Origin: Magnetococcales bacterium
GTDB lineage: Bacteria; Pseudomonadota; Magnetococcia; Magnetococcales; JADFZT01
Assembly (NCBI GenBank): GCA_015232395.1
Contig: JADFZT010000050.1
Coordinates: 1-35,999 of the forward strand
Reading direction: 5' to 3'
Length of the DNA stretch: 35,999 nucleotides
The translations under genes and the position numbers were made by a program. This document shows positions 1 to 35,999 of the stretch, in pieces. Every line of letters starts with the position of its first letter. Within the stretch, counting starts at the first letter, position 1. Under the pieces are notes generated by a model. That model was not told the DNA's origin, did no database searches, and was given only the letters and a program-made list of their open reading frames with translations.

Positions 1-147
1 CGGGGGGAATCTCCTGGTGGGTATCGGTCTGAAATGTCAATGGAGCGGGCTGGACCAGTGGCTGGCATGCATCGGAAAGAGTTGCTGGCCAACTGGGAAC
101 GCGCTCGGGAAATGACTAATTTGCAGCCGATAGCGCCCTTGGAGTGA
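1..147 (+). CDS. C-terminal fragment of a DUF4160-like protein
   Basis: This frame is open from the first base to a TGA at 145-147. Its last ~27 residues include HRKELLANWERA and end in PLE, which resembles the C-terminus of DUF4160 proteins (a helix with repeated His/Glu/Trp/Arg residues followed by a short Leu/Glu tail). DUF4160 genes commonly sit directly before DUF2442 genes, as here, and the pair is regarded as toxin-antitoxin-like. The first ~20 residues of this frame do not look like the family, so a frameshift upstream is possible. The start lies outside the window. The family call comes from the tail and the neighbour only. Confidence 0.5.
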   Translation, partial: RGESPGGYRSEMSMERAGPVAGMHRKELLANWERAREMTNLQPIAPLE

Positions 148-151
148 TACC

Positions 152-424
152 GTGCTCAAGGATATTGTGACCGTTCAACCTCTGGAAGGGTACAAGCTTC
201 ACCTCTGTTTTGAGGACGAAGTTGAAGGGATTGTCGATCTTTCACAGCTGATCACCTTCCAGGGTGTTTTCAAACCCCTTCAATCGAGAGCATTTTTTCT
301 GCAAGTATGCGTCGATCCTGAATTGGGAACCATCGCTTGGCCAAACGGCGCTGACCTGGATCCGGATGTTCTTTATGGGGAGATCATCGGCAAACCAGCC
401 CATCACCTGCTCGCTGCATCCTGA
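152..424 (+). CDS. DUF2442 domain protein (probable antitoxin/DNA-binding partner)
   Basis: This 90-aa protein has the DUF2442 pattern: an N-terminal strand pair, a central GxVDLS-type segment (here EGIVDLSQL), a Phe-rich turn, and the sequence TIAWPNGADLDPDVLY, which is the most diagnostic part of the family. It starts with GTG 4 bp after the preceding stop, with GGAG upstream. Full-length members are about 80-100 aa, so this one looks intact. DUF2442 proteins are usually paired with DUF4160 proteins in a toxin-antitoxin-like arrangement. The biochemical role of the pair is not established. Confidence 0.8.
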   Translation: MLKDIVTVQPLEGYKLHLCFEDEVEGIVDLSQLITFQGVFKPLQSRAFFLQVCVDPELGTIAWPNGADLDPDVLYGEIIGKPAHHLLAAS

Positions 425-434
425 GGTAACAAGC

Positions 435-641
435 ATGAGGCAAACGTTTATCTATCCGGGAGAAGATGGTTATTGGGTGGCGGAATGCGCCAGTCTGCCC
501 GGTTGCATCAGCCAAGGTAAAACCAAAGAGGCAGCCATTGAAAATATCCGGGAGGCCATTGATCTCTATGTGGAAGCTCTGAAGGAGGATGACCTGCCAG
601 TTCCAGACGAACGGTTTGAGGCGCTATTGGTTGCCGTATGA
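435..641 (+). CDS. hicB: HicB-family antitoxin
   Basis: This 68-aa protein matches the partial RNase H fold of HicB antitoxins. A first strand ends in GEDGYWVAECASLPGC, a turn has the ISQGKTKEAA signature, and the helix IENIREAIDLYVEAL follows. The ATG at 435 is chosen because GAGGTAA lies just upstream and the reading frame further upstream runs through the DUF2442 gene. HicB neutralises HicA and normally represses the operon. Here HicB precedes HicA and overlaps it by 4 bp (ATGA), so the two are translationally coupled. It is short for HicB and carries no obvious extra C-terminal DNA-binding domain. Confidence 0.88.
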   Translation: MRQTFIYPGEDGYWVAECASLPGCISQGKTKEAAIENIREAIDLYVEALKEDDLPVPDERFEALLVAV

Positions 642-856
642 GTCGCTTGCCGCAACTTTCCGGGCGGGAATGCGTGGCGATTCTGGAAAGATTCGGTTTT
701 CGGTTTATTCGCCAGAAGGGTAGTCACATGGTCTTGCGTCGGGACGATCCGTTTTCCCAACTGATCGTTCCCAACCACAAACAACTGGACCGAGGCACCT
801 TACGGGCCATTATCCGTCAGTCGGGGCTTTCGGTTGATATTTTCATCGGCTCATGA
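638..856 (+). CDS. hicA: HicA-family mRNA interferase toxin
   Basis: This 72-aa protein has the HicA double-stranded-RNA-binding-like fold. An N-terminal helix (GRECVAILERFGF) leads to the catalytic segment RQKGSHMVLRR with the conserved active-site His, then VPNHKQLDRGTLRAIIRQSGLSVDIF, the typical second half of the family. HicA toxins cleave mRNA in a translation-independent way. The gene overlaps hicB by 4 bp and appears complete with the active-site His present, so the pair is probably functional. Confidence 0.9.
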   Translation: MSRLPQLSGRECVAILERFGFRFIRQKGSHMVLRRDDPFSQLIVPNHKQLDRGTLRAIIRQSGLSVDIFIGS

Positions 857-860
857 GCGA

Positions 861-882
861 GGTTCAGCTGAAAATTTGAACC
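861..882. promoter_or_regulatory. Inverted repeat upstream of the MazEF-like pair
   Basis: GGTTCA at 861-866 faces TTGAACC at 876-882, and another GGTTCA half follows at 891-896. The intergenic stretch 857-1041 has no gene, so this could be an operator for the following toxin-antitoxin pair or a weak hairpin after hicA. Neither assignment can be settled from sequence alone. Confidence 0.3.
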
Positions 883-1041
883 ATTAGAGAGGTTCAATCT
901 CATGTCTCATGGGAAACGGGAAAACTGCTTGCCACAAAAATCTTCTTGAGACATAAATACAACAGGTAATGCGCTTCTCTGAATTTTAGACTCAAAGAGA
1001 CACAGCGAAGGCATCCCGATCTCTACATCGGAGTTTCACCC

Positions 1042-1266
1042 ATGATGCGTTCTTATGAAGCGGAAATTGATGAATCTGGCAGAGTTCAACTGCTGGAGGC
1101 TGTGCATCTGCGAGGTCCCTGCCGCGCTGTTGTCACCGTGTTGGAAAACACATCTGAAGATGATTCAAACGACGCATTACTGAAATTGGCTGAGAGCACG
1201 CTTTCCCAGGATTGGGATAGACCGGAAGAGGATGAGGCGTGGGCTCATTTACAGTTGGACAGGTAG
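1042..1266 (+). CDS. Probable antitoxin of a MazF/PemK-type module
   Basis: This is a 74-aa acidic protein. Its N-terminal half (EAEIDESGRVQL followed by a short strand pair) resembles antitoxins that pair with MazF-like toxins, and its C-terminus is rich in Asp, Glu and Trp, as expected of a disordered toxin-wrapping tail. The ATG at 1042 is preceded by CGGAG. It overlaps the downstream toxin by 28 bp, typical of coupled antitoxin-toxin genes. The antitoxin role is inferred from position, size and composition, because the sequence itself is weakly conserved. Confidence 0.6.
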   Translation: MMRSYEAEIDESGRVQLLEAVHLRGPCRAVVTVLENTSEDDSNDALLKLAESTLSQDWDRPEEDEAWAHLQLDR

Positions 1267-1607
1267 TTTTGCTGCCATTTCCCTTTTCCGACCTCAGTCG
1301 AAGCAAATATCGGCCTGCCGCTATTCTGGCTGATTCCGGGAGGGGAGATTGGGTGTTATGCCAGATAACGAGTAATCCCTATGCGGATTTGCTGGCTGTG
1401 GCACTGGATGAAGAGGCATTCATTTCCGGCGGACTACATCGCGTCAGCTATGCGCGCCCAGGGAAACTTTTCACCGCCAATGAATCCATCTTTGCTGGAA
1501 CTGCCGGCCAGTTATCACCATTCACTGTTATTGCAGTGGTTGAACAAATCATTCGGTTGCTTCGCCCCAAGGAGACAGATGGGACTATGGCATCGCAAAG
1601 AGAATAG
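1239..1607 (+). CDS. MazF/PemK-family endoribonuclease toxin
   Basis: This 122-aa protein has the PemK/MazF SH3-like barrel pattern: GQVVLLPFPFSDLSRSKYRPAAIL at the start (the PF-x-D-x-x-x-x-K-x-RPA signature), a CQITSN segment after strand 3, and a C-terminal helix ending in IRLLRP. MazF-like toxins cleave RNA at short motifs. The start is a GTG inside the upstream gene. The last ~35 codons are duplicated downstream as part of a 157-bp tandem repeat, so the present C-terminus (after about LLRPKE) is at the repeat junction and may not be ancestral. Confidence 0.85.
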   Translation: MGSFTVGQVVLLPFPFSDLSRSKYRPAAILADSGRGDWVLCQITSNPYADLLAVALDEEAFISGGLHRVSYARPGKLFTANESIFAGTAGQLSPFTVIAVVEQIIRLLRPKETDGTMASQRE

Positions 1608-1990
1608 GTAAGGCACCCCCCTGAGCCCATAATCTGACTTATGGACTCCCAAAGGAAATAGGTAAGGTGTCCCCCGATTCACTGTTATTGCAGTGGTTGA
1701 ACAAATCATTCGGTTGCTTCGCCCCAAGGAGACAGATGGGACTATGGCATCGCAAAGAGAATAGGTAAGGCACCCCCTGAGCCCATAAACTGACTTATGG
1801 ATTCCCAAAGGAAATGGGTAAGGTGTCCCCCGATTCGAGGAGATAGATGGGACTATGGAATCGCAAAGAAAATAGGTAAGGCCACCCTGAGCCCATAATC
1901 TGACTTATGGACTCCCAAAGGAAATGGGTAAGGTGTCCCCCGATTCAAAGGCCCCGATTCCCAAAGAAATAGGTAAGGTGTCCCCCGATT
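1520..1990 (+). repeat. Tandem ~157-bp repeat: MazF 3' end plus REP-like tail
   Basis: Bases 1520-1676 (MazF codons from FTVIAV to the stop, then a spacer and a GGTAAGGTGTCCCCCGATTC tail) recur almost exactly at 1677-1836. A shorter third copy covers about 1838-1946, and a fourth copy of only the tail covers about 1960-1990. The tail contains two facing hairpin-like blocks around CCCATAATCTGACTTATGG. Apparent ORFs in this stretch on the minus strand are by-products of the repeat. No gene is supported between 1608 and 2320. Confidence 0.9.
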
Positions 1991-2032
1991 CCCCCGATTC
2001 CATACGGGCGGTCCTTTTTTGTGGAAAAATGC

Positions 2033-2055
2033 CAATGTTTCCAGTGGTTAAGGGC
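2033..2055 (+). repeat. Imperfect direct repeat shared with 11930-11951
   Basis: CAATGTTTCCAGTGGTTA plus AGGGC here matches CAATGTTTCCAATGGTTA plus GGGC at 11930-11951, with one substitution and one indel. Both copies follow a T-rich run after a GGCGGT motif. They could be end remnants of one element or a common local repeat. The rest of 2056-2320 shows no recognisable feature. Confidence 0.5.
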
Positions 2056-2323
2056 ATACATTCAGAATGGGTGTGGTGCAAGGTTTGGATGTGAAGGGTT
2101 GCAAAACTGGTGAACTTTGGGCATTCTTTCTCTGCTTCTCTCCGACCTGTGGACTTGGCGGGGTGAGTCCGGGAAATGCAATCGCAATGAAAATAAAGCG
2201 TTGTAAGGGTGAAACTTCTGGACAGTTTGTTTAGTGGTTGATGGGCGAGATGGACTGGGTAGATACAGGGAGTTGAGTGTAAGCATCAATAGTTTCAGGC
2301 TGAAGAACGAGATCAAAAAAAGA

Positions 2324-2396
2324 TGGGGTATAGTATAACTGGTATTACGCTTTGCTTATCCGCAGAGAGATATGGGTTCAAATCCCATCCCCCAAC
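2324..2396 (+). tRNA. Degenerate tRNA-like gene (tRNA-Gln-like 5' end)
   Basis: The 5' end TGGGGTATAG matches the start of bacterial tRNA-Gln. An internal A box (TAGTATAACTGG) and a B box (GGTTCAAATCC) are intact. The D stem pairs, with GG and the flanking A residues in place, and the T arm ATGGG/CCCAT is perfect. The anticodon stem CTTTG/CAGAG pairs with one G-T, but its loop CTTATCCG has 8 nt, and the 3' acceptor strand is one base short. The anticodon is therefore ambiguous (TAT or ATC by position after T33). It is probably a pseudo-tRNA or an element-borne variant. Confidence 0.6.
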
Positions 2397-2441
2397 CTTG
2401 TTGGTGATGCTTTTGGCTGTCTTTGTTTTGTGGTCCTCGTT

Positions 2442-2470
2442 TTGTTATTTGCTGTTACCAGGATTATTAT
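2442..2470 (+). promoter_or_regulatory. Sigma70-type promoter of the kinase-caspase operon
   Basis: TTGTTA at 2442-2447 and TATTAT at 2465-2470 are separated by 17 bp, and the predicted transcription start near 2477 lies about 30 bp before the kinase ATG. The local sequence is AT-rich. This is a sequence-only prediction. Confidence 0.45.
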
Positions 2471-2508
2471 AGAGCCGCTGAGTCTTGTTAAGTGTCATGA
2501 GGTGTGCA

Positions 2509-4188
2509 ATGGAATATCTTTTAGATGGACTGCTTGAAATTAACGATGCCTCTCAAAAGGATAAAAATGTAAAATACAAGGAAATAGCTAAGATATCTTC
2601 CAACATATGTAACCTGTCCTTATTCTATTTGTATCACCAGCGCAGAACTAGTAGGGTTTACCGGCGGCTGGCCTCCTGGCCTGATAATAATGATAGCCCT
2701 CGTGATTTTAATGACATATCCCAGTTCGCTAATCATTCGAAATTACCTATTCATTCTTATGGAAAAACAACAACGGGATATTTGATTTTTGACTCTGACG
2801 GAGAAATATCACTAAACAGTAAAAAGTTTTTGCAAGTCGTCGCAGACATCCTTTCAAGAGAATTTGAGCATGACTTCATCTCAAGACTTTTCAAGGAGAT
2901 GACTAAATCTGCACCGATCAACCTTCCGAAAGAAACATTTCATGAGCGTTTGGTTGAAATCGCTGGGCGGGCTGCTGACGTACCCTTCGCCGCAATGCGT
3001 CGTTACCTGAAGGATGGTTCCAAAGAAATTATGGAGTGCATTTCGGGATATTCTTACAACTCTAACAAGAAAATTGACTGCACCGGTCTGAAATTCGTTC
3101 GTGGAGACAAACTGTTCACAGCCTTTTATAAAACCATGGATGAAAATCCGCCGAGTTGTACTGTGTTCAATGAGGATGCCCCGGAACTGATGCGTGAGTT
3201 AACTTCTAAACCGCCGTTCGAGGACGTAAAAACTATTTTAGTAGCTCCGTTGGTTGTGGGGGATATTAAATTGGGCACCGTATCCTTCGGATTTCTAAAA
3301 TCCATCGAATTTACTGAGTTTGAAAAAGATGCCTTCCTCGCTATCGCCAACTGGACTGGTTCGGCTTTGAGCAACTATGAAGAAACCCATGCATTCGCAG
3401 AGATGGAAAAAATTCGGTTTAATGAATTTAAGTCGGAAGTGACCAATGAAATGATCCAGGGACTGCGCCATGGCGCGAGAAACAATCTCGAGATAGCTAA
3501 TATCGCCTTTGACCTGGCTATGGAAGAGATTGAGAGTGCCGACAATCAGACGAAGAAAAAAATCTCAGGTGCAATGCCGGATTTGCGTAACTGTCAATTT
3601 GGTATTTTGGAAGCGACCAAGGATATGTATAATATGTCCCAGATTGCTCAATATAAGGAGTTACTTCCTGAACGATGTAACATCAAAGATATTATTGAGC
3701 GTTCGATGATTCTCGTCCGTTATCAGTTAAGCAATGAAGAAATTAAAGTGGACGAACGAGTTCCGCCAAATCTTGATGCTGATATTGATGAAACATCTTT
3801 TGTCTATGCATTGGTCAATCTACTTCTAAACACCATCGACGCTTTTAAACGTGGTTACCAAAAAGGGATAAAAAAAATTACACTTACTGCCAATTCTGGG
3901 CATGATAATAATTTGGGCAATTATGTGGAAATTACCGTCGCGGATAACGCTGGAGGCGTTCGTGATAAGAAATCGGCACAATTAAAAAATCTGAATGAGA
4001 TCTGGAATGTTGGATTTTCTACAAAAAATGATGGGTCTGGCATGGGGTTACCATATGTAAGGCGTGTGATCCAGGGGCAACATAGCGGCGATACATGGCT
4101 CTCGTCCAATGTCCACGGAGCAAAATTCCATATGCGGTTTCCTTCCTCCAGATCGGAACCAAAAAATGCCCGTGGTAGAGTTGCTTGA
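2509..4188 (+). CDS. Soluble GAF-domain sensor histidine kinase
   Basis: This protein of about 559 aa has no membrane segment. Residues ~30-130 look like a first degenerate GAF-type domain. Residues ~140-300 form a GAF domain, including VKTILVAPLVVGDIKLGTVS and the terminal helix. A coiled helix then carries an H box (QGLRHGARNNLEIA, candidate phospho-His 321). The ATPase has an N box (ALVNLLLNTIDAF), a DNAGG motif at 479-483 and a GSGMGL lid near 510. ATG 2509 is preferred over TTG 2485 and ATG 2497 because GAGGTG precedes it. The next gene is its probable phosphorylation partner. The input signal is unknown, but a cytosolic GAF sensor would fit a small ligand or intracellular stress. Confidence 0.8.
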   Translation: MEYLLDGLLEINDASQKDKNVKYKEIAKISSNICNLSLFYLYHQRRTSRVYRRLASWPDNNDSPRDFNDISQFANHSKLPIHSYGKTTTGYLIFDSDGEISLNSKKFLQVVADILSREFEHDFISRLFKEMTKSAPINLPKETFHERLVEIAGRAADVPFAAMRRYLKDGSKEIMECISGYSYNSNKKIDCTGLKFVRGDKLFTAFYKTMDENPPSCTVFNEDAPELMRELTSKPPFEDVKTILVAPLVVGDIKLGTVSFGFLKSIEFTEFEKDAFLAIANWTGSALSNYEETHAFAEMEKIRFNEFKSEVTNEMIQGLRHGARNNLEIANIAFDLAMEEIESADNQTKKKISGAMPDLRNCQFGILEATKDMYNMSQIAQYKELLPERCNIKDIIERSMILVRYQLSNEEIKVDERVPPNLDADIDETSFVYALVNLLLNTIDAFKRGYQKGIKKITLTANSGHDNNLGNYVEITVADNAGGVRDKKSAQLKNLNEIWNVGFSTKNDGSGMGLPYVRRVIQGQHSGDTWLSSNVHGAKFHMRFPSSRSEPKNARGRVA

Positions 4189-4216
4189 CGACAGGGAATT
4201 CGAAGGAGATGATGCA

Positions 4217-5089
4217 ATGAATCAGATGACCGCCCTGCTTGTTGAAGACAGGGAGAAACTTCGGGAGCAATATGCCCGATCTCTACGCAAACGCAATATT
4301 AAGGTCTATGAGGCAGATTCCAAGAGCAGCGCCTTGCGTATTTATAGACGTCTCGCGTCGCAAATCGCTGTTGTTCTCACCGATTGGCGCCTGATTGACA
4401 ATGATGAAAATAACAATGGCGGTATGGAACTCGCGGAATCCATCCGCTCCCTGACGCCAGAACAGGTCATTGTCTGCATGACTGCATATCACCAACCTCA
4501 GGAAGTTGCGCCCCCAGACCTTTTTGATATGTTTTTCGAAAAGTCCCCAGCTGAAAAAAAACGATCATTTACTACCAACATCCCTAAAATAATTGACTTT
4601 GTCTCTGATCGTGAAAAAAGAAAGCGCAGAGCCGTTCCAGAATCCTTGGTCCAGCTGAAGAAAAAGTACCGCATTACTGACGACGATTTTCACAAGTTAA
4701 TTCAAAACCGCTCTTTCACGCCGTCGATGGAAAGGGCTATTCTCGCGTTTCACAATAGTAATGATATGGAGCATGATCCAAAAACTGATCCAGGTGATTT
4801 CCAGGTTCCAAAAATGATTGATCCAGGCTGTAGTATTTCTGGAAGCGAGCGCCTTAAGGTGTCTCTACTGGTCGTTTCAAAGGAAATCGAAGGACACTAC
4901 GTTTCCGAGCTTTATGGACATCCCATGGTATATACCTATGGAGAAACGGAACAGGAGAGCGATGAGCTTCTTTTGGAACTTCTTTTTGAATATTACGAGG
5001 ATACCTGCTCTGAGGATGGTGGAATTCAATCTAAGGATGTGGTGAACTTTTCCCATTACTTAAAGGAGTTGTTTGAGGTAGTGCCATGA
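4217..5089 (+). CDS. Response regulator with HicB-like output domain
   Basis: This 290-aa protein begins with a receiver domain (residues 5-130): acidic pair E10/D11, phospho-acceptor D56 in LTDWRL, T89 in CMTAYH, and K109 in FFEKSP. A linker with a helical segment (140-185) follows. Residues ~212-265 (ERLKVSLLVVSKEIEGHYVSEL through YGETEQESDELLLELL) follow the HicB order: strand, GxYVxEL strand, gap, then GxT followed by an acidic helix. ATG 4217 is chosen for the GAAGGAG upstream; the longer frame would overlap the kinase. The stop overlaps the next gene by 4 bp. Inferred role: an antitoxin whose grip on its toxin depends on phosphorylation. The receiver call is strong; the HicB-like call is a motif-level inference. 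Confidence 0.72.
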   Translation: MNQMTALLVEDREKLREQYARSLRKRNIKVYEADSKSSALRIYRRLASQIAVVLTDWRLIDNDENNNGGMELAESIRSLTPEQVIVCMTAYHQPQEVAPPDLFDMFFEKSPAEKKRSFTTNIPKIIDFVSDREKRKRRAVPESLVQLKKKYRITDDDFHKLIQNRSFTPSMERAILAFHNSNDMEHDPKTDPGDFQVPKMIDPGCSISGSERLKVSLLVVSKEIEGHYVSELYGHPMVYTYGETEQESDELLLELLFEYYEDTCSEDGGIQSKDVVNFSHYLKELFEVVP

Positions 5090-5364
5090 GTCTTCAAGCG
5101 CAAGCCCTTGAAAGGGTCTTTATAAAACTGAAGCTCCAACGATCGAAATCTAATCACCACGTAAAAGGATTTCTCGTGTATGAAGGGCGGAAGCTATATC
5201 CACCCATTAATATTTCAAAAGGGCGAAAAGAGATTCCGAAGTTTGTTCAGGAAAAACTTCGTAAGGCTCTGCTTCTGACGCGGGAAGAATTTACGACATT
5301 ATGTAGATGTAAAATTAGCGGGAAAGAATACTACGCAATCCGTTTTGATCGAGATTCAGCGTAA
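5086..5364 (+). CDS. Small HicA-like protein (candidate toxin)
   Basis: This is a 92-aa basic protein. Residues 8-67 can be laid over HicA. RVFIKLKLQRSKSNHHVKGF carries a His pair (H24/H25) at the place of the HicA GSHH segment, and the following KGRKEIPKFVQEKLRKALLLTREEF matches the family's Lys/Gly turn, helix and terminal x-x-x-F motif. A ~20-aa C-terminal tail is extra. It starts in an ATGA overlap with the HicB-like response regulator, the same layout as the hicB-hicA pair at 435-856. I do not see close identity to known HicA, so the toxin role is an inference from fold pattern, size, charge and coupling. Confidence 0.5.
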   Translation: MSLQAQALERVFIKLKLQRSKSNHHVKGFLVYEGRKLYPPINISKGRKEIPKFVQEKLRKALLLTREEFTTLCRCKISGKEYYAIRFDRDSA

Positions 5365-5387
5365 TCCTGTGCCATCATAAGGAATTG

Positions 5388-6689
5388 ATGTTCATGTCTA
5401 TGCGTTGGAATGGCATATTTATCGGTATAGGTTCCTATTTCACACCGGATGGGGAGACGAATGGCGAGAAGGAGCTTGTCGCTCCCTCCTTTGACGCACG
5501 TCGAGTCAAGAAAGGATTCTCGCTCTTAAATCCTGAAGGAAAATTCGTTACGCTTACGGATGATCTGACGGGGTTTCCGCCAATCCGCAATGTCATCTAT
5601 TCTCGGTTGATTCGTTTGTTGGGGGAAATCGAGGCAGGAAGCCCTCTTGTCTTCTATTTTGCTGGCCATGGTTTTTCCGAAGACGGCGAGTTTTTTTTAC
5701 AGCCTCCAGATTATTTAGAGGAAATTCCAAAAATCAGCAGCATTTCTTTGAACAGTATTCTCGAGATTATGTCCCGTCATTCAGGCCGGAAACTGATTAT
5801 TTGCGATTGCTGCCGTGTTGAATCGGATGTTGCAGACACTACGAATCTGCCTGTATTCGCATCCTCCCCTATGGTTAGCGTCAATGAGGATATGTCGATC
5901 ATTTGGAGCTGTTCCAAGAACCAGCACTCTTACGAATCATTAGTGATAGGGGAGGAGCCAGCAGGACTGTTCAGCTTTTTTTTAAACAAGGCTATATATT
6001 TAAACCATCTCGTGCGGCAGCCCCAGGCTGTGAGTCTTTATGATATATTTGAACAAGCGAAAATTTTCACTAGTGAATATGTTGTGCAAAACCTTCCACG
6101 TGGGAACCAGACGCCGATCATATTCGGAGGTGATGTACATAACTGGATTGTTTTTGATGATCCCGCTGTGGTAACGCAGCGTTCATACTTACCGGACATG
6201 CCTCTAGAGCCCTTCAACACACCCATCCCGCACACAACGCAAGATACTGACGATGATTCCGCCTCTAAACCTAGTGAGGAGCAAATCAGATCGATTATCA
6301 CGGAAGCTGTTCAGGTTGTAGACAGGTTGGTCATAGATAGGCAAGTATTGGCCCGGGGAGGCTCAACACCTCCAGCGGATGGCCAAGCGGAAACAAAGGA
6401 TATCATTGAGGAGCTATTGATTCAGACGTTTCGACTTTTGTGTAAAATTGACAAGAAAAGAAATGGAGCAGGATTCACAGTAAGGACCGGTAGCGAAATT
6501 AGCAAAGAGCTTGGGACCGGAACCATAAGCGTAGCTGCCATTAGCGCCACCCTAGCTTCGAATTTTCAGAGTGTACCCTTGGGAGTCATCATCACTACGG
6601 TAGGCATATTTTTCGCGAGGGTGTCTCTCAATACATTTTGCGAGATGACATCAGAGTATTTTCAGAGAAGAGGAATCGACCCATGTTGA
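5388..6689 (+). CDS. Caspase-like (peptidase C14) protease with hydrophobic C-terminus
   Basis: This protein of about 433 aa has a C14 fold in its first ~255 residues. It starts GIFIGIGSY, has the DARRV helix, then the catalytic His in FYFAGHG (H94) and the catalytic Cys in IICDCCRVE (C142). C14 proteases cut after Arg/Lys or Asp and act as execution enzymes in several bacterial immune systems. Residues ~260-340 are low-complexity linker. Residues ~378-414 form one or two hydrophobic segments (ISVAAISATLAS and VPLGVIITTVGIFFARV), suggesting membrane insertion or a pore. ATG 5388 is assumed, but ATG 5394 is equally possible. It follows the HicA-like gene by 23 bp and is probably the effector. 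Confidence 0.8.
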   Translation: MFMSMRWNGIFIGIGSYFTPDGETNGEKELVAPSFDARRVKKGFSLLNPEGKFVTLTDDLTGFPPIRNVIYSRLIRLLGEIEAGSPLVFYFAGHGFSEDGEFFLQPPDYLEEIPKISSISLNSILEIMSRHSGRKLIICDCCRVESDVADTTNLPVFASSPMVSVNEDMSIIWSCSKNQHSYESLVIGEEPAGLFSFFLNKAIYLNHLVRQPQAVSLYDIFEQAKIFTSEYVVQNLPRGNQTPIIFGGDVHNWIVFDDPAVVTQRSYLPDMPLEPFNTPIPHTTQDTDDDSASKPSEEQIRSIITEAVQVVDRLVIDRQVLARGGSTPPADGQAETKDIIEELLIQTFRLLCKIDKKRNGAGFTVRTGSEISKELGTGTISVAAISATLASNFQSVPLGVIITTVGIFFARVSLNTFCEMTSEYFQRRGIDPC

Positions 6690-6740
6690 TGCTAAAGAGT
6701 CGGGGATAGAACGGAATCAAGAATCGGAATCTGAAATCGT

Positions 6741-6977
6741 GGGGGAATCCCTTACCTATTTCCTTTGTGCGCCCATAATTCCTTTGATTCACCGTTCTTT
6801 CTTTCTGGTTACCCCCTCCCCGAACATCCTCGCCGCCTTCCGCCCCGCTGGAATCCTGGAATCCTGGAATCGGGGGACACCTTACCTATTTCCTTTATGC
6901 GCCCATAATTTCCTTGATTCACCGTTCTTTCTTTCTGGTTACCTCCTCCCCGAACATCCTCGCCGCCTTCCGCCCTG
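6741..6977 (+). repeat. Tandem ~130-bp repeat: integrase 3' end plus REP-like head
   Basis: Bases 6741-6847 are repeated at about 6871-6977. Each copy begins with the REP-like block (CTTACCTATTTCC then GCGCCCATAAT) and ends in the sequence coding for the integrase C-terminus. The right copy is the real 3' end of the integrase gene; the left copy is a duplicate without a gene. The REP-like head at 6867-6896 is the exact reverse complement of 1651-1680. No gene is supported between 6690 and 6918. Confidence 0.85.
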
Positions 6978-8061
6978 CCGTTCGATCCTCTTCTGGAATC
7001 CACCGCCCATACCGTTGCCTGATTAGCCCCCAATCCCGATGCCCCATCTGTTGCGCCACCCACAAGGGGCTTTCACCAGCTGAGAGCATCAATGAGGCGT
7101 AGGTGTGCCGGGTCTGGTAGGGATTGCGGTATCGGATGCCGGCTTTTTTGATGGCATGCTGCCAAGCGGTTTTGCGAATCTGGGCGTCGGTTTCCCAGGG
7201 TTGCCCGGTGCGGGGATTATGGAAAATTCGTTTGCCTTCCCGGAAGGTCTTCTCTTTCTGATTCTCCAAGGCCTCTACCGCCATGGGCAACAGCACCACC
7301 TCTCGCTTACCTGCCGCTGTTTTCGGCTCTTTGATAACCTTTCGCACCGAATTCCGCCGCACCCGGATCACACCTCGCTTCCAATCGATATCCAGCCACT
7401 CCAGGGCGATCAATTCCCCGGTTCGCAGTCCCGTCCAGAAGGCGAACTGAAAGAGGTTGCGGGCCTGATCAGGCAATTCTGCCAAAATGGCCCGCATCTC
7501 TTCCGGGGAGAATGGGTCCGGCTCTTCCCGTTGGATGGACAGATTGCGAATCCGGGCCATGGGATCCCGTTCAATCAAACCATCCGCAAAGGCGTCCTTG
7601 CACATCCCCCGCAACGGCACCAGCACATTGTAGATCCATTTGTTGGAAATACTAAGACCCCCCATCCAGGCTCGCACCTGGGCCGTGGTGAGATCCTGAA
7701 GCCGGACTGCGCCAAAAGCCGGTATCAGATGATAATGCACCGCGCTGTTGTAGTCCCTCCAGGTGGATGGGGCTGTAGTCCTTTGGATCGCTTCCAGGTA
7801 ACGGGTCAACGCCTCCTCAACCGTTATCCGCGTCTGCTGTACCCCACCAAACAGTACCGCCCGGGGAGAGTCCGGAAAATGTTCACGATAGTTGAAGGTG
7901 CCCTTTTCGATCTCTACCAGGATGGCGATGCGGAGATTGGCGGCATATCGAATATTGGTCTTGGTCAGGGGTAGTTTCAGCGTCTCCCGGCAACGGACGG
8001 ATTTATAAAAAAAATCGATCCGAATCCCATTCCCGTGGATATGCACCCCCTTGGGCAGCAT
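6919..8061 (-). CDS. int: Tyrosine recombinase/phage integrase
   Basis: This 380-aa integrase has an N-terminal arm-binding domain (IRIDFFYKSVRCRETL, residues ~10-70), a core-binding SAM-like domain (~80-165) and a catalytic domain (~185-370). Catalytic residues are visible: R213 in TGLRTGE, R318 in TRHTYAS, H341 in GHRDW and the nucleophile Y351 in RYGRW. Position I of the usual HxxR box is Tyr, a common variant. ATG 8061 is chosen because it sits in a TGATG junction with the excisionase-like gene. It probably integrates the element at the tmRNA gene, given the attachment site near 11858. The last codons lie in the repeat described at 6741-6977. Confidence 0.9.
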   Translation of the reverse strand: MLPKGVHIHGNGIRIDFFYKSVRCRETLKLPLTKTNIRYAANLRIAILVEIEKGTFNYREHFPDSPRAVLFGGVQQTRITVEEALTRYLEAIQRTTAPSTWRDYNSAVHYHLIPAFGAVRLQDLTTAQVRAWMGGLSISNKWIYNVLVPLRGMCKDAFADGLIERDPMARIRNLSIQREEPDPFSPEEMRAILAELPDQARNLFQFAFWTGLRTGELIALEWLDIDWKRGVIRVRRNSVRKVIKEPKTAAGKREVVLLPMAVEALENQKEKTFREGKRIFHNPRTGQPWETDAQIRKTAWQHAIKKAGIRYRNPYQTRHTYASLMLSAGESPLWVAQQMGHRDWGLIRQRYGRWIPEEDRTAGRKAARMFGEEVTRKKER

Positions 8062-8258
8062 CACGCGATCCCCAAGCGGCCTTCCACCCATTGGTTGAAC
8101 CCCTCCAGGCTGACTTGGATGCGGCCATCCGGCGATTTACACCACACCTTCCCCTCAGGCCATTTGCCTTGGTCGATCTACTCCCGCAACGCCTTTTCGG
8201 TGTATCCGGTCAATTCAGCCATTTTAATCAAGGTGATCCAGCGAATATTCACATTCAT
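8061..8258 (-). pseudogene. xis: Excisionase-like gene with in-frame amber codon
   Basis: From ATG 8258 the frame reads WITLIKMAELTGYTEKALRE, then a TAG at 8180-8178, then IDQGKWPEGKVWCKSPDGR and an amphipathic end, with TGA at 8063-8061. This is the pattern of small winged-helix excisionases (TGYTEKAIRxKIxxGxWxEG then PDGRI). The amber codon stands where Lys or Glu is usual and falls inside the helix-turn-helix. The downstream end is joined to the integrase by a TGATG overlap. Either the gene is dead, the base is an error, or the codon is suppressed. Confidence 0.7.
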
Positions 8259-8283
8259 TTTTCAATACTCCCATATGTTCCAG

Positions 8284-9540
8284 TCAGGCCGCCTTGCCGA
8301 TCATTCGACGTAAAGCCAACCCCTTTTCCACCTTCTGATATAAATCCCCCTCCGTCAGCCCTTTTGATCGGTAACTGATAAGCAATTCCTCATAAAAGCC
8401 AGCCTTTTTGAAATGGGCGACAGCCTTGGAAGCCTTGAGCCCCTGTCGGGCAAATATGGTGATCAGGTTGCCCACCACCATGCTCAGGTTGTGGTCAATG
8501 GCCGTCACATCTGCTTTTCTTTTTCGTCGGATGGTGACCCCTGTAGCCGGGGTTAAAAACGCAACATCTTCCATGAGCAGTTGCCAAAAGGGATCGATAT
8601 AGACGCTGTTTTGATCCAAGCGATTGCGCCGAAGACCATAGCGCCAAATATCGGTGAGATGCCTGAATACCTGTTTCCAGGTAAGCAAAGGTTTCCCAAG
8701 CCCCCTGCCGATGTCCTTAATAACCCTCTGATGAAAGCGCAATTCCACCCGCCACACCGGGGATTTCGGGTCAAATTTATCGCCAGCTTCCTCTTTCCAA
8801 AGGGCATGAAATTCATCCACCTTGTCATCCTTGATGAGAGCCAAATCCTTTCGGTAAACGCACACCTGAAGGGCATTGGGCTTTCCAAAGGTAATGGTCT
8901 CAGTATTGCCATAGGTCACGGCCACTTTGGAGAGAGTTTCAAATTTGGCCTTAATGATGCCATCATGACGGCGTTGGACACTTGCATGGGTGACAAAACG
9001 ATCTTGAAAATCCTTGGGAAAGATCCAGTTCTGCACATCCACCGCCAGATGGACCGCAACCCCGGCTGGTTCTGCTTCTTTCAACAGCCAATCTGCTATT
9101 TTGTCCAGGCTGTTTTGCAAATCATCTACACTCTGCTGACGGATGGCATGCGGCGAGACCTCAATTTTCAAATGGCTGCCTTTTTTGTCCACGGTGGTGT
9201 AGTAGCTCCGGAAGAGCAAGACCAATCCCCTGGACTTGTTTTGCAGTTTGATGAGATAGCCGGATGCCTTACCCATTTTGGCGAGATGCCAGACCCCAAA
9301 TTCACCAAGATCAATAATTTCCTGCCCTGCCTCTATGGCGTTCAATAAAAACTCCAATATCTGCAGCCGAATAATGCCCTGGTATATCGGGCGCAGGGTA
9401 TCCGTGGTGGCTGCAAGAATCAGAATTTTGGTCAGATCATCCAACCCAACGCCGGTGAACAAGGATCCCTTGGGATCACCCTGGTCTCCAAGTGATAGGC
9501 TTCCCAGGCTATGGCGAGGATGAAATTTTCCTTTTCCCAT
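8284..9540 (-). CDS. Replication initiation protein (Rep_trans-like)
   Basis: This 418-aa protein resembles replication initiation factors of rolling-circle plasmids and phages (Rep_trans type). It has a strand-rich middle (LKIEVSPHAI, VAVHLAVDVQNWI), then YGNTETITFGKPNALQVCVYRKDLAL, and a following WRVELRFHQRVI segment, the order typical of this family. The catalytic Tyr was not assigned with certainty. ATG 9540 is preferred to TTG 9552 because GGAGA lies 6 bp before it. It lies between the integrase and a long inverted repeat, so it may drive autonomous replication of the excised element. It appears full length. Confidence 0.6.
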   Translation of the reverse strand: MGKGKFHPRHSLGSLSLGDQGDPKGSLFTGVGLDDLTKILILAATTDTLRPIYQGIIRLQILEFLLNAIEAGQEIIDLGEFGVWHLAKMGKASGYLIKLQNKSRGLVLLFRSYYTTVDKKGSHLKIEVSPHAIRQQSVDDLQNSLDKIADWLLKEAEPAGVAVHLAVDVQNWIFPKDFQDRFVTHASVQRRHDGIIKAKFETLSKVAVTYGNTETITFGKPNALQVCVYRKDLALIKDDKVDEFHALWKEEAGDKFDPKSPVWRVELRFHQRVIKDIGRGLGKPLLTWKQVFRHLTDIWRYGLRRNRLDQNSVYIDPFWQLLMEDVAFLTPATGVTIRRKRKADVTAIDHNLSMVVGNLITIFARQGLKASKAVAHFKKAGFYEELLISYRSKGLTEGDLYQKVEKGLALRRMIGKAA

Positions 9541-9742
9541 GACGTTCTCCAATGTGGATCAAAGTGGATTAATGCCCCTGACTATTCTGTTTTAGGTGGG
9601 TGTTACAGGAACCCACTGGTGCAACTTCAACCGCCGCCCCCTTCGCGCGGCTCGGGGACTCGCCGGGCTGCGGGTGCGGCGGTTTCGTTCTACAGATCGA
9701 TCCGGAACCAACATAGTCAGTCCGGAATTTCCAGCCGCCTTC

Positions 9743-9956
9743 CCCAATCACCCCATCGCCGCCGCCCGTCCAAGGGGTGGTGCTTTTTTCGACCCTGTCA
9801 ACCATGCGGCTCCAAGGCGACAGGACACACATATAATTACCTTTATCATTCATCTCAGCATTATCGTTCCCCCAACCAATGTCGCCGATGGTTGACAGGA
9901 TCGAAAAAAGCACTCAATTGAGATGGACGGGCGACGGCGATGGGGTGATCGGGAAA
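9743..9956. repeat. Long inverted repeat, possible origin or control region
   Basis: The left arm (about 9743-9804) and right arm (about 9889-9956) are near-identical reverse complements of ~62 bp around an ~84-bp spacer. Shared blocks include TGGTTGACAGG, TCGAAAAAAGCAC and CGGCGATGGGGTGAT. It lies upstream of the Rep gene in a stretch (9541-10049) with no supported gene. A second GC-rich hairpin (about 9630-9680, CCGCCGC versus GTGCGGCGG) lies nearer the Rep gene. A replication origin is a reasonable guess; no nick motif was identified. Confidence 0.7.
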
Positions 9957-10049
9957 GGCTACCTTCCTTGGAAAGCCCTGCCCCCTCGGGGAGCCATCGA
10001 AAAAATCAAAACCGGGCTCAGGCTCCGAGGCTCTCAGGAAAGGTTTTGT

Positions 10050-10289
10050 TCAACCAATCTTCCCAAGGGCAGTTCGAAACATCTGCGCTACATTGATCAG
10101 CCGGTAACGTCCGATAGTCAGGGTGGGTACATGCCCTTTTTCCACCCATCCGCGTACCACCCCGACAGACACACCCACCAGTTGGGCAAATCGTTCTTGG
10201 GCCATAACGGGAATGGAAGTCTGGGGCGGAAGTTGATCAGGGATTAAGGAAAGTGCAGAGGAAGAGGAATTCTTGTTTGGTTCGGACAT
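10050..10289 (-). CDS. Small helix-turn-helix DNA-binding protein
   Basis: This 79-aa protein has a MerR/excisionase-like winged helix: ERFAQLVGVSVGVVRGWVEKGHVPTLTIGRYRLIN (residues ~33-68), preceded by a polar, Ser-rich N-terminus. This layout resembles small phage regulators such as Cox-type proteins. It lies upstream of the Rep gene across the inverted repeat, so it may bind that region to control replication or excision. With the excisionase gene near 8061-8258 broken, it could also serve as the recombination directionality factor, though this is an inference. Confidence 0.65.
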   Translation of the reverse strand: MSEPNKNSSSSALSLIPDQLPPQTSIPVMAQERFAQLVGVSVGVVRGWVEKGHVPTLTIGRYRLINVAQMFRTALGKIG

Positions 10290-10409
10290 GATAACACCGT
10301 ATCAGCCAGGAGAATTAATCCCATGCAAAGGGGTTGCCCTTGCTCTGGCACTACCATGCCGAAACTAAATTCTAATGTCAAGTTAGATATTGAACCTGAT
10401 GTTCAAACT

Positions 10410-10733
10410 CTACTCGCTGAACACCCGCCGGTTTGGCGCGGCTACCGCAGAGTCTGCTACTTTCCAAAAGCTTTTCAGTTCATCCGCTAGTTGCAGACCT
10501 TTGGAGCGGAAGGCATATTTCCCCCGCTCCGGACAGGCTTCCTTGAACTGGACTCCGAGAATTTTTTCGTAGCGGCGATAGGTGGAATTGGAGTGCAAAA
10601 TTCGGAGAACTCGCCACCCGTAGTATTGACCAATGAACAGGGCGCCAATCGCAGCTTCCAAAACCCCACCATCACCACGATAGCGTTCAACTGCTTGGTC
10701 GATAATTTCCAAAGGATCGTTGACCGAGGCCAT
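10410..10733 (-). CDS. Conserved hypothetical protein of the integrative element
   Basis: This is a 107-aa soluble protein with a Gly/Ala-rich central helix (VLEAAIGALFIGQYYGWRVLRILHS) and a charged second half (YEKILGVQFKEACPERGKY). No family with a known function was recognised. It is on the same strand as the Rep gene and the HTH gene, and codon use looks like theirs. The flanking spaces (10290-10409 and 10734-10966) contain no further supported gene. Confidence 0.55.
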   Translation of the reverse strand: MASVNDPLEIIDQAVERYRGDGGVLEAAIGALFIGQYYGWRVLRILHSNSTYRRYEKILGVQFKEACPERGKYAFRSKGLQLADELKSFWKVADSAVAAPNRRVFSE

Positions 10734-10966
10734 TTTGTTCTCCAGACTTTCAGATATGTTGATCAGGGAAGCATTTATCCCAGTCTACACAATAACTATC
10801 AGAAAATCTTCACTGCCTCTTTGTCCATGATAACCCTGTGTTTCTTCGGTATAAAATTTCTCAAGGAGGCTTCGCATGCAGGCTTTGTTAGTTGGGCGCG
10901 TTTCTTAGGAAAAATAGGGGAACTGTCGTTGGTGTCCGCCTGATCATCAATCATGGTGAAAATGCC

Positions 10967-11266
10967 TCATGACGCCAAAGCGCGGTCAACTGCCTCGGGT
11001 TCTCTGTCAATAACCATCAGGAGAACGCGTGCGGAACGTTCTGGGCGTCTTCGCCCTTGCTCCCAATCACGAAGGGCGCTCAAGGTGAAACCAAACCGAG
11101 AGGCAAAATCCTTTTGGGTCAAACCGGTTTTTTGGCGTATGGTTTGAACATTGATTTGGTCCGGGATCTGAACCACCGAAACACGGGCTCCAACATCTTC
11201 GCCACGGGTAAAGGCTGCGGCTTCTTCCAGGCCTTTTTGAATGCTTTCGAAGGGATCCTGGTTCAT
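10967..11266 (-). CDS. HigA/NadS-type antitoxin (XRE family)
   Basis: This 99-aa protein has a C-terminal XRE helix-turn-helix: IRQKTGLTQKDFASRFGFTLSALRDWEQGRRRPERSAR (residues ~45-82). The N-terminus (FESIQKGLEEAAAFTRGE) matches antitoxins of the HigA2/NadS kind. It overlaps the preceding toxin gene by 4 bp. In this group the antitoxin lies downstream of the toxin, as here, and represses the operon through a palindrome near the toxin start. Confidence 0.85.
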   Translation of the reverse strand: MNQDPFESIQKGLEEAAAFTRGEDVGARVSVVQIPDQINVQTIRQKTGLTQKDFASRFGFTLSALRDWEQGRRRPERSARVLLMVIDREPEAVDRALAS

Positions 11267-11628
11267 GATGTCCTCCTGGTCTGTTTGATGACCTCGATCA
11301 ACTGTTTCAGCCGGTTTTGTTGGGCTTGGGATAGATCGACCCGCACATTTTTTGCAAACAGGGTGATCAGCAGTATGGGAAAGCGCAAATCCTGGTAATA
11401 GCAGATGATCCGTGATCCACCGCTTTTCCCTTTGGCCCCAATGGCCCAGCGAAGTTTACGAACACCACCGGTTCCTTTCATCACTACCCCAGCTTCAGGA
11501 TTGAAGGCGAGGAAGGCCTTGAGATCATCGAGTTCCCTCTCTGTCAAAAGGGCATGCGCAAGGCGCTGGAACTCGGGAAGCTCCACCAGGGTGACCGGTT
11601 TTGATTTCACGTTGGAATGGTAAGGCAT
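11263..11628 (-). CDS. RelE/HigB-type toxin
   Basis: This 121-aa protein has the RelE-superfamily ribonuclease pattern seen in HigB2-like toxins: PEFQRLAHALLTERELDDLKAFLAFNP, then VRKLRWAIGAKGKSGGSRIICYY and the strand FPILLITLFAKN. These toxins cleave mRNA on the ribosome. ATG 11628 is preferred over the longer ATG 11661 because the latter would place the palindromic operator inside the gene. It is followed directly by its antitoxin with a 4-bp overlap. Confidence 0.85.
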   Translation of the reverse strand: MPYHSNVKSKPVTLVELPEFQRLAHALLTERELDDLKAFLAFNPEAGVVMKGTGGVRKLRWAIGAKGKSGGSRIICYYQDLRFPILLITLFAKNVRVDLSQAQQNRLKQLIEVIKQTRRTS

Positions 11629-11665
11629 TGCCGTACATTCGTCAATCATTGAATGCGGCAATGCC
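11624..11665. promoter_or_regulatory. Palindromic operator of the HigBA-like pair
   Basis: GGCATTGCCG-TAC-ATTC at 11624-11640 faces GAATGCGGCAATGCC at 11651-11665. The arms match over 14 bp with a 2-bp bulge and lie across the toxin start region, as expected for an autoregulatory site bound by the XRE antitoxin. Confidence 0.6.
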
Positions 11666-11698
11666 GTGCTGTTGGACAGCTCTGAACCCAGGAAATCC

Positions 11699-11729
11699 TT
11701 GGGACGGTTTTGGGACGTAATTGGGACGA
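11699..11729 (+). promoter_or_regulatory. Three phased TTGGGACG repeats (integrase arm-type sites)
   Basis: TTGGGACG occurs at 11699, 11710 and 11721, exactly 11 bp apart, about 100 bp inside the tmRNA-like attachment core. Such helically phased direct repeats next to a core site are typical binding sites for the N-terminal domain of tyrosine integrases. The arms lie left of the core, so the element extends to the left. Confidence 0.6.
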
Positions 11730-11825
11730 AACAGAGGGATCTTGGAAGGAGTGCTGAGAAAGTGACCGTTCAGAACTCTTTGAAATCATTGCGATTGACT
11801 TCTTTCAGTGTCTCCCTGGAAAGTG

Positions 11826-11858
11826 CGGAGCCGGGTTCGACTCCCGCCACCTCCACCA
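11826..11858 (+). other. tmRNA 3'-end fragment, probable attachment site
   Basis: The sequence CCGGGTTCGACTCCCGCC is followed by ACCTCCACCA, which is the T arm, acceptor 3' strand and CCA of bacterial tmRNA (ssrA). The 5' acceptor strand, tag reading frame and pseudoknots are not found upstream, so only the 3' end is present. This is the usual scar of an element integrated into ssrA. The complete ssrA copy would lie to the left, outside this window. Confidence 0.7.
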
Positions 11859-11886
11859 ATTATTCCCAGGGATACTTTCTCTGATG

Positions 11887-11913
11887 AAAAACCGCCCTCC
11901 GAGGCGGTTTTTT
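11887..11913 (+). terminator. Rho-independent terminator after the tmRNA fragment
   Basis: AAACCGCC and GGCGGTTT form a GC-rich stem around a short loop (CTCCGA), followed by a run of T. Position and orientation fit the natural terminator of ssrA. Confidence 0.8.
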
Positions 11914-11929
11914 GTTGGGCGTAATTCTT

Positions 11930-11951
11930 CAATGTTTCCAATGGTTAGGGC
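11930..11951 (+). repeat. Second copy of the imperfect direct repeat
   Basis: This copy matches 2033-2055 with one substitution and one indel. It lies just beyond the ssrA-type terminator. The remaining stretch 11952-12212 contains no supported gene. Confidence 0.5.
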
Positions 11952-12052
11952 GATAGTGGCGAAGCGCCGCCGCCCCCGCAACCAGACCGTCCCACCCCCA
12001 CTTTGGCCCTATTCCGGCCCATTTCTCTCTCTTTCTCTCCCGCAAACGGTCG

Positions 12053-12082
12053 CGGTCCGTTATTTTGCTCCAAAACGGACCG
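12053..12082 (-). terminator. Hairpin beyond the end of the three-gene operon
   Basis: CGGTCCGTT at 12053-12061 and AACGGACCG at 12074-12082 form a perfect 9-bp stem. It lies about 130 bp after the last stop codon of the minus-strand operon. No clear T run follows in the minus direction, so termination is uncertain. Confidence 0.35.
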
Positions 12083-12212
12083 GAACGAATGCTTCAATTT
12101 CAATATGTTGGAGAATCCGACCACAAGTCGGGTTCACCTCCTGAATTGGGTTGCCGAGGGGGACTGGGATCAAACCATTTTCGAGTTGCCGCAATCTTCC
12201 ATAACATCCAAC

Positions 12213-15200
12213 TCACATCGCTCTGGAAATTCGTTCCCGCAGGTCTGGCAAGGGAGTTACCTTCAGATAGCGTTCCCCCTGCCTGGTTAGACTCCTGCCT
12301 GCCGAGGAGGTCACAATCAGGCCTAGACGTACCAAATATTCCGCCGATTCCACGAAGTCCTGTTGGTGAGCCAAACCGAGACCCTGACGTAGGGTGGCTT
12401 CAGAAGAACTGCCGTGTTGTTTCAGATAATTCAAGAACCGTAGGGCCAGATTATCGAGCCCATTGGCATCCACACCTTGGCTCTCATAGAAATCGGCAAT
12501 GTTCTCACGGGTCATGATCTTCGCCGTATCCTTAAGGGATGGCTCATGATTACCTTCTTGGAGTATTCTGCTGAAAAAATGTGGCAACAGGGTTTCGCTC
12601 AACTCGCGAACACTCCTGCGAGGGTTACAGCGATTGCGGGCGGCGATTTCATAACATGCATCCATGGTAAGTTCCGCACCGTCCAGGCATTTTTTTCCAT
12701 GCAGCCAGACAATCCCAGCCATCTCATGGAGGGTATAAGGTTGGAGCCAAGTTTTGTTTGGTCGGCTTTGGAATGCCTCGCTCAGCCTGCCAGGATCGGT
12801 TGTAGCCAACAAAAGGACTACTTGGTTGAAGTCATAAACATGACCGTCAATTGTGGTGACGCGGCTATCATCCATTGCTGAAAGGAGAACGTTCAAAACA
12901 TTGGTAGAAATGCCATGTACTTCATCAATGAACAGTAAACACGGGGGAATAAGAATCGTATCTCCTGAAGTTGATTCAGGTAAAATTCCTCCTTGGTTGA
13001 GACGATTAACAAGGTCGGATGGACGTCGCAAGTCAGACCCATTGAAGAATAAAGGTTCACAATTCAGCAGCATTGCACCTATTTTGCGCGCTAAAGTACT
13101 TTTCCCGACACCTGCCGGCCCGACGAGTAATTTATCAGAAAAGCGCTTTTTGGTTTTCTTGGCGAACACGGCCTGCTCAACCAGCCGGGCAACGGCCTCG
13201 TCCTGTCCAATCATCTCAAGCTTGTTGACAGGAGGCGGCCATGCTTTATTCTGAGTTTTGTCACTCACCAGTGGTGATGCCGTACTCCCCATGAATCTGG
13301 GCGTTGTTTGTTCCGTTTCTGGTCTTTGTATGCCTGAATTCCCAGACGAGCCAGTTGCTGATTGAACTGGTTCCTTTGAGAGTTGGGTCGATGTGGATTC
13401 CATCCCCATATCGGCGAGAGGCGTCTGGGATTTCCCTCCTGAAGGTGTGGACCCAGCATCTGGACCAGGTAGTTCACTGGGTTCCCACTCAAGCAATTCG
13501 CCCACCTCACGTTCACCCAGAACCCTATGAACAATGAGGTTGTCACCATCGGAGGCAATCTGTTCCTCCAACCCAACGGCCGCTCTACGCAAGAGGACGC
13601 TCACGATACAACCACTCAATAGGACCGCTGGGGATGTGTTTTCGCCTTGCCCGAAAAGCCGCATCAGCCAAGAGCCCCAACGAATGCGGTTTACTCTGTC
13701 CAGTGAAGGGTTACCAGAACGAGCCTGGGCTGCGCGGGCCAAAGTTTGTTTCAACATTTCACAGCGGGGAATGGAGAGAGGTGATGTTTGTCCATCCCCT
13801 GCCGCTCCCAGTCCGTCGGCGATCGCATTCAATGTGTTGCCAATCTGATCCACAGCGTGCGCCAAACGAGTTGACGCATTGCTGAGAAGCTTTTCATCCG
13901 AGGACTTGACCTCTACGGCAATCAACTCGAACACTGATGTCGAAGTATTTTCCCACATCACCAGGAGGTCACACCGTTCCGCCAGGGACCGCACCCCAGA
14001 CCGCAGCCATAGGCGTGCAAGAGGGTGATCAACGGAGATTACCAATGCCCCAGGATATCTGCGCTGTATGTCTCTTGCCGCGAACAGTAAGCCAGCAAGA
14101 CCAATGACCTTTTTTTGGTCTGGCTGGCCATCCTGTGTCTTGATGATTTCCAGAAGACCACTGCCCAACAAACGGGCACCTTGATGCAACAAGCGTTGCA
14201 TGGCGACAGGCGAAAGGGTGAGATTGCAACGGCTGAAGACGGGTCTAAGCAGGCGAGCCAGAGTTCCAAAGTCGCGAGTGGCCAAGAACGTATCGCGCAA
14301 TCCCTCTCGACGTTCCCAAATGCGGACCGATTGCATCCCCGCCTCGGAGGGCAATGCCCGGTCAGCAAGGAACAGCCATCGAGTCGCAGGTCGATCCCCC
14401 TGCAGAAGAGCGTCAGCTGTGTCGGCCAGTCCTTCCGCGTCGGCATAAACCTGAATGGTGCCATCACGCTGGCTGCCATCCAGTTCATTCATGAGTTGCA
14501 AGAATTCGCTGAACGGGGAATCCCCCGGCTGGGGGCGCAGGTCTATCCTTCCTGACCGATGGTCCACCTGCACATCATAGCGAACGCAAAAAGGGCTCAT
14601 TGGCAATACCCGGCTTAGAGCCTGCTGTCGTAGTCGTATGGTGGATTCGTCAAAGATGGCCACCAAATGGCTTGGGCGTTCCCTCAGTTGCTCAACCACC
14701 GATCCGAGACTGGTTGAGCCGGTCAACCCATCGTCATGGAGACGAAACTGGAGTCGGTCAAGAGCCACTTTCTCCTGGATGTCATCTTCTTTGCGGGTAT
14801 CCTGAAAGCGAAGAGCGCCATGTAAGCGATCGCGATGTTGGCCACTGGCGTATAAATCGAGATGCACTGCGGATAGCTTTTGTCCGCTTCGGTAACGATG
14901 ATCATTGAGTAAACGTACGACCTCCATGATCAAGTCCTCACCCCGTGGAGGATTTACCAATGCTACCCTCAGGGGATAGGGGTGATTTGGGTGCAGTAGG
15001 ATAAACTGCTCCAGAGCCTTTTTTAGGGTTTGAGCGCCATCTGACCCTGAACAAGCGTTGCTCAGGTTTTCAAAAACGGGCAACCCCTCGATCTGGCTTG
15101 TGTACGGGAGCATCTGACTTAACCCAAGACCACCAGGAAGGGTTGAAAGCCGAACTACAGAGAGAAATTGTTCTGGACGTTCTAGCTCTTTCCAAACCGT

Positions 15201-16964
15201 TTCGCGTTCGTCACTCCCCATAGAGGTGCTTTGGGCCAGCCCACGCAACAAGGTGGATAGCCGTTCATTGCGCCAGATGTGAAGCGGGTGGGTTGGAAGC
15301 AAAACGGCCTTGGCAAGATGCTTCCCCTCTGTCTGCAGTACCCGGATCTGTACGATGTCCAATGCCAACAAGGCTTCCAGGGCTGCCCGGGCCCAATCAG
15401 GGCTGTTGGATGCCATAACCCGGTAGTGTTCCTGGGTTTCACGGTACAGGGTGGCTGCCAGATCCAGGTAGCGCCGGACTTGCTCAAGGACTTGCGGGCG
15501 TCCATCCAACCAGTGCCGAGGGTGGTAGATCAACTTTCCAAGGTGCGGTAACAATTCAGTACGTAGCGCACTGAAATCCCGCCATGTTTGAGCCAACGTG
15601 GTCGTAGCCCCAACCAAATCTGGAAGGTCTTCATCCCAGGCCGTCAGGATGGACTCAAGGGATAAGGTTTCCCCCTCAATAACCACGATGGATTGGGGCT
15701 TAAGAAAAATTGGCGACTGATCCGCCATTCCGGTAAGAGCGGCCCGCACAGATGTTTCGGAAGTCTCGAAGAATCCTCCCCAATTGGTTTCGTTGCAGAA
15801 ATCTCCGACCCACTCCAAAACGTCAGTGGCAATGGCCATTTTTTCATGAACTGACTGCCCGCTTCCTGGCAAAGTGGCCGTCAGTTCAACCTCATTATCT
15901 CCGTTCTTATCCCGTTCTTCCCAGGCTTGATCAATTGCGTCGGCAATTGATTTCAGGTCATCCTCTCGGCCATCAAGCAGCGCATCAGATGACTCCTTGG
16001 AAAACGAGGGAGTATCCTCGGTGTCTCTATCTTCTGCCTCCTGTTCATCGTTTTCATCTTCGAGGATAGTCGGTATTTTCTCGTCCTTTGGTGGCTTGAC
16101 CACCACCAAAGCTTGTGACAAATCGAGTGGCGCATCCTGTCCACGCTGAAGGGAACTGAGATAGTGTTCAACCGCTGCTACTGCCTCCGCCACCAAGCGC
16201 TGTTTTTCTGCGTCCCGATAACGCTTGCCAGCCAAGGTGTGAAGGATCGAAGAACGAAGCGTTTTTACTCTCTGTGTTATTTCCAGATTGAGTTTTAGTC
16301 TCTGTCCCAGATTGTTAGCCCCAAATAGGTTTTCGTCGGTCAAGAGACCAAGGGACTTCAGTGCATGTCGTGGCGCATCATTGCCTTTGGAGACCCGAAG
16401 TTCATCCCAATGGGCTAGGAATCCTGCGCACGACTCCAAAGACAACAAGGGTTCCAAGTCGCGATCTTCTACAAACGCAGAGAGCAATACACGGTGCACG
16501 TCAGGTGAATTCGGTGCTTGGATCGGCAGCTTGATGCAGGCATCCTCGAGCAAGGCGGTCGCCAGATCCGTACTCGAAGGACGAGCATAATGTTTTAGAG
16601 TATGGACTCCGGCATTGTAACCCGAGGCAAGAACAATGGCTCTCGGGTGATTTTCACGGTCGTTTCTCCATTCTGCAGCCAAGTGAAGATCATCGGCAAA
16701 TGCGCGGATTTCCTTCAATCCCGCTTTCCTGGCAAGTTCTCCCATATCCACCGGAGTAACGCCATGTCCAGAGATGGCAATGGAAAATTGTGAGGCGATA
16801 TCATTGAATGCAGGATACTCCGCCAACTCGTGGAATAGAATGCCAACGTCCAGTGGGGGCAAACCTTCACAGGCAAAATCGTTATCAACCTGGAGGCGTC
16901 CCGCAATCCAACGGGCAATAGCGACAGCAGTGTAACCCTTGGCATCCATTAGGATCATCTTCAC
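12213..16964 (-). CDS. Giant nuclease/AAA+ protein of a candidate defence system
   Basis: This 1583-aa protein has an N-terminal region (1-300) of unknown fold, an acidic linker (~295-360), and a long central region with LLPTHPLHIWRNERL near 555 that recalls DptH-like proteins. Residues ~945-1022 carry a PD-(D/E)xK nuclease-like pattern: D999 in ERCDLLVMWE and E1018/K1020 in IAVEVKSS. After a Ser/Pro/Thr linker (1160-1240) comes a RuvB-like AAA+ domain: IGQDEA, Walker A GPAGVGKST (1282-1290), Walker B LLFIDEVHG (near 1347), LLLATTDPGRL and an arginine-rich SRPNKTW region. A winged-helix-like tail follows. The start is a GTG in a GTGA overlap with the previous gene. It probably acts on DNA; an exact family was not recognised. 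Confidence 0.72.
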   Translation of the reverse strand: MKMILMDAKGYTAVAIARWIAGRLQVDNDFACEGLPPLDVGILFHELAEYPAFNDIASQFSIAISGHGVTPVDMGELARKAGLKEIRAFADDLHLAAEWRNDRENHPRAIVLASGYNAGVHTLKHYARPSSTDLATALLEDACIKLPIQAPNSPDVHRVLLSAFVEDRDLEPLLSLESCAGFLAHWDELRVSKGNDAPRHALKSLGLLTDENLFGANNLGQRLKLNLEITQRVKTLRSSILHTLAGKRYRDAEKQRLVAEAVAAVEHYLSSLQRGQDAPLDLSQALVVVKPPKDEKIPTILEDENDEQEAEDRDTEDTPSFSKESSDALLDGREDDLKSIADAIDQAWEERDKNGDNEVELTATLPGSGQSVHEKMAIATDVLEWVGDFCNETNWGGFFETSETSVRAALTGMADQSPIFLKPQSIVVIEGETLSLESILTAWDEDLPDLVGATTTLAQTWRDFSALRTELLPHLGKLIYHPRHWLDGRPQVLEQVRRYLDLAATLYRETQEHYRVMASNSPDWARAALEALLALDIVQIRVLQTEGKHLAKAVLLPTHPLHIWRNERLSTLLRGLAQSTSMGSDERETVWKELERPEQFLSVVRLSTLPGGLGLSQMLPYTSQIEGLPVFENLSNACSGSDGAQTLKKALEQFILLHPNHPYPLRVALVNPPRGEDLIMEVVRLLNDHRYRSGQKLSAVHLDLYASGQHRDRLHGALRFQDTRKEDDIQEKVALDRLQFRLHDDGLTGSTSLGSVVEQLRERPSHLVAIFDESTIRLRQQALSRVLPMSPFCVRYDVQVDHRSGRIDLRPQPGDSPFSEFLQLMNELDGSQRDGTIQVYADAEGLADTADALLQGDRPATRWLFLADRALPSEAGMQSVRIWERREGLRDTFLATRDFGTLARLLRPVFSRCNLTLSPVAMQRLLHQGARLLGSGLLEIIKTQDGQPDQKKVIGLAGLLFAARDIQRRYPGALVISVDHPLARLWLRSGVRSLAERCDLLVMWENTSTSVFELIAVEVKSSDEKLLSNASTRLAHAVDQIGNTLNAIADGLGAAGDGQTSPLSIPRCEMLKQTLARAAQARSGNPSLDRVNRIRWGSWLMRLFGQGENTSPAVLLSGCIVSVLLRRAAVGLEEQIASDGDNLIVHRVLGEREVGELLEWEPSELPGPDAGSTPSGGKSQTPLADMGMESTSTQLSKEPVQSATGSSGNSGIQRPETEQTTPRFMGSTASPLVSDKTQNKAWPPPVNKLEMIGQDEAVARLVEQAVFAKKTKKRFSDKLLVGPAGVGKSTLARKIGAMLLNCEPLFFNGSDLRRPSDLVNRLNQGGILPESTSGDTILIPPCLLFIDEVHGISTNVLNVLLSAMDDSRVTTIDGHVYDFNQVVLLLATTDPGRLSEAFQSRPNKTWLQPYTLHEMAGIVWLHGKKCLDGAELTMDACYEIAARNRCNPRRSVRELSETLLPHFFSRILQEGNHEPSLKDTAKIMTRENIADFYESQGVDANGLDNLALRFLNYLKQHGSSSEATLRQGLGLAHQQDFVESAEYLVRLGLIVTSSAGRSLTRQGERYLKVTPLPDLRERISRAM

Positions 16965-18325
16965 AGTAGGTGGTCAGGGTTCAAGGAAAACAGCACAAGT
17001 CCATCTGATGGTTCCCATGCCAGACCAAGGTGGACAGCCAACTGCTTGAACGCCTCCCGATTGGCTTGAAGATCGGAGTCCTCGTCAAGTGGAGTGTATC
17101 CGTGCTGAAGAAGGGTGGCGTGGTCCTTTGGAAGCAACCCGAGAACAAGGTTCCAGTGTCGTCGCAGTCGCTCCGCCAGTTCATCCATGGTACACACCTC
17201 ATTGGGTTCTAATACGCTCATCAGCAAAACGCGCATGGTGTCGGGTTGGGGACGGAAGTATTTGAATGGTGTCCCTGTACGAGGTTGAACCCAACCAATC
17301 CGCACTGAAAAATCCCTGAAATGGTCCTCAAGATCCTTGGATGCCTTGACCCCAAGCTTACTGAAAGCTTCATAATCTTCTGTTGATACGCCACTTGGGT
17401 TGGATTCCATCCAGAGGTGGAGACTACGCCCAAACAGTCCCAACTGCCTCGAATAACATGCTGCCGACTGAGCCCGCAGGCGAGATCTCGTTTCACCGGT
17501 AAAGTCACAAAAGAATATCGTCTGATCGCAGTTGACGATGCGACGAATTTGGTAAACCAGCAGCCATGAGCCAAGGCCCAGCACCAGATGACGCAAAGCG
17601 AAGGCCGTGGGATGATGCTGCAGGTTGCCGGCTAGCTTTCGCAAAGCTTCCGTCTGATGTCGCATCAAGTCACTGCTGGATTTCAGAAAGCCTAAAGGTG
17701 GACTGCCACAGAGGTCGGACAAATCCTGGGCATACTCTTCGGTGGAATCATCAATAAGGGGTCTGCCAAACATGGCGGCAGGGCTGGTGGCGTTATCAGC
17801 AATTTTCCGAGCCAGAGACAGGAAATCCTTTCCCGGACGACTGACGTCCAATACCAACCAAGCAAAAGCGCCGGCATTGCCATGGTTCTTGGATTGGTTG
17901 GAAAGGAACTCCATAGAAGGCATGCTGTAGTCACACCCAAAGGTCGAATAGGGAGTAAAAGCCGCTCCAAGTGCAGCGCCATCATTATTAAATGCGGCGT
18001 TAAGATGTTGGCGGAGTAGCTTAAATTCCTCCATTTTCAGTTTGGACGAGAGAATCTCCTCAGAATCGTCCTGCAAGAGCGGGAAAAGGTTTTCGGCAAC
18101 GTATTCATCTTCTGGCGCACGTTCTGTGGCTTTAGGATTTGCAGTCTTGTTGAGCCATTCGAGCCGTCGATAACGACGGCACAGCGCCAGTAAAAAGCTG
18201 GTGGCAAAATGGACAGGCTTCATGCGCATAGGAAGGTAGCCGAGGGACATGCGTTGAAGGTGTGTGACCTTCTGTCTGTCCACCTGCTTCACTTCTCCGC
18301 TACGCGTGTTTGGTGATGCGTTCAT
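16961..18325 (-). CDS. Middle protein of the three-gene system (DptG-like position)
   Basis: This 454-aa protein has no membrane segment and no catalytic motif that I can recognise. It has a helical middle with AFAWLVLDVSRPGKDFLSLA and a Leu-rich segment (ALRHLVLGLGSWLLVYQIRRIV), then a C-terminal part that may be a winged helix (TMDELAERLRRHWNLVLG). It overlaps the upstream gene by 26 bp and the downstream gene by 4 bp, so all three are made together. In size and place it corresponds to DptG in dptFGH operons, but I see no clear sequence match, so an adaptor role is only inferred. Confidence 0.55.
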   Translation of the reverse strand: MNASPNTRSGEVKQVDRQKVTHLQRMSLGYLPMRMKPVHFATSFLLALCRRYRRLEWLNKTANPKATERAPEDEYVAENLFPLLQDDSEEILSSKLKMEEFKLLRQHLNAAFNNDGAALGAAFTPYSTFGCDYSMPSMEFLSNQSKNHGNAGAFAWLVLDVSRPGKDFLSLARKIADNATSPAAMFGRPLIDDSTEEYAQDLSDLCGSPPLGFLKSSSDLMRHQTEALRKLAGNLQHHPTAFALRHLVLGLGSWLLVYQIRRIVNCDQTIFFCDFTGETRSRLRAQSAACYSRQLGLFGRSLHLWMESNPSGVSTEDYEAFSKLGVKASKDLEDHFRDFSVRIGWVQPRTGTPFKYFRPQPDTMRVLLMSVLEPNEVCTMDELAERLRRHWNLVLGLLPKDHATLLQHGYTPLDEDSDLQANREAFKQLAVHLGLAWEPSDGLVLFSLNPDHLL

Positions 18326-21300
18326 ATTTTTTCATATCCTGAGTCAACTGGACTTCCAACAATTCTCGGCGTTCCAAATGGGCCGAAAAAATTCGACGGT
18401 CCTCCAAGGCACTTGAGGCATCCAATGCTTCAACAAAGGATTCCAGTCGGAAAGCGTCCCTCTCCGGGAGCAGTTTTCGGGGCAGTCCTCTCCGGAGGCG
18501 TTGCAATGTTCTAAACAACGGAAAGTCTACTCGCAGTTTGGCAACGTGACCATTGGATGATGCATGCTGTAACAATAAATGGTCCGGTTGATACCCTGGA
18601 ATTGCTTTCAATACCCGCAGTGGAATTCGTGGTTTGAACAAGCGAAGCTGGGTCAAAGGGATGGATCGGTTCGCGAGAAACGATCGGGTTGGCTGTTCAT
18701 GGAACCGATGTCCGCTCCACAGGTAGAGGTTATCTTCGCAACCTGGGAAATTCCGAGGACAGAACGCTCGATTGATTGCTTGGATCAGTCGGCGCTTAAC
18801 GATAGAGTCATCATCCTGCTCCACTCGCATGAGATTATAAAAATCGGTGGAATCGGCATCCTCCAACTCAAAAGCCTTGTCACCATTGTTGTGCTCAAAA
18901 TAGAAGGTGCGTTTCAATGCCTGGAATTCCTTTAGATCCGGTCGGACCGTTACTCCGATGCTGGGAACGCCAAACCACCACCCAGATTCCAGAATTTCTG
19001 CCCGATCTTCCAATAACGCATCCCACAGTGGGTGGCTCTGTGCCGCTGGATCAGTGTAGGTTAGGGTCTCGGCAAGGCAAAAACGCGGGTCGCGCATGAA
19101 CATGATGTCCGAATACCGATAATCCAAGCCATCTCCATAGGATGGAGACAGGTCAACCCGACACCCAAGAACCAACCGCGCCAAGAGGATCCATAACTCC
19201 CTCATGGTCGTCCGGGAACCAATTGCAGCAAGCCTGTCAAATAGTGCAAGCAGACGTTTCCGTATTCGGTCATCTCGAAGCCGCTCCAGGTTTTGCTTGA
19301 GCATGGGGGCAACCTCGGGAGACGTCTGATCAAGATCCGGATCTGACAATAGACGATCCAGCATGGAACCGGCGATCCGGCTGTTTAGAGGATTCCTCTG
19401 GCTCAAGTCAATGACGAGGAGGTTCTTTCCATCTGACTCCGCCTCGGTTTCTGGACCGTAGACGAGTCGGTTGCGACACTGACGATCCAGTTCCTCTGCT
19501 TGGGAAGGCAACGCCTTTTTGGCGGCTGCTCGCAGCAGGTGCAAGGGGTATTCATTGATGGCGATGCAGAAGGGAACCTGGGATGAGACGGCCTCGCGCC
19601 AGCGGTCAAGCACCGGAGCAATTTTCCCCCTGCGCATGGTAGCGGTAGCATCTTCAACGACAATCGCCCCATGAGCGCGCAGTTCGGGGGCAGTCCTTTT
19701 GAGGACGTGCGTCTTTCCATCTCCCGCATTGCCAGTCAGAAACAGACTGAACCCTTTGCTGACGGCATCCTTAATGAAATCTTCCACGTCAAGTTTAACA
19801 TGCAATCGCTCAAGCTCTGACTCGGACAGGGAATCGGAAGTGACGTTGGCTCCAGATTGGGCAAGCTGCCTCCAAAAAGCCAAAGCCGGGGATGCGGGTT
19901 GGACTGATTCGGTAACCACCACCTCTGATATTGGACCGGTTGAATCGACCACGGCAGCAGGCTCCTCACTCAAAGAGGGAATCCGATCGCTCAGCTTCCA
20001 TTTCCCAGCTGTTAAGACGGCCATCATGCTGGGAACATGCCGCATTCTGGAAACGAGCCAACGTGTTGTCCAAAAATCAGCGATTCTCTTTGTTGTATCC
20101 TGAAACTTCTGTGGCTGTAAAATGTAATCGGCGAGTGTGACAGAACGGTTATTGAGAAAATCAACAGCATGGGGGGACAATGCGGTCACGTAGATCAGGC
20201 GCTGCCTGTTATGCCGCATCAGAGAATCGGGTGAAAAACCCAACTCACGCAGCCCTGCTGCCAAAAGTCGCAGCTTTGGACTTGGCCCTTCTCCAAAGAT
20301 GCTGTTGACATCTTTGAACCCACGACGACTTTTTAAAAATATTTCCACTGCTTGACGGGTTTCATTCATGAACTGCAAAGTCCCAAAACCGGCAGTAAGA
20401 CCAAGCTTCCTAAAGCGTAACTCCTTCTGATCGGGGGAGATGATTCCAGAAGGTAATTTTACCCGTTCGTATTGGCTGCTTCCCTGGGCATAAAGACTGG
20501 TGGTGCTCAAATAGACCAGGGCATTTTCACGGCGTACTTCAGCATTTTTTATCTGGGAAGAAATGATGGACGGACCGGAATACTGCTTTTGGTAGTCAGC
20601 CGCGATTTGTGGTGAATACAACAGCAAGGCGGCAAGCTTCCCGCCCAGGATATGGTTGTAGGGTGGTATGGCCCCGCAAGTGCTGATCTCAAGGATATTA
20701 ATGCCTGCGAATCGACTCTTCAGGGCATCAAGAATCGTCTGCAGCGCAACCCCAACGTCCTCCTGCCCAAGGGTCGCTTTCAGGTTGTCTGGGTCGGTCA
20801 AACCAGCATGATGAGAACGTAAGGTAAGACGGGACTGAAGAAGAGCAGCCAAAAGAGCCGCACGCTTTCGGGCCACCAAATGTCTCCGGGCCTTCTGCAT
20901 CGTCGGATTTTTTGCTGGCTTTGCTTCAAGATTCAGGATTTCCTCAGCAACAGGTGGGTGATCCTCGCCGATGTCTGTCTCATCCGCCTCAACCGGAAGG
21001 AGCGGACCATCGTTGCCTGAGCGCAACCGCGCCAACTCCCTCAGAGTTTCATCCCGTAGATGATCGAACTCCTGCGCCTTACGCCTCAGCCTAGCAATCA
21101 CGGTCGCATTGGGCTGTTCAATTTCCTCCGGTTCGACCAGCCCCTTTGCCTCAATATCTTCGATGGTCGCCGCAAGTTGGACTTCCAGCCATGCGTACTC
21201 CTCTGCCAATTTCTCACTGCTGTTAGTGTTAAGAAGTCGCTCGGTGAGGGCGCGCAAACTCCAACCTAGATCATATTCGCGTTCCACACCCATCTGTAAT

Positions 21301-22025
21301 GCCGTGTTATTAAGCCCGATAATACCCATAACGGCGTGACAGGGGTGTGCCGCATCCCGAACCAAATAGAGTAACTGTCGACCTGGCGTTGAAAACTGAG
21401 GGATGGACCACGTAAAGCGAAAATAGCGCCAGATCTCACGAAGCGATAGACCGGTATATTCATCGACTTCTTCTGGAGTGGCCAATTGTAGGTATGGTCG
21501 AACAGGAGGTGTGGGAGAGACTTTTTCCCCATTGGAGCCCTGCTTGAAGGCGAGTAGACGAGCATGAAGTTCCGCGCCTTCTGCGATCAAAAGGGTGATC
21601 GGCTTCTTTCCAGTTTTTGGCCCAGGTTCATCCATACGTTTGGCAAAAACACGCACTGTCGGGTCGCTGAGTTGGGCTTTAACTGCTGGAAGGAATATTG
21701 CCCTAGTTTTCTGTTTCTCCTGTTGGATTGCCTTCGGATCCAGACCATGGGTCCTGGGGGGGGCAGCGTACAACTCGACGCCATATCCTTCCTCTCGAAC
21801 CTGCCAACCTAACCGCTCCAAGTCAAACATCACGCGAACAGCGGCCTCAAATGCAAGACGCTGATCCTCAAGTGATATATGCGAACTCGCCCATTCCAGC
21901 TCCGACGCAAGAAGGGCCATGCGATCCTCTTCATCCTTGGGTGCGGCACGGGCCAGTGTTCGGGCCAGAGCAAGAAATCGATCGGCAGCGGAGCCTTCCA
22001 AATTTGCGCGAATAGGAACTATCAT
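18300..22025 (-). CDS. DruA-like (DUF4338) / P-loop ATPase fusion protein
   Basis: This protein is about 1241 aa if it starts at ATG 22025. Residues ~190-540 resemble the DUF4338 domain of DruA. LLYLVRDAAHPCHAVMGIIG and the DLGWS segment come first. After a long helical insertion come NHILGGKLAALLLYSP and VYLSTTSLYAQGSSQYERV, then GLTAGFGT. Residues ~755-1000 are a P-loop ATPase with Walker A GNAGDGKT (765-772), a CIAINEYPLHLL segment and LLVIDLSQRNPL, in the order seen in DptF. The C-terminal ~200 aa have no recognised domain. The start is uncertain: AGGAGGT lies 40 bp upstream and longer frames exist. It is the first gene of the operon. Confidence 0.65.
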   Translation of the reverse strand: MIVPIRANLEGSAADRFLALARTLARAAPKDEEDRMALLASELEWASSHISLEDQRLAFEAAVRVMFDLERLGWQVREEGYGVELYAAPPRTHGLDPKAIQQEKQKTRAIFLPAVKAQLSDPTVRVFAKRMDEPGPKTGKKPITLLIAEGAELHARLLAFKQGSNGEKVSPTPPVRPYLQLATPEEVDEYTGLSLREIWRYFRFTWSIPQFSTPGRQLLYLVRDAAHPCHAVMGIIGLNNTALQMGVEREYDLGWSLRALTERLLNTNSSEKLAEEYAWLEVQLAATIEDIEAKGLVEPEEIEQPNATVIARLRRKAQEFDHLRDETLRELARLRSGNDGPLLPVEADETDIGEDHPPVAEEILNLEAKPAKNPTMQKARRHLVARKRAALLAALLQSRLTLRSHHAGLTDPDNLKATLGQEDVGVALQTILDALKSRFAGINILEISTCGAIPPYNHILGGKLAALLLYSPQIAADYQKQYSGPSIISSQIKNAEVRRENALVYLSTTSLYAQGSSQYERVKLPSGIISPDQKELRFRKLGLTAGFGTLQFMNETRQAVEIFLKSRRGFKDVNSIFGEGPSPKLRLLAAGLRELGFSPDSLMRHNRQRLIYVTALSPHAVDFLNNRSVTLADYILQPQKFQDTTKRIADFWTTRWLVSRMRHVPSMMAVLTAGKWKLSDRIPSLSEEPAAVVDSTGPISEVVVTESVQPASPALAFWRQLAQSGANVTSDSLSESELERLHVKLDVEDFIKDAVSKGFSLFLTGNAGDGKTHVLKRTAPELRAHGAIVVEDATATMRRGKIAPVLDRWREAVSSQVPFCIAINEYPLHLLRAAAKKALPSQAEELDRQCRNRLVYGPETEAESDGKNLLVIDLSQRNPLNSRIAGSMLDRLLSDPDLDQTSPEVAPMLKQNLERLRDDRIRKRLLALFDRLAAIGSRTTMRELWILLARLVLGCRVDLSPSYGDGLDYRYSDIMFMRDPRFCLAETLTYTDPAAQSHPLWDALLEDRAEILESGWWFGVPSIGVTVRPDLKEFQALKRTFYFEHNNGDKAFELEDADSTDFYNLMRVEQDDDSIVKRRLIQAINRAFCPRNFPGCEDNLYLWSGHRFHEQPTRSFLANRSIPLTQLRLFKPRIPLRVLKAIPGYQPDHLLLQHASSNGHVAKLRVDFPLFRTLQRLRRGLPRKLLPERDAFRLESFVEALDASSALEDRRIFSAHLERRELLEVQLTQDMKKYERITKHA

Positions 22026-22094
22026 CGGTTTATGCCAATTCGTTGTCTTGCCTGGATACCTCCTGGCTGGAACTGCCATGGAGCAAATCCCGCT

Positions 22095-22123
22095 ACTATA
22101 GCGATCTCTGTGAATTTTTGAAA
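22095..22123 (-). promoter_or_regulatory. Possible promoter of the three-gene operon
   Basis: On the minus strand TTTCAA (22123-22118) and TATAGT (22100-22095) are 17 bp apart, about 70 bp before the first start codon. The -35 box is weak, the -10 box is good. Confidence 0.4.
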
Positions 22124-22230
22124 CAGTTGACCCATTGACGTGCATCCGTTTGAACCGGTGCGCATCTTCCCTATCGCCATTGATCAGGAAGAGCTAAAGT
22201 CCCGACCCGATGAAACCAAAGGGAATTCCT

Positions 22231-22680
22231 TCAGTGCGGGCACCAACCACCTGAGTTTCCTCTGCTATGATACCGGGCCGCTAACTCCTTCTGTAGCAGA
22301 ACTTGCCCCACATCCACGCCATCCGCTTCCACGCGGGCGACGATCCGAAAATATTTTCCCCGCCCGATCTCCATCAAGGTGATTCGCTTAGCCTTCCCCA
22401 GAATCCTCCCGACCTCGTCTCGCGCCTTTACCGCCGCTTCCCTTTACGCTGGGCATTTTCCTCGGATCTCCGGCGTATCCACTCCCCGAACCCGGATCGA
22501 AATATTGTCCCCCAGCAGTGGGTGAACCCCTGGGATGTCGAACCGGATGGTGTCGCCGTCGTAGTTGCCCCGGTAGATCACGCCCTCGATGTTGCCGTAG
22601 CTCTTCTCCTCCCTGGCTGGGACCAGCGATGCCGGAAAAATCGCCAGGGTTGCGGCGAGGATGAAGGCCGTGGCTCTCAT
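22231..22680 (-). pseudogene. Secreted thermonuclease-like gene with in-frame TAA
   Basis: From ATG 22680 the frame has a signal peptide (MRATAFILAATLAIFPASL), then a staphylococcal-nuclease-like core: VIYRGNYDGDTIRF and IRVRGVDTPEIRGKCPA. A TAA at 22446-22444 interrupts it. The same frame continues with REAAVKARDEV, RITLMEIGRGKYF, RIVARVEADGVDVGQVLL and the C-terminal helix KELAARYHS, ending in TGA at 22231. Together these make a normal-length SNase (149 codons). The TAA stands where Glu or Lys is common. A nonsense mutation, a base error or suppression would each explain it. Confidence 0.7.
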
Positions 22681-22771
22681 GCGGCCACATGCTAAGGACT
22701 CCTTAGTATCACGGCAATACAATTCCTAAGAAAATCTTAGCCAATTTCAACGGATAAGGATATGGGCAGAG

Positions 22772-23098
22772 ATGGCGAAGACTCCAATACCGAAAAGGCT
22801 GCGGGAAGCCAGGAAAAGAGCCAAACTTTCACAGGCCAACCTGGGGGTGACCGCCGGCATGGACCCCTCGGGGGCCAGCGCCAGGATGAACCAGTATGAG
22901 CGGGACACCCACGTTCCCGACTATCAGACTCTGAAGAGGATCGCCGATGTGCTGGAAACGCCGGTGCCATACTTTTATGCCGAGGATGATCTGCTGGCGG
23001 AAGTCATCCTTTTGCTCGGAGAATTGGAACCTATGGCCTTGGCGTCGATTCGGGATGAGCTGGCACAGATGGTTGCCCAGCAGGCGACCGAGCCGTGA
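22772..23098 (+). CDS. XRE-family transcriptional regulator
   Basis: This 108-aa protein has an N-terminal helix-turn-helix (RLREARKRAKLSQANLGVTAG through NQYERDTHVPDYQTLKRIADVLETPVPYFY, residues ~8-70), the classic Cro/CI-type layout. The C-terminal ~35 residues (LLAEVILLLGELEPMALASIRDEL) are probably for dimerisation. It is transcribed away from the prophage integration module and may be part of that element's control, but no operator was identified. Confidence 0.85.
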   Translation: MAKTPIPKRLREARKRAKLSQANLGVTAGMDPSGASARMNQYERDTHVPDYQTLKRIADVLETPVPYFYAEDDLLAEVILLLGELEPMALASIRDELAQMVAQQATEP

Positions 23099-23103
23099 AG
23101 GCT

Positions 23104-23331
23104 CTACTCCGGCAGGCCGCCCCCGAGTTTCTTCGTTATCGTCCAGATCCCCTCCATCTCCTCCAACACCATCTGCATCACCAGAAACAGGTCCACCGCT
23201 TCCGGCGGATCCGTCATGGGGCGTTTTCCGGGGCCGCAATTGGCCAGAACGCGGGATACGGCCATGGCCTTGTTCAGGCTGCGGTTGATGGCGTCCAACT
23301 GGTCCAGGGTGATGGGAATGGTATTGTCCAT
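23104..23331 (-). CDS. Small hypothetical prophage protein
   Basis: This 75-aa protein starts at ATG 23331, which is preferred to a start 14 codons upstream. It is largely helical (LDQLDAINRSLNKAMAVSRVLAN, then DLFLVMQMVLEEMEGIW). No function is recognised. It has a DUF-like size and lies at the edge of the serine recombinase module, facing the regulator gene tail to tail with a 5-bp gap. Confidence 0.5.
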   Translation of the reverse strand: MDNTIPITLDQLDAINRSLNKAMAVSRVLANCGPGKRPMTDPPEAVDLFLVMQMVLEEMEGIWTITKKLGGGLPE

Positions 23332-23385
23332 GGCGCGGTTTCCTTGGTTGGATTTGAAAAACACCAGGACCATAAATAAATTCTA

Positions 23386-23826
23386 TCACACAGCAAAGGA
23401 CAATTGCCCTTCTCCTGCCGATTTCGCCATTCCCCAGTGCCTGCGTTGCTCTTCCCATGCCACTGGAAACTGAAGCCGCATTTTTTCCACCGACAGGGAT
23501 TCCGGCTGCCGCCCCTCCAGTATCGCCTCAACGATATCGGGGGCCAGCAGGGTAAGGCGCAGGGTGCGGGCCACATACGAGGGATCGATCTTTTCTCTGG
23601 TCGCCAGATCCTTCACCGACGCCGCCTGTCCGCTCTCCATCATCTCCTGCCAGCGAAAGGCCCGGACCAGGGCGCGGATCAATGCCTCATCGGGCCGGGT
23701 TGGCGGTAGGAAAGCGGACTCGACTCCCTCCGGGGCGATGATCTCCTTGCGACCGCCGGTGCGGCGGAAACGATATGGGATGCGGATGACGATGGTCTTG
23801 CCATCGCTGGCGAGTTTCATGTTCAT
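23386..23826 (-). CDS. Helix-turn-helix partner of the serine recombinase
   Basis: This 146-aa protein has a strand pair at the N-terminus (KTIVIRIPYRFRRTGGRKEI) and a helix-turn-helix-like middle (SVKDLATREKIDPSYVARTLRLTLLAPDIVEAIL, residues ~75-110), followed by GRQPESLSVEKM. It resembles the small protein that regularly follows recombinase/DUF2924 pairs in alphaproteobacterial genomes. The middle resembles ParB-type HTH. It overlaps the recombinase stop by 4 bp. Its role may be in recombination directionality or DNA binding, which is not established. Confidence 0.65.
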   Translation of the reverse strand: MNMKLASDGKTIVIRIPYRFRRTGGRKEIIAPEGVESAFLPPTRPDEALIRALVRAFRWQEMMESGQAASVKDLATREKIDPSYVARTLRLTLLAPDIVEAILEGRQPESLSVEKMRLQFPVAWEEQRRHWGMAKSAGEGQLSFAV

Positions 23827-25163
23827 GCGGCGATCTCCTTATTGCCAAGATCCCGGGCCAGGGTCTCCAGCCCTTCACCTCTGAGGCGTACCTCGATTTC
23901 ATTCATGTTGACCGTTACCCGGTCCACCAGAAGCTGCACCAAGCGGTGTTGTTCGCCGGGAAAGAGTGCCTCCCAAACCGGCTCCAGACTTTGCAGCGCC
24001 TCGATGATCTCCCGTTCGGTAACCCAATCCTCATCAATCTTAGCCGCTTTCCAGGTTTTGGCCACCATCTCCGGCGTCCGGGTCAGAGTCTGCAACTGGC
24101 CCAAGACGATCCCCTCAATTTCTCGGGCCGCCACGGTTTTCAGCGGACAGGCGTCGTGGCCATTTTTCAGGGCGTTCTGGCAGGTATAATAACGGTAGAG
24201 CCGCCCGCCCTTGCGCGTGTGGCTTGGTTTCATGGCCCGACCGCAGGATCCGCAGCGCAGGATTCCCTTGAGGGGCGCGGCGGTTTGGGCGCGGGTGCGG
24301 TTGGCGCGCCGGGGGGCGTTGATCTCCAGAATGGAGTGAACCCGGTCCCAATCGGTCTTATTGATGATCGCCTTGTGCTCCCCGGGATAGGATACCTCCT
24401 TGTGGACCGCTTCGCCGATGTAAACACGGTTGTTGAGGATCTTGAGTAGGGTTCCCTTGTTGAAGGGTTTTCCGCCCCTTGATTTGCCGGAAGTGGTGAC
24501 CCAGGATTTACTCTGATGGCCTGCCTCTGCCAACTCCTGGGTTAAGGTGGTGGTGGAGCCGATCTGGATGTAGCGTTTGAAAATATGCCGGACCAGATCC
24601 GCCTCGGCGTCGTTGATGACCAGTTTGCGGTCCTGGACGTCATATCCCAGCGGCGGGTGGCCGCCCATCCAGATGCCCCGTTTCCGGGAGGCGGCAAACT
24701 TATCCCGGATTCTCTCGGCGGCAAGCTCTCTTTCAAATTGCGAGAATGAAAGTAAAATGTTGAGCGTTAGCCGCCCCATGGAACTGGTGGTGTTGAAATG
24801 CTGTGTCACGCTGACGAACGTGACCTTGCCCCGCTCGAAAATCTCCACCAGCTTGGAGAAATCCATCAGGGAGCGGGTCAGGCGGTCGATCTTGTACACC
24901 ACCACGCAGTCGATGCGGTCTGTTTCGATATCGGTCAAAAGCCGCTTCAGCGCCGGTCGCTCCAGGCTTCCACCGGAAAATCCGCCGTCGTCATAACGGT
25001 CCGGGACCGGGGTCCATCCCTCTGCCTTCTGGCTGGCAATGTAATTTTCGCAGGCCTCCCGCTGAGCATCGAGGGTGTTGAACTCCATGTCCAGTCCCTC
25101 GTCGGTGCTTTTTCTGGTGTAAATGGCGCACCGCACCTTGGGTTTAACCTGCTGCCTTTTCAT
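23823..25163 (-). CDS. Large serine recombinase
   Basis: This 446-aa protein has an N-terminal resolvase domain with the catalytic Ser in YTRKSTDEG (S19) and the R-rich VVYKIDRLTRSLMDF region. It then has a recombinase domain (~165-300) and a zinc ribbon (LRCGSCGRAMKPS with a later YTCQ and ACP, residues ~300-350) and a helical end. Large serine recombinases integrate and excise prophages or mobile elements at specific attB sites. It overlaps DUF2924 (upstream) and the helix-turn-helix gene (downstream) by 4 bp each. Confidence 0.93.
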   Translation of the reverse strand: MKRQQVKPKVRCAIYTRKSTDEGLDMEFNTLDAQREACENYIASQKAEGWTPVPDRYDDGGFSGGSLERPALKRLLTDIETDRIDCVVVYKIDRLTRSLMDFSKLVEIFERGKVTFVSVTQHFNTTSSMGRLTLNILLSFSQFERELAAERIRDKFAASRKRGIWMGGHPPLGYDVQDRKLVINDAEADLVRHIFKRYIQIGSTTTLTQELAEAGHQSKSWVTTSGKSRGGKPFNKGTLLKILNNRVYIGEAVHKEVSYPGEHKAIINKTDWDRVHSILEINAPRRANRTRAQTAAPLKGILRCGSCGRAMKPSHTRKGGRLYRYYTCQNALKNGHDACPLKTVAAREIEGIVLGQLQTLTRTPEMVAKTWKAAKIDEDWVTEREIIEALQSLEPVWEALFPGEQHRLVQLLVDRVTVNMNEIEVRLRGEGLETLARDLGNKEIAA

Positions 25164-25612
25164 TGATCCCCTCCGTTGCCGTGGCGGCGGACCCCAAAAA
25201 ACGTCCAGCCGTTCCAGCGCGTCCCGGTAATTGCCCGGGCCACCGCCGACAGGCTGCGGAAGGGCCGTCCCTGGTATTCAAAACCGTCGGCCAGGACCGT
25301 TACGCAGTAGTCGATTCCCTTCCATTCCCGAATCAGACGGGTGCCAACCACCGGTCTGCCGTCTCCTTTGGGTTGATTGCGCCCGATCTGCGTTTCATCC
25401 CTGGCCAGCGTCTTCAACCGCTCCTCCGTCTGTTTCGACAGCCCGCCATAGGCCAACTCCTGAAGCCGGTATGCCAGTCGTTTTACCAGAAACTGTTTGG
25501 CGTATGGCGGCGGGTCGGCGTCGAAAAGCTCCTGCCACATCTCTTTCAGCCTGGTGGTGGTCATGCCCGGAAGGGCGGCCACCTGTTTGATCACATCCGT
25601 TTTCGCCATCAT
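25160..25612 (-). CDS. DUF2924 protein
   Basis: This 150-aa protein matches DUF2924: LPGMTTTRLKEMWQELFDADPPPYAKQFLVKRLAYRLQE at the start, GTRLIREWKGIDYCVTVLADGFEYQGRPFRSLSAVARAITG, and GTRWNGWTFFGVRR at the end. The family is nearly always next to a serine recombinase and may help it recognise DNA. Two adjacent ATG codons (25612, 25609) are possible starts. It overlaps both neighbours by 4 bp. Confidence 0.92.
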   Translation of the reverse strand: MMAKTDVIKQVAALPGMTTTRLKEMWQELFDADPPPYAKQFLVKRLAYRLQELAYGGLSKQTEERLKTLARDETQIGRNQPKGDGRPVVGTRLIREWKGIDYCVTVLADGFEYQGRPFRSLSAVARAITGTRWNGWTFFGVRRHGNGGDQ

Positions 25613-25812
25613 GGTCTGCCTCCAAAATTGGTTTGTTCTTCAGACACATAAGGGCATTGGCCGGGCGGTTTATCCAGTCGAAAAGTCTCTGAATTACCTG
25701 TTTTTGTTCTCTTTTTTATCCGAAAGCGCAGGATGCCGACGGCCAGGATGGCGGCGGCCTCATCCAGGCGCTCGGTGGCGGTCAACAGATTTGGATCACA
25801 GCCGTTGGTCAT
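25609..25812 (-). CDS. Small protein upstream of DUF2924
   Basis: This 67-aa protein begins TATERLDEAAAILAVGILRFRIKK after a short N-terminus and has a basic middle and Pro-rich tail. Similar short proteins often precede DUF2924/recombinase genes. Function unknown. The 4-bp overlap with DUF2924 and the shared strand support it as a real gene. Confidence 0.6.
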   Translation of the reverse strand: MTNGCDPNLLTATERLDEAAAILAVGILRFRIKKRTKTGNSETFRLDKPPGQCPYVSEEQTNFGGRP

Positions 25813-25916
25813 GGAAAATCATCCTCATTCGGGTGGGGCGTGATGACGCCCCTTTCTCTGAAATACCGGAACGAGGAGAAAAACGTCGGGCACAATCCAA
25901 GTCATATAAATTTTTC

Positions 25917-25944
25917 TTGCGGCGCTTTTGACTCCTGATATAGA
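25917..25944 (+). promoter_or_regulatory. Possible promoter of the LexA-like repressor gene
   Basis: TTGCGG at 25917-25922 and TATAGA at 25939-25944 are 16 bp apart, about 45 bp before the GTG start. The divergent region 25813-25991 probably holds the switch controlling both arms of the prophage. Confidence 0.35.
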
Positions 25945-25991
25945 TTAGGTCCATTCGCCTGATTGTGGGGCCAACTTTGTGAGGGAGTATT

Positions 25992-26651
25992 GTGAACAGG
26001 GATGATCCAAGCCGTTCCGGCCCCAAGCCGGTGGAAGGGCTGACGGGAGCGCAGGAACGCCTGATGGCAGCGATCCAGGCTTTCATTGACGAAAAAGGCA
26101 TGCCGCCGACCGTGCAGGAAATGGCCGATGCCCTGGGTATCAAGGGAGCTACGGTCCATGAACAGATCGGCAAGATTGCTCGGAAGGGTTATTTGAAGAG
26201 AACGCCGCGCAAGGCGCGGTCATTGGAAATCATACGGCGGCCCCCATCTGTTTCCCGGCTTGTGCCGGTCTCCATTGTGGGAAAGGTGGCCGCCGGACTG
26301 CCGATATTCGCCACGGAAAATCATGTCGGTGAAGTTCTGGTGGAGTCGAATGTGGCTCAGGGACGCTGTTTTGCCCTGGAAGTACAGGGCGACAGCATGG
26401 TGGAAGCGGATATCCATGAAGGGGATATTTTGATCGTCCGCCAACAGCCGCTGGCAGAAAATGGAGATATCGTCGTGGCCCTCCTAGAGGATGAGGCCAC
26501 CGTCAAACGGCTTTTCATTTCCGGAGATCGGATCGAGTTGCGGCCTGCCAATGCGGCATATGCCACCATTCTGATTGCTCCGGATGATGATCTCAAAATT
26601 ATTGGGAAGGTTCTGGCTGTTCGTGGCCGGGCCAAAGATTTTGACGATTGA
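25992..26651 (+). CDS. LexA-family self-cleaving repressor (prophage)
   Basis: This 219-aa protein has an N-terminal winged helix (LTGAQERLMAAIQAFIDEKG through ALGIKGATVHEQIGKIARKGYLKR, residues ~17-70) and a C-terminal S24 peptidase domain. The self-cleavage site is in VAAGLP (A101-G102). The catalytic Ser is in GDSMVEADIHEGD (S135) and the Lys in ATVKRLF (K172). In a prophage setting next to the recombinase, this is likely the lysogeny repressor, responsive to RecA and DNA damage. The GTG start is preceded by GAGGGAG. It is transcribed opposite to the recombinase module. Confidence 0.85.
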   Translation: MNRDDPSRSGPKPVEGLTGAQERLMAAIQAFIDEKGMPPTVQEMADALGIKGATVHEQIGKIARKGYLKRTPRKARSLEIIRRPPSVSRLVPVSIVGKVAAGLPIFATENHVGEVLVESNVAQGRCFALEVQGDSMVEADIHEGDILIVRQQPLAENGDIVVALLEDEATVKRLFISGDRIELRPANAAYATILIAPDDDLKIIGKVLAVRGRAKDFDD

Positions 26652-26664
26652 GGGAGCGTCTGCC

Positions 26665-27879
26665 ATGGCCACATTCAACATCCGCCGTTTTGCTCATCCT
26701 GATGCACTGAAAAGCATCAACCCGCTCCGCCTTGTGGCTTTTCTCAAGCCGCATGCGGAATTCCTGTCGGGGCGTGGCATCTCCCTCTCCGGTAATGGCG
26801 GGGGTCCGGTGGATTATGAACGGCTGGCTTCGGTGCTGATGAGCATGGAAACGGATGCGCCCCAGGCGTTGCTGGAATCCCTCTACCTGATCCATGAAAT
26901 GTCCACCGATGAGGGCATGGACCGTCTACTGGAGGCGGCCAAGGCCCAGGGGTTGACGCTTGAGCATGACCCGGAATCGAGTCCGGCTGATATCGCCATC
27001 CAGGTGTTTCTGACCAATCGGGAGCTTCTGGAGCGGCAGCACGCCAACACGTTCATCTTCCGGGCCCGCTCTTTCCGGTACTTTTGCGGCCACAGCGGCT
27101 GGAATGGTAAGTTTTCCCTCCCTGATGCTTCTGTTTTGCGGACGTTGGAAAAGGGGATGGATGAGTGGTTTGAGGAAAAATTCCGGGGGCGCGGCAGCCG
27201 CGTTTTTGTCTTTCCCCATGGCCGCAAGGTGAATCTGGTGGTCCGGCACGGCATGCGCTTCAAGCGGGAGGGATCCATTCAGGATGGCAAATCTGGGAGC
27301 ATTTACTACCGCCCCGAATGCCACGATGTTCTGGTCTACGACAAGGATTTGAACGAACTGAGCATCAAGGCCGGTTCCAAGGGCGAGCGGGAGATGTACC
27401 TGTCGCAGGTGGGGCGCCACATCTTCAGCAACGATAACCACTTCCCTGGGGATGAAAAGTACACCCTGCAACCCTTGCTGGATGATGGCGCTGAATCCCT
27501 CGCCTGTGATGATGTGGAGGGAATCGAATGGATCCTGCTCCGCGAGGTCACCATCTACCGGGGCGGCAAACATTCTGAAATAGAGATCCGAAAGGCCAAG
27601 GATCTGTTCGGGGCCATGAAGGAACGGGACCGTTCCTTCTCTTCCAAGCTGCGGCTGATCATGGCCAAGTTCGAGGTGAAGTTCGCCGATTCCGGAAAAA
27701 GCCGCACCGTCACCATCCGCCCGGCCAACCAGGCCATGTACACCCGGGATGATGACAGCCTTCTGTTGGAAAAATGGATGGCCCTGCGTGGTTTCATTCT
27801 CTCCAGCCAGGAGGAGGAACAGGCCGATGCGGGCTTTGAGCCAGCAACTCCCATTCCACAACCAGAAGTGCTACCGTAA
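26665..27879 (+). CDS. Uncharacterised 404-aa protein after the repressor
   Basis: This 404-aa protein starts at ATG 26665, 13 bp after the repressor stop, with GAGGGAG upstream. It has no recognised domain. Features seen: an N-terminal NIRRFAHPDALKSI, a middle with FRYFCGHSGW, a strand-rich region (LVVRHGMRFKREGSIQDGKSGSIYYRPECHDVLVYDKDLNELSI is split by charged turns), and a C-terminus rich in Pro and Glu. The close spacing to the repressor gene suggests co-transcription. It may be a DNA or protein target-recognition component, but this is not supported by any motif. Confidence 0.6.
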   Translation: MATFNIRRFAHPDALKSINPLRLVAFLKPHAEFLSGRGISLSGNGGGPVDYERLASVLMSMETDAPQALLESLYLIHEMSTDEGMDRLLEAAKAQGLTLEHDPESSPADIAIQVFLTNRELLERQHANTFIFRARSFRYFCGHSGWNGKFSLPDASVLRTLEKGMDEWFEEKFRGRGSRVFVFPHGRKVNLVVRHGMRFKREGSIQDGKSGSIYYRPECHDVLVYDKDLNELSIKAGSKGEREMYLSQVGRHIFSNDNHFPGDEKYTLQPLLDDGAESLACDDVEGIEWILLREVTIYRGGKHSEIEIRKAKDLFGAMKERDRSFSSKLRLIMAKFEVKFADSGKSRTVTIRPANQAMYTRDDDSLLLEKWMALRGFILSSQEEEQADAGFEPATPIPQPEVLP

Positions 27880-27900
27880 ATCATAAATTTGGATGAAAAA

Positions 27901-29031
27901 ATGTATATTTACGGTGATGAATCAGGGAACACGGGGAAAGAAATATTTCACGAGCCCGAGTGGTACCACCAAGGGGGGTTGATCTGCCTACATGACATTG
28001 ACCCTGTGGTTCGCCCAATACTCCGACGCCATTGTGATGAACTGGGTGTTGAACGAATTCATGCGAATGAATTTCTTTCGACAAAAAACGCTGAAATTGC
28101 TACGGATATTATCAATGCGCTTGACGCATCAACTACCTGGGTCTTCCACCATTCGAAAATCCATAAACCGTACATGGCAACCACAAAATTTGTGGATGCT
28201 ATTTTTGACTCTGGTGAGAATGATGGGGCGCGGTGGCTTTGGTATAATTCTGAATTCCTCAGACATACTCTATGCTGTCTGATGGATGATGTTTTAACGC
28301 CAAGAAATAAAAGGCGGTTTTGGCCAGCATATCTTTCAAGCAATCACGACGAAGTGAAGGCTTGTATCAGGAATGCGCAGACTTATTTAGATAGGCATAC
28401 GAGCGATAGGCGTCTCCAGACTGTTGTAAGGGATGCATTCAATCATGCTCTTAGCAATATGGAGAAATTGTCATTTGGTCATTCGGGGAAATCCTACAGA
28501 AAGCTTGAGGCTCCAAACATCGCAGCTTTCAGCATTCTGATCAACTCTGTGCATAGTTTTGCAGAAAAACATAATGCTGTTCCTGTTGCATTTATCCATG
28601 ATCAAAGCTCAGAGTTTAATAAGACCATGAGGAAAATGCATACATGGTTCTCTGGAGTTCAAGCAGGATCAGCCGATATCGCAGCAAAAGTTGTCATGGT
28701 AGATTGGGGTCTGGGAAATTTTAGTTCACCGTCATCCAAAGATATTCTTCCACTTCAAGCAGTTGATGTTTTGCTCTGGATTTTACAGAGGGAACCTCAG
28801 CATGAAATCACTGATGTACAAGAACGGCTTGGAAAGAAAACAGACCCCTATTGGATTTCACGGCCAACTTCAGAGTTGATTCGACAATCATGGATAAATC
28901 GCCTGTTTGGTCCAGACTTCCCAGTGGAAAGACTTCAAGAAGGAGAGAGGCTTGCTGCTGAAGTGGAAGAGAGGTTCAAGGAGAAGTTGGTTCAAAAAGT
29001 GCCTCAAATGCCTATCACAAAACTGGAGTAG
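27901..29031 (+). CDS. DUF3800 protein (RNase H-fold, accessory/defence)
   Basis: This 376-aa protein opens with IYGDESGNTG, the DUF3800 signature with its conserved acidic residues. It later has FIHDQSSEF, VVMVDWG and LPLQAVDVLLWIL, which correspond to the family's D-rich and LQxAD motifs. DUF3800 proteins are predicted RNase H-fold nucleases and are common in defence islands and as phage morons. ATG 27901 is preferred to TTG 27889. It is visibly AT-richer than the genes on both sides, which suggests a separate acquisition. Confidence 0.75.
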   Translation: MYIYGDESGNTGKEIFHEPEWYHQGGLICLHDIDPVVRPILRRHCDELGVERIHANEFLSTKNAEIATDIINALDASTTWVFHHSKIHKPYMATTKFVDAIFDSGENDGARWLWYNSEFLRHTLCCLMDDVLTPRNKRRFWPAYLSSNHDEVKACIRNAQTYLDRHTSDRRLQTVVRDAFNHALSNMEKLSFGHSGKSYRKLEAPNIAAFSILINSVHSFAEKHNAVPVAFIHDQSSEFNKTMRKMHTWFSGVQAGSADIAAKVVMVDWGLGNFSSPSSKDILPLQAVDVLLWILQREPQHEITDVQERLGKKTDPYWISRPTSELIRQSWINRLFGPDFPVERLQEGERLAAEVEERFKEKLVQKVPQMPITKLE

Positions 29032-29039
29032 GATGAAAG

Positions 29040-30152
29040 TTGCGTGCTATTTCGCAATTCTGGACTGCAATCGCAAACATTCCGGGGCTTTCCGGCGTCT
29101 TGGCGGAATGGCGGGAATATCTGGGTAACGAGTTCTCCCTGGTCAAACCCATTCTGAAATCCACCGGCAGAAAATCCAGAAGCTATCCATGCCCCAGCCC
29201 CGGCGGTCCGGGCTGTCCCAGGGAGGTGGTGGAACACCGTGATGGTTCCATCGTGGCGGTATGCGGGGATCAGGAAGAACGGAATTGCGACGATGTGGCG
29301 CTATCCCTTGCCGATATTTTCGTTTATACCCTGGATCGCGGCAAGTTGGCCGGGTGGGTGGCTCAGGCGCTGGCCATTGAAGCGCATTTCGATACCGTGG
29401 AGGGACTCAGCGAGTGTTGGCATGTTGGTGATTATACCCCCTTTGCTGGGCGGCGGTTTCCGGTTTACATGCTGCTGGCCTTCCATGAGACGAAACGGGC
29501 CGAAGCGGTCCAACGACTCTGTCGGATCAGTGCGGGGCCGTTCATGCTGGCCGTTCCCATCGCCAGCGCCGTTTCAACTGAGACCGTAACCCTTCTCCAG
29601 GCCCACAAGGGGCATCTTCTTCGTCTCGATGAAATGTTGATGGATGGCGGCAACGGTCGGTTCGCGATTTCCCAGACTGCCAACGAATACATCACCGCCT
29701 TTCATGACGAGATCTTCCCGCAAGAAGAGGAAATCCCATCCACCCCGGCTTTTCCGACGCCCCCGAACGCCACATGGAGGGATTTGCGTATCCGTTTTCT
29801 GGATGGGCATCGCGCCACCTTGTTATGTCAGGGGGTCTCCGAAACGGTCAGCTTTTCGACCATGGGCATGGAGAACCGCAGAAGCCGGGAGCCATCCGTC
29901 CAATGGGAGCTGCTTGAAAAATTGGCTCAGAACCATGGAAGATTCAGTTGGCAGTCCTCTGGGGCCAACAACCAAGTTCCCCAACAGGTCCGGCGTCTGA
30001 ACAAGGACCTGGAACGCTTTTTCGGCATTGATAATCATCCTGTCGAGTGGAAAAAGGACGAAAAAGCCTACTGCACCCTGTTCGAAATCCACTACGAACC
30101 GGACGAGCCTGCCCGCTCCGCATCCCCACGGCGCGCCACCAAGCGCCGCTGA
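29040..30152 (+). CDS. Uncharacterised 370-aa protein
   Basis: This 370-aa protein has an N-terminal helical region, a Cys-rich segment (CPSPGGPGCPREVV and further Cys near residues 75-85, possibly a metal site), a middle with HETKRAEAVQRLCRISAG, and a C-terminal part with WRDLRIRFLDGHRATLLC and DLERFFGIDNHPVEW that may be a winged-helix-like output domain. The start is TTG with AGGA upstream. It may belong with the 404-aa protein, from which it is separated by the DUF3800 gene. Function unknown. Confidence 0.6.
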   Translation: MRAISQFWTAIANIPGLSGVLAEWREYLGNEFSLVKPILKSTGRKSRSYPCPSPGGPGCPREVVEHRDGSIVAVCGDQEERNCDDVALSLADIFVYTLDRGKLAGWVAQALAIEAHFDTVEGLSECWHVGDYTPFAGRRFPVYMLLAFHETKRAEAVQRLCRISAGPFMLAVPIASAVSTETVTLLQAHKGHLLRLDEMLMDGGNGRFAISQTANEYITAFHDEIFPQEEEIPSTPAFPTPPNATWRDLRIRFLDGHRATLLCQGVSETVSFSTMGMENRRSREPSVQWELLEKLAQNHGRFSWQSSGANNQVPQQVRRLNKDLERFFGIDNHPVEWKKDEKAYCTLFEIHYEPDEPARSASPRRATKRR

Positions 30153-30180
30153 TTTCCCCCACAATTTGACGTCATCTTTC

Positions 30181-30202
30181 AGCCGGGCTTGCCCCGGCTT
30201 TT
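30181..30202 (+). terminator. Rho-independent terminator
   Basis: AGCCGGG and CCCGGCT form a perfect 7-bp stem around CTTGC, followed by TTTT. It lies 28 bp after the 370-aa gene and separates it from the later prophage genes. Confidence 0.8.
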
Positions 30203-30233
30203 CCATTTTCCAGCTATCCATTCAAGCGTTTCC

Positions 30234-30272
30234 CCGATGACGCGTCATCGGCATCTCGATGACATGTCATCG
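30234..30272. promoter_or_regulatory. Two adjacent perfect palindromes, probable operator
   Basis: CCGATGACGCGTCATCGG at 30234-30251 and CGATGACATGTCATCG at 30257-30272 are perfect palindromes with the same GATGAC/GTCATC arms. Their centres are 22 bp apart (two helical turns). A partial copy (CGATGACATGACG) lies near 30389. They lie upstream of the sigma-like gene and probably bind a dimeric regulator. The remaining intergenic sequence to 30452 has a T-rich run and no gene. Confidence 0.65.
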
Positions 30273-30452
30273 GGCCGGAGAAGTTTTTTTTATTTTTTTT
30301 GGCCGACCAACAGGCAGGACAACTTGTTGATCATGCGGGATTTAACCTCATTTCCAGCCATCCTGTCCACCTTCACTCAGCCTCCTTCGATGACATGACG
30401 CCAGTCCAGGGCAATCGGGCCGATGCCCGTCCCCCAGGACAAAGGCGACATC

Positions 30453-31049
30453 ATGAAATCCAGGAACAGATACGACGAGATTCACCCCAGGGCAGTCACT
30501 CTTATCCGGCGGGAGGCGATAAAGCTCTCCCGACACCCGGCATTCCGTTGGACGGAACCAGCGGACTTCGAACAGGAACTGGCGCTGCATGTTCTTGATC
30601 GGGTCCGTTGCTTTGACGGCAGCCGCGCCGGGCTTCTCACCTTTCTCTCCCAGGTCATCCGCAACCATGCCATCCGCATGTTGGAACGGGAGACCGCCGC
30701 CATACGTGGCGGTGGCGTCAACCACCTCTCTCTGAACGACATGCTGATGGACGAAGACGGGGTCAAAACCGAACGGATCGGGACCATTTCGGAAGATCAG
30801 GGGCTGTGGTCCAAGGCGCCCACCTGGGAAGAAGCGGTCGAGAACCGTATGGAAGCGGAAGATCTGCTTGCTCTTCTTCCTTCTGAACTCAGGGATGTCG
30901 CCATCCGGGTTTCCCTGGATTCCATCACCGGCGTTTCCCGCCACACGGGCATTCCTCGTCCCACCCTGTATGACGCCCTCAAACGGGCTCGTCGGATCAT
31001 TCGGAAAAAATGCTCCCCCGGTCCGACGTTTTTCCCCTCGTTCCGGTAA
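30453..31049 (+). CDS. Sigma70-like factor (prophage)
   Basis: This 198-aa protein has a region 2-like N-terminal part (FEQELALHVLDRVRCFDGSRAGLLTFLSQVIRNHAIRMLERE, residues ~38-80) and a region 4-like C-terminal helix-turn-helix (SLDSITGVSRHTGIPRPTLYDALKRARRIIRKK, residues ~155-188). It could direct late prophage transcription. ATG 30453 is chosen because the upstream codons are in the intergenic region. Alternatively it is a sigma-like regulator without polymerase binding. Confidence 0.72.
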   Translation: MKSRNRYDEIHPRAVTLIRREAIKLSRHPAFRWTEPADFEQELALHVLDRVRCFDGSRAGLLTFLSQVIRNHAIRMLERETAAIRGGGVNHLSLNDMLMDEDGVKTERIGTISEDQGLWSKAPTWEEAVENRMEAEDLLALLPSELRDVAIRVSLDSITGVSRHTGIPRPTLYDALKRARRIIRKKCSPGPTFFPSFR

Positions 31050-31084
31050 ATACAATCAGGACCCAAGAGAAAAGGAGTCGAGCG

Positions 31085-31393
31085 ATGGAACCGGAAATGG
31101 CCTTGTGGATAGCCGTCCTCAATCAAGCGGTAAAAGACGTTCGAGCGCTGGTTAAAAAGGTGGAGAAGGATCCCAGCCTGTGGGCCAACCCCCTGTTTCG
31201 CTCGGAGGTGCTGCATCTCAAACGGTACTTCCGCAGGCGGTCCATGGAGCCCGGAGGGTTCGGGTTCATCTGCGAACTGATGGACGTGGACGCCGTACAG
31301 GCCACTCGGCAGATCGAAGAGCTTTATCTCCGGCATCTGAACAGGCCGGTCGAACAACGCCCCACCCGGGTGGCCATGTTGTTGGCCATCTGA
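31085..31393 (+). CDS. Small hypothetical prophage protein
   Basis: This 102-aa protein starts after AAAAGGAG and is helical (MALWIAVLNQAVKDVRALVKKV, then FGFICELMDVDAVQATRQIEELYLRHL). It resembles small phage proteins without a known role found near replication genes. No function is assigned. Confidence 0.6.
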   Translation: MEPEMALWIAVLNQAVKDVRALVKKVEKDPSLWANPLFRSEVLHLKRYFRRRSMEPGGFGFICELMDVDAVQATRQIEELYLRHLNRPVEQRPTRVAMLLAI

Positions 31394-31406
31394 GGTGGAC
31401 ACGGTT

Positions 31407-31469
31407 CCGCACGTCTAGGGCAGTGTACCCGAAGAGCCCGATTCCTGGCGGGCCTGACGTGCGGTTTTT
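31407..31469 (+). terminator. Branched hairpin with T run (terminator or small RNA)
   Basis: CCGCACGTC (31407-31415) pairs with GACGTGCGG (31456-31464), followed by TTTTT. Inside are two smaller hairpins, GGG-CAGTGTA-CCC and AGCCCG facing CGGGCCT. The result looks like a three-way junction rather than a simple terminator. It lies between the 102-aa and 161-aa genes. Confidence 0.55.
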
Positions 31470-31499
31470 CCAGGATTTTTCAGCAGGAGTAAAAACAAC

Positions 31500-31985
31500 A
31501 TGAATGACCAAATCACCCTCGAACATCTGCGGCGCATGCCCATGGGAGAAGTCGCCGCCCTGGATCCAGTGACGCTGACCGGCCTTCAGGATCAAGCCAA
31601 TACTGCCATGGAGCGCGCCAAGAGCATCAAGGATCTGCTAGATGGCGTTTTGAGTCGGCGCTATGCCGACCGCGCCGCTCTGCTGCGCAAGGATGCCGGA
31701 AAGGATTTCGGATCCATCCGATTTGACGATGGCGAGGTCACCATTACCGCCGACCTGCCCAAGCGCCCGGTTTGGGACCAAAAGCGCCTCGGCGAGATCG
31801 TCGAGCGTATCCGCCGCGCCGGTGAGGATCCGGGCGAATACGTGGAAGTCGCCTACAAGGTGGCTGAGCGTAAATTTACCGCTTGGCCGGCACATATCCG
31901 CAGCACATTCGAGGCGGCCCGCACGGTCAAGCCGGGCAAGCCCAGCTTCAAATTGTCTCTCGTCGACCGGGAGGCTGCGGCATGA
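31500..31985 (+). CDS. Phage protein upstream of the RecA-fold ATPase
   Basis: This 161-aa protein has a helical N-terminus (LTGLQDQANTAMERAKSIKDLLDGVL), a strand pair (FGSIRFDDGEVTITADLPKRPVW) and a helical C-terminus (IVERIRRAGEDPGEYVEVAYKVAERKF). Related short proteins lie upstream of Sak4-like ATPases in phages. Function unknown. Its stop overlaps the ATPase start by 4 bp, so the two are coupled. Confidence 0.65.
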   Translation: MNDQITLEHLRRMPMGEVAALDPVTLTGLQDQANTAMERAKSIKDLLDGVLSRRYADRAALLRKDAGKDFGSIRFDDGEVTITADLPKRPVWDQKRLGEIVERIRRAGEDPGEYVEVAYKVAERKFTAWPAHIRSTFEAARTVKPGKPSFKLSLVDREAAA

Positions 31986-32890
31986 GCGGCCTGCCCATCA
32001 TCAGCGCTGATCAGCGCATGGCGGAAAAGCGCGGCGTCAAAGGGGTCATCCTGGGCAAATCCGGGATCGGCAAAACCACACTACTGCTGACCCTGGCCGC
32101 CGAGGTCACCTTGTTCATGGACATGGAGGCCGGCGATCTGGCGGTCGAAGGGTGGCCCGGAGACACCATCCGGCCCCGCACCTGGGATGAATGCCGGGAT
32201 TTCGCGGTCTTCATCGGCGGTCCAAACCCGGCTCTGCGCGATGATCAGTATTACAGCCAAGCCCATTACGACCGGGTGCTGCAAAAGTATGGCGACCCTG
32301 GGGTTCTCGCCAAATACCAAACCATCTTTGTGGACTCCATCACCGTGGCGGGCCGCCTCTGTTTTCAATGGTGCAAAGGACAGCCACAGGCGTTTTCCGA
32401 AAAAACGGGCAAACCCGATATCCGAGGAGCCTACGGCCTGCACGGCCAGGAGATGATCGCTTGGATCACCCATCTCCAACATACCCGGAACAAGAACCTG
32501 TGGTTTGTCGGCATCCTCGACGAGAAAACAGACGATTTCAACCGCCGTTTTTTCGCCGCCCAGATTGAGGGCGCCAAAACCGGTCTGGAACTGCCCGGCA
32601 TCGTCGACCAGGTCATCACCATGGCCGAGATGAAACCCGAGGAAGGCCCGTCCTACCGCGCCTTTGTCTGCCAAACCATAAACCCATGGAGCTATCCCGC
32701 CAAGGACCGTAGCGGACGGCTCGCCATGATCGAGGAGCCCCATCTTGGGCGGCTTATGGAAAAGATTCATCAACCGGCAAGGCCGGCGGCGGAAAGGCTG
32801 AGCTTCGAACGCCCTGACCATTCGGCGGGACAGCCGAATGGGATCGCCGCCAATGGCCCCGTTAACACGCAAATGACCACAGGAGCTTGA
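31982..32890 (+). CDS. RecA-fold ATPase, Sak4-like recombination protein
   Basis: This 302-aa protein has Walker A GKSGIGKTT (residues 25-33), a MDMEAGDLAVEGW strand, and Walker B-like TIFVDSIT, in the pattern of phage AAA_24/Sak4-type single-strand annealing ATPases. Such proteins help pair ssDNA during phage recombination. It is followed by an ssDNA-binding-like protein and a helicase, so the module fits recombination-dependent replication. ATG 31982 is preferred to the longer upstream frame because of the ATGA overlap. Confidence 0.82.
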   Translation: MSGLPIISADQRMAEKRGVKGVILGKSGIGKTTLLLTLAAEVTLFMDMEAGDLAVEGWPGDTIRPRTWDECRDFAVFIGGPNPALRDDQYYSQAHYDRVLQKYGDPGVLAKYQTIFVDSITVAGRLCFQWCKGQPQAFSEKTGKPDIRGAYGLHGQEMIAWITHLQHTRNKNLWFVGILDEKTDDFNRRFFAAQIEGAKTGLELPGIVDQVITMAEMKPEEGPSYRAFVCQTINPWSYPAKDRSGRLAMIEEPHLGRLMEKIHQPARPAAERLSFERPDHSAGQPNGIAANGPVNTQMTTGA

Positions 32891-32895
32891 ATACT

Positions 32896-33591
32896 ATGAA
32901 TGCCAATTGGACCGACTTCAACGACGCCGATTCACAGACCTCCTACGACCTGATCCCCAAGGGAACCATCGTACCGGTACGCATGACCATCAAACCCGGT
33001 GGATTCGATGATTCCAACAGAGGTTGGACCGGAGGTTACGCCATGCGCAACCCGGAGACCGGCTCGGTTTACCTCAACTGCGAGTTCGTCATCACCCAGG
33101 GCCCATATGCTCGCCGCAAGGTCTGGAGCCTGATCGGCCTGTTCAGCCACAAAGGGCCGGAATGGGGCAACATGGGGCGCTCTTTCATCCGCGCCATTCT
33201 CAACTCCTCCCGTGGCATCTCGGAAAAAGACAACTCTCCGCAGGCCGCACAAGCCCGTCGCATCAACGGACTCGCCGACCTGGACGGTATCGAGTTTCTG
33301 GCCAAGCTCGATGTGGAAAAGGATCAACACGACAACGATAAAAATGTCATCAAATTTGCCATTACCCCGGATCACAAGGAGTACGGCAACCATGGCACGG
33401 GTGGCGGTGCGCCCCCGGCTCCTCCCGCGCCAGCCACGTCTCAGGCTCCCGCCGCCACTGGCGGTTGGCAGCAGAACGGTCCCGCCGGTGGAGACCAATC
33501 TCCCCAGCAAAACTGGCAGCAGCCTGTTCAGCAGTCGCAACCTGCTCAATCAGCGCAGGGTGTTCCACCTCGTCCGCAATGGGCCCAGTGA
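32896..33591 (+). CDS. ssDNA-binding-like phage protein
   Basis: This 231-aa protein has an N-terminal domain (~1-165) rich in strands: PKGTIVPVRMTIKPGGFDDSNRG, VYLNCEFVITQGPYARRKVWSLIG, and EFLAKLDVEKDQ. It is followed by a Pro/Gln/Ala-rich disordered tail (~165-231) ending in aromatic PQWAQ, a layout like single-stranded-DNA-binding proteins. It lies between the Sak4-like ATPase and the helicase. ATG 32896 with AGGAG upstream is preferred to TTG 32887. OB-fold identity is inferred from layout, not proven. Confidence 0.65.
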   Translation: MNANWTDFNDADSQTSYDLIPKGTIVPVRMTIKPGGFDDSNRGWTGGYAMRNPETGSVYLNCEFVITQGPYARRKVWSLIGLFSHKGPEWGNMGRSFIRAILNSSRGISEKDNSPQAAQARRINGLADLDGIEFLAKLDVEKDQHDNDKNVIKFAITPDHKEYGNHGTGGGAPPAPPAPATSQAPAATGGWQQNGPAGGDQSPQQNWQQPVQQSQPAQSAQGVPPRPQWAQ

Positions 33592-33608
33592 TCCGGAGGG
33601 GCTGAACG

Positions 33609-35294
33609 ATGATTCTCCGGAAACGGCAACAGGAGTTCGTGGAGCGGTCGGTGACCGCTCTTCACGAGCACAACAATACCCTGGGGGTGGCTCCGACCGG
33701 CGCGGGCAAGACCATCATGCTCTCCGCCGTCGTGGGGAGGATGCTGGCCAATTCAGGCGGAAAAGCCTGCGTCCTGGCCCACCGTGACGAACTCACCCGC
33801 CAGAATGTCTCAAAATTCGCCAAGGTCAACCCAAACCTCTCCACCACCGTGGTGGACGCCCGGGGCAAATCGTGGCGCGGTCGCGCCACCTTCGCCATGG
33901 TTCCGACGCTTGCGCGGCCATCCAATCTGGACGCCATGCCGGAACTGGAACTGCTGGTGATCGACGAGGCCCATCATGCGGCGGCCGCCAGCTACCGGCG
34001 CATCATCGATGCCGCTCGGGAGCGCAATCCCGACTGCCATCTTTACGGCGTCACCGCCACCCCCAATCGGGGGGATCGGAAGGCGCTGCGTCCCATTTTT
34101 TCAAATGTGGCAGATCAGGTTCGGCTGGGAGAGTTGATCCAGTCCGGTCATCTGGTTCCGCCCCGAACCTTCGTTATCGACGTGGGAACCCGGGAGGCCC
34201 TGCGGAATGTAAAAAAAACGGTCGACGATTTCGATATGAAAGAGGTCGACCGGATCATGAACAAGGCCCCGGTTACAGAGGCAGTCATCAAACATTGGCA
34301 GGAAAAGGCCGGTGACCGAAAGACCGTGGTGTTCTGCTCCACCGTGGATCACGCCACCAACGTTACCGGCGCCTTCAACGCCGCTGGCGTAGAGGCGGTC
34401 ATGATCTACGGCGACCTCGCCGACGGTGAACGAAAAACCGCTCTCAGCCGATTCGAAAATGGTTCGGCAAAAGTGGTTGTCAACGTCGCCGTCCTCACCG
34501 AGGGGTGGGATCATCAACCCACCAGTTGTGTGGTTCTGCTCCGCCCCAGCTCCTACAAATCCACTCTGATCCAGATGGTGGGGCGTGGCCTGCGTACGGT
34601 TGATCCGGCTCTGTTCCCAGGGTTGGTCAAGACCGACTGCATCGTCCTGGATTTCGGTACATCCAGCCTGTTGCACGGCTCCCTGGAGCAGGACGCCAAT
34701 CTGGATGGAAAGGAGTTCCAAGGGGATGCTCCCACCAAGGAGTGCCCGGAGTGTGCGGCCACGGTACCGCTGGCGGTTCGGGAATGCCCCCTGTGCGGAT
34801 ATTTCTGGGAATCACAATCCGATCCTGGCGAAGAGCCCGAGGTCATCACCGACTTTATCATGTCGGAGGTGGATCTGCTCAAACGCTCCAACTTTCGCTG
34901 GTGCGATCTGTTTGGCGACGACGCGGCTCTGGTGGCCAACGGTTTTACCGCCTGGGGAGGCGTATTTTTCCTCAACGGACGTTGGCATTCGGTGGGCGGC
35001 GCAAAAGGCAATCATGCCCGACTGCTCTCCATCGGCGAACGCACCGTTTGCCTTGCGGCCGCCGACGACTGGCTCAACGAGAACGAGACCGATGAGTCGG
35101 CGCACAAGACCCGCTCCTGGCTCAACCAGCCAGCTTCAGAAAAGCAGCTTCAATATCTGCCGGCAGAATACCGCCACGATCTCAATCTGACCCGGTATCA
35201 GGCGTCGGCGCTTCTCACCTTCCGCTTCAACAAGTCAGCGATCCGCAGTTTGATCTTCGAGGCGGATCGGCTGGCGCTGAAGGAGGTGGCCTGA
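33609..35294 (+). CDS. DEAH-box superfamily 2 helicase (prophage)
   Basis: This 561-aa helicase has Walker A APTGAGKT (28-35), a DEAH box (119-122), motif III VTATPNRGD, then a helicase C domain with VVFCSTVDHA, GWDHQP and QMVGRGLRT. A zinc ribbon follows (CPECAATVPLAVRECPLCGYF, residues ~378-398), and the C-terminal ~150 aa are a further unknown domain with WLNQPASEKQLQYLP. It probably unwinds DNA at the prophage origin or at recombination intermediates. It follows the SSB-like gene by 17 bp. Confidence 0.88.
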   Translation: MILRKRQQEFVERSVTALHEHNNTLGVAPTGAGKTIMLSAVVGRMLANSGGKACVLAHRDELTRQNVSKFAKVNPNLSTTVVDARGKSWRGRATFAMVPTLARPSNLDAMPELELLVIDEAHHAAAASYRRIIDAARERNPDCHLYGVTATPNRGDRKALRPIFSNVADQVRLGELIQSGHLVPPRTFVIDVGTREALRNVKKTVDDFDMKEVDRIMNKAPVTEAVIKHWQEKAGDRKTVVFCSTVDHATNVTGAFNAAGVEAVMIYGDLADGERKTALSRFENGSAKVVVNVAVLTEGWDHQPTSCVVLLRPSSYKSTLIQMVGRGLRTVDPALFPGLVKTDCIVLDFGTSSLLHGSLEQDANLDGKEFQGDAPTKECPECAATVPLAVRECPLCGYFWESQSDPGEEPEVITDFIMSEVDLLKRSNFRWCDLFGDDAALVANGFTAWGGVFFLNGRWHSVGGAKGNHARLLSIGERTVCLAAADDWLNENETDESAHKTRSWLNQPASEKQLQYLPAEYRHDLNLTRYQASALLTFRFNKSAIRSLIFEADRLALKEVA

Positions 35295-35304
35295 GCATGG
35301 ATGA

Positions 35305-35499
35305 CTACAACTTCGTAACTCTCGGAGTGATTGAAGCACGAGTTTTGAACTCCTTGCGGCAATCCGGGCAGTAATACTCTTCAGGCTCTTCATGGCCCTT
35401 CTGTCCGGTAACCTCAACGAGGAATTTACAACCACAGTCACATGTTTGTTCAAAGCTTCCTTTGTCGTAGGAGTATTCAGCTTCGTGTGGATTGGTCAT
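35305..35499 (-). CDS. Small zinc-ribbon protein
   Basis: This 64-aa protein has four Cys in two CxxC-like pairs (TCDCGCKFL and YYCPDCRKEF), typical of a small zinc-binding module. It is on the minus strand inside an otherwise rightward operon, and GGAG lies 7 bp upstream of its ATG. It ends 10 bp after the helicase stop, tail to tail with it. It may be a small phage regulator; function unknown. Confidence 0.6.
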   Translation of the reverse strand: MTNPHEAEYSYDKGSFEQTCDCGCKFLVEVTGQKGHEEPEEYYCPDCRKEFKTRASITPRVTKL

Positions 35500-35593
35500 T
35501 TTGCGCTCCGTGAAACGTAGTGATTAGCCGTCGAAACTAGAAACCTGAACATATGGTATCTCATAACCAACCGTCAAAACAAAAGGGGACTAA

Positions 35594-35999
35594 ATGTTCG
35601 GGATAACATGGACCCGCCGGATGAGCACCTGGCACGACCCGGTCTGGGGTTGGATCATCCTGCCGCCCGGGCTGCGCACCCGTCGCATCGGGCCGGGAGC
35701 CCTCTCCCGAAAGGACCGGGCCATTTTCATGGGAATTATAAAACGAAATCCGGGGCACGTCCTGGTCTGGCTGATGAACGGCATCAGGGCGGTCCCGAGA
35801 GAGATGCTATTGGAGGCAAAAAATATGGTGGACGCCACCGATCTTGAAAAAGCGGCCATAGCCGCAGCCCTGCGCCCAATGGGGGAATACGTGGGAAGCA
35901 TCGGCATGACCCGCCCATTGGCAGATTACAGCAAGGACGAGGTCCTGACCCTGGTGGAGGTGGTGATCACCGCCTACCAGGAGCACATGGCCAACGCCA
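35594..35999 (+). CDS. DUF6511-like phage protein, runs off the window
   Basis: From ATG 35594 (with AGGGGAC upstream) the frame stays open to the end of the window (135 codons). It begins MFGITWTRRMSTWHDPVWGW, has a basic, Pro-rich part and a helix (VPREMLLEAKNMVDATDLEKAA), and ends with RPLADYSKDEVLTLVEVVITAYQEHM, which resembles DUF6511. It is often found in phage early regions. It is incomplete at the right edge. Confidence 0.65.
   Translation, partial: MFGITWTRRMSTWHDPVWGWIILPPGLRTRRIGPGALSRKDRAIFMGIIKRNPGHVLVWLMNGIRAVPREMLLEAKNMVDATDLEKAAIAAALRPMGEYVGSIGMTRPLADYSKDEVLTLVEVVITAYQEHMANA

What the first reader, a model, noticed from the sequence alone, without database searches (positions are those of the whole stretch)
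12213..22025. Three-gene system combining DruA-like, DptF-like, nuclease and RuvB-like domains without Dnd or DruE genes
Seen: three minus-strand genes of ~1241, 454 and 1583 aa with overlapping ends. The first joins DUF4338-like motifs with a P-loop ATPase, and the last has a D...ExK motif plus a RuvB-like AAA+ domain. Established: DUF4338 defines DruA of Druantia, which works with a large DruE helicase; dptFGH works with dndABCDE phosphorothioation genes. Neither partner is in this window. Inference: this is a separate restriction-like system or a Dpt/Druantia hybrid.
Basis: partly seen in the sequence, partly recalled or inferred. Interest (0 to 1): 0.88.

Follow-up and report, generated by a model that had tools for sequence, protein, structure and literature searches.

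The report
Phage-defence complex with borrowed RuvB motor
Three overlapping genes encode what looks like a bacterial DNA-cutting defence complex of the DndFGH/SspFGH kind, in which the usual FtsK/HerA DNA pump has been replaced by a copy of the recombination motor RuvB, a swap not found in the literature searched and present in two classes of bacteria.

Summary
In detail: three overlapping minus-strand genes (1241, 454, 1583 aa) at 12213-22025. They are not an unrelated hybrid. Gene 1 is DruA (DUF4338) fused to a DndF/SspF core, gene 2 a DndG/SspG relative, gene 3 a DndH/SspH relative with its PD-(D/E)xK-type nuclease. Relatives in haloarchaea, Bacteroidota and virus-like contigs form the same DruA-F-G-H set, with no dnd genes annotated around the loci read. 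DUF4338-DndF fusions and stand-alone DndFGH were already described (PMC10853773). What appears new is the end of gene 3. Every DndH in that study, and nine relatives here, end in a HerA/FtsK motor; this one ends in a complete RuvB (AAA+ plus winged helix) lacking RuvB's RuvA-binding hairpin motif. The RuvB ending is conserved: seven genomes of one gammaproteobacterial order carry it, 67-71% identical to the window in the RuvB part although the linker before it is only 13-25% identical. Likely a stand-alone DndFGH-like restriction complex driven by a RuvB-type DNA pump. The genome has no DndC and no DruE-type helicase. Defence, self-recognition and motor activity are inferred, not shown. Verdict: a real, new variant of a known kind.

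The parts
18300..22025 (-). Gene 1: DruA (DUF4338)-DndF/SspF fusion, 1241 aa (open frame from 22145)
   Evidence: Pfam DruA, PADLOC DruA1 and SspF/DndF matches; 57-65% identical homologues in G004 and G461, which align from residue 39-41
19971..21917 (-). DruA (DUF4338) domain of gene 1
   Evidence: PADLOC PDLC00001 E=1.9e-110, residues 77-725 of the 1281-aa frame; CGAIPPYNxxLGGKL and other motifs invariant
18303..19877 (-). DndF/SspF P-loop core of gene 1, Walker A GNAGDGKT, asparagine in place of the Walker B aspartate (AINEYPL)
   Evidence: PADLOC SspF E=1.1e-13; alignment A2 of nine F cores
16961..18325 (-). Gene 2: DndG/SspG relative, 454 aa
   Evidence: PADLOC SspG E=6.4e-05 (C-terminal part), 8 of the 9 aligned proteins match SspG
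12213..16964 (-). Gene 3: DndH/SspH relative with a RuvB ending, 1583 aa
   Evidence: Homologous over the first ~1150 aa to H proteins that match SspH at up to 6.9e-72; full-length homologues of 1545-1593 aa
13635..14174 (-). PD-(D/E)xK-type nuclease region of gene 3 (residues 931-1110; D979, D999, E1018, K1020)
   Evidence: Invariant in ten aligned proteins across bacteria and archaea; predicted helix-strand pattern compatible but low confidence
13236..13469 (-). Variable linker (residues 1166-1243) between nuclease and motor
   Evidence: 13-25% identity while nuclease and RuvB keep 66-71%
12216..13235 (-). RuvB domain of gene 3 (residues 1244-1583): AAA+, lid and winged helix; Walker A K1288, Walker B D1347, arginine finger SR, sensor-2 NPR, VDANGLD motif; RuvA-binding hairpin motif missing
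   Evidence: PRK00080 RuvB E=3.3e-24 over positions 24-327 of 330; alignment with RuvB proteins; conserved in seven other genomes
23386..25163 (-). Neighbouring serine recombinase (23823-25163) and small recombinase-associated gene (23386-23826); probable mobility genes, not part of the complex
   Evidence: Pfam Resolvase/Recombinase/Zn_ribbon_recom, PHROG recombinase; homologues on both contigs that carry the cassette in G004

Best explanation
This is a stand-alone anti-invader (phage or plasmid) restriction complex of the DndFGH/SspFGH type, here DruA-F / G / H, in which the C-terminal HerA/FtsK DNA-pump domain of DndH has been replaced by RuvB. Proposed working (inferred): G binds DNA; F, a nucleotide-binding sensor carrying DruA at its N-terminus, licenses the complex; the RuvB domains assemble a ring on double-stranded DNA and pump it through or past H, without RuvA; the nuclease domain of H then nicks or cuts invading DNA. 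The domain make-up, its conservation and the motor swap are shown by sequence. Complex formation, DNA translocation, cutting, phage protection and the way self DNA is spared are inferred.
For: DruA and SspF/DndF domains in gene 1, SspG in gene 2, H homologous to SspH-matching proteins. Same gene order in haloarchaeal plasmids and genomes, Hymenobacter plasmids and virus-like contigs, with FtsK as motor. Nuclease residues D979, D999, E1018, K1020 invariant in all. RuvB domain full-length with Walker A/B, arginine finger, sensor 2, LxVDxxGLD and winged helix, but lacking the IGxGPxAR hairpin of RuvB that contacts RuvA (the role of that hairpin is established knowledge). Found again in G461, G765, G761, G762, G760, G751 and G782 (gammaproteobacteria, class search and order search), RuvB part 67-71% identical against 13-25% for the linker. 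RuvB-type and FtsK-type H lie on opposite sides of one fully supported branch. No DndC and no DruE-type helicase in the genome. A serine recombinase and a companion gene adjoin, with homologues on both cassette-bearing contigs of G004, and the cassette's GC3 (0.53) differs from its neighbours (0.60-0.74): a mobile cassette. DndFGH and SspFGH restrict phage in published experiments (PMC8092258; reviewed in PMC10853773).
Against: No experiment. The closest relative (G004, same order, H 66% identical over its length) has an H that stops just before the RuvB domain, so only the window shows a full cassette on one contig in that class. In gammaproteobacteria the assemblies break inside the cassette; G was not recovered there and several copies are decayed. 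Direct profile matching of the window's H to SspH/DndH fails; the link goes through relatives at 22-24% identity. Structure models were too poor to confirm folds.
Confidence: 0.72

Rival explanations
1. The RuvB domain is there for its substrate, not for general pumping: it directs the nuclease to Holliday junctions or reversed forks that arise during phage recombination and replication, so the system attacks branched intermediates.
For: Complete RuvB including the winged helix and sensor/finger residues; RuvB acts on Holliday junctions in cells (established knowledge).
Against: In cells junction specificity comes mainly from RuvA, and the RuvA-contact hairpin motif is missing here. FtsK-type relatives do the equivalent job with a plain double-strand pump.
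Confidence: 0.15
2. The DruA half is the main effector or sensor, for instance as an acetyltransferase (GNAT fold, as PMC10853773 annotates DUF4338) acting on proteins, and the nuclease-RuvB protein is secondary.
For: DruA is present in every locus of this clade where the F region is preserved, fused or as a separate gene, so it is more than an occasional add-on. PMC10853773 calls the domain GNAT and suggests a co-effector role.
Against: Nuclease residues are invariant in all H proteins aligned; DndFGH and SspFGH without DruA restrict phage (published). My DruA model was too weak to test the fold.
Confidence: 0.08
3. The cassette is a decayed or misassembled remnant, with RuvB joined to H by chance.
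For: G004 H is truncated; some gammaproteobacterial copies are broken.
Against: One open frame of 1583 aa; the same join in seven other genomes with strongly conserved RuvB and variable linker; the domain is only about 26-31% identical to ordinary RuvB proteins, so it is not a chimaera with the chromosomal ruvB.
Confidence: 0.05

Closest known systems
SspFGH (partner of SspABCD phosphorothioation)
   Same: F, G and H subunits by profile match in this clade; nuclease and motor in H; overlapping three-gene unit
   Different: DruA fused to F; RuvB instead of an FtsK-like motor; no phosphorothioation genes found (no DndC; one PAPS-reductase-family protein of 270 aa)
DndFGH/DptFGH, including stand-alone forms and DUF4338-DndF fusions (PMC10853773)
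   Same: Stand-alone, DUF4338-DndF fusion, nuclease in H; Walker-B asparagine in F
   Different: PMC10853773 states that all DndH share a core ending in HerA/FtsK; here that domain is RuvB
Druantia type I
   Same: DruA domain (PADLOC DruA E=1.9e-110)
   Different: No DruE-type helicase in the genome (control) and none of the other Druantia genes found in the window
RuvB, Holliday junction branch-migration motor
   Same: Full-length AAA+ plus winged helix with the LxVDxxGLD motif
   Different: Fused behind a nuclease; RuvA-binding hairpin motif lost; about 26-31% identity to ordinary RuvB

Membership tests
DndFGH/SspFGH | DndF/SspF core: P-loop with Walker A and asparagine at the Walker B position | tested here: met
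   PADLOC SspF E=1.1e-13; GNAGDGKT and AINEYPL aligned and conserved
DndFGH/SspFGH | DndG/SspG subunit with three winged helices | tested here: inconclusive
   SspG match only over residues 328-441, E=6.4e-05; 8 of 9 aligned proteins match; fold not modelled
DndFGH/SspFGH | DndH/SspH N-terminal multidomain region | tested here: inconclusive
   Window H has no direct SspH/DndH hit but is homologous (BLAST E down to 1e-49) to proteins that do
DndFGH/SspFGH | Restriction-endonuclease domain in H | tested here: met
   D979, D999, E1018, K1020 invariant in ten aligned proteins
DndFGH/SspFGH | C-terminal HerA/FtsK motor in H | tested here: not met
   RuvB instead; relatives in archaea, Bacteroidota and virus-like contigs do have FtsK
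DndFGH/SspFGH | Phosphorothioation genes in the genome (not required in stand-alone forms) | tested here: not met
   No DndC match in the 99%-complete genome
Druantia | DruA (DUF4338) | tested here: met
Druantia | DruE helicase with MZB/DUF1998 region | tested here: not met
   No MZB match in the genome; MZB does detect the DruE-like helicase of L048
RuvB | AAA+ with Walker A/B, arginine finger, sensor 2, winged helix, LxVDxxGLD | tested here: met
RuvB | RuvA-binding beta-hairpin with IGxGPxAR | tested here: not met
   Shorter, motif absent; also in the gammaproteobacterial homologues
Anti-phage defence system | Protects a host from phage or plasmids | not testable with these tools
   No experiment available here

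The most novel reading that the evidence does not exclude
The motor position of DndH-type nucleases is an interchangeable socket: besides repeated HerA/FtsK capture, one lineage captured RuvB and freed it from RuvA, giving a restriction complex driven by a branch-migration motor that may preferentially attack recombining or replicating invader DNA. If so it would be a RuvB working outside its known RuvA partnership, in immunity.
Probability: 0.3. Interest if true: 0.8.

Novelty: new variant of a known kind. Interest (0 to 1): 0.62.

Why it matters
It separates what is essential in DndFGH-like systems (nuclease, F sensor, DNA-binding G) from what is exchangeable (the motor). HerA/FtsK and RuvB both encircle and pump double-stranded DNA but belong to different ATPase clades, so the swap argues that DNA translocation, not a specific HerA/FtsK localisation to segregation or packaging as proposed in PMC10853773, is the needed function. 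That makes an open question about DndFGH directly testable by domain swap. It also gives a RuvB that appears independent of RuvA, and shows DruA as a steady partner of an F-G-H system outside Druantia.

Tried and rejected
Chance or chimaeric join of RuvB: rejected after finding the same join in seven gammaproteobacterial genomes. Druantia membership: rejected, no DruE-type helicase. Phosphorothioation partner: rejected, no DndC; the single PAPS-reductase-family protein is 270 aa, shorter than the 447-position DndC model. Whole-H searches mostly returned ordinary RuvB and were replaced by N-terminal queries. Genome-collection scan gave only five loci from two poor patterns; viral-contig scans with H found nothing, with F found three loci. 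Zetaproteobacteria-like class (my guess at its identity): none in 78 genomes. Phage collection: no match to gene 1. AlphaFold models of H 1-1180 (mean pLDDT 49) and DruA (58) were too weak and the fold searches meaningless, so the GNAT reading of DruA and the domain list of DndH could not be checked. A direct profile comparison of this H with a canonical DndH-type protein was not significant as a score, though the D...W.R...D...ExK pattern lines up. Extra conserved neighbour genes: none apart from the recombinases. Literature on RuvB together with DndFGH or Druantia, and on DndH/SspH/DruA together: nothing relevant to the swap found.

Full report
OBSERVATION. The contig is the whole window (G000:C50). 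The cassette has GC3 about 0.53 against 0.60-0.74 in neighbouring genes.

WHAT THE GENES ARE. Gene 1 matches Pfam DruA (1.1e-28) and PADLOC DruA over residues 77-725 (1.9e-110); its C-terminal half matches SspF and, weakly, DndF. It keeps Walker A GNAGDGKT and has asparagine where Walker B has aspartate (AINEYPL), the feature PMC10853773 gives for DndF. Gene 2 matches SspG over its C-terminal part (6.4e-05), and eight of the nine aligned proteins match SspG. Gene 3 has no direct SspH or DndH hit but is homologous over about 1150 aa to proteins that do; D979, R984, W986, R997, D999, E1018, K1020 and Q1040 are invariant in the ten-protein alignment spanning haloarchaea, Bacteroidota and the window's own order.

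THE KNOWN PART. Rakesh, Aravind and Krishnan 2024 (PMC10853773) showed that DndFGH is often decoupled from DndABCDE, that some DndF carry an N-terminal DUF4338 domain (which they call GNAT), and that DndH proteins share a core ending in a HerA/FtsK ATPase. I found DruA-F-G-H sets in haloarchaeal plasmids and genomes (DruA as a separate gene; the genes of L037 are broken up), two Hymenobacter plasmids and virus-like contigs (DruA fused in L040 and L052-L054), with an FtsK motor where H is complete. No dnd genes are annotated around the loci whose annotation I read. So neither the fusion nor the absence of dnd genes is new.

THE NEW PART. The last 340 residues of gene 3 are RuvB: NCBIfam RuvB E=3.3e-24 over nearly the whole model, with Walker A and B, arginine finger, sensor 2, the RuvB motif LxVDxxGLD and the C-terminal winged helix in place. 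The hairpin that carries IGxGPxAR in RuvB, and that contacts RuvA in the known complex (established knowledge), is about seven residues shorter and lacks the motif. RuvB does not occur in the text of PMC10853773 or of a 2026 BREX survey that builds on it (PMC12839542), and searches pairing RuvB with DndFGH or Druantia found nothing relevant.

IS THE JOIN REAL? A class search found a gammaproteobacterial genome (G461; its class is inferred from the sampling of the phylum) with a protein 60% identical over 1593 aa, RuvB included. An order search around it found matches in 8 of 40 genomes; seven of these (G461, G765, G761, G762, G760, G751, G782) carry the RuvB ending, the eighth only a 38-residue match. 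Against the window the RuvB part is 67-71% identical, the nuclease 66-69%, the linker between them 13-25% (six of the seven measured): the motor is under selection, not a chance join. In a tree of H without the motor, RuvB-type and FtsK-type proteins lie on opposite sides of a fully supported branch, consistent with a single swap (long branches, so the deeper order is unsure). DruA-F accompanies H in G461 (full length) and as fragments in G751, G762 and G782. Assemblies break inside the cassette there and G was not recovered.

PARTNERS. The 99%-complete genome has no DndC and no MZB-bearing helicase, although MZB does detect the DruE-like helicase next to another DruA (L048). It therefore appears to lack both the phosphorothioation modification and the Druantia helicase. 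How self DNA is spared is unknown; it is an open question for stand-alone DndFGH in general.

MECHANISM. HerA/FtsK and RuvB are both ring-shaped double-stranded DNA motors (established knowledge). Replacing one by the other suggests that what H needs is a DNA pump beside its nuclease. Proposed steps: DNA binding by G and the N-terminal part of H; licensing by F-DruA through nucleotide binding; RuvB ring formation and translocation without RuvA; cutting by the H nuclease. Only domain presence, residue conservation and the swap are shown; the rest is inference. The main rival is that RuvB was chosen for branched DNA.

MOBILITY. A serine recombinase with a small companion gene adjoins the cassette, and homologues of both occur on both contigs that carry the cassette in G004. 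A tyrosine integrase lies at 6919-8091.

LIMITS.

Noticed in passing
L038 1149-4928 and L065 (G004): The nearest relative of the cassette (H 66% identical) has an H that stops right before the RuvB domain; the DNA beyond looks like the 3' part of an unrelated gene (recognised by eye only), as if the motor end had been cut off by recombination.
   Followed up: partly
L066 (G017) and L068 (G248): Other stand-alone FGH loci in the same phylum carry NERD plus protein kinase domains, not DruA, in front of F; L068 has a HerA-type H. Fits PMC10853773.
   Followed up: partly
L047, L048 (Roseivivax, Leisingera plasmids): DruA preceded by an ATP-binding (HATPase in L048) protein on both plasmids, and in L048 followed by a 2094-aa MZB helicase and a NERD protein: a Druantia-like set.
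   Followed up: partly
window 5385-6689 and 2485-5089: Caspase-like peptidase (Peptidase_C14, PADLOC caspase 6e-05) next to a histidine-kinase/GAF protein and a response regulator; possibly a second defence or signalling unit.
   Followed up: no
window 1520-1991 and 6742-6978: Families of ~50-100 nt direct repeats, repeated in inverted orientation about 5 kb away, around the kinase-caspase genes, the second cluster just beside the integrase gene.
   Followed up: no
window 8284-9552 (-): 422-aa protein of unknown function matching phage family phrog_1159 (E 8.6e-97) beside the tyrosine integrase.
   Followed up: no
window 25160-35294: Phage- or element-like module: DUF2924, LexA-type repressor, DUF3800 protein, Sak4-like annealing protein, RadD/DNA-helicase-like protein.
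   Followed up: no
L042 9887-10516 (Chromatiaceae MAG): Isolated fragment of an H gene (47% identical to residues 254-410) at a contig end, without G or F: a remnant.
   Followed up: partly
L085 9352-11700 (G782): Decayed cassette: F cut after about 135 residues, an HNH-like gene (by eye), then H from residue 706 with the RuvB end intact.
   Followed up: partly
window 2323-2397: ARAGORN reports a tRNA with an undetermined four-base anticodon (tatc); probably a false or decayed tRNA.
   Followed up: no
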